The position numbers and the translations under genes are program-made. This document shows positions 1 through 64,000 of a stretch of 64,000 nucleotides of DNA, piece after piece. This DNA comes from Boswellia sacra (lineage: Eukaryota > Streptophyta > Magnoliopsida > Sapindales > Burseraceae): contig SNVD02010198.1 of NCBI GenBank assembly GCA_013180625.2, forward strand, positions 62,001-126,000, given 5' to 3'. The stretch's first letter is position 1. Each line of letters begins with the position of its first letter. The notes beneath the pieces are model-generated. The model made no database searches. It was not told the origin of the DNA and worked only from the letters and a program-made list of their open reading frames with translations.

Positions 1-1260
1 TAGGGCTCTTGAAATAGGTTATGTTCTGGTTCGCACGAGTTAGAGAATTGAGACCCGTTTAATCAAACATGTTTTAGGATTATTTTACAAATCTTGATTA
101 TTTTCTTATAAATCACGGTTTTAGATGATTTTATTCATAAACGATTATCTCAATTTTCACTAATTATCTTAGTTTTTTTATAGATATTTCCAAAATGAGA
201 GTTTTATCTCTTAATTTTTTTATCCAAAAAGTAACTATACATAGACAAAGACACAAGCTTTGCCACACAACTTAGCCTACAAAGTCTTTTTCAAAATCTC
301 AAGTGTAGTAAAACATTGTTTTTGTCTATCTAAAACACCCAATTCTGCTCTCAAACAAGTTCATGGCATAAAGAAAGCCTTATAGAAAGTCTCTCATACA
401 AAACTCAAACCAAACAAAGTTCAGGATACATTTGCTTCCACATTATAATGCCAATTTGATTATATACATAGTATTAAAGTTTTAGGTTTATTTCTCATAT
501 GAATTTTGACTCTACAAAAAACCATTACTTACTTCTTCCGTGAACTCCCATTGACAAGTTTTTGTAGGAGTTTCGATCTCTTTTGAAGATTTTCGATCAT
601 GTATTTTCAACGTGGCACTTCCTAGTTGATTTGAGACTTCTAGATGAGGTGGACCAGCTCCCCATATTTTCAACGTGGCACTTACTAGTCGATTTGAGAC
701 TTCAAGATGAGGTGGACCAGCTCCCCAAATTCAAGTAAGGCCCACTTTTCGACATTGAAGGAATACAAATGTTTCTTTCCATTTAAAAAACAAGTTAACA
801 GAGGCTAGTTATTTTGCAATTTGCTTGTAATTCATGCCTTATTTGTTTTGGCTTTTTCAAATAGAGTTTATTGAAGTCGAATTTTTTGGAGTGGAGCTTC
901 CAATAGTAGAGCTTTTACTAAAAAGTTATTGATTGTTTGATGGAAAAAAATATAAAAGCACTTATTATAATTAAATTATCAAAAAAAGAGTTGTTTTATA
1001 AAGAAAGAATAAAGTAAAATATTTAAAATTAAATAAGGGGATCTTTGACATTTCAAAACTTGAAAAAAGCTCAAAAAGAGCTTTTTCCAAAAGCCTCAAT
1101 TGTGGGCTTCTCATAGTAGACATAAAATAACATTTTTTAATTATTCATAAGCTTTTCTCAGATGGCAAACAAATGACACAAACTAAAGTTAAAAAAGCTC
1201 TCACAAAAGGCTTTTTTGGTTAGTAAAGAAGCCCAACAAACGCACTCTAAGTATTTGTCT
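1..1260. other. Left flank of the nested block, no gene seen
   Basis: No ORF with recognisable product on either strand. The stretch is AT-rich. Two things are visible: a 63-bp tandem duplication (listed separately) and, from about 880 to 1250, a run rich in AAAGCTC / GAGCTTTT motifs in both orientations that ends CGCACTCTAAG. That run resembles the ends of plant hAT-type MITEs (TIR style TAGAGTGCGTTTG), but I could not pair its left end, so it is not called separately. The last five bases, TGTCT (1256-1260), are the left target-site duplication of Copia-1. Confidence 0.5.
602..727. repeat. 63-bp tandem duplication
   Basis: Two head-to-tail copies (602-664 and 665-727) both begin TATTTTCAACGTGGCACTT and end near GGTGGACCAGCTCCCC. 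They differ at only a few positions, for example CCTAGTTG against ACTAGTCG. No coding potential seen. Confidence 0.9.
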
Positions 1261-2965
1261 TGTAGGAACCCAGACACAATTTCGATCAAATCAATGCAAC
1301 AGAATAGTCTCTACGACTAGGATCTTGCGACTACAAGGTTGAAAAATTCTTGCAACTTTCAATCCTCTCAAACAACTGGAATGAGACAAGTGGGCATTAA
1401 ACAACAATTGATGAAACTTGAGAACACAAGACAAAGGTTAGAGGGAGCCCTCGAAGTTGAAACCTGAAGAAGCCCCTAGGGATAAATTATTTTTCTTAGG
1501 GCATGGGTGTATCTCCTTCACATTTGTGGCTTTTTGGAGGTTCTAATCATCAAAACGTGAAGCCTTAAATATATCTTATATATTTTTCCTTATTTCTTAT
1601 CTAATTATAATTAGTAAACCTAGTTTAATTAGGGTTATATCATAAACCCAAGTAGGGCTTTAAAGGCTTTTAAGGTCCCACCTATGTAAGCAGGCTATTA
1701 ATTAATTAGCTTTTAATTAACTAGATACCTTAATAGTTTAATTAATCTCATTGATTAAATAATAGGCCTAACTACTAATAAATCATATTAATTAAATTGG
1801 CCTACTTATTAATTCACTAATTATTATTTATTTAATTTAATATCGGGTTTTCTTCTCTAATAAACCCAATTAAATTAAATACTTAGTTTCTGAAGTCCAA
1901 GCCCCGTTCAAGCAATTTTGTAATCAACTACCTAGGGGACCATAATGGACATATTTAATTTGAAGCCCCAATAGATTTGACCCAATACCTTATTATCTCA
2001 TAATTGTAGTAGGCTCTACCTATTAACTTTGGCCTATTCCACTATAGGCCCAAAGTTGCAGTCTTGAATTAATTACTCTTTACAGAAAGCTTAGCAATTT
2101 AATCTGATCAAATTGTTTCTTTAAGCCCTATCCATTGAGCAACAGGTTTACATAACTACACTTCATGGAATACAAATAATTGGAACTAGGTGTAATTTAT
2201 TCTTTTACCCCTCTAATTACATCTTAAGCCCTTGATACTAATTTTACACCATTTAAATGGTCTAGATTAATTACAACAAATTCTAGTTTCATGAACAACC
2301 TTTACTAAACACATGATCAAAATTTTATCGTTTAAAACCATGTAAACTATTAAGGTGGTGTTATGCAAATCTTTAAGAGTCTTGAATTCTATATCTAGGG
2401 TATAGTATCTACTAGCATACAGATCTCATAATCCCAATTAGCCAATGTATTACTCTTTCATTTTTTATCTCATTTTTAATTGTAGTCAAAGAGCATAGCA
2501 CATATACTAGAGGTACACTACCCACTTAGTATTAAGGTAGGAATGCGTTTAGTGCTCAGGTGTAGAAATCATATTTGGTCATGGTATTTCGACTAATTGA
2601 ATAATTTTTATGTGGTCTCTGTTCAATGTATTCATTAATGCATAAATTTCTGTGTCCTAAAGTCCCCACTTCATATGGTTAGAGACGATTTCCTCATTAA
2701 AGACAAATAACATAACAACCTTGTCTAAACAAAGCACCAAGCTATTGTTTATAGGTTGTGAACTAATTTTGAGTTATGATAAAGTTCAATGTCTCATATA
2801 TATCTCATATATACAGAACTTTATCAATGTACAAGCTCTAGAGTGTTTAGTTATTAATATAAATATATTTTGGCAATTTATAAATAATAACTTTTATTCA
2901 TTTATAACAATAATGTTTACATTGTTACAGAAAATCATCCATACTCTTAGGGTATATTACTCACA
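1261..2965 (-). repeat. 3' LTR of Copia-1
   Basis: About 1705 bp. In minus orientation it starts TGTGAGTAATATACCC just after a purine-rich tract and ends GGGTTCCTACA, matching the ends of the Copia-2 and solo LTRs (TGTTAGGAATATGCCC ... GGTTCCTACA). Shared internal landmarks include AAGCCCTATCCATTGAGCAA near 2125. Confidence 0.9.
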
Positions 2966-2980
2966 ATCTCCCACTTGCCC
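2966..2980 (-). other. Polypurine tract of Copia-1
   Basis: Read on the minus strand this is GGGCAAGTGGGAGAT, directly before the 3' LTR. The same tract, slightly changed, precedes the Copia-2 3' LTR at 57838. It is the expected plus-strand primer site of a copia element. Confidence 0.8.
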
Positions 2981-4667
2981 TTAGAGTAGATGTGATATAT
3001 TTACAATTCTCATGCTCTCTAGGTGACCCTCAAAGACCTTAGTTGATAGATTCTTATTGAACGGATCAAATAGATTGTTTGCAATAGGGATCTTGCATAC
3101 TTGCACATCCCCACGCTATATGATCTCTCACATGAGGTGGTACTTCCTTTGTATATGCTTTCCACTCTTGTGGTTTCTTGGTTCCTTAGAATTAGCCACT
3201 AGTCCACTATTATCACAACAAAGTGACATGGCTTTCTCCATTTGGAACAACTTCCAAATCTATAAGGAACTTACAGAGCCAAGCTACCTCCTTAGCTGTT
3301 TCACAAGGTGCTATATATTCTACCTCTGTGGTAGAGTTAGCAATGTAAGATTGCTTAATACTCCTCCATACAACGGCTCCGATGCCTAGAGTGAAAATGG
3401 ATCCTGAAGTTGACTTTCTAGAATCTGATTAGATTGAAAATTTGAGTTTGTGTATCCAACCAGAGTTAGATCACTTCTAGAATACACAAGCTTCTATCCC
3501 TCCATCCTACGAAGATGCTTCAAGATGTGCTTGATAACAATCCAATGCTTGCGACCAGGATTTGACTAGTATCTGCTAACCACTCCCACTACATAGCAGA
3601 TATTTGTCATAGTATAAAGCATTACATATATGAAACTCCTAACTGTGGAGCATATAGGACTCATCTTATCTTTTCTTCCTCTTGAAGAGTCTTAAGAGAT
3701 TGCTCTTTAGACAGCTTAACTTCATGCTTGAAAAGTAATAATCTTTTCTTGGAGTTTTGTACTGTAAACTTGGCCAATATCTTTTCTATATAGGAAGCCT
3801 AAGACAATGCTAGTTTCTCGTTCTCCATATCTTTGATGAGTTGGATCCTAAGAACATACTAGACTCTCCCAAATCTTTCATTTGGAATTGCTCAGCCAGC
3901 TAAACATTTACTGATGATAGTACCCATACATCATTGCCAATAAGTAGAATATCATCAACTTACGAAATGAGAAATACAACCTCTTTGTCTTGTATTCTTT
4001 TATAGACACATGACTCATCTACATTTTGAATAACAATAATGCTAGACTTACAACATTCATACAATATAAATTTTACAACATGATGCGATAGCCTAAGTGG
4101 TAAAATCCTATTGGAGATATAATTTCCCTCATCCATTTTTGTTTTTTTCCTCTTCCAGTGAATTTTGGTCATGTAGGATGCCACGTCATGTTGTAGAATA
4201 CATGTTGTATGAATGTTGTGAGTCTATCATTACTCTTTCAATAAACCATAAGTTTTGATCTTCTGATCAAATCTTATGTTCCAAGACCTTGACACTTGCT
4301 TAAGACCATAGATGGATTCTCTTAAGCTTGCAAACCTTTCGCTTTTGGCTTTTTTCTATTAATCCCTCTAGTTGCACCATATATATGCTCTCGTCAGGAT
4401 TTTTATTCAAGAATGCTGTCTTGATGTCCATTTGCCTACTCTTATAATCATAATAAGCAATAATGGATAAGAGAATACAAATTGATTTTAGTGTAGCCAT
4501 TGACGAGAATGTCTCATCATAGTTGATCCCTTCCTTTTGGGTGTAACCCTTAGTCACCAGCCTTGCATTGAAAGGTCTATACATTATGATCTACTCATCT
4601 CTCTCTCTTGTAGACCTACTTGCACCCTATGGGTTTTATCACATCAGGTGCACCTACAAGATCACAG
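2981..4667 (-). pseudogene. Copia-1 reverse transcriptase and RNase H, decayed
   Basis: Minus-strand translation gives a run with ARLVTKGYTQKEGINYDETF (RT fingers/palm, 4300-4584), then MDIKTAFLN. Near 3955 the catalytic box reads VDDILLIGND preceded by a stop codon where copia RTs have Y, so the active-site strand is broken. RNase H follows at about 3100-3400 with NSTTEVEYIA and ETAKEVAWL. In the intact family RT copies the RNA genome and RNase H removes it. Several stops and frameshifts make it non-functional. At its upstream edge an unrelated GC-rich insert interrupts the N-terminal RT segment (IKPIGCKWVYK motif side). Confidence 0.85.
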
Positions 4668-5112
4668 ATAGAATGGCACTTGGCTACTTCGCGTGGATCA
4701 CTCACCTCTCAACGTTCTTTCATGATGATCGAAGCAGTGAGATGATGGGTAAGGAAAGGGGATTCAATATCATGGATGCGACAATCTAATGCTATTCCTT
4801 AGACACAGAGGTGGGATTAACGCGGAATGCGGAACTCCAACAACATAGACCGGATGGAATATATAACGGAGGTTGAAGAGCCTGATCCTGGAGCTGAGCA
4901 ACCATGGGCGCGATCCACATCGAGTGGAACTACTATATCTGTCGAAGGTTGAACCTTCACCGAATCTTAGGTGGCACCCATTCCGCAGTGGGCGGACTAG
5001 ACACTGCTGCTTCAATAGCTAGCGGGTAATAATCCGAAAGTCAATCATCAACCCACTCGAAGCCGCTCATGCAACAACGTTTAAGTAAATCCTTCCGCCC
5101 TTTAGTATTAGT
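4668..5112. other. GC-rich foreign insert in the Copia-1 RT region
   Basis: About 445 bp with roughly 50% G+C (hand count 61 of 120 for 4861-4980) inside copia DNA that is much more AT-rich. It sits between two pieces of a continuous copia protein: minus-strand ESKIEWMHATN on the right and APDVIKPIGC on the left, which are a few dozen residues apart in relatives (compare Copia-2 near 56450-56540). I do not recognise its product. Base composition and lack of a transposon end suggest organelle DNA, but this is inference; edges are good to about 20 bp. Confidence 0.6.
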
Positions 5113-6542
5113 AGCATGCATCCACTCTATTTTTGATTCCATAATTTTTTGCTTACTCTTAGCATCAACATCATTCACTGCTTCTTCATAAGTAGCAGGA
5201 TCATATTCATCACTACCAATATCTTGTGATACATATATAAATCTCTCAGGTTGTTTTACAATTCTCTCACTACAACAAGGCACCGTAAAAGATTGCACTA
5301 CTAGATCTTGTGTTTGTTTTGTCCTAGAAGTAGATGTCAAACCTGTGAAACTTGTATCATCGATCAAATCAGTGTTAGTTTCTTTAGACATTTCTTTTAA
5401 GATAACCTTGCTTTGAGGCTTAGTTACTCATATAGTCTTCCTCTAAGAAAGTTGTAGCCATACTGATAAATACTTTCTTATCAAACTAACTATAGAAGTA
5501 ATACGCTTTAATACCTTTTCGGTATTCGACAAACAAATATACTTCTATTTTTGAACTTAACTTGTCTTTATTATGCTACAACACGTGTGTTGGATACCCC
5601 CAGACACAAATGTGGTGTAAACTAGCTTTACGACCACTCCATAACTCTATGGGTGTCTTTGGAACAGACTTTGAAGGTATAAAGTTAAGTAAGTCCATTG
5701 CCATTTGTAGCACATAGCCCCAAAAACTATTGGGTAGAGTTGAATAACTCATCATGGATCTCACCATGTCCAAAAGAGTCATATTTCTCCTATTCGCTAC
5801 ACTATTTTTTTATGTTGTACTTGGAGCAGTGAGTTGAGATATGATTCCATTATCTTTCAGGTACTCGTCAAACTGACCTGAGAGGTATTTGCCACCGCGA
5901 CCTGATCATAAGGATTTGATATTTTTACCGAACTGCTTTTCTACCTCAGTCCTATATTCTTTGAATGTTTCAAAGGCTTTGAACTTCTAGTGCATTTAGT
6001 AAACGTATTTGAATCTAGAGTAATCATCTGTAAAGGTGATGAAATACTCAAATCCAATTCTTGCTTATACACTAATCATCCATATACATCTATTTGCACC
6101 AACTCTAAACGTTCCTTGACTCGATATCCTTTCACCATGAATGGCCCCTTGGACATCTTTCCTTTTAGGCATGATTCACAAGTTGGTTAAGGTTCAACCT
6201 CTAACATGTTTAATGGTCCATCCTTAACCATTCTTTGAATCCTTTTAATATTAATGTGGCCTAGTCTGAGGTGCCAAAGGTATGTTTTATTAGTGTCAGA
6301 CAATTTAACCCTTTTTTTTTATTATTCAACTTAGTGTCATTAAGTGAAGACAATTCACTTTTGATTTTATAAAGATTATTATTCATTATTCTAAAACAAA
6401 TAAATTCTTTGTTCTTTCTAATAACAACATATTTGCTAACAGAAATTGAATATCCAGAATTTATTAAACATAAAACCAAAATCAAATTCCGTTTAAAATC
6501 TGAAACAAAATAAACATTATTCAAATAATATATCATTTGCAA
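5113..6542 (-). pseudogene. Copia-1 GAG-pre-integrase, integrase and linker, decayed
   Basis: At 6261-6542 the minus strand encodes the GAG-pre-integrase segment (YYLNNVYFVSDFKRNLILV); the HLRLGHIN-type stretch follows at 6240-6290. The catalytic-core downstream part is seen at 5576-5782 with LPNSFWGYVLQMAMDLLNFI and ELWSGRKASLHHICVWGYP. The linker to RT (5113-5391) begins MSKETNTDLIDD and matches MSKETKMDSIND of Copia-2. The integrase would insert the cDNA into the chromosome. Stops and frame changes occur between the blocks, and the DDE core is not continuous. Confidence 0.8.
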
Positions 6543-6559
6543 TCAAAATATAATCATAG

Positions 6560-7640
6560 TTCTCCAACTACTCAAGTGGACACCAATGCTCTATTGCCTA
6601 GCCTCAAGCTTAGCTCCCATTTGCTTAGTTACCTGCTTAAATGGAACTCATTCACAAAAAAACATGATTGGTGGCACTAGAATCTTTAATCCAAGTATTA
6701 ATAGATTCTTCCACAAAACATTTTTCAATAAAGAGTGCACTATCTTTATTGTTTTTCTTTTTAGCTAAGTAGGTTGGGCAGTTTCTCTTCCAATGCCCAT
6801 CTATGCCGCATTGAAAATGCTTGCCTTTCTATTTCTTTTTTGCTTTGATGATTTTCTTGGTAGGAGCCATCCCGTTTTTCTTCTTACCATTGTGCTTCCC
6901 CTTCCCTTTATTAACAAGTTTGGTAGTAAGAAAAGAAACAGAAGGCTTAACTTTGTTAACCTTTTTTAACTTGCCAAGCATAATCTCTCCGGTCCTTTCA
7001 AGACCCTTCATGAGCCCAGTCAAAGTATAGTCCTTATGGTTCAGCTCATAGTCCAACTTGAATTGATAAGGTACTAGTCAATGACCTTAAGACCATGTCT
7101 ATTTGCGAGTCGACATCATTCTCTACACCTAAAACCTCTATCTAGTTTAGGGCTATGATGACTCTTATCATATATTCCCCAACAAGATTTGTGCCTTGTT
7201 TCATGCTTATGAATCTTTGTAAGGCCTGCCTTTATGCTTGACATCCTTGATCACCAAACATCTCATATAGGTGAGGCATAATGTCCATTGCAGAATCAAT
7301 TCTTTTATGTTGCACCTAAAGCACATCATTCATAGAGGCAAGTATGTAACACTTGGCAATCTTGTTAGCATTCCTCCAAGTGTTACACTACTCCCTCTCC
7401 AGCTGAGTGGACTCATCAATAGGAACATTTGGTACTGAATCAGTTAACACCTACATGATCTTATCAAATGATAACACAATGTCCAATTTTAATTTTCATT
7501 CCATATAATTCTTTCCTTACACCATGTAATCATTAAGAATAGAAGCAATAGGATTTTCTTAAAAGTAAACACAACCCTTATCAATGACTATTATAACCTT
7601 CAAATATAATTGCATGGTGCGTTGGATGTAAAAATGCAGA
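6560..7640 (-). pseudogene. Copia-1 gag, decayed
   Basis: Minus strand, several frames. The C-terminal part (7056-6829) is Lys-rich (KKVNKVKPSVSFLTTKLVNK) and leads into a zinc-knuckle-like segment near 6775-6830, HFQCGIDGHWKRNCP. The first Cys of the usual CX2CX4HX4C is His here, so the knuckle is damaged. Upstream the UBN2-type gag body is visible from 7500 down to about 7080 (for example the AKCYILASMNDVL-type stretch near 7330). Gag would form the particle and bind the RNA. Copia-2 has the homologous region at 54294-55200. Confidence 0.75.
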
Positions 7641-10470
7641 ATGCAGTTATCCAAATAATCTTAAAATATTCAGCGGTGCTTCAATTAAATAATTAGCACT
7701 TTCTTATAGGGAAATTTGATACCTCTATTTAATTAAATTAGAACTATTTCTAATTATTATTATCTTCAAAATATCTCATATTTCAATAATAATGACCACC
7801 ACATATTTGGTCCTTATTTAATGAAATTATTCCTATAGAAAATATCTTTTCAAAAATTAACTTGAGTGTATAACCATTGTTTCAAAAACTTCCAAAATTG
7901 CATTAAAATGTAATCTCTATAGGAAATAACTCTAATGGCCTTTTTCAATGTTTTTATCCTTGTTGGAGATTCAATCTTGGAAGACAACTACCACAAACCC
8001 TTCTATAGGGAGCATGACCGTAAGACGGACCAAGACGAGGTTTATGAATAGCCCATCCAAATGGACCAACAGTGGAGACCTTAGATTTGTTTTATAAAAC
8101 CTTTTCCCACTCAAAATTTAAAAATTTGAGATTTTGTTTTAAAATGTGATTCATATAGCATTTTCAAACTCTTTGAAACCCTTATATCCACATTTTAACT
8201 CTTAATTAACTCATTAATTAAGATTATAATTTATTTTCTATTTATCAAACCTTTTGATAAATATATAAATCACTTTTATTAATTATTTCAATTAATCTAA
8301 TTAATTAAATAATTTTGATATATATAACTCATTAATCAAACTCTTTGATAAAATATATATAAATCAATGTATGGATGCATGAACATGTTATAATGCATGA
8401 TGTGCCATTCGTTCCTCTATATGGGTTGTGACCTATCATTACTTTATTTAACATTTAAATAAAATAGTTGTATTAAAAAAATACATACATGTTGTTAAAC
8501 ACTTGGTCTTTTTTCTAAAAATATTACATTAATATTTTCTTAAGTTCTTGGATCTTCATTTGTCTCCTTGGAATGTCCCTTGTGTTTGAATATGTCCATT
8601 AGTCCAAAGAAAAATTTCAAAATTCATAAAATTAAAATTTTTGAGTTATAGTTAGTTGTTTTAAAATTTTGAAAATTTTCACAGACACCTTAACAAACTA
8701 GGGGTGGCAATTTTGATAACAACAGGCGAACACGACTTGACACGACACAAAAATTAGTAGGTGTGGGTTTACCTTAATTGTGTTGATGTTAGAATTTTCA
8801 ATCTATTTAATAATTGTGTCTTGTTTGTATTGAGAGCCTTCAACCCGCGAACACGATTATGACATGACTCGTTTATAACACGAATCCGTTTTTGGCATGC
8901 ATATGTTAAACATGATTGACATGAATAAAACTTAAAATACAATTATTGATACAAATAATATTTTATATTTTTACCCATTTTAAAAAATAAAATTAGAAAT
9001 ATTAATATTTTATATTAATACAAAGAGACACGTCGCCTTTAAATTAAATATTAAAACAAATTAAAAATAGATTTTACTGTATAATCGTGTCATAATTGTG
9101 CCGTAATTGTAATTGTATCATAATCGTGTTGTAACTATAAACGGGTCATGTCAATAATGTAAATGTGTCATAATCATGTTAAACGGGTCATGTTCGTGTT
9201 AAACCTATTATTATTCATGTTCGTGTCGTGTCTTATTACCCATTTAATAATTCTATCGTATTCATGTTAAGCCTTCATGACACGAATAATAATAGGGCTG
9301 TGTTCTTATTGGATCAATCTTCGTCGTGCTACAACTCAACGTGACATAAGCACGACTGGTGAACACGAATTGCCACCTTACTACAGAGTTGGAACATTTT
9401 TAGATTTGTAGTTTCACCCCTAGAGAATGCAACTTTGATTTTATAGGCTATACAACATCGATTTTGTCACTATTTTGGGCTTTGGAATCACCAAAACAAA
9501 TGAAACAAAATGGGAGACAACCCAATAAACCAATTGCACTCATATGGGCCCTAGTTTCAAACTAAACCATGCCCAATAGGTGAAAAACTTGGAACTTTCC
9601 TAGATTTAAGCTTGTGTGAATCCATGAAGCCTAACAACATGGATTTGCTTGGTGCCCAAAAGCTATTGGATATCATAAACCAGCCCATTAGACCATTCAT
9701 TAGTGATTAACCACCAAGCTAGGTCTATAGACCAAGACCCAATAGCCCACTAGGCCTAAATTTCTAAATATTATGCACTTTTGACTTGGGCTCACCACAC
9801 TTTGACTTGGGTTTGTTTGATTACGCATTAAGCAATCGAAATAACCCTTAAGCCCATCAAATCAGTGAACTCTAGAACCATTCTAGGGCTGGTCGCCAGC
9901 TCTAAGATAGCCCTAAGGAGCCCAAATGCAAACCTTAGGCTTAAGGACCTTAGGCTTCACGCAAGGGCTTTTAGGCCCCCAACATGAGGCCCACCACCAA
10001 GCCCTCATGCCTACCCCTAATCATGGCCTAAACCATGCTCGAGGCATGGCAACTAGGGCTAGGGTAGCCACCTCTTATGTTGATTCGGCCTTTTCACTGC
10101 ATGTAACCTTCACAATTTTCGTATTTTACACCAAATTTCATACATCTCATGTACAATGATTTTACATACAATTATGTATAAAAATACAAAAATAAATCAA
10201 CAAAACTAATAAACAAACCTAGAGGGTAATTATATGGCATATAGGCACCCTCAAAAATTACATACCTGAAAAATTGAAAATGCAATGAAACCTCTAAGGC
10301 CAAGTATTATAAATGAAAATATGCATCCATACATTCATCACAAAATTTATCAAATAAATATTGCAATAAAATTTAAGAGAAAAACCCTTGGTGCCACATC
10401 GATAACATTTTACATACAAACAAAGCTATGATTTTTAATTACCTTAGTTGCTCACAATTGGAGGAAACGA
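7641..10470 (-). other. Copia-1 untranslated leader
   Basis: Long non-coding leader between primer site and gag. The part at 9381-10470 is the reverse complement of the Copia-2 leader at 14427-15770. The stretch 8560-8698 matches up to the point where the gypsy cluster broke Copia-2. The part from 7670 to about 8605 has no counterpart in Copia-2, where it has been lost. No product is supported here; the short plus-strand ORF near 9926 is a chance ORF. It contains a MITE at 8699-9380. Confidence 0.75.
8699..9380. mobile_element. hAT-like MITE with GTGTCGTGTT-type internal repeats
   Basis: 682 bp. The left end TAGGGGTGGCAATT pairs with the right end AATTGCCACCTTA as a terminal inverted repeat with one or two mismatches. 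The interior is full of CGTGTCGTG, ACACGA and ACGGGTCATG motifs on both strands, a pattern common in a plant non-autonomous hAT family. Copia-2 lacks the insertion at the homologous leader site (about 15765), which shows the element moved in. A clean 8-bp target duplication could not be made out. Confidence 0.8.
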
Positions 10471-10483
10471 GGTTCTAATACCA
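10471..10483 (-). other. Primer binding site of Copia-1 (tRNA-Met type)
   Basis: Minus strand reads TGGTATTAGAACC beside the LTR edge. The intact form in Copia-2 is TGGTATCAGAGC, complementary to initiator tRNA-Met. Two or three changes show decay. Confidence 0.8.
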
Positions 10484-10484
10484 A

Positions 10485-11776
10485 TGGAACTCAGACACAA
10501 TTTTGATAAAATCAACACAGCGGAATAGTCTTCAGGACTAGGATCTTGAGACTACAGGTTTGAAAAACTCTTGTAGCTTTTAATCAAAATTGGTTTCTAG
10601 GTATGTCTGCCCAAATGAGACAAGTGGTTGTCAAAAACACTGGACGAAACCTAACAACATGAGACAAAGGTCAGAGGAGCCTTGGAAGTAGAAACATCAC
10701 TTGAAGAAGCCCCTAGGGCTAGATTCATTTTTCTTATGGCAATGGTGTATATCTTTCACACTTTTTGGCTTTTTGAAGGCTCTAATCATTAAAACGTAAA
10801 GCCCTAAATATATCTTATATATTTTCCTTTATTTTTTGTCTAATTATAATTATTAAGCCTACTTTAATTAGGGTTATATCTTGTATAAAACCTAATTGGG
10901 CTTTAAAGGCTTTTAGGGTCCAACCAATATAAGCAGGCCATTAATTAATTAACTTTTTAATTAACCCAACAACCTAATAGCTTAATTAATCTCATTAATC
11001 AAATAATAAGCCCAATTACTAACTAATCACATTAATTAAATTGGCCCATTTATTAGTGTACTAATTATTATTTATTTAATTTAATACCGAGCTTTATTCT
11101 TTAGTAAACCCAATTAAATTAAAAACTGAAGTTCTGAGGAAGTTGAAGAGCTCTAATCGCTTGATTTCGTAGCCATTGTCGGGGAAGAGTCAGAAGACAG
11201 CAGGTCGGGAGGAAGGGATGTAAGCCCCAGAGGTTGGTAAATCAGTAGGGGAAAGCCCTTGTTTGGTTCCATGAAGCCCTGACAAAAGACCTAAGGATGT
11301 CAGTTTATCGTATGAAAGCAAGTGTGAACGAGTCCCAGCTTATTGACCAGTTAGTACTTTATCCCATAGGGAATTACACCTTTAACCCCAGGTAAACGAC
11401 CATAAGCTCACTGAAAGGAAATTTGACCACTCCTTGTAGTACCGATGTACTAACCTTCGTTTACTAGATCTTCCCAGAGAATAGAAAAGACTCAGGTATC
11501 CTATATCAAAGAAATGGACTTTTTAAGTCCAAGTCTTATTCAAGCAATTTTGGGGACCTTAATAGGCATATTTAATTACAAATTCTAATAGATTTGATCA
11601 AGTACCCTATTATCTTATAATTGTAGTGGACCCGACCTATTAACTTTGACCCATTCCACTATAAGCCTAAAGTTGCACTCTTGAATTAAATATTTTTACA
11701 GAATGCTTAATAATTTAATTTAATTAAATTATTTCTTTAAGCCCTATCCATTGAGCAACAGGTTTGCATAACTACC
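10485..11776 (-). repeat. 5' LTR of Copia-1, inner part
   Basis: Homologous to 1261-2160 of the 3' LTR. It stops abruptly at CTACC (11772-11776), where Copia-2 begins; the remainder continues at 59173. It carries a 387-bp GC-rich insert at 11138-11524. Confidence 0.9.
11138..11524. other. GC-rich foreign insert in Copia-1 5' LTR
   Basis: The LTR sequence ...AGTTCTGA is broken and resumes AGTCCAAGTCTTATTCAAGC; in the 3' LTR (near 1885) the two parts are contiguous. The roughly 387-bp insert has about 50% G+C (30 of 60 in 11221-11280) against an AT-rich LTR, no terminal repeats and no long ORF. It is similar in character to the insert at 4668-5112. Organelle origin is a guess. Confidence 0.65.
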
Positions 11777-12822
11777 TATTAGGAATATGCCCTAAGAGTA
11801 TGGATGTTTTTCTGTGTTATGTATACATTGTTAAAAATAAAGTGTTGTTATTTATATTTTCCCAAATATGATTGTATCAAATAACTCAAGGCTCCAGAGC
11901 TTGTACATAAATAAAGTTTCTATATATATAGGATATATCTAAGACATAAAGCTTTATCATAGCTCAAAACTAGGCACTTTATTTGGACAATATTTTTGTG
12001 TTTTCTATCTTCTATGGGGAAATGGTGATTCTCTAACCATTGGAAGAGGGGACTTCAAGATAAAGACACTTATGCAAGAATGAATGTATTGAACATGGGC
12101 CAGGTAGAAATTATCCATTTGGTAGAAATACCGTTACCGAATGTGAAGTTCTTTACCTAGCACTAAAGGCATCTATACCTTAATCTTGAGTAGGTAGTGT
12201 ACCTCTAGTATACAGGCTGTGGTCTTTGACAAAAATAAAAAGTGAGATCTAAAAGAGAAATGTCAATACCTTGACTAGTTAGGATTGTAAGATCTGTATG
12301 CCAGTAGATATTATACCATAGATATGAAATTCATGACTTCGAAAGAATTGCAGAGTACTACCCTGATGGTTTTACAAGGTTTAAATAGTAAAATCTTGGA
12401 CAAGTGCTTAATGAAGGATATTCATTAAACTTAAGATTTATTTAAATGGTGTAAGACTGGTATTGATGACTCAAGATGTAATTGGAGGGCTAAAACAATA
12501 ATTTATATCTTGCTCCAATTATGGTATTCTATGAAGGTATTTATGTAAACATATTGCTTAATGGATAGAGCTTAAAAAATAATTCAATCAAAGTAAATTA
12601 TTAAGCTTTCTGTAAAAAGTATTTAATTCAAGAGTGAAACTCTGGACCTATAGTGGAATAGACCAAAGTTAATTGGTGGGACCCACTATAATTATAAGAT
12701 AATAGGATACTAGATCAAATTTATTAGAGCTTATAATTAAATATGTCCATTAAGGTCCCTTAGGTAGCTGACTAACAAATTGTCTAAACAAGTCTTGGAT
12801 TTGAGAACGTAATTATTTAATT

Positions 12823-13674
12823 TGAGAGTGTTGTTATTTAAGCCTGTTAAATCTCTTTATAAGCCCCTCTTCTTAATTTTTTAAAATTTAAAATAAATCT
12901 AAAATTTAGATTACCAAAAACCCGTAGTAGTGTTGATGTACTATAGAACCAAAGAATGGAGAAGACATGTTAATTCTTAACTATATATATCCCCAGTGAT
13001 TTCCTAATCCCCAGAAAAACTTAAGTTTGGCCAAATAAATTAATAATTGCTTTAGTCCTTTTTAAATAATTTATCGTCAAAGTTTCTCTTCTATTTCCAG
13101 AATACTAAAATATTTTATACGAATTGCTTTACAAATATTTCCTCTTGGGAGTCAAAATGAATCTGTCCCCTTAAAAGATTGATTTGGTTCAATCCATTTG
13201 CGTGATTATTTGGCAACCTAAAAAATGAATAACCCAAGGAATAAATTTTCTCTTTAAGATGTTCTTCTTCACCATAGTGATTTTTCTTTTAATGTTCTCA
13301 CTGAGCAACCCTTTCTCTCCAATCACACTTCTTTTGCTTTTCCAATATTTTGTTTTATTTTTTGATTGACCCAACATGTACTCTATTCTGACTTCCATTA
13401 AGTTTCTTCTACTTATTGGCCATGTGTGCTTTAGCCCTTTTTGAGGCTTTGCTATTAGGATTTTTCAATATTAGGAGTTGTTAATGGTAAAAGTTCCAAA
13501 CTTTTAGTGAAGTCGTAGCAGTCTAAAAGATTTTTTCTTAATGTAGGAGACAGAGATAATAAGGTAGTTGTGGAATAAATAAAGATATATTTATATAATT
13601 AAAATTTTTAATAAATTTTATTTATTACGAGGCTTAGAAAGAGATTTTGAGGGGCTTATATAAAAACATTCTTA
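12823..13674. mobile_element. Non-autonomous TIR element, hAT-like, in Copia-2 LTR
   Basis: 852 bp flanked by the 8-bp direct repeat ATTTAATT (12815-12822 and 13675-13682). The ends, TGAGAGTGTTGTTATTTAAG and the reverse complement of the right end, TAAGAATGTTTTTATATAAG, agree at most positions, and similarity continues for about 45 bp (AATCTCTTT, AAGCC). The other LTR copies lack it: LTR sequence runs from TTATTTAATT straight to GTGTTTATTGGAGA. No transposase. An 8-bp duplication is typical of hAT elements; a Mutator-like origin (9 bp) is less likely but possible. Confidence 0.75.
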
Positions 13675-14174
13675 ATTTAATTGTGTTTATTGGAGAATAA
13701 AGCTTGATATTAAATTAAATAATTAGTAAACTAGTAAATGGGCCAGTTTAATTAATGTGAGTAATTATTACTTGGGCCTATTATTTAATTATGAGATTAA
13801 TTAACCTATTAGGATATAGGGTTAATAAAAGAGTTAATTAGTTAAAGGCCTACTTAAATGGGTTAGACCTAAAAGCCTTTAAAACCCAGTTAGGGTTTAT
13901 ATTAGATATGACCCTAATTAAAGTAGGTTTGCTAATTATAATAGATAAGGAATGAGAGAAAATATATGAAATATATTTACAGCTTCACATTTTTATTATT
14001 AGAGTCTCCAAAAAGCCAAAAACGTGAAAGATATACACTTCTACCTTGAGAAAACGAATTTAGCCCTAGGAGTTTCTTCAAGTGACTTTTTAACTTCCAA
14101 GGCTCCCTTTAACCTTTGTCTTATGTTCTCAGGTCTTTGTCCAGTGCTAATAGACACCCACTTGTCTCATTCGG

Positions 14175-14343
14175 GTAATTTGCAGACATACCTGAGAACT
14201 GAAGTGGAAGAAAGCTACATAAAATTTTAAAGTCTGCAGTTTGGTCCAGGATCTTATTCCGCACTCGTTTTGTTTAGGCAGTTTGTAGACATATCTGGGA
14301 ACTGAAGTGGAAGAAAGCTGCATAAAATTTTGAAGCCTATAGT
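14175..14343 (+). repeat. Tandem duplication inside copia LTR
   Basis: Two copies of a segment of about 65 bp containing GAACTGAAGTGGAAGAAAGC, about 102 bp apart (14175-14240 and 14277-14343). They have diverged at several positions. Confidence 0.8.
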
Positions 14344-14414
14344 CACAACATCTGAGTACCAGAGACTATTTCGTTACATTAATTGGATCAAAATCGTGTC
14401 AGGGTTCCTACAAT

Positions 14415-14426
14415 TGGTATCAGAGC
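14415..14426 (+). other. Primer binding site of Copia-2
   Basis: TGGTATCAGAGC lies two bases downstream of the LTR end CTACA. It is the classic initiator tRNA-Met complement of plant copia elements. Confidence 0.92.
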
Positions 14427-15879
14427 TTTTGTTCCTCCAATAATGGAACCTTAGGTAACAAAGTTTAATTACTGTCTATAAAAGTCACATGTTATAGATG
14501 TGGCATTAGGGTTTTTCTCATATAATTTTGTTACAATATTTATGTGATGAATTTTGTGCCAAATGTGTGGTTGTGATTTGGTTTAGTGCTTGGCCTTAGA
14601 ATTTTGGTTGCATTTTCAATTTTTAGGTGTGTAATTAATTGAGGGGTAGCCTATATGCCATTGAATTATCCTCTGTATTTTTTCATTTTTCTGTTGATTT
14701 ATTTTTGTAATTTTTATACATATTTTTATATAAAATCATATCTACATATGATATATTTTGTTAATGTAAAATGATAAAAATTGATGAGGTCACATGCAAC
14801 TTTAGGCCAACATTAACAAGGGTGGCTAGGGTTTCAATTTGCCCTAAGGTGGCTAGGTTTTGGCCTACACCCGGGGGTGAATGTGCGGAGGCTATGAGAT
14901 TGCCATAGCCTTGGTTGCTTGCCCTAAATAGGGCCTAGGTCATGCAATGGGAGAGCACTAGGATTTTGAGTGGCCGGGCCTTGAGCTTGTGGGCCTAAAA
15001 CCTTTAAAACGCGAACCTAGAGCTAATACCCTAGGGCATACCTAAGGAAGAGGTCCTAGGGCTTAAGGGTTCCTCTAGCCCTTGTCATTTGCCTTAAACA
15101 TGGTTTAGACCATGCTAGGGGGTCGGCACTATGGTTTTGGTGGCTAGGCCCCAAGGCCGTGGGCCAAAAACCCACAAATTGTGAAGACAAAGCCTGAAAC
15201 CCAAAGGCACTTTCAGGCTTGGTGTTTGGGCAATGGAAGGTTGCCTTGGAGGTGGTGGCCAATTGCAGACGAGATATAGGGTTCAATGATTTGATGGGCC
15301 AAGGGGTCTTCTGAAAATCCCTAAGCCTAATCAAAGAAACTCAAGTCCAAATGTGATGAGTCTGGGTCCAAAGTGCATGGGCTGTAAAGTTTTTTGTCGG
15401 TTTAGCTATTGGGTGTTGGTCTATGGGCCTAACTTGGTGGTTTATCACTAAAGATTATTTCGATGGGCTAGTTTATGACACCTAATAGTTACTAAACAAT
15501 AAGCAGACCTATGGTGTTGGGTCTACAAGGTTCATGCAGGCTTAAATCTAGGTTGGTTCTAAGAAAGTTCACCTACCACGGTTTGTTTATTTTGAAACTA
15601 AGGCCTAAATGAGTGCAAATGATTTTTGAGTTGTCTCCTATGTTTTCCATGTTGTTTTGGTGGTTTTACAGCCCAAATAGGTGTTGGAGTTGTATAGCCC
15701 CATAAAATCAAAGTTGCAATCTACAGGGGTGAGACCACAAATCTAAAAATGTTCTAGGTCTACAGGGGTGTCTACCAAAATTTTCTGGGTTTCTGGATAG
15801 CTTTGAAACAATTTAGTATACATTATAAATTTTCAATTTTATGAATTTTGAAAATTTCCTTGGAGCTGATGGACATATT
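14427..15879 (+). other. Copia-2 leader, left part
   Basis: Reverse-complement homolog of the Copia-1 leader, no coding role seen. It breaks at GGACATATT (15879), where the first gypsy LTR begins. In Copia-1 the same point (about 8605) continues CAAACACAAGG, which is not found on the far side of the cluster. Confidence 0.8.
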
Positions 15880-17879
15880 TGTAGATCCTAGATTTTGGAG
15901 GCTCGATGATGAAGTGAAGATGAATGTCGAGCCATAGAAATGTCTGAAATGCCCTTGAAAGCAAAAGGAAGAAAGGTGAGAAGAAACGGACCAAGAGTTT
16001 TGAAAACTAAAATATGACTTCAAAAAATCATAGAAATTAATCTAGGAGGAATCTGATGATGAGTCATATACCGTTACGAAGCTATGAATGTCTAGTTGTC
16101 ATAGAATTTTATGGATCACAAATCAGAGTTGCAATTGAAAAGTTACGTGTGATTGAATGGACAAAGGTTGAAAGAGGACTATATTAAAAAAGTGCGAAAG
16201 AAGGGGTTTCGGTGGGCCACAATAGGCTGGCTATCCTATCGCCAACCGGCGGTCCACCTACAGATGATCGGCTGTTCCGTTGCCAGCTAGCGATCCTTAC
16301 ATAGTCAGTGGGATGTCTTCCCCATATTTTTGGAAAATATCGACTGGATCTTTCATTTTTTGTTTCTTTGCTTCATTTTTCAACCAACCCTTTGACTATA
16401 TAAACCCCCCTCCTCCTCACTTTTTAATACACATCAAAATTATCCCTTCATCTTATTGAAGACACACTTGAGAATTCAAAGGTCTTTACTAGTTTACTAT
16501 TTTTTGAGGCATTTTATTGCTCTAAACCTAGAAAAGGGTACGTGTTGAGAGTAATCCTCTCTTCTCCCTCCTTTTTTTTAATTTTATTTTTCTTGCTTAA
16601 AATTAAACATATTTAGGTTTATTTATGTTTATAATAAGTATGTTTAAGATTTATTTTTATGCTTAGAAGCATGTTTAGGATTTTATGAATTGTTTAAACC
16701 TTATTTGTTTTACGAGATGGAAATGCGTGTCAAGATAAGTTATCATTTTCTCTTTTATTAGAAACATGTTTAGCAGTTTATTTTCTTTGCGAATGCTTAG
16801 AATCATGTTTAGGAGCACATGATTAGAATCATGCTAGGAATTAAACTTATGATTGTTTAGAAGCATGCTATGAAATAGCATAAAATAGGCAAGAATTGCT
16901 TTAACTGATTGCTTGAATTGGGCTAGAATAGCCATGATTGAATTAGGCTAGAAATGTCAGGTTTAGGCCAAAAATGCCATGATTTACTATGATTCAATAT
17001 GAATAGGCTAGAATTGCCATGCTTAGGTAGAATTACTATGATAAGAAATATCAAATCTGGGTAGAAGTGCCATGATTTTAGATTATAGCTTTGTGTTAGA
17101 TTTTAATTGATTGATTGATTTTATATTGAGTATACCATGTTTAGGAATATAACTGTATGATGTCATGAAGTGATGGTGGACTCACATTGATGGTGAGGGA
17201 GCATTACTTAGAATGAATACTTGAATGAATGAATATATAATGAATACATGCTCAAAGAGGCTCGATAAATAATAAATAGACTCATATATGGTGGTGAGGA
17301 GTTCATTATCTATCGAGTCACTTGAATGTTTATATTGAATTTATAATGTAATGAATGCTATGAATATGATTTTTTGAAGTGCTAGGAGTAGTTTATCTTT
17401 ACTGTTGAAGGATAATTGATGTAATCTTGTTCCAATTCACTTATGTTTGAAAGGAATTATAACTCTATTCTCCTCCCTCTTTCTTTGTATGAATATACAA
17501 CTGCCATGATTGAAAATCACCTTATTTGTCTCAAGAAGATTAAACTAGAAATGTGTGCATAAAATAAACCAGTAAGGCGGACTGTAAAATAACCTAAGCT
17601 ATTTTTATTTGGTATACCTAGTGGAGGCTGAATTTTGATCTAGGTGAGGCGAGTGGCTCATACCTAACTTCCCGAACCCAAATTTGAAGGGATGATGGTA
17701 GTTTAGGTCCTAAAGCAAGAGATCAGATTGCCCCCATTCATTCCCAATTGAATAATTAAGTGGTGACTCTATTTTTCTAGACGTGACCATAGCTCGTTTG
17801 TTTTTCTTAAGTCTCAAAAGAGACTTTGACATAGTGTCATGGTCTCAAGCGCTTTAGCACAATGAAAGCCCCGTTTATA
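15880..17879 (+). repeat. LTR of gypsy copy A
   Basis: 2000 bp, plus orientation. It starts TGTAGATCCTAGATTTTGGA and ends CCGTTTATA, with the primer site next to it. It is homologous to the inverted LTRs at 26043-27919 and 43073-54293. Confidence 0.88.
16397..16404 (+). promoter_or_regulatory. Putative LTR TATA box (copy A)
   Basis: TATATAAA, within GACTATATAAACCC. The same box is conserved, inverted, in the other two LTRs (27430-27437 and 53781-53788), which supports a role as the core promoter of the element. Confidence 0.65.
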
Positions 17880-17880
17880 G

Positions 17881-17898
17881 TGACAACTCCATTACTGA
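17881..17898 (+). other. Primer binding site of gypsy copy A
   Basis: TGACAACTCCATTACTGA, a decayed form of the site in B (TGGCAACTCCACTATGGA) and C (TGACGACTCCACTGGGGA). It lies one base after the LTR. Confidence 0.75.
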
Positions 17899-18595
17899 CA
17901 AGAGAAGTTGATTCTGATTGGGATACCAAATTCTAATACCTTATGTTAATATTTTGAGTCCTTGCATCACTGCACTTTACACACAATGAGCACAAACTAC
18001 CTAAACAAGCTGTGTGGCATTGGTATGAGAAGTCTTTGGCTCTCTTCAGCCCTTAGATGACTCATGTTGGTGTCACCACTTTTGAGCATGTACCATTAAA
18101 TTGGTATAAAAAGAGACTGACCCAAGAAGACATCTATCGCTCAAATGAGCTCAGACCATTGGACTTTTGAGACTCAAGCCCATGAAGATGAATCTAGAAA
18201 TTTCTAATAGGATGAATATCCAAAACCATGTTGAAATGTATATCTATGGATGTAAATTCCATATGATTAGAATAACATTAACTCAAACCTCGTGGAACCA
18301 TGAACAAATGCCACATGTGAAGGCACCCAAAAGAACAAAATGGAGGCATGTGCCATGAGTTAAGGTTATCATGATGTTTAGAAGCCATATTCTGATAATC
18401 ATGGAGAATCCAACATCAACTTGAATGTTAGAATTAGGAGAGAGAATCTGGTATTCCCACATCCCATGACGATGACTTAGGAATGAGGCCAGACATCCTA
18501 GGGAAAGAGACTTGACCTCATATGTATGAGAGAAATAAGGTTGGAAGGTTGAAAATATGTCTATGCCCTTATATGAGCATGCATCATATCATGCA

Positions 18596-20567
18596 TACAA
18601 GGATGGCATTGACACCTTTGTTTTGCAACCACCATAGCTTAGGTTAGACGAGGTGGTTATTTAACAAGACAAGAGGAATCGATTACTAAGATAGCCGCAC
18701 CTAACAACAATAATCAAGAGATGGTTCAACTGAGAGCCAATATAATCGCACTCTAATAACAAATGGCCCAACTCATTAAAGCTCTACAACACAGGCCTAA
18801 CTATATGAACCAACCTTCAACCAAAAGTAATGGTGGTGATGAGGGTGAGACTACCAAGGTAGAGATAGGGGGAAAAGCCTGGCTAACCAAGATGAGTCTG
18901 AATCGGTAGGACAGTTGGCCAAAGACATGAAAAAGGTCCAATATCTCTTAAAGAAGAAGGGGTTGAAAGGGGTCGAAGACTTAGATGACATCTTACTCAT
19001 TGGGGATAATGATTTACATCTGAAGTTTTGCATGAAAGGGGTCAAAATTCAATGGAGAGGACATTCTGAAGGCAAATCTAAGACAATATGGTACTGTCAT
19101 AGCTACCACTCCTTTATCAAAGAAGTATATACTGAAGTACTTCATGCTATCCTTAGAAGATGATAAGCCAGAAGCCCAATGAAACCTTTTCAGAATACTT
19201 AGTCTGTTGGAGGGCCAAGGCTGTTAAGATGACCACGAGGCTCACAAAGAAGGAATAGGTCTGTATGGTGGTCAATGGAGCTCATGCCTTCATCAATGTT
19301 AGACTTACAGACTTTTTAATCAAAATATTTAAAGACTTGTATGATCCAGGCATCCAAATAAAAGATTTGGAGGCTAGCCAGAAGAGAAGCAACGATAGTT
19401 ACCCTAGGAGAAATCAGAGGCAGTGTCATCAAGCTAGCAGGTCCAGCACGAAACATGTTGAGGTGAAAGAAGTCACTCAACAAACGAAATGTGATCGTTT
19501 GGGAAGACAATTATCAAAGATCTTTGCAAGATTGAGAGCCGAAGAGATCTTGTAGCCATTACCACCAAGAGAGCTTCCAAATCCATTACTAAGGAACTGG
19601 AGGCATCATGAGAAGTGTGAATTCCACCAAGTAACCAGTCACAAGACTAACGATTGTACTCTTCTTTGCCATGAGATTCAAGACTTGATAGACAAGGGTT
19701 AGATTCCTGATCCAGAACTGGAAGAGCTTAACACAGGAAGTAATTCACTACCTAACTATAATCGGGTACCTCCTATAATGACCAACATGATTGGGTCGGG
19801 CTTGACTAAGGAAGAAGTGATGAACTATTTTGAAGAAAAAGGCGGATCTAGCAGAGCTGAGAGAGCTAAAAGAAGGGAGAAGACCAAACTTGAGCAAAAA
19901 GAAGGGTTTATTAGAAGGGTGGCCAAGAAGAAGAAGCTGAATGTGGAAGAGCCCAAAGTAGATGAGCATAAGGAGATCATTGAGAGGGTAGAAGAGGAGC
20001 CTATTCCTTTGATAGCCTAGATTTTTACCAAGAAGAGTAGATGGACCAATATTGCTATGAAAAGGGTCAAGTGAAGCTTGGAACCCGAATTTCTATGCCT
20101 CAGTGACCATGAAAAAGAGGAATAAGAAAAAGAAGATAAAGAAGAAGTTAAGGTGGAAGAAAAAGGAGTATCCACAAAGAAGAAGTCCACACCAGCAAGT
20201 GCCTTTGCCAAGAAGTGGATGCCTAGAAAAAGGGCTAGAAGAGGCCCACCACTTAGAAGACTCAAGGTGAAGAAGCGTAGTGAAGCTACGAAGGGGAAGC
20301 AAGGTGAGAGCCTTATGAGAAGAGAAAGCTTGCCTAGAAGATGTAAAACGGTGAGAATCATGGGTATTTGGGATGATATTTCTAATGTCAAGACCCTTTT
20401 AAACTTTTGGACTGACTTTAGTAGTGATGAAAAAGAGGAAGTGAAAGTTAAGAGAGAAAGACATGAGGGAGAAACAATTAAGGATGAGAATAAGATTGTC
20501 CAATTAGTGACAAGAAGTGGTAGGTTTTACCATGAGAAGGAGAAGAAAAATCAGATGAGAAAGAAAC
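18596..20567 (+). pseudogene. Gag of gypsy copy A, decayed
   Basis: Plus strand in several frames. It begins in a coiled, Gln/Lys-rich N-terminal part (MAKDMKKVQYLLKKKGLKGV at 18915), then a broken Retrotrans_gag domain (damaged around 19040-19260) and the basic linker. A zinc knuckle CEFHQVTSHKTNDC (CX2HX4HX4C) lies near 19617-19660. The highly charged C-terminal region (20153-20567) has many Lys/Arg clusters. A would make particle protein. The reading ends in the middle of the charged region, at the point where minus-strand copy B begins, so pol of A is missing. The leader 17899-18595 has no supported gene. Confidence 0.8.
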
Positions 20568-20575
20568 AATATGTG
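20560..20575. other. Tail-to-tail junction of gypsy copies A and B
   Basis: Left of about 20567 the sequence follows plus-strand gag of A. To the right, AATATGTGTATAATGAGATA matches the sequence downstream of pol in copy C (35638 onward, AATATGTGCACAATGAGACA) in opposite sense. The switch is abrupt and carries no LTR or insertion signature. Confidence 0.8.
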
Positions 20576-20639
20576 TATAATGAGATAACTCCTGTCATTA
20601 ATCAGCCACTTCTGGTTTTCTGATTAATTATTTTTCTCT

Positions 20640-21820
20640 CACACTTTCTCTTTTTTTTTTCTTTTTTTCTTTTTTGATCTTCTCCACTTTTTTAAACGTA
20701 GTACTTCTTCAGCCTATCCATGTTGATGGGCTCAGTGAACTCATTTCCTTTCATGTCTGATAGGATGACAACTCCGCTGAACATGACCTTCGTCATAATG
20801 AATGGGCCTTCTCAATTAGGCTTGAACTTCCCTCTCGAATCAAACACTACTGGCCTGGCCTGTTTAAGGACCAATTCCCTTTCTTCGAACTTCTTTGCCT
20901 TAATTTTCTTGTTAAAGGCTTGAGCAATCTGCTTATGGTACAACTACATATGATATCTGGCCTTCATTTTTTTTCATTAATCAAGGCCAACTATTCACAT
21001 CTATTGTGAACCAACTTCCTTTCAGGTATTTTTGCTTCCATCAGAACTCTCTCACTTATTTCATTTCTATCTCAATTGGTAAGAGTACTTCTAAAACATA
21101 CACCAATGAGAAGGGCGTCATACCTATTGAACTTCGGGGTGTTATTCTATAATCCTATAACACAAACAGTAGCTTATCCTTCCAATCTTTGTATATTTGC
21201 ACCGTCTTGGCCAACATCTTCTTGCTATTTTTATTGGCAGCTTCTACTGCTAAGTTTGCTTCTGTTCGATATGGAGACAACTTATGGTGTTCAATCCCAT
21301 ACTTTTGAAATAAGGTTTTAGTCTCAGCTCGAAAATGAATCCCATTATCAATCACAACGTGATGTGGTACTTCGAATCTACATATGATGTTCTTTTCAAT
21401 GAATTTCACCATCTGCTTTGCCCCCAGTTTGCCATAAGACTCAACTTTTATCCATTTGGTTAAGTAGTCGATTGCCACCATCATATATCGACGCCCATTA
21501 GAGGCTGACGGCCTTATCTCGCCTATAATGTCAATGCCCCTTATAGCAAAGGGCTATAATGTTATCATTCCTTATAACTCCAAGGGTGGTTGGTGAATCA
21601 AATTTCCATTGTTTTGGCACCGATAACACCTCTTCACAAATTGGACATAATCTATCTCCATGGTTAGCTAATAAAAGCCTTGCCTCATTATCTTCTTTAC
21701 GAGCATCAATCCATTCATGTATGGTTCGCATACACTACTATGGATTTCCTCCATGAGCCTTTTAGCTTCTTTCTCATAGACACAACTCAATTGCATCCCT
21801 TTTGGCATTCTCTTGTACAT
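20640..21820 (-). pseudogene. Integrase of gypsy copy B, decayed
   Basis: The core at 21484-21155 (minus) reads VAIDYLTKWIKVE, then VIDNGIHF, then the region with ANLAVEAANK, which are the D, D and E parts of the retroviral-type DDE catalytic triad. Upstream (21531-21820) lies the zinc-binding H2C2 part (LANHGDRLCPICEEV). Integrase would join the cDNA to host DNA. The reading frame is interrupted, so it is not active as one protein. Downstream the non-coding tail runs to the A/B junction. Confidence 0.85.
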
Positions 21821-22090
21821 CACTCCTTGATGACAGTAAATTGTTGGGCTAACCTTTGTAGTACAACCCCGTCTTTTTTGTTAGCCTCATCTGGTAGAAT
21901 CCTCTGTGCCACGTATCTCTTCAAGTCATAGAACCATGGCTTCTTGTCCACTTCAACCTTCATCACATGGGGTTCCATGTAACAAAAGGGCTCCATACTT
22001 GTGATATCACTATTGGCCTTACCAACAATTCTTGAGTACTCACCTAAAGATGCTAAAGAAACCTAAGCGGCTATCATCTGATTCTCATTT

Positions 22091-22324
22091 CTAGGCAAAT
22101 GGGTGAAGGTCCACCTGCTTGAACCTCCTTATCAACCTTCTGATGTGCTCAAGGTACAGTGTCAACCTTCCTTCTCGTAGATCCCAATCTTCATTGGCTT
22201 GAGAGATGACTAGTTTTGAATCTCTTAACACTTTTATTTCATCAATACTCATTACAATCACAACTTCCAAACCAAAGGCACAGGCTACATACTCAGCCAT
22301 ATTATTGGTGACTCTAAACTCCAA
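22091..22324 (-). pseudogene. Second RNase H (plant archaeal-type) of copy B
   Basis: Minus-strand MEFRVTNNMAEYVACAFGLE and RDSKLVISQANEDWDLREG are the typical NNxAEYxAL and DSxLVxxQ...W motifs of the archaeal-type RNase H that Tat-lineage elements carry besides the usual one. It lies between the first RNase H (22642 on) and integrase, as expected. The N-terminal Asp region is in a different frame upstream. Confidence 0.8.
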
Positions 22325-22641
22325 CTTCTTAGCAAAAAGGATGAATTCTTTAGTTGGTGAGATCAGAATAACTCATATTCCAGCAACATTTCTATTGACA
22401 GCTACGTCAAAGAACATTTTCCATTCTACTACCGAGATCACCCCTAGATGTTTATCTGGGAAATCCAACTCTCATGGTTTATCATCGTCAATCAGATTCA
22501 TGGCCAAAAACTCTGCTACTACTCTTCTTTTCACCACCTTGCTGACACACTCAATGTCAAATTCTGACAACTACACCAGTTATCTTGCTAACTTTCCCAC
22601 CAATGATAGTGCTTCATAAAGATACTTCATTAGATCCTTCT

Positions 22642-23301
22642 TCAAGACAACCTTAATTTATAAGACTGAAAATAATGCCTCAACTTCTTCAAGAGCAAGA
22701 CCATGGCTAAGCATGTTTTCTCTATGTAGTTATACTTTGTCTTGTATTGTGGCAACTTCATGCTAAGATAATAGATGGCATGCTTTACACCATTCTCATT
22801 ATCTTGTGCCAACATAGCACCGATAGCCTTTTCTTCAAGTGCCAAGTAGAGAATCAAATTCCTACCAGGTTTTGGTGGTCTCAAGACTGGTAGATTTTGC
22901 AAATACTTTTTAATATTGTAACGAGACATCTTCCCACTAATCTTTACAGTGATAAACAACAGCTTGTTATGAGTCTTTCCTTCAAAAGGTAAATCTTTAT
23001 CGGTGAAAGTGATTACACCATTCTTGTTTACCCCCTGAGATGCCCCTCCGGTCATGGCAGCCAACATTTCATTTGTAGTAGCAGCCATTGATATTTCCAC
23101 CTCTGTCAAAGCCTTTTCCATGGCTTCTCTATGATTTTGGGATGATATCAACAAATCGCAAACGTTAGCATTTGCTTGGATCTTCTTTAATTGCTTGATC
23201 TTCTTCTTCTTCCTCGATTTCTTCTTTGACAACTTCTTTGCCCTTCTCGATAGTCTTCTCAGTTGTTCTCTCCTTCTCCTTCTTGTTGTAAAATCTCCCA
23301 C
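22642..23301 (-). pseudogene. Fused gag/protease edge and RNase H ORF, product of internal deletion
   Basis: A 219-codon open frame. Residues 1 to about 120 are the end of the charged gag linker and the start of the protease region (TFTDKDLPFEGKTHNKLLFI). From about residue 122 it reads YNIKKYLQNLPVLRPPKPGR and LYLALEEKAIGAMLAQ, which is the RT-connection/RNase H part. In copy C the same two pieces are about 1.9 kb apart (40000 and 38100), separated by protease, G-patch and the whole RT palm. B therefore lost protease and RT catalytic parts by an internal deletion that happens to be in frame, and could not replicate by itself. Confidence 0.85.
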
Positions 23302-25270
23302 TCCTTAGACATTCTCACTCTCACCTTTAAATGGTTCTCTCTCAACTCTCACTTCTTCTTCTTCATCACTACTAAGGTCAACCCAAAAGTTTAGAAGGGT
23401 CTTGACTTTAGGGATGTCATCTCATATTCCTATGACTTTCACTTCTTTACACCTTCTGGGTAAACTCTCTCTTCTCTTAAGGCTCTCAACTAGGTTCCCT
23501 TTCTTAGCTTTGCTACCCTTCTTCACTTTGAGTTTTGTAGGTGGTGGGCCTCTTCTAGCCCCTTTTCTAGCCATCCACTTTTTGGTAAAGGCATTCGATG
23601 ATCTGGACTTCTTCTTGGCAAAGGTCACGTCAACTTCTTCTTCTTCTTCTTCTTCTTGTAGCTTTTCCTCCTCTTAGTCATTGAGGCATACAAATTTAGG
23701 TTCTAAATTTTGTTTGGCTCCCTTCACTACAATGTTAGTCCATCCACTCTTCTTGGTGTAGATCTTAGTTGCCAAAAGAATGGGCTCGTCTTCTACCCTT
23801 CAATGATCTCCTTGGACTTTTCTTCTTTGGGCTCTTCGACCTTGAGTTTTTCAATCTTAGGCTTCTTCTTCATGGCCACCTTTCTAATGGACCCTTCTTG
23901 TTGTTCAAGCTTAGACTTCTGCCTTTTCTTGGCTCTGTTGGCTCTGCTTGATTGACCACTTTCTTTAAAAGAATTCATCACTTGCTCCTCGGTCAAGCTT
24001 GACCCAATGAAATTGGTCGTTGGATGAGGTACTCGATTATAGTTTGTTAGTGGATTACTTCTCGTGTTAGGCTCTTGTGTCTTTGGATCTGGAATCCAGC
24101 CCTTATCGATCAAATCTTAGATTTCATGGCGAAGACAAGTGCAATAATTGGTCTTTTGACTGGTCACTTAGTGGAACTCACACTTCTCGTGACGCCTCTA
24201 ATTCCTTGGCAATGGATTTGGAAGCTTACTTTGTGGCAATAGCTGCAAGATCTCTTCGGCTCTCAATCTTGCAAAGATCTTAGACAATGGTCTCCCAAAT
24301 GACTGAACTTCCTTTGTAGGGCGACCGCTTTCAATCTTACATGCTTCATGCTGACCTACTAGTTTGGTGATACTGCTCTTGATTTCTTCTAGGGTAGTTT
24401 TTGTTGCTTCTCTTCTTTCTAGCCTCAAAATCTTGTGTTTGAAAGCCCGAGTTATATAAGCCTTCAAATGTTTTGATAAGAAAGCCTGCAAGCCTATCAC
24501 CGATGAAGACATACGCTCCACTGATTACGATATGGACCTGGTCCTTTTCTATGAGCCTGGTGGTCATCTTGGCGGCCTTGGCCCTCAAATAAACTAGATA
24601 CTCTAAGAAGGTCTCATTAGGCTTCTGATGCGTCGTCTCCAAATCTCTCAAGGTTATCCCTAGTTGGTCATTGTGGCGATATTGGTCCACAAACTGCTCG
24701 GATAGCTCCTGCCAATCTTTTTGAACTCTGTTAGGGAGGACATGGTACCATAGTACCGCATCATCTTTTAGGGATAGCATGAAGTACTTTAATATATGCT
24801 CCTTTAACAAAAGAGTGGTGGCCATGATAGCTGCATATTGTCTCAAGTGTATCTTTAGATTGCCCTTTCCATTGAATCTCGACAAGTCTGGTAGGCAGTA
24901 TTTTAGTGGCAGGTCATTGTCCTTGATAAGTAGGATATTGTCTAGGTTTTTGACCCCTTTTAGCCTTTTCTTCTTCAAGAGGAATTTGACCTTCTTCATG
25001 TCCTTGGCCAACTACTTGATCGATTCGGGCTCTTCTTGATTGATTGGGCTTTTCCCCCAATCCCTTCTTTGGCTAGTCTCACCATCACCATTACACTCGG
25101 GTGAAGGTTGGTTCATGTAATTAGGCCCATTCTGTAAAGCTTCGATGAGATAGGCCATTTGTTTTTAAAGCGCGGTGATGTTAGCCCTCATTTGAACTAT
25201 CCCATTGTTGTTGTTAGGTGTTGCCATTTCGACAATTGGTTCTTCTTGCCTTGTCAAACGGCCACCTCAT
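23302..25270 (-). pseudogene. Gag of gypsy copy B
   Basis: The best-preserved gag of the cluster. The open frame at 25011-24346 holds the Retrotrans_gag domain: LPDLSRFNGKGNLKIHLRQY, then LKDDAVLWYHVLP, then DWQELSEQFVDQY and RDLETTHQKPNETFLEYLVY. C-terminal parts in other frames (24521-24198, 24113-23793, 23628-23422) include the DLIDKGWIPDP stretch, the CX2HX4HX4C region and basic blocks. Gag binds RNA and forms the particle. A few frame breaks; otherwise close to the gag of C. Confidence 0.85.
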
Positions 25271-26042
25271 CTAACCCAAGCTATGATGGCTGCAAAACAA
25301 GGTGTTAATATGTGCATGTATGTATGTACACATGATATGATGTATGCTCATACAAAGACCTAGATACGCTTTTCAGTCTTCCAACCTTATCTCTCTCACA
25401 CACGTAGAGTTATCTCTATTCCTAGGATTTTTGGCCTTATTCCCAAGTCATCATCATGAGATGTGGGAATAAGATTCTCTCAACTACTTCTAATAAACTT
25501 GTTAATGTCGGCTTCTTTATGATTATCATAACATAGCTTCTAAACATCACAATAACCTTAACTTATGGCATATGTCCCCATTTTGTTCTTATGGGTGACT
25601 CGACATGTGGCGTTCGTTCATGGTTCCATGAGGTTTCAATTGATGTTATTCTAATCATGTGAAATTTACATCCATAAACGTGCACTTCAACATGGATTTT
25701 GGACATTCATCCTATTAAAAATTTCTAGATTCTTCTACATGGGCTTGAGTCTCAAGGGTCTAATGGTCTAAGCTCCCTGGAGTGAGAGATGCCCCTTTCG
25801 GTTGGTCTCTTTTTATATCAATTCAATGGTATGTACTCAAAGGTGGTGACACCAACATGAGTCATCTAGGGATTGAATGGAGCCAAAGACTTCTCATGCC
25901 AATGCCACACGACTAGGTTAGGCAGTTTGTGCTCATTGTGTGCAAAGTGTAGTGATGCAAGGACTCAAAATATCAACATGAGGTATTAGAATTTGGTATC
26001 TCAATTGGAATCAGCTTCTCTTATCCATAGTGGAGTTGCCAC
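25271..26042 (-). other. Leader and primer site of gypsy copy B
   Basis: Non-coding leader. The primer site is at 26024-26041 (minus: TGGCAACTCCACTATGGA), directly beside the LTR, which supports this LTR being the 5' LTR of B. No gene seen. Confidence 0.8.
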
Positions 26043-27919
26043 TGTGAACGGGGCTTTCATCCTACCAAAGCGTTTGTAAGCATGACACTATATCAAAACC
26101 TCTTTTGAGACTTAAGAGAACATAAATGAGCCATGGGCACGTCTAGAGAAATGGAGTCACCACTCAATTATTCAATTAGGAATGAATAAGGGCAATCCAA
26201 TCCCCCGCTTCAAGACCTAAACTACCATAATCTCTTTAGAGATAGGTTCATAAAGTTACGTACGAGTCATTCGACCTACCCATATCAAAATCCGACCTTT
26301 ACTAGGGTGTACAAAATAAAAATATCTCATATTGGCATACAGTCCACTTAAGTTGTTGATTTTATGCACACATTCTATTTTTATCTTCATTTAGATATAT
26401 GAGGTGATTATTCAATCATAGCAGTTGTATATTCATAAATAGAAAAAGGGAGGAGAATAGAGTTGCATTTCAGTCAAACATGGGGGACGAGGAAGAGGTT
26501 ACATTGATTGTTCTTCAACAATAGATAAAGTAATTCTATTTCTAAACACTTCAAAGATAACATTTATACATTCATTCAATTATAAATGATGGTCCCTTAC
26601 CATCAATGTGAGTCTACTATCACTTTAGGGCATCATACACTTCTAAACATGGTGTATTCATAGTATATTCATATATTCATAAATCAATTATTTCAATATG
26701 AAACCATAATCTAGAATCATGGCACTTCTACCTATATTTGATAATTCTATCATGACATTCTATTTATTGCTATTCTAGCATAATTCATATTAATTCATAT
26801 TATCATGGCATTTCTGGTCTAAACATGGTTATCATGGCATATTCTAGCCTAATCATGGCATTTCCAACCTAATTCGAATAATTGAAATCAAACAAGGCTC
26901 TTCTTGCCCAATCAAGGCATTCATGGGGTAATATGGCAATTTTTACCTATTTTATGCTATTTCTTAGCATTTATCATAGCAATTATAGGTTCTCCTATCA
27001 TGTGCTCTAAAGCATGTTTCTAAGCATTCACAAAGAAAAATAAACTCAGACATGTTTCTAGATAAATGAGGGAAAGCGGACTTATCTTGACACACTTATT
27101 CATCTCGCAAAGCAAACAAGGATTAGAATAATTTATAATAACCCTAGCATAGTTCTAAGCATCAAATTAAATCCTTAACATGCTTATTCTAGGCAAAATA
27201 AAATCTAATTATACTTAATTCTAAGCAAGAAAATTAAACAAGAAAATATGAGGGAGAAGAGAGGACTGCTCTTAAGACGTACCCTTTCTAGGTTTAAAGC
27301 AATAGAATGCATAAAAAAACTTTAAACTAGAAAAGAATACTTGAATTCTCAAGTGCGTCTTTAAGAGGGAGAAGAGAGGATTTCAATGCATTAGCGAAAG
27401 TGAGCAAGGGAAAGGGGGTAGGGGTTGGGTTTATATAGTTGAAGGTTGAATTGGAAAAAAAGAAGGAAAATCAAAATAGGAAGGTATTTAACAAAATGTC
27501 CAAAAATGAAGGGAGGATAGCTGGCCGGTTGTGTGAAACCACTAGTCGGCAATGGGATAGTCAACTGGCTGTCATACAACTGCCTGCGGTAGAGGCGCAC
27601 CAAATGCCTTTGTTTCACATTTTTTTCAAATCATTCCTCCTTAGATCTTCCTCTGCTCGATCATGCATAACTCTTTGATTTGAACTCTAATTTGCGATCT
27701 ATCAAATTTTTTAAAAACTAAATATCCATAACTTCACAATGGTATATTATTTATCATCAGATTCCTCCTAGATTAATTTTTGTGATTTTTCAAATTCATG
27801 TTAATTTTCAAAGCTTTCGATTAATTTTTCCTCAACTCTTTTCTTTTTGCTTTCAAGGGCATTTTGGTCATTTTTTTGCTCTTTGTTCATCATCGAGCCT
27901 CGAAAATCAAGTGTCTATA
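26043..27919 (-). repeat. Shared LTR between gypsy copies B and C
   Basis: 1877 bp, minus orientation: starts TATAGACACTTGATTTTCGA and ends GTTCACA. On one side it touches the primer site of B; on the other a purine tract of C (27920-27935). It therefore serves as 5' LTR of B and 3' LTR of C. A TATA-like TTTATATA lies at 27430-27437. Confidence 0.8.
27430..27437 (-). promoter_or_regulatory. Putative LTR TATA box (shared LTR)
   Basis: Minus strand TATATAAA, same position in the LTR as in copies A and C. Confidence 0.6.
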
Positions 27920-27935
27920 TCTTGCCCTCTACTTT
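27920..27935 (-). other. Likely polypurine tract of gypsy copy C
   Basis: Minus strand reads AAGTAGAGGGCAAGA beside the LTR start. The outer flank of the C 5' LTR (54294 on) has no such tract. Confidence 0.6.
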
Positions 27936-28089
27936 GGAGAAGTTTGTTAGATAGAAAAATCGATAAAGTACTCTTACTTCATCTTCCTTCTTCTCATCCT
28001 GACATCTTTGCCTTCATCTGCTTTTGATCAAACTTCTCATCATCTGCTTCCCCCCTTCAATTCTTACAAAAGAGGTGTGCCTACTCAAG

Positions 28090-28650
28090 CGCTAATATGC
28101 CCACTTGAGGGCTAGTGTGTCGACTTTAGGGCTAAAGTGGATCCTTCTAATGCATCAAATGTACTTCTTCGAGTGCGAACAATGTGCACTATTCTAATGC
28201 AGACAAATGCATTCTCCTAATGCATAATGTGTACTCTTCTGGTGTGGATAAATGCATTCTTCTAATGCACCCTTATGATACTAAGATGAAACACTCTTCA
28301 GTGTGCCTATTTTCTAAGGTTTGTTAGCACTCTTAAGTATGCCTATTCTAAGGGCTTTAAACACTTTTAAGTGCACCTACTTCCTGAGGTTTTCAACACT
28401 CTTTGGTGCACCTATTCTTAGGGTTGATGCTTATTTTAAAGGCTTCAAATAGTCTTAAGTGCACCTAATTATTATTTAACACTCTTCAGTGCACCTCTTC
28501 TTAGGGCTTGTGCCTATTCTAAGGGCTTCAAATACTCTTAAGTGCACCTACTTCTTATTTAACACTCTTTAGTACGCCTCTTCTTAGGGCTTATGCCTAT
28601 TTTAAGGGCTTAAAACACTCTTAAGTGCACCTATTTTCTAGGAGTTCTTC
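28090..28650. repeat. Degenerate tandem repeats in the 3' region of copy C
   Basis: Many imperfect units. The left part repeats TTCTAATGCA (about 5 times). From 28290 on there are about nine occurrences of ACTCTTAAGTGCACCTA or close variants, alternating with GGGCTT and CCTATTCTAAGGGCTT; the last three large units are about 80-90 bp each (28470-28640). Tandem repeats between pol and 3' LTR are a known habit of Tat/Ogre-type elements. Not coding. Confidence 0.85.
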
Positions 28651-29174
28651 TAATGCATGCCCATCGGGAAAATGTTTATCATGCACTACTTCGCAGTCTT
28701 TAGACCTTTTCATTCTTCATGCCTTTGGCTGAGTATTCTTCATTCTTCTTTGATCTTTTCAAATTTTGCATTCGTTGGGTTTCATGCCCTTCTTCTAAGA
28801 ATTCGTGCTTTTATTCTTGATTTCTTCTAGTCCACTTAGGAAAAATTCTTAATTCGTTATGCTTTAGCATTCTTTGTTCTTGATCTCTTTAGATTTTGCA
28901 TCTTTAGGACCCTTCACTAGAGGAATTCACATTATGTTATTGATTTTTGGTCTCACTGGGGATCTTTCCATCATTCTTACAAATTCTTTGTTCGATGTGT
29001 TCTTTGAGAAATTGTTTTCTAGTTTCTAGAGGAATTCTTCCGTGAAGTTCTGGCCAAAGATTCTTTCGATCGACGTTACTCATCTTTCCTTGTGAGTTGC
29101 TAAGCTATTGCTATGGCCGGGTGCTTGTCACCAGTACAATTGAAAATTCTTTTGGTCTTAAGGTCAATGTAAAC

Positions 29175-29335
29175 TTGGTCTTTTCTTTTCTTTCCTTTCC
29201 TTTCTTTCCTTTTCTTTTCTTTCCTTTCCTTTCTTTCTTCTCTCTTTTCTTTTCTCTCTCTTTTTTTTTCTTTTTTTCTTTTTTTCTTTTTTTCTTTTTC
29301 TTTTCTTTCTTTTCTTCTTTTTTCTTTTGGCCTTT
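29175..29335. repeat. Polypyrimidine tract (CTTTT)n
   Basis: About 160 bp almost purely C and T on the plus strand (TTTCCTTTCC and CTTTTTTTCT units). It creates long Lys/Glu and Phe/Ser chance ORFs on the two strands, which are not genes. It lies about 200 bp upstream of the antisense PMD start codon. Confidence 0.9.
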
Positions 29336-30606
29336 TACTATTGTGCCCCTTACTAAAGGGACAGCCAACCGATCATGGGAGGGCTGCTAGCCAGTGGTCA
29401 GTCGATAGCCACCCGGTGGTGGAGAGTCTATATAGGCTTCGTCTTCTTCCGCTTCATTCGTGCACCATTTCTTTATTTTTTATTTGATTTGCCTCCAATT
29501 TTCTCCTAAATGTTCGTCTTAACTTCTTCTTTCTTATGATGGGTCATCCAGTCCATCTTGACTTGAATGAAAATGATCTAGTTTAGAAAACATTAAGAAG
29601 TCTTCTAAGAGACCAAGAGGTGTTTGTTGTCTACGATGTGGATTCCCACACCATCAATCAGGTATGCATTCTTCTTCATTCTTAGGTTTTAAATTTTCTA
29701 AGAATTTTCTAGGTATGTATTGATCTATAGACCTCAATTTCTTTCCTTAGGACTTCTATGAGGACAAGACGTATGGGTCATTATCTATAGCCTATAGTTG
29801 GTTCTTAGAGATAGAGAATGAGGCTGTTAGGAACAGGATTGCTGCTACCAGCTTTTATGAGTTTATTACTTCTCTTCCATTACCTCTCGGCACACTAATC
29901 ATCGAACACTGACTGCTCTATATAAGAGATGGATGGAAACAACTAACACTTTCCATCTTCTAATTGGTGAAATGACTATCACGCCATTCGACATTGCCGC
30001 TCTAATCTATCTGCCATATGGTAGGAGGTTGTACCCAACGATGCTTGTATTGTGGACTCGAGGGATAAGAGGAATTTGGTTCGTCGGCTTCTTGGGTGTA
30101 ATGTAAAGATCAAGAACAACATCGCTATTTGGTACCATGCGTTGTACGAATATTGGAAGAGAAGATCGAATCTAACTGCAGTCGAGATTTATTAATATGC
30201 ACGTAGTTTCATCGTATATCTACTTGGTTCAACGCTTTTTACCAATACATCAAACACTACCTTCTTGACTTTGCTTCCTGCCCTCTGGGATCTCGATCAA
30301 GTGAGGACCTTTGGTTAGGGCCGTCCTACTCTCGACCAGTTATACTTTGGTTTAGACGGTGCTTGTCGAGGTGTTACTGCAATTATCGATTTTGCTCCAT
30401 TACTTGAGGTAATTTCTTTCCTTTTTACACCTTCGTGTTTTGTCTACATGTATTCTATTTCTGATCCTGTCTTGTTTATAGCAAATGTGGGTTTGCGAGT
30501 TAGGCGTACTACTTTCCCCACTTCCTACTTGTCAAGACTTTTCTTTCCTATAGATGAAAAAGTAGGCTGCATATTATACGAAGCTTAAGAGATCTCATGA
30601 GCTGGA

Positions 30607-32531
30607 TGTTAGATATGTGCCTTAAGAGTGATGGATATTTTCTGTAAATTTATAGAAACATCATTAATAAATAAAGTTGTTATTATTTATTTTATCTAAA
30701 TATGATTGTATTAATGACTAAAGGCTCCAGAGTTTATTTATTGATAAAATTCTAAGATATATATGAGATATAGAATTTTATCATAGCTCAAAACTAGTTC
30801 ACAACCTATAAACAATAGCTGGACACTTTGTTTAGACAAGGTTGTTACGCGGTTTGTCTTCAATGGAGAAATGGTGAGTCTTTAACTATTTGAAGTGGAG
30901 ACTGCAGGACAAAGACACTTGTATATTATGAATGCATTGAACATGACCACGTGGAATTATATCATTTGGTTGAAATATTGTGACAGAATTAAAATTACCA
31001 CAACCAAGCACTAAAAACATTCATACCTTGATCTTAAGTGGGTAGTGTACCTCTAGTATGTAGCGTATGGTCTTTGACTAGAATAAAAAGTGAGATCTAA
31101 ATAAAGGTCAATACCTTGGCTAGTTGGGATTATAAAATCTGTATATTAGTAGACATTATATCATAGATATGAAATTATGACTTCTAAGGGATTGAAGAAT
31201 ATCACTTTGATAGTTTTATAAGATTTTAAGTGATAGAATCTTGGTCAAGTGTTTGATAAAAGATAGTCATTAAACTAATATTTATTTAAATAAATTTTAA
31301 ATCATTTAAATAGTGTAAAACTGGTATTAAGGGATCAAGATATAATTGGAGGGATAAAACGATAATTTATACCTAACTCTAATTATTGGTATTCCATGAA
31401 GGATATTTATGAAAACCTATTGCTCAATGGATAGGGCTTAAATGAAATAATTTAATCAGATTAAATTATTAATCTTTCTGTGAAGAATATTTAATTCAAG
31501 GATGCAGCTTTGGACCTATAGTGGAGTGCACCAAAGTTAATAAGTGGGACCCACTACGATTATGAGATAACACGTTACTGAGTCAAATTTATTGAAACTT
31601 ATAATTAAATATGTCCATCAGGGTCTCCTAAGTAATGAACAAATCATCTAAACATAAGACTAAAATATGAGTAATAATTATTTAATTTAATTGAGAATAA
31701 AATTTCATATATTAAATTAAATATGTTAAATTATATTTAATTAAAAGAGTTTAATTAAATAAAGAAGTTAATAGGCTTGATATTTAATTAATAAGATTAA
31801 TTAAATAAGTAATTGGGCTTATTGGGCCTATTAATTAATTAAATGAGATTTAATTAATTGTAAGTTTAATATGGAATTAAAGAGGCTTTCTAGTTATTTG
31901 AGATGGACTCAAATATATAAAAGTTCAATTAGATTTATATTAGGTTTGTAGAAACCTAATTAAATTAAATGTTCAATGAGATTTATACTAGGTTTGTAGA
32001 AGCCTAATTAAATTACAAGTCCAATCAGATTTATATTAGGTTTCTAGAAACCTAGTTAAATTATAAGTCTAATTAGATATATATAAGGATTAAAAGAAAC
32101 CTAATAAAATACTAAGTTCAAGTAATTACAGTTTAACAAGGAAACAAGGGAGGTATATAACATATCGGGGTTTCAATCAAAACCCTAAGAGATAAATAGG
32201 ACAAAAAATGTGAACAATATCTTTGCCCTAAAATTTGCACCAATCTTAAGCCTCCTACCCTAAGTAGAAACGCAAAAGCTTTTAAGGCACCCTTGTCATC
32301 ACGTTTGAGCTGCCTAGACCTCTCCTAACGCTGTTTCTTTTGTGTTCTTAGGCAATTATTTAGTCAAGCTACACTCCCACAATTGTTTTTCAGATTGATA
32401 TTCAACCATACTTGAGATCCAAAGTGGTAAGAAAGCACAAAAATTTTTGGAAGCCTGCATTCGCTAGATCCTTATCCCAGAGCTATTTTTTATTATGTTG
32501 ATTCGATCATATCTAAGTCTGGGATCCAACA
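30607..32531 (+). mobile_element. Solo LTR of the copia family, inside the PMD gene
   Basis: 1925 bp starting TGTTAGATATGTGCC and ending GGGATCCAACA, flanked by a perfect 5-bp duplication CTGGA (30602-30606 and 32532-32536). No primer site or internal region is attached, so it is the remnant left when the two LTRs of a full element recombined. It shares the landmarks of the Copia-1 and Copia-2 LTRs (CTCAAAACTAGTTCACAACC, CCTATTGCTCAATGG). Confidence 0.95.
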
Positions 32532-32601
32532 CTGGATTTCTTTCATGATTACATCCATACGATGACCTGGGACAAGACATTGCAATCAGTATTTCTTCCT
32601 C

Positions 32602-32604
32602 ATA

Positions 32605-32657
<53 letters not shown>
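32602..32657. repeat. (TA)n microsatellite
   Basis: 56 bp of alternating A and T, with a single G near 32610, within the third intron region of the PMD gene. Confidence 0.95.
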
Positions 32658-32659
<2 letters not shown>

Positions 32660-33890
32660 TAATCTCACCACATTTTTATCCTTCGTAGATTTGTTCTGAG
32701 TGGTGGGGATCGTTAATGGTTAGGTCAGCTGTTATGAAGGTTGTTGCTCCATTCATCAACTACCGCATCCTTTTTCATGCGATGATAGCATGATGTGATA
32801 TATAGGTGACCGAGTCTAGGATTGGCTTAGAGGTCCAGACCATCGTCAGATTCCTCCTTCTCCACCTTTGATGATAGATTCTATTGACTTGGCTATAGAG
32901 CCAGAGGTGACCATCTACATTGACAAGATTCACTTGAGCGATCGAGTTCCCCGTGATGACAGTTACTTATAATGGGTGGGCTTGAGCCACCTTGCTATAT
33001 ATTAGGCAAGGTCGATCTGCTGATAAGGTTCTCTATCCTCCTGCTAGTGCTGCTCGTGGCTCTTCCAATTGTACTGTAGCTCTTTTGCTAATCATGGGAA
33101 GAGATCGAGGGTTTCTTCCTCTGGTACTGGCAATACAAGTACCACGATCTTTCATAAAGTGTGTCTTTTGGATGCAAGCTACTTCTCATGGGTATGTCTT
33201 GTAGATGTGTCACTAGTATCAAGTAAAGCAATATTCTATGCTTCATGTATGCATGATTTCTGTCTTAATAGTTTTTCTAACTATATGCTTCTTGCTTGGA
33301 TTAGACCAGTCGTCAGGAGAATGCTCATTTGGATGAGAGATTGAGTGCCTTCAGGCTCAAGTCGCTGCATTTTCTATTGATGATGATGATGACAGTGATG
33401 AGTGAGGACTATCGCCATTGGTTTTCTCTATGTTGATTTCTTTCTTTTGTCCATTTAGCTTCCATTTTTGAACTTTTATGCTCTAGATTTTCATGATGTA
33501 CAATAAAAACCATGAGTTATATGAACGAATTTCAAAGACTTAGTGAAAATTTTCCATTTTAACTTCGTGCACTACTTCTTAAACTGTGTGTATTTTGACC
33601 AATTCATATTTTTATATTCAAATTTGTTGAAATTTGTTTCTACATCATCATTTATTCAATTTTAAACAAAATTACAAAATATGGAAGTTGCACACTCAAA
33701 ACTTCTTGTCGGTACAGAAATCGAAAGTCAAAAACACGTGAAAGGAAGCATTGGAGGGCCTCTTGCCATGATCACCATCGGCCAGTTGTCCTACCATCGC
33801 CGGCCAGTGGTGGGATAGCTGGCCAACAATCCTTCCACTGCCTACCAATGGTCCTTCCATCTCTTGCCTTTTTCTGGCTTCTTCTTGCAC

Positions 33891-33898
33891 TATAAAAG
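33891..33898 (+). promoter_or_regulatory. Putative TATA box of antisense DUF7745-like gene
   Basis: TATAAAAG, in GCACTATAAAAGGATCTCC, 108 bp before the ATG at 33999. Spacing fits a plant promoter with a short 5' UTR. It suggests that this antisense gene had its own promoter. Confidence 0.5.
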
Positions 33899-33998
33899 GA
33901 TCTCCTCCTTTCTACTATTTTTCACACCTTCCAACACTTCCTCTCTCGTTTCTCGACTTTTCTTTCACGCTTCTCAACGTCTCTTTGCACTTTTCAAC

Positions 33999-35504
33999 AT
34001 GTTTGAGGCCTCTTTCAAGACCCTTCAGCCTTTTTTAAAGTTTCTAAAAGACAATCATTGGAAACTGATCGAATCCAACGGTCCTTACAGTTTGAAGTTT
34101 CTTTGACATGTGAAATTTGACGTTCCTTTTCCTTTTCTCAAAGAGTGCATGACCTTTTGGGATTCTCATGATCATGTCTTTTGCTCCAACAGGCAAGAGC
34201 TTTGCCCCCTGTGTGAGAAATTCTTCATCATACTTGGTGTTCATTCATCCAGTTCTAAGAAAATCATTTTGCCTATTATTGAGACACCGTCGATGTCTAG
34301 TCTCACCAATTTCTTCAACTTTCTGATTTCTACCGTGGGTATTCACACTAGAGGTGATAGAGTGATTTTGCCTTCCATCATGCCTTTGCTCTAAATGATG
34401 GATAGGACCTCGTCTGATTGGCTTCGTCTTCTTCAATTTTGCCTTCTTGCACAGTTTCTACTGGTCTCACCCGACAGTCTTGACGACCTACATCTTGTGA
34501 CCGTCATTCCTCATTTAAGACCTGATTTCACGATAGTTCCCTTGATTCTAGCTGAGATATTGATTGGACTCAACCACGTAAGGACTGATCTGAGTCAGAG
34601 ATTCAGCGACAGTTTTCTACTTCTTAAGGTATTTTTCTCTTAACCCTAATTTTTGCCTAAGTCGCCATTTTGAGCATTCAACTTAGCGGGTTCATTTTTC
34701 TTTTTCATGCTCTAATTTTTTTCGAAACCATCCTTTCGGGTTTTTGACTTAGCGAGCTTCCCTAATTTTTGTTTGAGTTACCCTTTTCGGGTTTTTAACT
34801 CAAGAGGCTTTTTTCTTTATTCTTTTCATGCCCTAACTTTTGCCTAAGTGGCTTTTTCGGGTTTTCAACATAGCAGACTTGCCTTAATTTTTTCCTAAGC
34901 CACCTTTCAGGTTTTTGACTTAGTAGGCTTTTTCTTATTATTATCATTATTATTATTATTATTTCAAATTTGATCACAAGAGAGGCTGTCTATTCTGGCA
35001 CTATCTGAGGGGGATATTTTTCATTATAGCCTCTATTTCATACGAGGAGAAAACTTAAGAGACATTCTTCTTGAATTAATTGGCTTCGAGTCATTCCGGA
35101 TACTCAAATCCGTTGGCATGGTCCATGGTGGAGATTGGAGCATATGACAATTAAGACCTACATTGCGTGCATGCCTTTGGCGGATTTCATTTATAGTTCT
35201 TTCTATAATCTTACTGCATTGTGTTAGCAATATGGACTTAAGCAGAGAATCGTGAAATCATTGACCGCTTTTGGTCTTGGGAGACCGTTTGCTCACTATC
35301 TAGAGTGTGTGAGGGACTCTTGGTCGAATCAAACCATCGAGAGGAATCTATTCTATGATCCTAACTTTGAGATAGATGATCGATAAAAAGATTAGGTGAC
35401 CCCTTTAGGCTTCCATTCCTAATCTTGCTATTCGAGCTAGACAGTCCTGTGAACGATGTGGTAAGCCTATTCATAGTCCAACAAAGAGGCAAAGACGATA
35501 TTGA
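33999..35504 (+). pseudogene. DUF7745-like (PMD-related) gene, antisense in gypsy copy C
   Basis: Starts MFEASFKTLQPFLKFLKDNH. After an early TGA (34104) it continues VPFPFLKECMTFWDSHDHVF and QELCPLCEKFFIILGVHSSS, then SSLTNFFNFLI. The pattern 'W...F.....EL.PT.EEF...LG' is the signature of the DUF7745 / plant transposon protein family I know from plant retroelements. A probable intron runs from 34629 (GTATTT) to about 34980. The second exon has LWQQYGLKQR-like text (about 35228) and a C-terminal CERCGKP Cys pair (about 35450-35475). Transcription would run against pol of C. Several stops make it a pseudogene. Function unknown; family call moderately sure. Confidence 0.6.
34640..34945. repeat. 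Degenerate 60-100 bp repeats inside the putative intron
   Basis: Four or five imperfect units each read roughly CCTAATTTTTGCCTAAG, then TTTCGGGTTTTTGACTTAG, then a GGCTTTTT run. No coding potential. Confidence 0.75.
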
Positions 35505-35639
35505 CAGTTTAACTGTTAGCTTAGATGTTAGATCTTTCCTTTTGTTATCATGTAAAATAATGAGACATTTCAAATGCACATTTGTTTTCAAACAATTTCA
35601 TTTCATTAATAAAAGTACAATCATTTGTTTTTCAAATAA

Positions 35640-36900
35640 TATGTGCACAATGAGACAACTCTTGTCATTAATCAGTCATTTCTAGTTTTCTTATTAATTA
35701 TTTTTTCTCTCGCACTCGTTTCTTTTATTCTCAATTTCACACATAGTATCTCTTTAGCTTGTCTATGTTGATCGACTTAATGAACTCATTCTCTTCCATG
35801 TCTGATAAGATGATGGCTCCATCGGACATGACCTTCGTCATGATGGATAAGCCTTCCCAATTGGGCTTAAACTTCCCTCTAAGGTCAAACACTACTGGCC
35901 TAGTCTGTTAAAGACCAATTCCCTTTCTTTACAACCTTTTATCCTTATTTTTTTGTTGAAGGCTCGAGTAACCCGCTTCTGGTACAACTGCATATGATAT
36001 CTGGCCTTTATTCTTTTTTCATCAATCAAGGCCTACTGTTCACATCTATTTTGAATCCACTCCTTTTCAGGAATTTCCACCTCTATCAAGACCCTCACTG
36101 ATGTTAGTTCTCTCTCGGTGGGTAGGACCACTTCTTAACCAGACACCAACGAGAAGAGCGTATCATGCCTGCTGAGCTTCTAGGTGTCGTTCTATAACGC
36201 TATAACACATAACACAAACAAAAAGTTCTCTACCCAATCTTTGTATGTCTGCACCATTTTAGCCAATATCTTCTTGATATTTTTATTGTCTGCTTCTACT
36301 GCTTCATTTGCTTATGGCTGATAATGAGACAACTTATATTGCTCAATCGCATACTTCTCAAACAAGCCTTACCCTTAGCTTAGAAATGAACTCCATTGTC
36401 AGTCATGACATGATGTGGTACTCCAAATCTACATATAATATTCTTGTCGATAAACTTTGTCATCTACTTTGCCCTTAGTTTACTGTAGGACTTAACTTCT
36501 ATCCATTTTATGAAGTAGTCAATCACTACTACCACATATCGATGCCCATTAGAGGCAAATGACCTTATTTCGCCTATAATGTCAATGCCCCATGAGTAAA
36601 GGTCACAATGTTATTCATTGTAGCTCCAAGGGTGGTTAGTGAATCAAATTTCCATTGATCTAGCACTGGTGACATCTCCTCACAAACTGAACAAAATCTT
36701 TCTCCATGGTTAGCCAATAAAAGTCTTGCCTCATTATCTTCTTCGTAAGCATTAGCCAATTCATGTGTGGCCCGCATACTTCACTATGGTTTTCCTCTAT
36801 GAGTCTTCTAGCTTCTTTCTCATCAACACACCTCAATTGCATCCCTTCTAGCACTCTCTTGTACGTCATTCCTTGATGACAAGTAAATTGTCAAGCCAAC
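35640..36900 (-). pseudogene. Integrase and 3' pol end of gypsy copy C
   Basis: At 36869-36660 (minus) is the zinc-binding part: YKRVLEGMQLRCVDEKEARR and HSEVCGPHMN...FVRRCHQC (HHCC type). The catalytic core follows at about 36570-36300 in broken frames, aligned with the better core of copy B at 21155-21484. The stretch near 36000-36180 aligns with the B tail near 20930-21120. Frames are interrupted by stops, so it is inactive. Downstream non-coding DNA runs into the antisense gene end at 35504. Confidence 0.8.
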
Positions 36901-36930
36901 CTTTTATAGTACAACCCTGTCTTTCTTACT

Positions 36931-37190
36931 GGCCTCATCTGGTAGAATTTTATCTTTTAAGTATCTCTTCAGATCATATAACCATGGCTTCTCATCCATT
37001 TTAGCTTTCATTACATGGAGTTCTATGCAGAAAGGGCCTTATATTTATGATATCACTATTGGCCTCATCTAGTAGAATTTTGTCTTTTAAGTATCTCTTC
37101 AGATCATATAACCATGGCTTCTCATCCATTATGGCTTCCATTACATGAAGTTCTATGCAGGAAGGGCCTTATATTTATGATATCACTATT
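36931..37190. repeat. 130-bp tandem duplication within pol of copy C
   Basis: Two copies (36931-37060 and 37061-37190), both starting GGCCTCATCT and ending ATGATATCACTATT. Copy B has a single copy at the same place (about 21885-22015). 130 is not a multiple of three, so the duplication itself would shift the frame. Confidence 0.92.
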
Positions 37191-38103
37191 GGCCTCGCCA
37201 ACAACTTTTGAGTGCTTACCTAAGCTAATGCCAAGAAAGCTAGAGCATTAGCCATATGATTCTCATTTTTGGGGAGATGGGTGAATGTACACTGCTTAAA
37301 CCTCCCAATCAACCTTCTATGTGCTCCAGATATGATTTTAACCTTCCTTCCTTTAAATCCTAATCTTCATTGGCTTGAGAGAAGACTAGCTTTGAATCTT
37401 CCAACACTTCTATTTTATCGATGCCTATCGTAGTTATGATTTCTAACTCAAAGGTACAGGCTTCATGCTTAGCCATGTTGTTAAACTCTGAACTCTAGCT
37501 TCTCAGCAAAGTGAATGACTTTTTTAGTTGGTGAGACTAGAATAACCCTTATTCTGACACCATTTCGATTGACAGCTCCGTCAAAGAGCATTCTCTATCC
37601 CACTATCGAGATTACCCCTAGATGTTCATCTGGGAAATCTAACTCCTACGTTTCATCATCATCGATCAGATTCATGGCCAAGAATTTTGTAACTACTCTT
37701 CCTTTCACCACCTTCTTGGTGACATACTCAATATAGAATTATGACAACTAGACCAGCTATCTTACTAGCTTCCCTACCAATGATGGTGCTTTATAAAGAT
37801 ACTTTATCAGATCCTCCTTCAAGATAGCCTTAATCTTATAAGATTGAAAGTAGTGCCTTAACTTCTTCGAGAGCCACACCATAGCTAGGCATATCTTTTC
37901 CACGTAACTGTGCTTTATCTTATATGGCAACAAATTCTTGCTAAGATAGTAAATGGCTTGTTCCACACAGTCTCGTCTTCTTGTGGTAGCATAACGCCTA
38001 TGGCCTCCTCCTCAAGAGCCAAGTAGAGAATTAGATTCTTATCTGGTTTTGATGGTCTCAAAACTAGTAGATTCTGTAAATACTTCTTAATCTTCTCAAA
38101 CAC
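37191..38103 (-). pseudogene. RNase H regions of gypsy copy C
   Basis: First RNase H: minus frames at 38103-37757 with KKYLQNLLVLRPSKPDKN, LYLALEEEAIGVMLPQ and KIKHSYVEKICLAMVWLSKK. Second, archaeal-type RNase H: homolog of 22091-22324 at about 37510-37280, broken. Two RNase H domains in series are a mark of the Tat lineage. Confidence 0.75.
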
Positions 38104-38121
38104 CTCTTGGAGCTGATCATT

Positions 38122-38938
38122 TCATGTTACTGGTTGATCATCCTTTAGGAGTCTGAAGATCGGTGAACAAATTATCGTCAATTTGGCAATGAATAAACTA
38201 ATGTATTGGATCTTCCCAATAAACCTTCTAACTTCTTTTTTCGTCTTGGTGATGGTATCTCTATGACATCTTACCTTGTTAGGATCTATCTCTATCCGCT
38301 TATTGCCAACTACGAATCCCAACAACTTTCTTGAGGTGACTTCAAAAGCACACTTCTTCGAATTTAGCCACAGCTTGTATTTTTTCAACCTTTCTAGGAA
38401 TCTATCTAATGCTTTGAAATGACCATCTCAAATCTCAGATTTCACCATCATGTCATCTACATATACTTCTATCTCCTTATGCATCATATCATGGAATAAC
38501 GTCATCGTCATTTGTTGGTAGGTCGCCACTGCATTCTTTAATCCGAAGGGCATCACCTTATATGTAGATGTGAGGCAAAGGAAAGTCATCCTTCGGTGCA
38601 GCCTTGTTAATGTCCTAGTAATCAACACACATTTGGACCCTTCCATCCTTCTTTGGTACTGGCATAATGTTGGCTAACCATTCCGAATATTTCACCACAT
38701 CTAGAAGCTTAGCTTCAATATGCTTGGAATCTTTTTCCTTGATTTTCTAAGCCCATTCCAGTCTCAACCTCCTTAACTTCTGCTTGACTGACTTCATATA
38801 CAGATACGTTAGAATCATATGTTTAGCAATACTGTTATCGATTCCAGGCACGTCATCATATGACCAGGCAAAGACTTCTTCATGTTTCTTTAATAATTTT
38901 TCAAATCTCTCTCTCTCTCTCTTTAGGAGTTGTATCAA
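38122..38938 (-). pseudogene. Reverse transcriptase of gypsy copy C
   Basis: Minus strand. N-terminal part at 38938-38747: KHEEVFAWSYDDVPGIDNSI. Palm at 38646-38428: VMPFGLKNAVATYQ followed by the catalytic EVYVDDMMVKS (YVDD). Thumb/connection at 38388-38122: GFVVGNKRIEIDPNKV and KEVRRFIGKIQYISLFIAKL. All main RT motifs are present, though split by two frame breaks. It copies the element RNA in intact relatives, and it would be the only RT in the three-copy cluster with a palm domain. Confidence 0.88.
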
Positions 38939-39392
38939 ATGTAGTTAATATATTCTTGGGTTTTTCAATTGTACCAAGATTAATGCCATGAGTTTGAATG
39001 GTATTAATATCAAATATGTTAGTGAAATGCAAATTATCATGCATAGTTCCATCAGGAAAGACATCACACAAGTAAGCAAATTGATTCTTTATTGCATTAA
39101 GCTTTGAAACATAAATATAATTCTCTTCTTCAAAGAGGTTAGGAATAAATAAATCTTCCTAATAGACATCTTTGATCCCTTCTTCAATGAAAGCAACAAG
39201 GTCGACAGATGGGTCCATTAGTTGTGCTTGATCTTGATGCTTCTCCTCTTTGATCTTCATCTTCTCAACCTCCTCAACCAAGTCATACCTCTTGATAATT
39301 TTAGCCTAAAGTAGGTCCTTGAAAATCTCGAATCTGGGCTTTAATATTCTCTTGTAAAGCCGTGATTCAATGACTCCCACTTACTTTATATC

Positions 39393-40237
39393 TTAGGCTT
39401 TGACAAACTTGTTGAACTCCTCCTTCTTGGACTCAAAGTTTTCTTCTTCATGGGATAAATAGCCTAACCTTTTTCTAGTGGTTTGACCCTTGAAATCTGG
39501 AAGGAATGGCATACCACTTATATTCTTCCCAAGCCCAGTTCTTGGCAAGTATCCTTGTTTCTTCATTATTCTAACAACAACTGGATTGACTTCATCAATC
39601 ATGGTTACATAAAAACCTCCCATGTATCGTATCTCTCTAACTTTCATACTCAAAGTAGAAGCTGCAATGATTGAGATAGCATGAATGGTCATAATCTCCC
39701 GTCTATATTGAATCAGATCTTCTACTGTAAAGTGAAAGAAACTTCACCAAGTAGATGGAACCATGCTTGACTTAATAAAACAGGAAAGGTGATAGGAATG
39801 TCAAGGACTGTGAACTCAGGCACAACTTCAATAGGTCTAGTCTTTACTAACGCCTTGAAAATCTAGATGACACTCCTTTTTGAGTCATCATAAGCCCTAA
39901 TCACAATCTCACAAGGCCCAAGGTTGTCTTTTTCAACACCGAACTTATGCAATATCTTCATAGGCACGATATTGATGGTAAACCCATCATCGACTGTGAT
40001 ACAAAAGGAAATCTTCCTTCCAATCTCTATGGTAATAAACAATGGCTTGTTATGATTCCTTCCTTGAAAAGGTAAGTCATTATCAGTGAAGGTGATCAAA
40101 CCCTTCTCATTTACCCTATTGGGTTCTCTTTCAATGATGGCAATCAACATCTTATTTGGAGTGGCAGCCATTGATATCTCTACCTCTGCCAAAGCTTTCA
40201 CCATGGCTTCTCGATGCTTTTGGGATGAGATCAACAA
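39393..40237 (-). pseudogene. Protease and G-patch region of gypsy copy C
   Basis: Protease at 40237-39863 (minus): ITVDDGFTINIVPMKILHKF corresponds to the retropepsin active-site segment, usually D-G/S-G-S/A; the active-site loop here is altered (DDGF). The downstream segment 39692-39393 contains VVRIMKKQGYLPRTGLGKNI and LGYLSHEEEN, a G-patch, an RNA-binding module found after protease in Tat/Ogre polyproteins. The stretch 38939-39392 is a low-similarity linker. Frames are broken. Confidence 0.75.
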
Positions 40238-42230
40238 GTCGTAAATGTTGGCATTCGCTCAAGTTTTTTTCAACTACTTGATGACTTGGTCTTCTTCTTC
40301 TTTGGCTTCTTCCTTGACAACTTCTTTGCCCTTTTCAATAGTCTTCTCTTTCTCAATTGGTTTCTCCTTCTCCTTCTTATGGTAATATATACAACTTCTT
40401 GTCACTTCTTGGACATTCTCATTCTCCCCTCTAGGTGTTTCTCCCTCATTTGTTTCTCTCCCTCATTTATCACTTTTATTTCTTTTTCATCACTACTAAA
40501 CTCATCCCAAAAGTTTGGAAGAGTCTTGACTTTAGGAATGTTGTCAAATATACCCATGACTCTTGCCTCCTTACACCTTCTAGGTAAACTCTCTGTCTTC
40601 ACAATGCTTTTAGCTCGTTTCCCTTTCTTACCTTTACTACCCTTTTTCACTTTAAGTCTTTTTAGTGGTAGGCCTCTCCTAGCCCTTTTTTCTGGCCATC
40701 CACTTCTTGGCAAATGCATTCATTGGTGTTGACTTCTTTTTGTTGATTGCTTCTTTGTCTTCTACCTTAACTCCATCTTTATCTTCTTTTTCTTATTCCT
40801 CTTTCTAATGGTCACTAAGGCACACAAATTCAGGCTGCAAGCTTCGCTTGACCCTTTTCACAATAATGTTGGTCCATCTACCTTTCTTGGTAAAAATCTT
40901 GGCTGTCAAAGAAATAGGCTCTTCTTTCACCCTTTCAATGATCTCCTTTGCATTTTTCTTCCCTGGGCTCTTTTACCTTAGACTTCTTTTTCATGGCCAC
41001 CTTTCTAATAAACCCTTCTTATTGCTCAAGTTTGGTTCTCCCTTTTCTTGGCTCTCTCAAACTTGCTTGATCTACTCTCTTCAAAAAAATTCATGACTTG
41101 CTCATCAGTCAAGCTTGACCCAATGATGTTAGTCGATTATGGAAGTACTCGGTTGTAGTTAGGCAGTGAATTACTTCTTGTGTTGGGCTCTTCCAAGTCT
41201 AGATCAGGAATCTGACCCTTGTTAATTAAATCTTGAATCTTAAGGTAAAGACAAGTGCAATCGTCGGTCATGTGATCGATCACTTGGTGAAAATCACTTT
41301 CTCATGATGCCTCTAATTCCTTGGCAATAGATTTGGAAGCTCTCTTGGTGGCAATGACTGCAAGATCCCTTCGACTTTCAATCTTGCAAAGATCTTCGAC
41401 AATGCCTTCCCAATTGACTGAACTTCCTTTGTTAAGCGACTGCTTTCACCTCAACATGCTCCGTGCAAAATCCACTAGCTTAATGATACTGCTCTTGATT
41501 TATTCGAGGGTAACTATTGTTGCTTCTCTTTTATCTGACCTCTAAATTTTCTATTTGATGCCTGAATTATAAAAATCTTCAAATATTTTGATTAGAAAGT
41601 CTGTAAGTTTATAACTGATGAAGGCATGGGCCCTATTAATTACCATATGGATCTGGTACTTTTTCGTAGTACTCGTGGTCGTCTTGGCAGCTTTGGCCCT
41701 CCAACGGACTAGGTACTCTAGCAAAGTCTTATTGGGCTTTTGGCGAGTCATCTCCAAATCCCTCAAAGTTATGCCCAATTAGGTATTGTGGCAATATTGT
41801 TTTACGAACTGCTTGGATAGCTCCTCCTAATCTTCTCGAACTCTTTTAGGAAGGTCATGATACCATACTACCGCATCATCATCTAAGGATAGAATGACTA
41901 CTTCAATATATATTTCTTTGACAAATGAGTGGTAGCCATGATAGTAGTATAGTATCTCAAATGTGTCTTCTGATTGTCCTCTCCATTGAACTTGGGCAAA
42001 TTTGGCATGCGAAACTTCGAAGGCAAATCATTATCCCCAATAAACAAGATGTCATCTAGGACTTCGACCTCTTTTAGCCCCTTCTTCTTCAAAAGAGACT
42101 AAACCTTCTCTATGTCTTTGGCCAATTGGCTAACCGATTCAGGCTCATCTTGTTTGGCTAGGCCTTTCCCCCTATCTTTACTTTGGCTTGTCTCACCCTC
42201 ATCACCACCATACCATTACCTTTGGGCAGA
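40238..42230 (-). pseudogene. Gag of gypsy copy C
   Basis: Fragments in order on the minus strand: KKKGLKEVEVLDDILFIGDN at 42092-41898 (start of the gag body), then LRDLEMTRQKPNKTLLEYLV at 41778-41551, the zinc-knuckle and basic region to 40719, and the charged linker ending at 40402. The sequence runs parallel to gag of A and B. At least four frame breaks; inactive. Confidence 0.8.
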
Positions 42231-43072
42231 GACTAGTTCATACAATTAGACCCATTTTGTAGAACTTCGACCACCTTGTCTTGTTAAACGACCACCTTGT
42301 CTAATCCAAACTATGATGACTACAAAACAAAGATGTTAATGTCATGTGTGCATGTATGTGTGCATGATATGATGCATACTCAATCAAGGGCATAAATAGA
42401 CTTTCAGCCTTCCAACCTTATTCCTGCCACCTACGTGAGGCCAAGTCTCTTTTCCTAGGATTTTTGGCCTCATTTCCAAGTCATCATAATGGGATGTGGG
42501 AATGCGATACTCTCTCCTCTAATTCTAACATTCAAATTGATGTTGGATTCTCCATGATTATCATAATATGGCTTCTAAACGTCATAATAACCTTAACTCA
42601 TGGCACATGCGCCCCCCCCCCCCCCAACCACCACCAAAAAGTTTGTTCTTATAGGTGATTTGACATGTAGCACTCGTTCATGATTCCATGAGGTTTGAGT
42701 CGATGTTATTCAAGTGGAATGTACATCCATAGACTTTCATCCCATTGAAAATTTCTAGATTCTTTCACATGGGATTGAGTCTCAAGGGTCCAATGGTCTG
42801 GGCTCCTTCGAGTAAGAGATGCCCCCTCGGACCGATCTCTTTTTATACCAATTCAATAGTATGTGTTCAAAAGTGGTGGCAATAACATGAGTCATCTAAG
42901 AGTCAAATAGAGCCAAGGACTTCTCATGTCGATGCCACATGGCTAGTTCAGGTTGTTCGAGCTCATTGTGTGTAATGTGTCGTGATACAAGGACTCAAAA
43001 TAAGAAAGTAAGCTATTAGAATTTGGTATCCCAATCGAAATCAATTTCTCTTATCCCCAGTGGAGTCGTCAC
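42231..43072 (-). other. Leader and primer site of gypsy copy C
   Basis: Non-coding leader. The primer site at 43054-43071 reads TGACGACTCCACTGGGGA on the minus strand. A run of 14 C lies at 42612-42625; the matching leader of B has only four C at this place. Confidence 0.8.
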
Positions 43073-43817
43073 TATAATTGGGGCTTTCATCCTGCCAGAG
43101 TGCTTAAGACCATGACACTATGTCAAAGCCTCTTTTAAGAGTCAAGAGAACACAAACGAGCCATGAGCACGTCTAGAGAATGGAGACGCCACCCAATTAT
43201 TCAATTCGGAATGAATAGGGGTAATCTGATCCCTCACTTTAGGACCTAAATTACCCTCATCCCTTTAGAGATAGGTTCAGAAAGTTAGATATGAGTCATT
43301 CGCCTTGTCCAAATCAAAATCCAACCTCCACTAGGGTATACCAAATAAAAATAGCTTATGTTATTATATAGTCTGTCTAAGTTGTTCATTTTATGCGCAC
43401 ATTGTTCATTTTCTCTTTTTAAAGATACATAAGGTGATTTCATTCAAGATACTTGTATATTCATACAAAAAAAAAAAAAGAGGGAGAAGAATATAATTAC
43501 AATTTCATTCAAACATAGGCGACAGGGGATAGGATTACATTGCTCTTCAACAATAAATAAATTTACTTCTAAACACTTCAAATATTATTCATTCATTCAT
43601 AACATTCATTGTATATTCATGCATATTATAAATTCAATGTAAACATTCAAGTTGAGACTCGATAAATAGTGAATTCCTCACCACCATATGTGAGTCTATT
43701 AAATGCTTATCAAGCCTCTACATGCATATTCATACACTCAATTATTATTATAAGTAATGGTCCCTGACCATCAATTTGAGTCCACCATCACTTCATGGCA
43801 CTATTCATATTTCTAAA

Positions 43818-45238
43818 TGATGCGTTCGAAACTAGCAAGTATACTAGTCGCACAAGTAATAAAGTGATGAGTGAGATATCGTTCCCACGAGGATTGATTC
43901 TAATTAAATTTGTTATTTTTCAGCAACAATAAACTAAATATGGGGGGTTTTTGTTGAATGATTAATTAAACTGAATACAAAGGCAAATAAAGAATAACAC
44001 AACACAATATTAAATGAATTGAAAATTCAATGAGAGACACTTGGTTAAGGGTTCTTTCTCTGCCACAAGATATGAATTTGTGAATTAACATAGAATTGAA
44101 ATCCAATTACAGAATTGAAGTTATCAACCGTAGATAACAACAAGCTCTGTTATCCCAATCTTTCCTTACTTTGTTGTTAAATAAAAAAAGCTCTTTATTT
44201 AATCTCTATCCATTAAACAACCTAGAACAAGCTCTCTGAGTTTAATTCAATGGAAGCATTACGATGAGAAAGATAGGTTGATCTAAGCGATAATCACACA
44301 AGTTCAGATTATTTAACCTAGGTTGTATTTTCTAATTGCAATCTCTGGTCACAATTTTGCTACTAATGATTGAAAATTCATGACAATTACGGATCAAGAT
44401 TTCTAATCTAGCAATAGACAACAACAGATTATATTCAGTTGGCCATTCCAAATACAATCATTAAGCAATCATAAGCATTAGATATGGGAAAATACAAGCA
44501 ACTTCAATTAGAGAATTGGATAACAATTTCTTACACAATCAACTCCCAAAATCCATATCAAGGGCTTTGAAATCACCCTCAACCAATTCAGATTTAGTTA
44601 CACATATTCAATCAGAATAACAAATACAATACAAGAAAATTCCAGAATTGAAAAGGAAAGAAAGAACTTAGCAAATTCTTTGAAAATCTTCTTTGTAGAT
44701 GAATCTTATTGGAATTGTAGTTCCTCCTCTTTCAAAATCTTCTTTCTCCTTCAAGACTGTCTCTTATACACATCTAGATGTGTATAAGAGACAGACGTTC
44801 TCCCCTCTTCAAGTTATGAAATAAAACCCTAAAATGTGTTTTAAATACTCTGCTACAGTAACGTGCTACAGTGTCCCGTATTGTACATGCTACAGTGATG
44901 TGTGGAATTACATTTCTACACTTCTTACACTGTTTTGATTACAACTTTCGGTACACTGAATGGATTCATAAACCGGAAATTTCTCCAAAAAGTAGACTTC
45001 GAGAGCTTTTCAACGGTATATGATATGTCATCGGGTTCATTGTATATCAATACAATTAAATCCGGGAAGATGGTTGACTAGCAGAGGTGAAAATGAAGGG
45101 TTTTACTCCATTTTTGTGCAAGTTGCTCCAAAACTCCTACAAACATCAAAACCACACAAAAACATAAAATACCAAGGAATATAGCAAAGATACATGGACG
45201 AATTGATATGAAAATGATATATAAATAGACACTTATCA
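43818..45238 (-). repeat. 3' LTR of the Athila-type element
   Basis: Plus-strand text starts TGATGCGTTCGAAACTAGC and ends GACACTTATCA. It differs from the 5' LTR by roughly 20-30 single changes (rough count by eye), plus a block of about 42 bp replaced by 38 bp of Tn5-end sequence (44757-44794). Confidence 0.95.
44757..44794. other. Two inverted Tn5 mosaic ends: likely library adapter left in the assembly
   Basis: CTGTCTCTTATACACATCT (44757-44775) is followed at once by its exact reverse complement AGATGTGTATAAGAGACAG (44776-44794). The 19-mer is the hyperactive Tn5 mosaic end, and the 38-bp palindrome is the Nextera mate-pair junction adapter. At the same place the 5' LTR has 42 bp of ordinary LTR sequence (52532-52573). 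The block is therefore almost surely technical and not biological. Confidence 0.95.
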
Positions 45239-45255
45239 AATTCCCCCACACTTAA
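45239..45255 (-). other. Polypurine tract of the Athila-type element
   Basis: Minus strand reads TTAAGTGTGGGGGAATT directly before the 3' LTR, a typical Athila tract. A second similar text (TTTAAGTGTGGGGGAGG) lies at about 45970-45990, near CACATTGAGGACAATGTG. Confidence 0.85.
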
Positions 45256-47208
45256 CTTTGCTAGTCCTCGAGCAACTACGACAATATGAAATAAAACTAA
45301 ACCGAAACAGAATCAACAAAAAATTAAAACACACAAATGCTTCATCTTGCAAATAGGCCTCAAAGATTGTACTTAATTATAAACCCAAGAAAAACTTCAA
45401 AATAATGCACTTGATCAAGAATTTTATCTCAAAGATTAATTTCGCTTCATTTCAATTCCTCAAGCGTGTGTGTGTGTAGAGCCATTCTCACCTAATCACT
45501 TGTAACACGGATGAGTTTATGCATAAAAATGAATCATATTTAATATTGAAGATGTGTGTATAAATGAACTCCATAGGCCTGCTTTTCAAGTCACTCTCCA
45601 CTAATGTAGACATGCACAACACCAAGGATCAAGTAGGACTTTATAAAGCATGTAACGTTTGGCTTGGGTGAAGGTATGATAAAGGATAATAATTTGGCTC
45701 AAATCATCCACAAACACATAAATCATTCAAGACTATGTAGAGCTCAATCCTATAACATAACTTCATTTCAATTCACCAGGTTACTCCCCCAAACTTATTT
45801 AGAACACTCCATCTTTTTTTTTTTTGCAGAAAACAAAAGAAAACTACACCCCCACACTTTGTTGTTTCATTCTTTTTAAGAACACTTAAGGGTATAGATC
45901 TCTTATTCTTCTTCTTTTGTTCTTTTGTTTTCTTCTTTTTTTCTTTTTTTTTCTTTTTTTTATTACACTTCCCCTCCCCCACACTTAAACAACACATTGT
46001 CCTCAATGTGTAAGTACGTGGACGATAGGTACAGATTGGCTTTTTTTTTTTGTTTTTCTTTTTTTTTTTTTTCAAACACAATGGAACTCACTTGTATTGC
46101 TCATGATACATCCCAACCTCCTCTAACTTCCCAAAACTAGAACATAGCTCAGAATTTAATTGTGAATGATCGACATGCTCATAGATAAGGGATAAACTGT
46201 TTGGAACAAATTCATTTTAGGTTAGGAAATCTTTTAGTGAGTTAACAAAGAAAAAGGCTTACAGAGGCTCAAAGGGGTAACTAGGGATCAATTTCTGTCG
46301 AGGTTGGCTATTAAGGCTCAAACGGTCCAAAGATGGCCTAAATCATTTCCCCAATGTTGCACCGCCTAGGATTTCGCCTTGAGTGACCATCAAACAAGTT
46401 CTAGAATTCATTGAAATCTGAAGAAACATTTAAATTACATAAACTTTCTCTAAGTGAACAAATAACTCAGTGATAATAGCTCAGTGCTCAATGTTGCGCA
46501 AGGAATCAAAAGCACAGCGAAAACCAATAAACATTTCAAGCACACAGATCCATGCATCATTTATCATTTTCCAAGAGTTATTCTTAATTCAATCATTATC
46601 TTATCATCTACCCACAAATTGCAAGAAAAGAGGTACGTGGCGTTGTTACACCTGAGTCAAGATTGTATATTTCAACAATCCTTAGGACCAGTAGCCCGCA
46701 GACTTAAGGTTTCCAGCCTATATACCTTTATTATGAAAGAACAAAACAAGAAACAAGACACTTCAAACAATATGAAATAAACAAACTACAGATTTTTTGA
46801 GAGAGAATGTGTTTCAAGAGTTAAGAAAACCCCATATTCTGCCATTCTCAGGTTTTTCCACCATGTTTTTTTTTTTGAATCGAAACTGATAAAGACAAAA
46901 ACACACAACAACTCGAAATTACATAAAACTAAACTTACTCAGAAAATAATAAAGTCCAACAAATCAGTAAACACAAACAAGTCAGTTAGAATGGGTCTAA
47001 AAAGTTTAGAAGTTAGCCTCCTTATTCAGCCATTATGGATTAAAGAACTCCAGAATGCGTTTCAAGAGAACTTGAACTTTTTAAGCCACCACTCTAAAAG
47101 CCAAGATTAGAAAATATTACCTGGGACAAAAGAAACAACCTGAAAAAAACTCAAATAAACACAATAAAAAGAAAGCAAATGAAAACAAAGCAAACCAGCT
47201 GATAGAGA
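45256..47208 (-). other. Long 3' non-coding region of the Athila-type element
   Basis: About 1.95 kb with no supported gene. Holds A/T homopolymer runs (45813-45827, 45935-45962, 46040-46072) and the palindromic CACATTGAGGACAATGTG, a phrase common downstream of Athila pol genes. Short ORFs here are low-complexity chance frames. Confidence 0.7.
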
Positions 47209-47885
47209 TTACAGATGAAGCGTTAAATCCAGTTTACGCCTCTTATTGCCTTCTCCAAACCAATCTATCCGAGATATTGTTGGATCAGGCGAATAGACGA
47301 ATGCTTGGAATTTGTCAATTAACTCCCCTGCAGTTGAAGCTGTAACCAGGATTTGCCTCGCCGACTGTGAGATGAAGTTTTTTTCTACTGCTTGATCAAG
47401 AAAAGACCACAAACCATCAAAAAAATTATTGACATTTAACAAACCAATGGGTTTCCGATGGATGTTTAGCTGTGCCCAAGAGGTGATTTGAAATATCTCC
47501 TCTAATGTACCATAACCACCAGGCAAGCTATAAATGCATCGGACTTAACAACCATATGTGCAATACGCTCATGCATACTAGAGACCTGTAACTCTTCCCC
47601 GATTGTGTTGCCTACGATATCTCGTACCGCTAATGGTTTAGGGATAATGCCGAGAACTTTGCTCCCTCCTAGGGATGCAGCTGTTGACACACACCCCATT
47701 AACCCAAGACTACCCCCTCCATAAATCAAATGAATACCCTTCGCAGCTAATGTCCTACCAAGATCAAGAGCTGCTGTTGTAAACTCTCCATCTTTACCAA
47801 ATTGCGATCCACAAAATACGCAAATATTTTGGAATCGCCGAATTGGTGTTTTCTCCATTTCTAAAAGTGCTCTAAACTTGTGCAA
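47209..47885 (-). pseudogene. LOG-family cytokinin riboside 5'-monophosphate phosphoribohydrolase, captured, one frameshift
   Basis: Two overlapping minus frames form one protein of about 225 residues, the usual LOG length. N-terminal frame (47885-47502): QNICVFCGSQFGKDGEF, then IHLIYGGGSLGLMGCVSTAA, IIPKPLAVRDIVG and the MHERIAHM segment. C-terminal frame (47526-47209): MPGGYGTLEEIFQITSWAQL, the hallmark PGGYGTLEE motif, then KPIGLLNVNNFFDGLW. A single missing base between AFIA and PGG explains the break. LOG enzymes cleave cytokinin nucleotides to free active cytokinins in the cytosol and nucleus. The Arg of the MHxRKA motif is kept but the Lys is Ile. Plant LOG genes have several introns and none is seen, so this looks like a processed cDNA caught by the retroelement. 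The frameshift, if real, kills it. Confidence 0.9.
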
Positions 47886-48031
47886 GACAATGATGTACGT
47901 TAGGTATTATGCGATTCAAGTGCACGACAGGTTATAAAATGACATGCAAGACAGGTTATAAAATGACATTTCAAAATATGCAAATGGATATATACACACG
48001 TAAAACTCTCAAATTTGACATATGGGGACAT
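47886..48031 (-). promoter_or_regulatory. Short upstream region of LOG with a 23-bp direct repeat
   Basis: ACAGGTTATAAAATGACAT occurs twice in tandem (about 47928-47972). On the minus strand a TATA-like GTATATATCC lies near 47985-47996, about 105 bp before the LOG ATG. Promoter function is only suggested by position. Confidence 0.4.
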
Positions 48032-48280
48032 AATTTCGGTGGGGGTTGCTCGATGCAGATTTATCGCCCCAAGATTTGAAAAAATGAGATATGCTTTCGG
48101 CGAGGTTTGACAAAACCTACACACTTGTCTCCCACGTGAAGCATGGAAAATGGAGATACACTTTCGGCGGGGGTTGACAAAACCTCCACACTGTCTCTCA
48201 CACGTGCAATGAAAAATGGAGATATACTTTCGGCGGAGGTTGACGAAACCTCCGCACTTGTCTCCACGTGTGCTTATACA
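48032..48280 (-). repeat. 66-bp tandem repeat with G-boxes, upstream of LOG
   Basis: Units at 48081-48146, 48147-48212 and 48213-48278, plus a partial at 48032. Each has AAAATGGAGATA, CTTTCGGCGG, a GGTTTGACAAAACC-like inverted repeat holding a TTGAC core, and one perfect CACGTG (48133-48138, 48201-48206, 48265-48270). CACGTG is the plant G-box bound by bZIP and bHLH factors. Since 66 is divisible by three, the minus strand also shows a 22-residue peptide repeat (CGGFVN.RRK.ISIFH) in a 134-codon frame. A regulatory role looks more plausible than a coding one, but both are open. Confidence 0.75.
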
Positions 48281-48498
48281 TGGGGTAGTCATATGGTTTG
48301 TCAAAAAGAAAACTTGAAATTAAAACAAACAAAATCAACAAACAACAACAACACAAAAACAACATTGATAATCAGATCAAACGAAACAAGAAGAAAATAA
48401 ATTTCGACAACAACAACACACATTCAAATATACAAGTAGTTGTGATTGTGGCTCACATCTTCCTCTGGTTTTACGTCCAGTAACGGCTGAAACGCCTT

Positions 48499-49053
48499 CT
48501 ATGAGTCGGGGATTTGCTTCCCATCCAGTTTTCTTATAAACTGGCAAACAGGGTCGTTTTTAGTCAGATTCCCTAGACTATGATGCTGCAATTCATCACG
48601 AAATTGTGTCCATAGATTAAGCAATTCACGCTGAACAAGTCCACAAGAATGTGACTCAAGAGTTAATAAAACATTATCCAGCGACTCATTACTCAAACCA
48701 TTCTTAATAAATGAAAGTTTATCTTCTCTATTCCTGGACACAAAACCTAATGAACGACAAGTCTGGTTACAATTCCATCTAGCACATTTATAACATACTT
48801 GTAACCTTTTCGCTCTTCGCCTCTTGGCGTAGTAGCTCTTTCCTAGACCAGGCATGTATTTTGCGAGATTAATGTCCGGCTCACCGGACAATCTCACCTT
48901 GGCTTCGATAAGCCATCGGATATCAGCAGGCACATTTAGGAGCATCAACGCCCAAAGTCTAGTCATTCGTACTTTATAAATTTTAAACACAGCATTTTGA
49001 GGAAGTGAAGGGAAATATTTACGAAGGTTCGATAGAAAGATATCGGCATCCAT
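48499..49053 (-). CDS. Unrecognised 184-codon ORF in the Athila-type element
   Basis: An open frame without stops. I take the Met at 49053 (MDADIFLSNLRKYFPSLPQN) as start; the frame continues upstream to 49290 with a hydrophobic stretch (MFAIVLLSLLCVFSFVFALF) that may be chance or a membrane anchor. Visible features: a Trp/Leu-rich segment RLWALMLLNVPADIRWLIEA, a basic YYAKRRRAKRLQ, and a Cys cluster CYKCARWNCNQTC (CX2CX4CX3C) that could bind zinc. The C-terminal half is charged and helical-looking, with no repeats. Codon-like composition and lack of stops over 555 bp favour a real or recently real protein. I do not recognise the family; it is not a known gag/pol domain, so it may be another captured host gene. 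Confidence 0.65.
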   Translation of the reverse strand: MDADIFLSNLRKYFPSLPQNAVFKIYKVRMTRLWALMLLNVPADIRWLIEAKVRLSGEPDINLAKYMPGLGKSYYAKRRRAKRLQVCYKCARWNCNQTCRSLGFVSRNREDKLSFIKNGLSNESLDNVLLTLESHSCGLVQRELLNLWTQFRDELQHHSLGNLTKNDPVCQFIRKLDGKQIPDS

Positions 49054-49485
49054 TGAAGAGGAGAAAAGAAGAGATATTACCGATAATGCGATCGGGTTTG
49101 TTTTTCTCCAAGATATGCACGTTTCAAACCTTTGGCGAATGACTTCAACTTTCGTTTGGATGTTTCCACAAGCTGCTGCACAAATGAGCTCAAAGCACAG
49201 AGTAATCAAATTAAACAAAAGAAAGGAAAAGAAAAGAGCAAAAACGAAACTAAAGACACATAAAAGAGATAACAACACAATAGCAAACAAAAGTCAAAAA
49301 CAAGTAAAAAATATAAAAACAAATGAGACAGATGGCAAAGAGAGATAAAACCTGATCAATTTGATGGCCTACGGAAGGAATCTCCTTGAGACACAAAAAT
49401 CAATCATTATTACCTCATTTTATTTTTCTTTTCTTCTTTTCAAAAACATTGGGTTGCCTCCCAATAAGCGCTTGGTTTAACGTCC

Positions 49486-51480
49486 TCAGCCCGACGTTGG
49501 TTCCATCATGGGAGGATCCAATCTTCGCTGTGCTTCTCTAGTGGGCTTGGATCCTTTTTTCCACAAGAAATGGTGCATGCATATGGCTGGGCCTTGGATG
49601 TGAGCACTTGCCCACCCAATAGCCGTTTTGTGATCTCTAAGTACATGGACGAGTTTCACTTCTTGTATTGGTGCAAGGCCCATTTCTATTATAATTGACA
49701 AAGTACCGTTCTCACCCAAGAATCCATGATTCAAATGATCTGGAAGTGACTTAAGCTCCACGGTATTGGCCTTCATCACAGAAGAGAGAAGTTTCACATT
49801 AGATAAAGGAAATTGAATGCATGAAACATCATACCTATTTGTGGTTATGGCTATGGTCTCATCTAAGAATGCCACAGCTTCCTCCATTTCTTTGGACACT
49901 TGTATCAAAATTCCTGACTCATTGGAATTTTCTATCCCTATATGCTCACTAATAGCTACATCCAATCCATTCTTGCGAGTTAACTCAAAATATTGTTGTG
50001 GCAAAGAATCAACAACGTCAACTGCAAAAACAGAATGTAAGTCACTAGAGTACCTCATTGCCTCAAAAATATTGAAACATATCACCTTGCCATCAAACTC
50101 TATGATGAGAGTGCCATCATGAACATTAATCTTAGTTCTAACAGTTCTCGAGAATGGTCTCCCAAAAAGAATCGAAGTTGGATTAGGAGATGTCTCATCC
50201 TCTATTTCAAGGACATAGAATTTTGCTGGGAAAATCAATTGGTTCACCTGCACAAGCACATCTTCCACAACTCTTTTGGGATATGCATTAAAATGATCAG
50301 CAAGTTGAATGGTAATACTAGTTTTCGCAAAAGGTCCAAGATCTAAAGAAGCATAAATAGAATATGGCATGACATTAATAGATGCTTCTAAATCTAACAT
50401 AGCTCTTTCAAACTTGGTTTTACCAATGGTGCATGGAATGGTGATCGTACCTGGATTACTGCATTTCGGAGGAATTTTTCTTTGTTGTACAGTTGAAACA
50501 TTTTCCTCCACACTTACTTTCTCATTCCCTTTTAACTTTCTCTTGCTGGTGCATAACTCTTTGAGACATTTTGTATAACAATGCACTTGCTCAGTAGCAT
50601 CCAGAAGTGGTATATTTATCTCGATTTTACGAGAAGTTTCCAGGATTTCTTGTTCTTGTTCCTCCTTCGATTTTGCAAATCTACTAGGAAAAAGTGGAGG
50701 AGAAACATATGAAGGAATGGGACTTATAGGATTTACCTGAGAAGTGGTGTCATCTCCTTCATCAGTTTGTGATTTCTTTGGCAGGACATCTAATTGCTCT
50801 TCATTTTGCAAAGTTATCGCACAAGAATTCTCTCTTGGATTGATCACCGTTTGACAAGATAATTCTTCTGAGCCTTGGCCCTCGAATTTGCTCATGCTAG
50901 TAGCCAATTGTCCCATTTGATTTGCCAGGTTTTGGATACTTGCCCCAGTTTCCTGCTGGAATTGCATTGTGTTAGTGGCAAGTGCATTAACAATATCTTC
51001 GAGAGACATACCTGAGTTTTGCGAAGCTGGTTGCGGTGCTGGATGTGGCATTGGTGGTGGTTGCATTTGAAATGTTTGCTGCACTCTAGGTTGATTGAAA
51101 CCTTGTAGCCGATTTGGCATCACATTTGGAGTGATTGGTTGATGATTCCAGTAACTGAAATTATGTTGATCTTCCCATCCAGCATTGTAAGTGCTAGAGA
51201 AAGGATCATACCATTGCCTCGTTTGTCCTGGAAATCCACCCATGGCATTGGCTTGTTCCATATATTCTTCTTGTAAAGTTGGATACATGTCGATTGGATG
51301 CTCCATCGTAGAATATATCCCACATTCATAAGATTTTTGCATATCTCCTACAGCCATGTTTTCCACAAGAGAGGTTAGCTCAGAAAGTTGTTGTTCAATG
51401 TTCGGAGTGCTTACCTCATTTACTCTCCATGGTACTTGTGGCTCAAATCCGCTACTGAATTGATAGAAGTTTACCGCCAT
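49486..51480 (-). CDS. Athila-type gag C-terminus, protease and RT start (truncated polyprotein)
   Basis: One open frame of 664 codons from the Met at 51480 (12 more if the first Met at 51516 is used), only about 90 bp after the primer site. The usual N-terminal gag core is absent: the frame begins in the post-core linker, with a broken knuckle (YECGIYSTMEHPIDMYP), then a Pro/Gln-rich stretch (QMQPPPMPHPAPQPASQN). The protease follows: TIPCTIGKTKFERAMLDLEA, SINVMPYSIYASLDLG and SILFGRPFSRT. The active-site triplet reads DLE, not DLG. The end carries the start of RT (LRDHKTAIGWASAHIQGPAI, then REAQRRLDPPMM) and stops five residues on. Palm, RNase H and integrase are cut out precisely up to the post-pol motif. 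Long open frame suggests recent activity or trans-complementation of the element. Confidence 0.88.
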   Translation of the reverse strand: MAVNFYQFSSGFEPQVPWRVNEVSTPNIEQQLSELTSLVENMAVGDMQKSYECGIYSTMEHPIDMYPTLQEEYMEQANAMGGFPGQTRQWYDPFSSTYNAGWEDQHNFSYWNHQPITPNVMPNRLQGFNQPRVQQTFQMQPPPMPHPAPQPASQNSGMSLEDIVNALATNTMQFQQETGASIQNLANQMGQLATSMSKFEGQGSEELSCQTVINPRENSCAITLQNEEQLDVLPKKSQTDEGDDTTSQVNPISPIPSYVSPPLFPSRFAKSKEEQEQEILETSRKIEINIPLLDATEQVHCYTKCLKELCTSKRKLKGNEKVSVEENVSTVQQRKIPPKCSNPGTITIPCTIGKTKFERAMLDLEASINVMPYSIYASLDLGPFAKTSITIQLADHFNAYPKRVVEDVLVQVNQLIFPAKFYVLEIEDETSPNPTSILFGRPFSRTVRTKINVHDGTLIIEFDGKVICFNIFEAMRYSSDLHSVFAVDVVDSLPQQYFELTRKNGLDVAISEHIGIENSNESGILIQVSKEMEEAVAFLDETIAITTNRYDVSCIQFPLSNVKLLSSVMKANTVELKSLPDHLNHGFLGENGTLSIIIEMGLAPIQEVKLVHVLRDHKTAIGWASAHIQGPAICMHHFLWKKGSKPTREAQRRLDPPMMEPTSG

Positions 51481-51570
51481 GTTGTCTAAACACAAACAAT
51501 CAGAAAAGAAAAACAAACAAAAATGAGAATTAACAATAAAAACAAAACAACAAATCGATTAGAAAATCAA

Positions 51571-51588
51571 TCCCCGGCAACGGCGCCA
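51571..51588 (-). other. Primer binding site of the Athila-type element
   Basis: Minus strand TGGCGCCGTTGCCGGGGA, six bases after the LTR end. This is the standard Athila-lineage primer site. Confidence 0.97.
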
Positions 51589-51594
51589 AAAACT

Positions 51595-53018
51595 TGATGC
51601 GTTCGAAACTAGCAAGTATACTAGTCGCACAAGTAATAAAGTGATGAGTGAGATATCGTTCCCACGAGGATTGATTCTAATTAAATTTGTTATTTTTCAG
51701 CAACAATAAACTAAATATGGGGGGTTTTGTTGAATGATTAATTAAACTGAATACGAAGGCAAATAAAGAATAACACAACACAATATTAAATGAATTGAAA
51801 ATTCAATGAGAGACACTTGGTTAAGGGTTCTTTCTCTGCCACAAGATATGAATTTGTGAATTAACATAGAATTGTAATCCAATTACAGCATTGAAGTTAT
51901 CAACCGTAGATAACAACAAGCTCTGTTATCCCAATCTTTCCTTACTTTGTTGTTAAATAAAACAAGCTCTTTATTTAATCTCTATCCATTAAACAACCTA
52001 GAACAAGCTCTCTAAGTTTAATTCAATGAAGCATTACGATGAGAAAGATAGGTTGATCTAAGCAATAATCACACAAGTTCGGATTATTTAACCTAGGTTG
52101 TATTTTCCAATTGCAATCTCTGATCACAATTTTGCTACTAATGATTGGAAATTCATGACAATTACGGATCAAGATTTCTAATCTAGCAATAGACAACAAC
52201 AGATTATATTCAGTTGGCCATTCCAAATACAATCAGTAAGCAATCATAAGCATTAGATATGGGAAAATACAAGCAACTTCAATTAGAGAATTGGATAACA
52301 ATTTCTTACACAATCAACTCACAAAATCCATATCAAGGGCTTTGAAATCACCCTCAACCAATTCAGATTTAGTTACACATATTCAATCAGAATAACAAAT
52401 ACAATACAGAGAAATTCCAGAATTGAAAAGGAAAGAAAGAACTTAGCAAATTCTTTGAAAATCTTCTTTGTAGATGAATCTTCTTGGAATTGTAGTTCCT
52501 CCTCTTTCAAAATCTTCTTTCTCCTTCAAGAACTCCAAGGGATGAGAGAAATCCAGAAATGCAGCCTCCTCCCACGTTTTCCCCTCTTCAAGTTATGAAA
52601 ATAAAACCCTAAAATGTGTTTAAATACTCTGCTACAGTAACGTGCTACAGTGTCCCGTATTATACATGCTACAGTGATGTGTGGAATTACATTTCTACAC
52701 TTCTCACACTGTTTTGATTACAACTTTCGGTACACTGAATGGATTCATAAACCGTAAATTTCTCCAAAAAGTAGACTTCGAGAGCTTTTCAACGGTATAT
52801 GATATGTCATCGGGTTCATTGTATATCAATACAATTAAATCCGAGAAGATGGTTGACTAGCAGAGGTGAAAATGAAGGGTTTTACTCCATTTTTGTGCAA
52901 GTTGCTCCAAAACTCCTACAAACATCAAAACCACACAAAAACATAAAAATACCAAGGAATATAGCAAAGAAACATGGACGAATTGATATGAAAATGATAT
53001 ATAAATAGACACTTATCA
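51595..53018 (-). repeat. 5' LTR of the Athila-type element
   Basis: 1424 bp, intact at the place where the 3' LTR carries the Tn5-end block. Ends GACACTTATCA, followed by the duplication CTAAA. Confidence 0.95.
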
Positions 53019-54293
53019 CTAAACATGGTATTCATAAAATCAATTAATTAATTAGGATTCAATACAAAGCCATAATCTAGAATTATGGCACTTCTACCTA
53101 GATTTGTATTTCTTATCATGGTAATTCTACCTAAACATGGCATTTCTAGCCTAATTTAACCAACCAATATCAATAATGGCACCTAATTCAATCACTCAAG
53201 GGTAAACACGATAATCCTTACCTTTTTTTATGCTATTTTCTAGCATGCTTTAAAAATCATAAGTCTTCCTAAAATGATTCTAATCATGAGCTCCTAAACA
53301 TGATTCTAAGGCATCCGCAAAGAAAATAAACTCTTAAAAATGTTTCTAATATAGGAGCCAAAGATAACTTATCTTGACACGTATTTCCATCTTGCAAAAC
53401 AGATGATGGTTAAAACAATTCATGATAACCTTAAACATGCTCCTCAACATTAAAACAAATCCTAGCCATGCTTATTCTAAGCATAAATAAACCTAAACAT
53501 GTTCAATTCTAAGCAAGAAAAATAAAGAAGAAAAAAAGAGGAAAAAGAGAGGATTGCTCTCAAGATGTACTCTTTCTGGGTTTAGAATAATAGAACGCTT
53601 GAAAAACCTTTAAACTTAAAAAGACTTCTTGAATTCTTAAGTGTGTCTTCAAGAGGGAGAAGAGAGGATTTCAATGTGAATGAAAGTGAGCCATTTGGGT
53701 TGGTGGGGGGGTGGGCACGGGCGGGCGCATTGGTGGGTGGTGGGTGGTTGAGGTGTGGTCGTAGGGATGGGTGGAGTGGGTTTATATAGTTGAAGGTTGA
53801 ATTGAAAAAATGAAGAAAAATCAAAATAGGAAGGTGTTTAACAAAATTTTTCAAAAATGAGGGGAGGGTAGTCGGCCAACTATATGAGGACTGTTGGCCG
53901 ATAATGGTGGACAATCGACTGGTGGTAAGATAGCCGGCTGGCTGTCCTACAACTACCGGTCGGTGATAGCAGACCAAACCCTTTTGTTTCTCATTTTTTC
54001 AATGTAGTCCTCCTTCAACCTTTGTCTATTCAATCACATGTAACTCTTCAAATTCAACTCTGATTTGTGATCTATAAAAGTCTATGAAAACTAGACATCC
54101 GTAACTTCGCAACAGTGTATGACTCATCATTAGATTCCTGCTGGATTAATTTTTGTGCTTTTTTAAATTCAATTGTTAGTGTTCTAAGCTTTTGATTGAT
54201 TTTTCCTCAACTCTCTTCTTTTTGCTTCCAAGGGTATTTTTGTCATTTTTTACTCTTCATTCATTATCGAGCCTCAAAAATCAAGTGTCTACA

Positions 54294-56060
54294 AATATAT
54301 TACAGATTATTTTGGGCCACTCCATATACATTTTACCATCCCACGTATCATATAGTTATATTTAAAGGTTTTATAGTCATTGATAAGGGTGTATGTTTGT
54401 TTTTACAAAAAATAAATCCAATTACTTATGTTCTAAATGATCATATGCTCTAAGGAAAGAAGACATTGAATGAAAACTTTAAAGACCATGTGATGGTAAA
54501 GGCTATGTATAGTGGAAAGAAAGTCTTAACACTATCTATAAAAAGCTCAAAGTCATAAATGGGTCCTTAAAGCAAGTATACCTTCACATTCTAATGATTA
54601 TTTAACTCTAAAGAATGAAGAATACTATGCAAAATGAGAGAAAGCAAATGCAATAACCAAGTTATATATTTACTTCTTTGAACCAAGTGTTGGAATTGAA
54701 GTTTTTATCCGGCTAATGCAAAAAAAATATCATTCTTCACTGCAAGGGTTGTTTAGTGAGGCAAAATTGATATGGTATTGAATTCTTTATCTTGTTCTTT
54801 ATTTTGAATTAAAAAAGACTTTGAGAAAGAATTAATAATTCTCTCAAAAGCCCAATCAAGAAGGATACCAAGGATGTTAAAACCAAAGTCTAGTGTTCTT
54901 CTAGTTTAAAACCTCAAGGGTAGGGTCTATAAGAACATATATGGAAAGTTTTTAAAATTAGTAGCAGGGGATACAAAGAATAAAACCCAAGCAATTGGAA
55001 AATGTTTCCATATGGAGTTATAAGGGTATTTGAAAGGAGGTTGCATAGCATATAATGCTTGTTCAAGCAATATATTTTCTAAAAATATTATTTGTAGAAT
55101 ATTCCATTAATTATTGAATTATGGATATTGACCATGTATATAATTCTTTGTAAAGGCTAATTAGGACTCGACTTTTAAATGAAGGTGAGCTAGGCTTAAG
55201 GCTTATATATGAAGCATTGGTGTCTGTATTTATTGTTAGAGAGCTGCATATTTTGATATTTTAGTTTTTGGATAATTGTTATATTACAAATATTGTGTAT
55301 GAAATTTTGAATTTTGGATACATATTTAATAAAATTATGGTTATTTGCCTTCTTTTAACAAGTTTGTTATTAGAAAGAATAAAGAATTATTTTTTTTTGG
55401 ATCTGTACATAACAATTTATAAATGATGAAAACAATAATGAAATCAATAAAAGGCACCAAGTTGAATAAAGAAAGGGTATAGATTGTCTGACACTAATCA
55501 GACCTATCTTTGACATTTTTTATTCGGCCATCTTATTAAAAAGGATTCGTAGGTTAAGGATAGGCATTAAACTCATTAGAGGTCGAGCTTATACCAACCT
55601 ATGAATTAAACATAGTAAGAAAGGCTTTCCAAGAAGCCATTTTAAAGCTAAAGGAAGTAGAGCTAAGGTTGTACTGATTTGGTACATAAAAGATGTTTAT
55701 GCACTAATTAGTGTTAATACAAGAGGCATATGTGAGTATTTCATAAGATGATTACTCATTATAAGTATATTTACCTAATGAATCATAAATCTAGAAATTT
55801 TGAAGAGATCAAAAGGTAAATGATTAATGTTGAAAGATTTAGGTAAATATGTAAGATAACTACAATCAAATCGTAGTAGTGAATACCTTTTATGACAATG
55901 GAATACTATTTTAATTCACTAAAGTAACAAGAAGAAGGAATATAACTCTTTTGAATATAGTTTGATCTATGTATCCTATTCAAAAATATCCACTCATATT
56001 TAGGAAACCCTAAGAGGTACAAAATGATAGTGCTTGTATAGTTAATCTGATATGAAAGTA
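54294..56060 (+). pseudogene. Copia-2 gag, GAG-pre-integrase and integrase remnants
   Basis: No long frame remains, but the DNA aligns along its length with the reverse complement of Copia-1 7672-5600. Landmarks: ATAGTCATTGATAAGGGT near 54372 (Copia-1 about 7595), CATTGGTGTCTGTATTTATT near 55216 (about 6590), TTATTAGAAAGAATAAAGAA near 55370 (about 6415), ATTGTCTGACACTAATCAGA near 55483 (about 6290), and the pre-integrase end GAGGTCGAGCTTATACC. The integrase catalytic part is shortened by a deletion around 55750-55950. Confidence 0.75.
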
Positions 56061-56099
56061 TTTTGTAGTATGACTGCAATTCACTTAAAGGTTGACTAC

Positions 56100-57837
56100 A
56101 TGAAGAATTATAAGCTTTTAAGCAAATTTATTCTACAAGAGATGTCTAAAGAAACTAAGATGGATTCTATCAATGATAATAGTTTTAGAGGTTTGAGATC
56201 TACTTTCAAGACAAAACAAACAAAAGATCTAGTTATATAACCTCCTATGATGCCTTGATATAGTAGGAGAATTGTAAGACAACCTTCTATAATACGTCAA
56301 TGTAATGTTAGAATTGTAAGACAACCTCCTATGGTACCTCGATGTAGCAGGAGGAAGAAGTATCACTAGATATAAATGAATATGATCTTGCTACTTATGA
56401 AGAAGTGGTGTATGATGTTGATACTAAGAATTGCAAAAGTTATAGAATCAAAAATAGAATATATGTATTTCACTTATTTTTGGGAACTTGTAGATACACT
56501 TGATGAGATTAAACCCAAAGGTTGCAAGTGGGTCTACAAAAGAAAAAGAGAAGTTGTTGAAAAGGTAGAGACCTTTAAGGCAAAGCTGGTTATATCTAAA
56601 TAGAAGATATCATTTATGATGAGACCATCTTGCCAGTAGCTATGCTGAAATCAATTCAAATTCTTTAGTCCATTTCTGCTCATTATGATTTTGAGATTTG
56701 GCAAATAGACATCAAGACACCATCTTGAATGGAAATCTTGACGAGAGCATCTATATGGTGCAACCAAAAAATTTCATAGCAAAAGACTAAGAGCAAAAGG
56801 TTTACAAATTGAAAAGATCAATTTATGGTTTTAAGCAAGTATCAAGGTCTTGGAACATAAGATTTGATTAGATGATCAAAACTTGTGGTTTGGTTCAGAA
56901 TATAGACGAGCCATGTGTCTACAAATGAAAACAAGACTAGAAGGTTGTGTTTCTCATTTTATACATTGATGATATTCTACTCATTGGGAATGATGTTGGA
57001 GTACTATCATTGATGAAATTTTGGCCGACTGAGCAATTCTAAATGAAAGATTTTGGAAAGGCTAGTTGTGTTCTTGGGATCCAACTAATAACAAATAGGA
57101 ACAACAAGAAACTAACATTGTCTCAGGCTACCTATATATAGAATGTTCTAGCTAAGTTTGCAATGCCAAACTCTAAGAAAGGATTGTTACCTTTCAGACA
57201 TAGAGTTAAACTTTCTACAGAGCAGTCTCCCAAGACTCGTTAAGAAGAGGAAGAAATGAGGTTGATCCCTTATGCCTCCGTTATTAGGAGCCTCATGTAC
57301 GAAATACTTTGTAATCGGCCAGATATTTGTTGTGCAGTGGGAGTAATTAGCATATGACAGTCAAATCCTAATCATGAGCATTGGGTTCCTATGAAACATA
57401 TATTGAAATATCTTCATAGGATGAAGGGATATATTCTTGTGTATTTGGGAGAAATCTAAATCCAATTATATATATAGATTCAGATTTTCAATCTGATATT
57501 GATTCCAAAAGTCAACCTTAGGATCAGTTTTCACTTCAAGCGGGAGGGCCATAATATGGAGGAGTATCAAACAATCCTGTATTGTTGACTCTACCATGGA
57601 GTTAGAATATCTAGTAGCTTGTGCAGTAGCTAAAAGGCAATTTGGCTTCATAAGTTCCCTACGGATTTAGAAGTTGTTCCAAATGGAGAAAGACCATTGC
57701 ACTTTATTATGATAATAGTGGGGTAGCGGCTAATTCTAAGGAATTACAAGACTGGAAAGTATATAGAAAGGAAGTATCACCTCATGCCAGAGATCGTGTC
57801 GTATGGAGATGTGCAAGTATGTCACATCTACTCTAAA
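56100..57837 (+). pseudogene. Copia-2 RT and RNase H, decayed
   Basis: Plus strand fragments: MSKETKMDSINDNSFRGLRS (linker, 56142), LDEIKPKGCKWVYKRKRE (RT start, 56502), QIDIKTPS near 56700, and the catalytic LYIDDILLIGND at about 56960-57000 with the YIDD box kept. Then RSLMYEILCNRPDICCAVG and, near 57600, the RNase H part with ELEYLVACAVAKRQFG. Stops are scattered. Compared with Copia-1 this copy keeps the YxDD box but is no more functional. Confidence 0.82.
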
Positions 57838-57851
57838 GGCAAGTAGGAGAT
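57838..57851 (+). other. Polypurine tract of Copia-2
   Basis: GGCAAGTAGGAGAT directly before the 3' LTR start TGTTAGGAATATGCC. Confidence 0.85.
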
Positions 57852-59167
57852 TGTTAGGAATATGCCTTAAAAATATGAATGTTTTTCTGTAACATGTAAA
57901 CATTCTTATAAATAAAGTGTTGTTATTTATATTTTTTCAAATATGATCATATCAATGACTAGAGGTTCTAGAGCTTGTACATTAATAAAGTTTCTGTATA
58001 CATGAGATATATATGAGAATAGAACTTTATCATAACTCAAAACAAGTTCACAACCTATAAAAAAAAGTTGGGCGCTTTATTTAGACAATGTTGTTATGTT
58101 GTTTGTCTTCAATGGAAAAATGGTGAGTCTCTAGCCATTTGAAGTGCAGACTTTAAGACAAAGACATTTGTGCATTAATGAATGCATTGAACAAGGACCG
58201 TGTATAAATTATCCATTTGATAGAAATATCGTGAGCGAATATGAATTTCTACACCTGAGCATTAAAGGCATCTATACCTTAATCCTGAGTGGGTAGTGTA
58301 CCTCTAGTATACAGGTTATGGTCTTTTACTAGAATAAAAAATGAGATATTAAAGATAAAGGTCAATATCTTAGCTAGTTGGGATTGCAAGATCTGTATAC
58401 TAGTAGACATTATACCATAGATATGGCATTCATGACTATGAAAAGATTGTAGAGTACCACCCTAATGGTTTTACAAGGTTTTAAATGATAAAATCTTAGC
58501 CCAGTGTTTAACGAAGGTTTTTCATTAAACTAAGATTTATTTAATAAATCTTAACTCATTTAAATGGTATTAGATTGGTATCAAAGACTCAAGATGTAAT
58601 TGGAGGGGTAAAGCGATAATTTATACCTAGCTCCAATTATTGATATTTCATAAAGGGTATTTATGTAAACATGTTGCTCAATGGATAAGCTTAAAAAATA
58701 ATTTAATCAGGTTAATTTATTAAGCTTTCTGTAAAGAATATTTAATTCAAGAGTGAAACTTTGAACTTATAGTGGAATGGACGAAAGTTAATAGGTGAGG
58801 CCTACTACAATTATGAGATAATAAGGTATTGGATCAAACTTATTGGAGTTTGTAATTAAATATATCCATCAAAGTCCCTTGGACAGCTGACTAACAAATT
58901 ATCTGAACAAGGCCTGGACTTGAGAACTTGATTATTTAATTTAATTAGTTTTATTGGAGACATGATTTTGTTGACTAACAAATTTAATTAATTTAATTAT
59001 CTGAACAAGATGTATAATTAATTTAACAATCATTTCTGGCTTCCACGAAGGGTAGCGTAGGAAGCCAGACATGATTTTGATTGGATCTAAGTACTAATTA
59101 AATGATCTAAGTACTAGAGACTATTCTGCTGCATTGATTGGATCAAAATCATGTCTGGCTTCCTACG
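57852..59167 (+). repeat. 3' LTR of Copia-2, shortened and rearranged
   Basis: 1316 bp. The first 1.1 kb matches other family LTRs; after about 59035 the normal sequence is replaced by an inverted copy of the right junction, then the last about 75 bp of the LTR. End GGCTTCCTACG (CA changed to CG) followed by the duplication CTACC. Confidence 0.88.
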
Positions 59168-59182
59168 CTACCCTTCGTGGAA
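59041..59182. repeat. Perfect 41-bp inverted repeat across the Copia-2 right junction
   Basis: Arm 1 at 59041-59081 (starts TTCCACGAAGGGTAGCGTAG) and arm 2 at 59142-59182 are exact reverse complements with a 60-bp spacer. Arm 2 spans the LTR end, the CTACC duplication and ten bases of Copia-1 LTR. Confidence 0.97.
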
Positions 59183-59983
59183 TACCAATAATTAGAGCTA
59201 GGTATAATTTATCGTTTTACCTTTCTAATTACGTCTTAAGCCCTTGATATTAGTTTTATAGTATTTAAATGATTTAGATTTATTACAATAAATCCTAGTT
59301 TAATGAACAACCATCATTAAATACTTGATCAAGATTTTATCATTTAAAACCTTGTAAAATCATCAAGGTAGTATTCTACAATCCTTTCAGAGTCATGAAT
59401 TCCATATCTATCATATAATGTTAACTAACATATAGATCTTATATTCCTGACTAGCTAAGGTATTTAACTTTCATTTTAGATCTCACTTTATATTCTAGTT
59501 ATAGAATATAACTTGTATACTAAAGGTACACTACCCACTTAGGATTAAGTTAAGAATGTCTTTAGTTCTCGGGTATAGAAATTCACATTCGGTCACAATA
59601 TTTCTACCAAATAGATAATTTCTACGTGGTCCGTGTTCAATGTATTTACTGATGCACAAGTGTCTTTGTCATGAAGTCTCCACTTCAAATAGTTAGAGAT
59701 TCATCATTTCTCTATTGAAGACAAACAACACAATAACCTTGTCCAAACAAAGCGCCCAACTATTGTTTATATGTTGTGAACTAATTTTAAGTTATGATAA
59801 AATTCTATTTCTCATATATATCTTATATATACAGAACTTTATCAATATACAAGCTCTGAAGCCCCTAGTCATTAATACAATCATATTGGGATAATTTATA
59901 AATAATAACTTCTATTCATTTATAACAATAATGTTTATATTATTACAGAAAATCATCCATACTCTTAAGACAAATTTTTAACA
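59173..59983 (-). repeat. 5' LTR of Copia-1, outer part
   Basis: Continues the LTR cut at 11776: CTTCGTGGAATACCAATAAT aligns to CTTCATGGAATACAAATAAT near 2161 of the 3' LTR, and the match runs to the LTR end ...AAATTTTTAACA (59983). Flank TGTTT follows. Confidence 0.92.
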
Positions 59984-60940
59984 TGTTTGTCTTTTTCTTT
60001 TGTTGAAAAATACGGCCTTAACAAACCCTACCATTAAATGACTTCTATTAAAGTTGATGAGTTGGAGGATAAATTGGTAACTTTACATCTAAATAAAGAA
60101 ATAAATACAATGAAGTTTTAAATAATATAGCATATCCAAATCATCAATTTTAAAAAGATCGACATAACTTATCTTTGCTCTATGACTTTACCTATGGACT
60201 AATCAGAATCGTACTAAAATGCTAGAATTTTTTAATTAAAATTTTATACAAAATTTGATTTATTTGACATTCCTAATTTTTTTTAAAAAAAATTCTAGGC
60301 TCTACCAACTTGAATCAGTAGTATTGGAATTTGAGTTGCTTATTGCAGTTCCTTTTCCAAAGTAAATCAAATTGGTTATGTTCCAAATCTTAAATAAACA
60401 GCATACTTTTAGAAGAAATTTAAGAAACAAAATTTGCAAAGAAACCTATCTCTTTCTGGAAAATCAATAGTACTTACTGTTTCACTATAATAGTTCAATA
60501 TAGAAAACTAAAAACCATGAATAGAAAGACCTAGTACATTTCACTACCATTACAATGTCCTCAATCACAACCTCATTAAATAGCCTACCTCAACAAACCC
60601 AACCCATTTGAGAAGTGATAAACTACATAGAAGCTTGTATTCTAAAATTAAAACAAATTGTTACAAGCAATTTTCCAAAATATTTCTTTTTTTTTTTTCT
60701 GAATGACAACTATCAATGGACCAATGAACTGCTTCAACCAATAACATTTCACCTATTAGCTCAACCAAAGGCATAACCAACAATTAATCAACCACCTGAC
60801 ATTAAAAGTTGAAATCCAAACATCTACATGCACTAATCAACCAATAACCAAACCAAAAACATCAAGAAATTATGAGATTAGCAAGAAAGTGAGTAGAGAG
60901 AGTGCACGGGTTGCAACGTTTAATAAATTTTGACGATACG
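59984..60940. other. Right flank, no gene seen
   Basis: AT-rich; short A/T runs (60275-60292, 60687-60700). No ORF with recognisable content. Confidence 0.5.
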
Positions 60941-61187
60941 CAGGGACGGATCTAGGATTTTTTTCTTGCCCTGGTTAAATTTTATTAGAAAAATCTTGAT
61001 GATACAAGAAAATTTAATTAATAAAAAAAAGTGAAATTTCACACCTAGATAGGAGGGACATAATGAACCTTACCTCTCAAAATACATATTCTATACGTAG
61101 ATAAATGTGATATTAAAAGATAACAAAATACAAAAAATAAAATGCAATGCAAATAGAATAATAATGAATTACTAAAGTTGTACCCTA
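60941..61187 (-). other. Terminal part of a hAT element
   Basis: CAGGGACGGATCTAGGATTT (60941-60960) has the form of a hAT terminal inverted repeat end (CAGGGxCGGA). It lies about 245 bp past the stop codon of the transposase remnant, a fitting distance. I could not find the partner end within the window. Confidence 0.55.
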
Positions 61188-61718
61188 CGATGTCTTATAG
61201 CATAAAAATTCATCAATTATTCCATCTGAATCAACACAATCATTCAATTCTTTTTCGATATAAACGACCATGCAATCGGTAAGAAACTCATCCTCCATCT
61301 TGTTACAGAGTGTTGTTTTGATAAATTTCATAGCCGAAAAAGCCCATTCTACTGTTGCTATGGAAAATCGAAGAGTCAATACTAGACAAATCAATCTATC
61401 AGCCAAGAAGTAGACATTTGACCTTTGTGTTTCAACTAATTTTTGACATAGTTCAGAAAGTGAGGAAATATTTTGAAAATTAGGATCATTGACTACATAA
61501 AACTGAAAATGTTCTAATTACCTTCTCAAATCATTAATCTCAATTCGAGTAAAATTCGCATCATAAACCTCTTGAAGTTTAGGAGTATATTATTCATTTA
61601 TTATTGGAACATCACTTTCAGATTGAGAACATGCCTCATTTGATGCTTGACTATCATATGGTCTCTCAAAGAATGATTGAATAGTTCTCCTTGGCGTCTT
61701 TGGTTGATTGTTTGACAT
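61185..61718 (-). pseudogene. hAT transposase, internally deleted
   Basis: The minus-strand start at 61718 reads MSNNQPKTPRRTIQSFFERP, typical of the N-terminus of plant hAT (TTF/zinc-finger type) proteins, and soon stops. The C-terminal dimerisation domain follows: FQNISSLSELCQKLVETQRS, then ADRLICLVLTLRFSIATVEW, AFSAMKFIKTTLCNKMEDEF and LVVYIEKE-like text up to 61185. The zinc-finger and catalytic middle parts (normally 500 or more residues) are missing. The conserved S/T-A-T-V/T-E-R motif has W for R. Such deletion derivatives are non-autonomous and may have been mobilised by intact relatives. Confidence 0.8.
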
Positions 61719-62811
61719 TTTATCCTACAATAACAATTATGATATAATATTATGATCACAAATCATGTTATATTTCAAAAACAAAATCAAAGTAAATGTG
61801 TTGATTTCCACTCACAAATCTGGAACCTGGTTGCACCTAGCTTGATTAAGCTAACTAGAACTGTTTGCAGTTACCTAAACAAAGCAATGCCAGTTTTATA
61901 ATTTTCAATAAATAATATACTCGTCCGATTTACATGAGATTTTACATAGGCCTTCTAATAATGTGTTTTTAAAACCATATAAAATTTCACAGTATTATAA
62001 ATTTGTTAAGTAGCCTTAATAATTCAATTTTTTAGACACAACAATTTTATCAAACAATTTTTAAAACTGACATCCCCCCATTCAAAAACATGTAATAATT
62101 CATTATTAATTCATAAAATTATAAATATTTTGAAATTTAAACTAAACACAAAGAAAAACAAATATAATAAATTTCATAAATTTTTTAGACTTCTAGTTAC
62201 CTCAAATAACTTTCACAAAATTAACCTCCTACAGAAAACTGAAAACTCCAGCATTGAACAATCATCTTCAAGAATTCATAAAAAATCTGAGACTCAACAT
62301 TTTTTAGTGAAATAAATTTTGAAAAAATCTTTGAGATCCCTATTTTAACATATATAAACTTCAGTATAAAAATCAAAGTAGAAGAACTGCAGAAAGTTTC
62401 AAAGTCTATGAAGTTCACTGCAAATCCTAGGTTTTTATCACTAATATCTTAAAAACTAACATTTCAACTAAGAAAATCAATAACTTTGACTATCAATTTT
62501 GTCTTAGGATTTCATTCATTTGAATCATTTTCCACTTCTCTCTAAAACTTTCCTACAACAATAATACCAAGGAAGATAAATTCATCATATGAAACAAACC
62601 AACATGAAACAACCCAACATATTTAAACAAATTCAAATGCATACCATAATAAAGAGTCAGTGTTCTGATTTAGGAGGAGCTGCTGTTGCGAGGCCTTGGC
62701 TCGGAGTTGGAAAATTGCAAAGAATAACTAAAGTGAACGAGACTTGGAGTTGGCTGTTGTTTTGTTTGGGGATGACTCTAGTAAACAAATTGGTAAAGTA
62801 ACATTTTACAA

Positions 62812-62815
<4 letters not shown>
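61719..62815. other. Intergenic stretch, possibly the 5' part of the hAT element
   Basis: No gene recognised. GC-richer short segment at 62665-62770 (GGAGGAGCTGCTGTTGCGAG). No terminal repeat matching CAGGGACGGATC found by eye. Confidence 0.4.

Positions 62816-62857
<42 letters not shown>
62816..62857. repeat. (AT)n microsatellite
   Basis: About 42 bp of pure AT alternation. A shorter one lies at about 62957-62970. Confidence 0.95.
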
Positions 62858-62860
<3 letters not shown>

Positions 62861-63140
62861 TAACTGAACAAATATACAATTCATCATTACGTATATAGAC
62901 AAGCCGGCTCATTTGTCTAGAATTGTTAAGCGAAAAACTTAAAATAGTAATAATAATATATATATATATTAATTATCTAGGAGTATTTTAGTAAAACTGA
63001 GAAAAGCCATAGGCATTTATCAATTATCTGCATAAACACTGTGTTTAGTTATGTTATTTATATCTGCAGCATTGTCAGTCAATTTTTCAACTTAAGTAGG
63101 ATTGAGCTACTTTAATTGTTTAACTTTACTAGTAATTTAA

Positions 63141-63288
63141 TGTTAAAACCAGAGAGGGCTACCAGTTATGATGTGCGAATGCTATACTTAGAAAGTAGCT
63201 TCAATGTATCTAGAAAATATGTTGAGGCAACCCACTCTAATTGAAGAGGGCTACCTTATTTAATGTGTGAAAGCTGCTGGTTTTAACA
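63141..63288. repeat. 148-bp structure with perfect 12-bp inverted ends
   Basis: TGTTAAAACCAG (63141-63152) and CTGGTTTTAACA (63277-63288) are exact reverse complements with TG...CA ends. Inside, AGAGGGCTACC plus TTATGATGTG / TTAATGTGTG occurs twice in direct orientation (63153 and 63245). No clear target duplication. Confidence 0.7.
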
Positions 63289-63832
63289 AAAAATAATTCT
63301 TGTTGAGATTAATGTTTATGTCGTAAGAAGCATGCTCATATTGACCACTCAACAGAATTATGTGCTAAGATGATAAAGATTGATGTTAATATGAGTTTAA
63401 TCAGCTCTGATGCATGCTTGGTTTTAAAATGACTTTATAAAGCTCAGATATTTCAGTTATATAAAGCTTAATTGTTTTCAGTTATATGCAGTATAACTTT
63501 CGACCAGTGCTTCATGTCTGACTCTGTTTTATTTTCTTATGTATTGATGTGTCAATAAAGTGAGCCATGTCAAAAAAGGTCGTTTTGAGGGAAGGATTTT
63601 TCAGTGGCAGGAAGGTTTTGGAGATTTTATAAGATTTCAAATTGTCTTATTTAATGAAGATTTTCAAAAATTATTTTGGAAATTATCATAATTAATGGAC
63701 ATATACAGATTTTCTCTTTCATTGAATGTAATCCTTTTGGAAAACGAATTTCATTCAAATATAAATTCCTAAAATATGGATTGGATTGGGATTTTGTGCT
63801 AGTTATATCACTCTTGGATATTACTTCTCGAT

Positions 63833-63840
63833 TATATAAA
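63833..63840 (+). promoter_or_regulatory. Putative TATA box of the edge gene
   Basis: TATATAAA, 70 bp before the ATG at 63910, with a CT-rich stretch (CTTCTTTCTTTTCTCTCC) between them, as is usual for plant 5' UTRs. Confidence 0.5.
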
Positions 63841-63909
63841 TTCCATATTTGTTTTTATCTACTCATTAACCCTAACACATAGCAAAGCTTCTTTCTTTTC
63901 TCTCCGATC

Positions 63910-64000
63910 ATGATGGTTGAACGCAAAGCTACAACTCCATCTTCTTCAACTGAACCCGAAACCACTAGCTCTTCTTCATTCTCTAACTTTTCGAATAAAG
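63910..64000 (+). CDS. 5' end of an unidentified gene, cut by the window edge
   Basis: MMVERKATTPSSSTEPETTS followed by a Ser-rich stretch, 30 codons open to the end of the window. Upstream TATA and CT-rich leader support a start. Low-complexity Ser/Thr N-termini of this kind occur both in ordinary plant proteins and at the start of copia polyproteins, so the product cannot be named. Confidence 0.5.
   Translation, partial: MMVERKATTPSSSTEPETTSSSSFSNFSNK

What the first reader, a model, noticed from the sequence alone, without database searches (positions are those of the whole stretch)
47209..49053. Retrotransposon carrying a cytokinin-activating LOG gene and a second unknown gene
The Athila-type element holds, in sense orientation between its pol remnant and its 3' LTR, an intronless LOG-family sequence with the PGGYGTLEE and GGGSLGLMG motifs and an adjacent unknown ORF. 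LOG makes active cytokinin in one step, so a mobile copy could change dose or location of the hormone. The flanking LTRs are nearly identical, so the unit moved recently. Exact TSD and matching LTRs show that the cargo is part of the element. This is the best candidate here for an undescribed system.
Basis: partly seen in the sequence, partly recalled or inferred. Interest (0 to 1): 0.93.

Follow-up and report, generated by a model that had tools for sequence, protein, structure and literature searches.

The report
Retrotransposons carrying hormone and virus-like genes
This plant genome holds a large family of jumping elements that carry two extra genes, a modified copy of a growth-hormone-activating enzyme and a gene resembling a plant-virus nucleic-acid-binding protein, and both appear to be kept by selection even in elements whose own replication genes have decayed.

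Summary
The window copy (43818-53018, minus strand) is a Ty3/gypsy LTR element with a 5-bp TSD, primer site, polypurine tract, gag-PR remnant, deleted pol, then a 184-aa ORF and a LOG sequence. The 'unknown ORF' matches the carlavirus nucleic-acid-binding protein families (PF05515, PF01623). The LOG here is split by a frameshift, perhaps an assembly error; intact LOG frames are common in other copies.
Of 21 LOG-chosen loci read, 20 carry NABP then LOG; 16 of 16 NABP-chosen loci carry LOG. A second element family with other LTRs has the pair, and gene models in Rhamnella and Orobanche run NABP into LOG.
In pol-deleted copies gag-PR evolves neutrally while LOG and NABP show strong purifying selection. 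Element-like LOGs keep the catalytic Arg and Glu, but 112 of 120 lack a Lys of the adenine/prenyl pocket, and 56 of 71 long ones end in an LxLxL tail.
LOG domains in Athila-like elements were known; I found no report of the NABP pairing in seven searches. Most likely it is an accessory cassette that helps the element spread; its biochemical function is inferred.

The parts
51595..53018 (-). 5' LTR
   Evidence: pairs with 43818-45238; TG..CA ends; primer site adjoins
43818..45238 (-). 3' LTR (contains an adapter artefact)
   Evidence: 98.7% identity to the other LTR outside the patch
44757..44794 (.). back-to-back Tn5 mosaic end (library adapter, recalled) left in the assembly in place of LTR sequence; not biological
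   Evidence: exact match, none in 100 shuffles; absent from the partner LTR
43813..43817 (.). target-site duplication CTAAA, left
53019..53023 (.). target-site duplication CTAAA, right
51571..51588 (-). primer binding site TGGCGCCGTTGCCGGGGA (tRNA-Asp type, recalled)
   Evidence: same 18 bases in L025's 5' piece and in L015
45239..45252 (-). polypurine tract
   Evidence: AGTGTGGGGGAATT next to the 3' LTR; the same 14 bases in L025
49486..51516 (-). gag-protease remnant ending at the start of reverse transcriptase; rest of pol deleted
   Evidence: 676-aa ORF without a Pfam match of its own; named by position and by its relatives in long copies, which run on into RT, RNase H and integrase; neutral in short copies
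48499..49053 (-). NABP-like gene, 184 aa, intact (frame open to 49290)
   Evidence: PF05515 2.1e-10, PF01623 3.3e-5, both above cut-off; 154 homologues; 97-99% identical protein at the other 149 best places in the genome
47502..47855 (-). LOG, N-terminal part
   Evidence: PF03641 35.4 bits; 93-96% aa identity to five copies aligned over all 110 residues
47209..47526 (-). LOG, C-terminal part in another frame, with PGGYGTLEE and the KRRKLDLTLHL tail
   Evidence: PF03641 82.7 bits

Best explanation
The window holds one pol-deleted copy of a large, recently active Ty3/gypsy (probably Athila-type) retrotransposon family whose 3' accessory module is two genes in fixed order, NABP then LOG. Shown: the module recurs in nearly every copy read, in a second element family of the same genome and in gene models of other eudicots, and both genes carry the mark of purifying selection in the replicating lineages, even in short copies whose gag-PR drifts neutrally. 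From this I infer that short copies borrow Gag-Pol from long copies but must still carry the cassette in cis. Inferred further: the NABP-like protein works like carlavirus cysteine-rich proteins, binding nucleic acid in the nucleus and blunting RNA silencing or acting as a transcription factor; the LOG variant releases active cytokinin, or a related base, from its ribotide where the element is expressed, favouring dividing, meristem-like cells in which new insertions are inherited. The LOG's basic LxLxL tail suggests nuclear targeting and corepressor contact. The 0.8 below is for the cassette being a selected, element-serving module; the detailed mechanism I put at about 0.4.
For: Linkage: 20 of 21 LOG-chosen loci carry NABP upstream of LOG; LOG in 16 of 16 NABP-chosen loci; the two best-150 lists share 19 loci, all NABP-to-LOG on one strand at 1096-1397 bp, 0 within 5 kb in another arrangement. 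Mobility: of 13 elements with both LTRs read, 10 have exact 5-bp TSDs, all different, L015 4 bp as scored, 2 none; LTR K2P 0.003-0.070. Long copies carry RT, RNase H, integrase. Selection on variants shared by 2 or more copies: short forms (13 plus the window) LOG 36 syn/9 nonsyn (obs/exp 0.10, P 2e-12), NABP 7/3 (0.17, P 0.008), gag-PR 59/134 (0.85, P 0.16), spacer 0.81-1.11. The PR-to-RT stretch is constrained in 5 long forms (7/5, 0.28, P 0.03) but not in short ones (20/57, 1.12). LOG in copies chosen by NABP 34/14 (0.18, P 6e-9); pol of long forms 26/7 (0.10). LOG dN/dS between the two families 0.16-0.19. Viral type: 69 of 78 homologues match PF05515, 67 of 78 PF01623. Other plants: gene models P0070, P0093, P0066; one LOG clade, SH-aLRT 97.
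Against: No expression, protein or activity data. Most copies looked at are broken: LOG intact in 2 of 16 NABP-chosen copies, NABP in 5 of 20 LOG-chosen ones (6 with L028, whose frame is open), by decay or sequencing error. One-copy variants also lean to synonymous (LOG 0.41, NABP 0.36 in short forms; LOG 0.58 in NABP-chosen copies), which pure decay would not give, so copy choice plays a part; one of three spacer frames shows 0.74 (P 0.02) for one-copy variants. Whether the 16 NABP-chosen copies are short or long was not read. The pocket Lys is missing, and the cytokinin equivalog model of NCBIfam is not met (118 of 300 bits; no plant control run). L001 has no NABP in its 1.5-kb flank; L049, pol plus NABP from another source, shows no LOG in the 986 bases left. 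The NABP fold model was too weak to compare (pLDDT 64).
Confidence: 0.8

Rival explanations
1. Passive cargo: the LOG and NABP sequences were transduced once and hitchhike without function.
For: Transduction of host genes by LTR elements is common (general knowledge); most copies looked at are broken.
Against: Shared variants in LOG and NABP are strongly biased to synonymous changes while gag-PR and the spacer of the same copies are neutral; LOG dN/dS 0.16-0.19 across two families; NABP homologues at 51-68% identity in named species of several plant orders.
Confidence: 0.03
2. The element LOG is no longer a cytokinin enzyme: with the pocket Lys replaced and an EAR-like tail gained it has become a nuclear binding or regulatory protein, or an enzyme on another nucleotide.
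For: Lys replaced by Ile, Leu, Met or Val in 112 of 120 element-like LOGs, Lys in 120 of 120 LOG1/3-type; Lys at this place belongs to the adenine site and the predicted prenyl site in Cg1261 (passages of PMC5379747); LxLxL in the last 14 residues of 56 of 71 element-like against 0 of 120.
Against: Catalytic Arg kept in 111 of 120 and catalytic Glu in 104 of the 109 without a gap there; PGGxGTxxE loop largely kept, which a mere scaffold would not need.
Confidence: 0.3
3. The cassette has been domesticated and is kept for the host's benefit, as a source of cytokinin or of antiviral function.
For: Purifying selection cannot by itself tell host from element benefit.
Against: The genes lie in dispersed recent insertions with own LTRs and TSDs; host-level selection would act on few copies (reasoning; an LTR-free locus was not searched for).
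Confidence: 0.08
4. The NABP likeness is convergence of a retrotransposon zinc-binding protein, not descent from a plant RNA virus, or the viruses took it from such elements.
For: No entry named as a virus among the 120 listed homologues, most of which are unnamed, and none found in IMG/VR; direction of transfer untested.
Against: Both viral families match above curated cut-offs; PF05515 over 110 residues, not only at the cysteines.
Confidence: 0.3

Closest known systems
LOG-domain (YgdH) extra ORFs of Athila-like Ty3/gypsy elements (Steinbauerova et al. 2011, cited in PMC9289625 for Citrus and P. trichocarpa; the 2011 paper is not held, its abstract recalled)
   Same: LOG-family ORF in gypsy elements, in Athila-like ones by recall
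   Different: Here paired with a viral-type NABP gene, in two families, in an estimated thousand or so scored copies (rough), with selection measured, a changed pocket residue and a new tail; none of these appears in the passages read
Carlavirus cysteine-rich / nucleic-acid-binding proteins (PF05515, PF01623)
   Same: Scores above both family cut-offs; basic stretch followed by a Cys cluster
   Different: Encoded by an LTR retrotransposon; 70 of 120 listed homologues are 178-186 aa
Orchid Ty3/gypsy elements with an AlkB m6A demethylase (PMC9289625: outline with abstract, passages and one section read)
   Same: An accessory gene, of a kind also found in plant RNA viruses, kept by a gypsy lineage
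   Different: Another gene and lineage, one accessory gene, shown active in vitro there
Plant LOG1/LOG3/LOG8 enzymes
   Same: 54% identity of the L022 LOG to LOG3; catalytic Arg and Glu kept
   Different: Separate clade in the set used, Lys to Ile in this genome's main family, KRRK-LDLTLHL tail, one uninterrupted frame

Membership tests
Ty3/gypsy LTR retrotransposon | LTR pair, TSD, PBS, PPT, and RT-RNaseH-INT order in long relatives | tested here: met
   for the window; domains in L027 and, in pieces, L013
Athila lineage | Extra ORFs 3' of pol | tested here: met
   NABP and LOG lie 3' of pol
Athila lineage | No additional RNase H domain (a Tat trait, PMC6317226 passages) | tested here: inconclusive
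   Pfam shows only RT, RT_RNaseH and integrase families in two L027 ORFs and, with one weak viral polymerase match, two L013 ORFs; no dedicated aRH profile used
Athila lineage | Position in an RT/INT tree with reference elements | not tested
   no reference sequences at hand
LOG family | PF03641 / TIGR00730 match and PGGxGTxxE with catalytic Arg and Glu | tested here: met
   L022 and L015
LOG family (cytokinin equivalog) | Score above the NF058542 cut-off; conserved pocket Lys | tested here: not met
   118 and 115 of 300 bits (no plant LOG control run); Ile or Met instead of Lys in L022 and L015
LOG family (cytokinin equivalog) | Phosphoribohydrolase activity on cytokinin ribotides | not testable with these tools
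   needs an assay
Carlavirus NABP / CRP | Match above PF05515 and PF01623 cut-offs | tested here: met
   41.4 against 23 and 24.2 against 20.9 bits
Carlavirus NABP / CRP | Lies at the 3' end of a flexivirus genome, overlapping the coat protein gene (recalled; stated for mandarivirus) | tested here: not met
   lies between pol and LOG of an LTR element
Carlavirus NABP / CRP | Silencing suppression, nucleic-acid binding | not testable with these tools
   needs assays

The most novel reading that the evidence does not exclude
A plant retrotransposon lineage has built a two-protein 'effector cassette', one part from a plant RNA virus and one from the host's cytokinin pathway, that manipulates silencing and cell identity for the element's spread; pol-deleted copies then live as satellites that must carry the cassette but no replication genes, the reverse of the usual non-autonomous element.
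Probability: 0.4. Interest if true: 0.93.

Novelty: new variant of a known kind. Interest (0 to 1): 0.75.

Why it matters
Extra ORFs of plant LTR elements have mostly unknown roles. Here two of them can be read (viral-type NABP, LOG enzyme) and substitution patterns separate them from the rest of the element, so the question whether transposons use host hormones and viral suppressors becomes directly testable. It also suggests that counts of LOG genes in plant genomes, and gene models such as the LOGL10-named ones of poplar in this clade, may include transposon genes.

Tried and rejected
One-off insertion: rejected. Assembly chimera as source of the cargo: rejected, since the same order recurs on many contigs, although an adapter artefact and many single-base indels (80 of 108 in the spacer lie in or near homopolymers) show that single frames cannot be trusted. 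IMG/VR scans with one NABP and with the alignment gave no relative. The prokaryote genome scan gave one hit, L049, most likely plant DNA in a bacterial MAG. NABP structure: AlphaFold pLDDT 64, so no fold search. Solved structures with the NABP profile: one hit at E 0.56, a ribosomal protein. The host's own intron-bearing LOG genes were not retrieved: element copies fill the lists even with Arabidopsis LOG3 as query. Literature: seven answered searches; no listed title or abstract start names a NABP-retrotransposon link; (Pfam names) found two unrelated papers. Steinbauerova 2011 is not held, so a mention of NABP there cannot be excluded.

Full report
WHAT IS IN THE WINDOW. The window is G000:C5154:62001-126000 of an unnamed 638.6-Mb assembly in 7431 contigs, a plant by its contents. 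An LTR element runs on the minus strand from 53018 to 43818 (9.2 kb). The LTRs are flanked by the same 5 bases, CTAAA. The bases after the 5' LTR include TGGCGCCGTTGCCGGGGA, which fits a tRNA-Asp primer (recalled), and a polypurine tract precedes the 3' LTR. Inside, in order, lie a 676-aa ORF (49486-51516) that I read by position and by its relatives as gag-protease ending at the start of reverse transcriptase (Pfam finds no domain in it), a 184-aa ORF (48499-49053), and a LOG sequence (47209-47855). Outside an adapter patch the LTRs differ at 18 of 1347 sites (98.7%, K2P 0.0135; 0.5-1.0 Myr with recalled rates of 1.3e-8 and 7e-9).

TWO CORRECTIONS. The LOG is in two overlapping frames, so this copy as assembled would not make a whole LOG protein. 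The 3' LTR holds a perfect back-to-back Tn5 mosaic end at 44757-44794, by recall a library adapter left in the assembly; of 49 loci fetched one, L025, has another. Single-base indels are frequent in the copies and mostly sit in or near homopolymers (80 of 108 in the spacer). So a frameshift in a single copy may be decay or sequencing error.

THE SECOND GENE. The 'unknown ORF' scores 41.4 bits against Viral_NABP (cut-off 23) and 24.2 against Carla_C4 (cut-off 20.9); 69 and 67 of 78 aligned sequences, the window's included, match them at E 0.01. A protein search gave 154 homologues, 120 listed at 49-79% identity, 70 of the 120 being 178-186 aa long; the named ones come from Populus, Xanthoceras, Rhamnella, Orobanche and Gossypium. 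Carlavirus CRPs are described as silencing suppressors, and that of chrysanthemum virus B also as a transcription factor causing hyperplasia (passages of PMC12172455).

THE CARGO IS FAMILY-WIDE. PF03641 gives 10198 loose candidates in the host genome; only the best 150 were scored, and all 150 cover the whole domain without stops. The NABP gives 13972 loose candidates; the best 150 are full length, 149 without stops. Loose candidates are not copies. The two lists share 19 loci, all NABP then LOG on the same strand 1096-1397 bp apart, none within 5 kb in another arrangement; a rough recapture estimate is about 1140 such copies, although the lists are best-scoring, not random, samples. I read 20 stretches of 10 kb (two shorter) around LOG hits: all 20 have NABP and LOG. 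Of the first 8 loci cut by the tool, L001 lacks NABP in its 1.5-kb flank; it is not among the 20, so the sum is 20 of 21. Of 16 copies chosen by NABP, 16 have LOG. In a best-150 list chosen by a 64-residue N-terminal query, 63 of 150 LOG frames are at least 208 aa long.

LONG AND SHORT FORMS, AND A SECOND FAMILY. Thirteen of the 20 copies are short like the window's; six (L011, L013, L019, L025, L027, L028) keep pol (1525-2019 of 2019 bases of the L027 pol ORF), with RT, RNase H and integrase domains where tested, L027 and L013. L025 with its upstream piece L029 is about 12.5 kb, its LTRs 99.6 and 99.5% identical to the window's 5' LTR. L015 is another family: its own 1.53-kb LTRs (98.2%), a gag ORF, NABP and LOG, about 68% identical to the window's proteins over most of their length. 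Of 13 elements with both LTRs read, 10 have exact 5-bp TSDs, all different, L015 4 bp as scored, L021 and L026 none; K2P 0.003-0.070.

SELECTION. I split variants into those seen in one copy (decay and error) and those shared by two or more (inherited through replication). Codons with a gap or with two or more changes were left out, and L015 was not included. In short forms (13 copies plus the window) shared variants are 36 syn/9 nonsyn in LOG (0.10 of neutral, P 2e-12), 7/3 in NABP (0.17, P 0.008), 59/134 in gag-PR (0.85, P 0.16); the spacer read in three frames gives 0.96, 0.81 and 1.11. One-copy variants: LOG 30/30 (0.41), NABP 23/21 (0.36), gag-PR 83/251 (1.13), spacer 1.09, 1.27 and 0.74 (the last P 0.02). 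That LOG and NABP are below 1 even here shows that copy choice, or selection still visible in young copies, plays a part. The short copies were chosen by LOG score, which flatters LOG but not directly NABP; LOG in NABP-chosen copies still gives 34/14 for shared variants (0.18, P 6e-9) and 25/34 for one-copy ones (0.58). Controls: pol of the long forms 26/7 (0.10); the PR-to-RT stretch 7/5 in five long forms (0.28, P 0.03) but 20/57 in short forms (1.12). LOG dN/dS between the two families is 0.16-0.19, with dS above 1. P values treat sites as independent. The plain reading: short copies have stopped needing their own Gag-Pol but not the cassette.

THE LOG IS CHANGED. In a tree of 62 LOGs (47 element-like, 12 LOG1/3 types, LOG8, two bacterial; chosen by length and name from the lists) the element-like ones form one clade (SH-aLRT 97) apart from LOG1/3/8 (96) (quick method, long branches for the two fused gene models, other plant LOG paralogues not in the set). 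Thirteen of the 120 come from Reevesia pubescens under 9 chromosome-like tag prefixes and 15 from Diplodiscus trichospermus under 12 (counted by hand), as expected of transposons. Of the 120, 111 keep the catalytic Arg and 104 of the 109 without a gap the catalytic Glu, but 112 have Ile, Leu, Met or Val for the Lys next to the Arg, which is Lys in 120 of 120 LOG1/3 types and in the three bacterial chains shown. In Cg1261 Arg155 and Glu178 are catalytic and Lys156 belongs to the adenine and predicted prenyl sites (passages of PMC5379747). Of 71 element-like LOGs of 195 aa or more, 56 have LxLxL in the last 14 residues, 49 of them after basic residues; 0 of 120 LOG1/3 types do. LxLxL is the form of EAR repression motifs (recalled). 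The first branch of the clade (Acer, P0140, P0147, P0148) keeps Lys and ends, where complete, near KRRRLD without LxLxL in the members printed, so both traits look derived; this branch could also be cellular.

OTHER PLANTS. P0070 (Rhamnella) and P0093 (Orobanche) are gene models in which NABP runs into LOG; P0066 (Rhamnella) joins an integrase end to NABP; P0116 (Gossypium) ends in what looks to me like a LOG C-terminus. P0001 and P0126, NABP and LOG, both list a contig of 8723 bases. L049 has an open integrase region followed by an intact NABP but no LOG in the 986 bases left, so NABP may be the older partner.

WHAT IT DOES. Shown: a two-gene module, mobile, recent, with the mark of selection. 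Inferred: it serves the element. A virus-type silencing suppressor or transcription factor plus a cytokinin-releasing enzyme could raise expression and place it in dividing cells; the LOG tail and pocket change may mean a nuclear role or another substrate. I hold the general reading at 0.8 and the detailed cytokinin-plus-suppressor mechanism at about 0.4.

WHAT IS KNOWN. LOG (YgdH) domains in LTR-retrotransposon consensuses of two Citrus species and P. trichocarpa are in print (PMC9289625, section on the domain screen read), in line with Steinbauerova 2011, whose abstract I recall as naming two Athila-like elements with LOGL4 similarity. The section text names no NABP; its figure and supplement were not seen. 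In a review and two surveys on extra ORFs (PMC7264820, PMC6317226, PMC11728184: passages only), the terms LOG and lysine decarboxylase were not found in the first two, nor nucleic acid binding in the first and carlavirus in the second; they were not searched for in the third.

Noticed in passing
44757-44794: Library adapter (back-to-back Tn5 mosaic end) left inside the LTR; a second case in L025 at 9156-9193, so the assembly needs cleaning.
   Followed up: partly
38122-40237: Remnant-looking ORFs on the minus strand, one with a G-patch domain just under Pfam's cut-off (39393-39692, 20.6 of 22 bits); by my reading another gypsy element. G-patch in gypsy elements is in print (PMC9289625).
   Followed up: no
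58018-59825 and 30753-31625: A long imperfect hairpin (arms 336 and 310 nt, 84% and 79% complementary) with a third related copy 27 kb away; looks like a foldback or MITE-like repeat.
   Followed up: no
36927-37186: Tandem duplication of 130 bp, 94% identical.
   Followed up: no
L009-L028, NABP and LOG: Synonymous divergence is three times higher in LOG (0.157, 171 pairs) than in NABP (0.049, 36 pairs of nine copies) of the family; LOG comes in at least two sequence classes, which suggests recombination between subfamilies or extra constraint on NABP RNA.
   Followed up: no
L015 2714-5263 (element strand): Gag ORF, middle ORF and NABP lie in one frame separated by single stop codons; readthrough expression is possible.
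   Followed up: no
L049 (DAIEQH010000041.1): A contig of a Nomurabacteria MAG carries plant-type retrotransposon pol and NABP, most likely contamination.
   Followed up: partly
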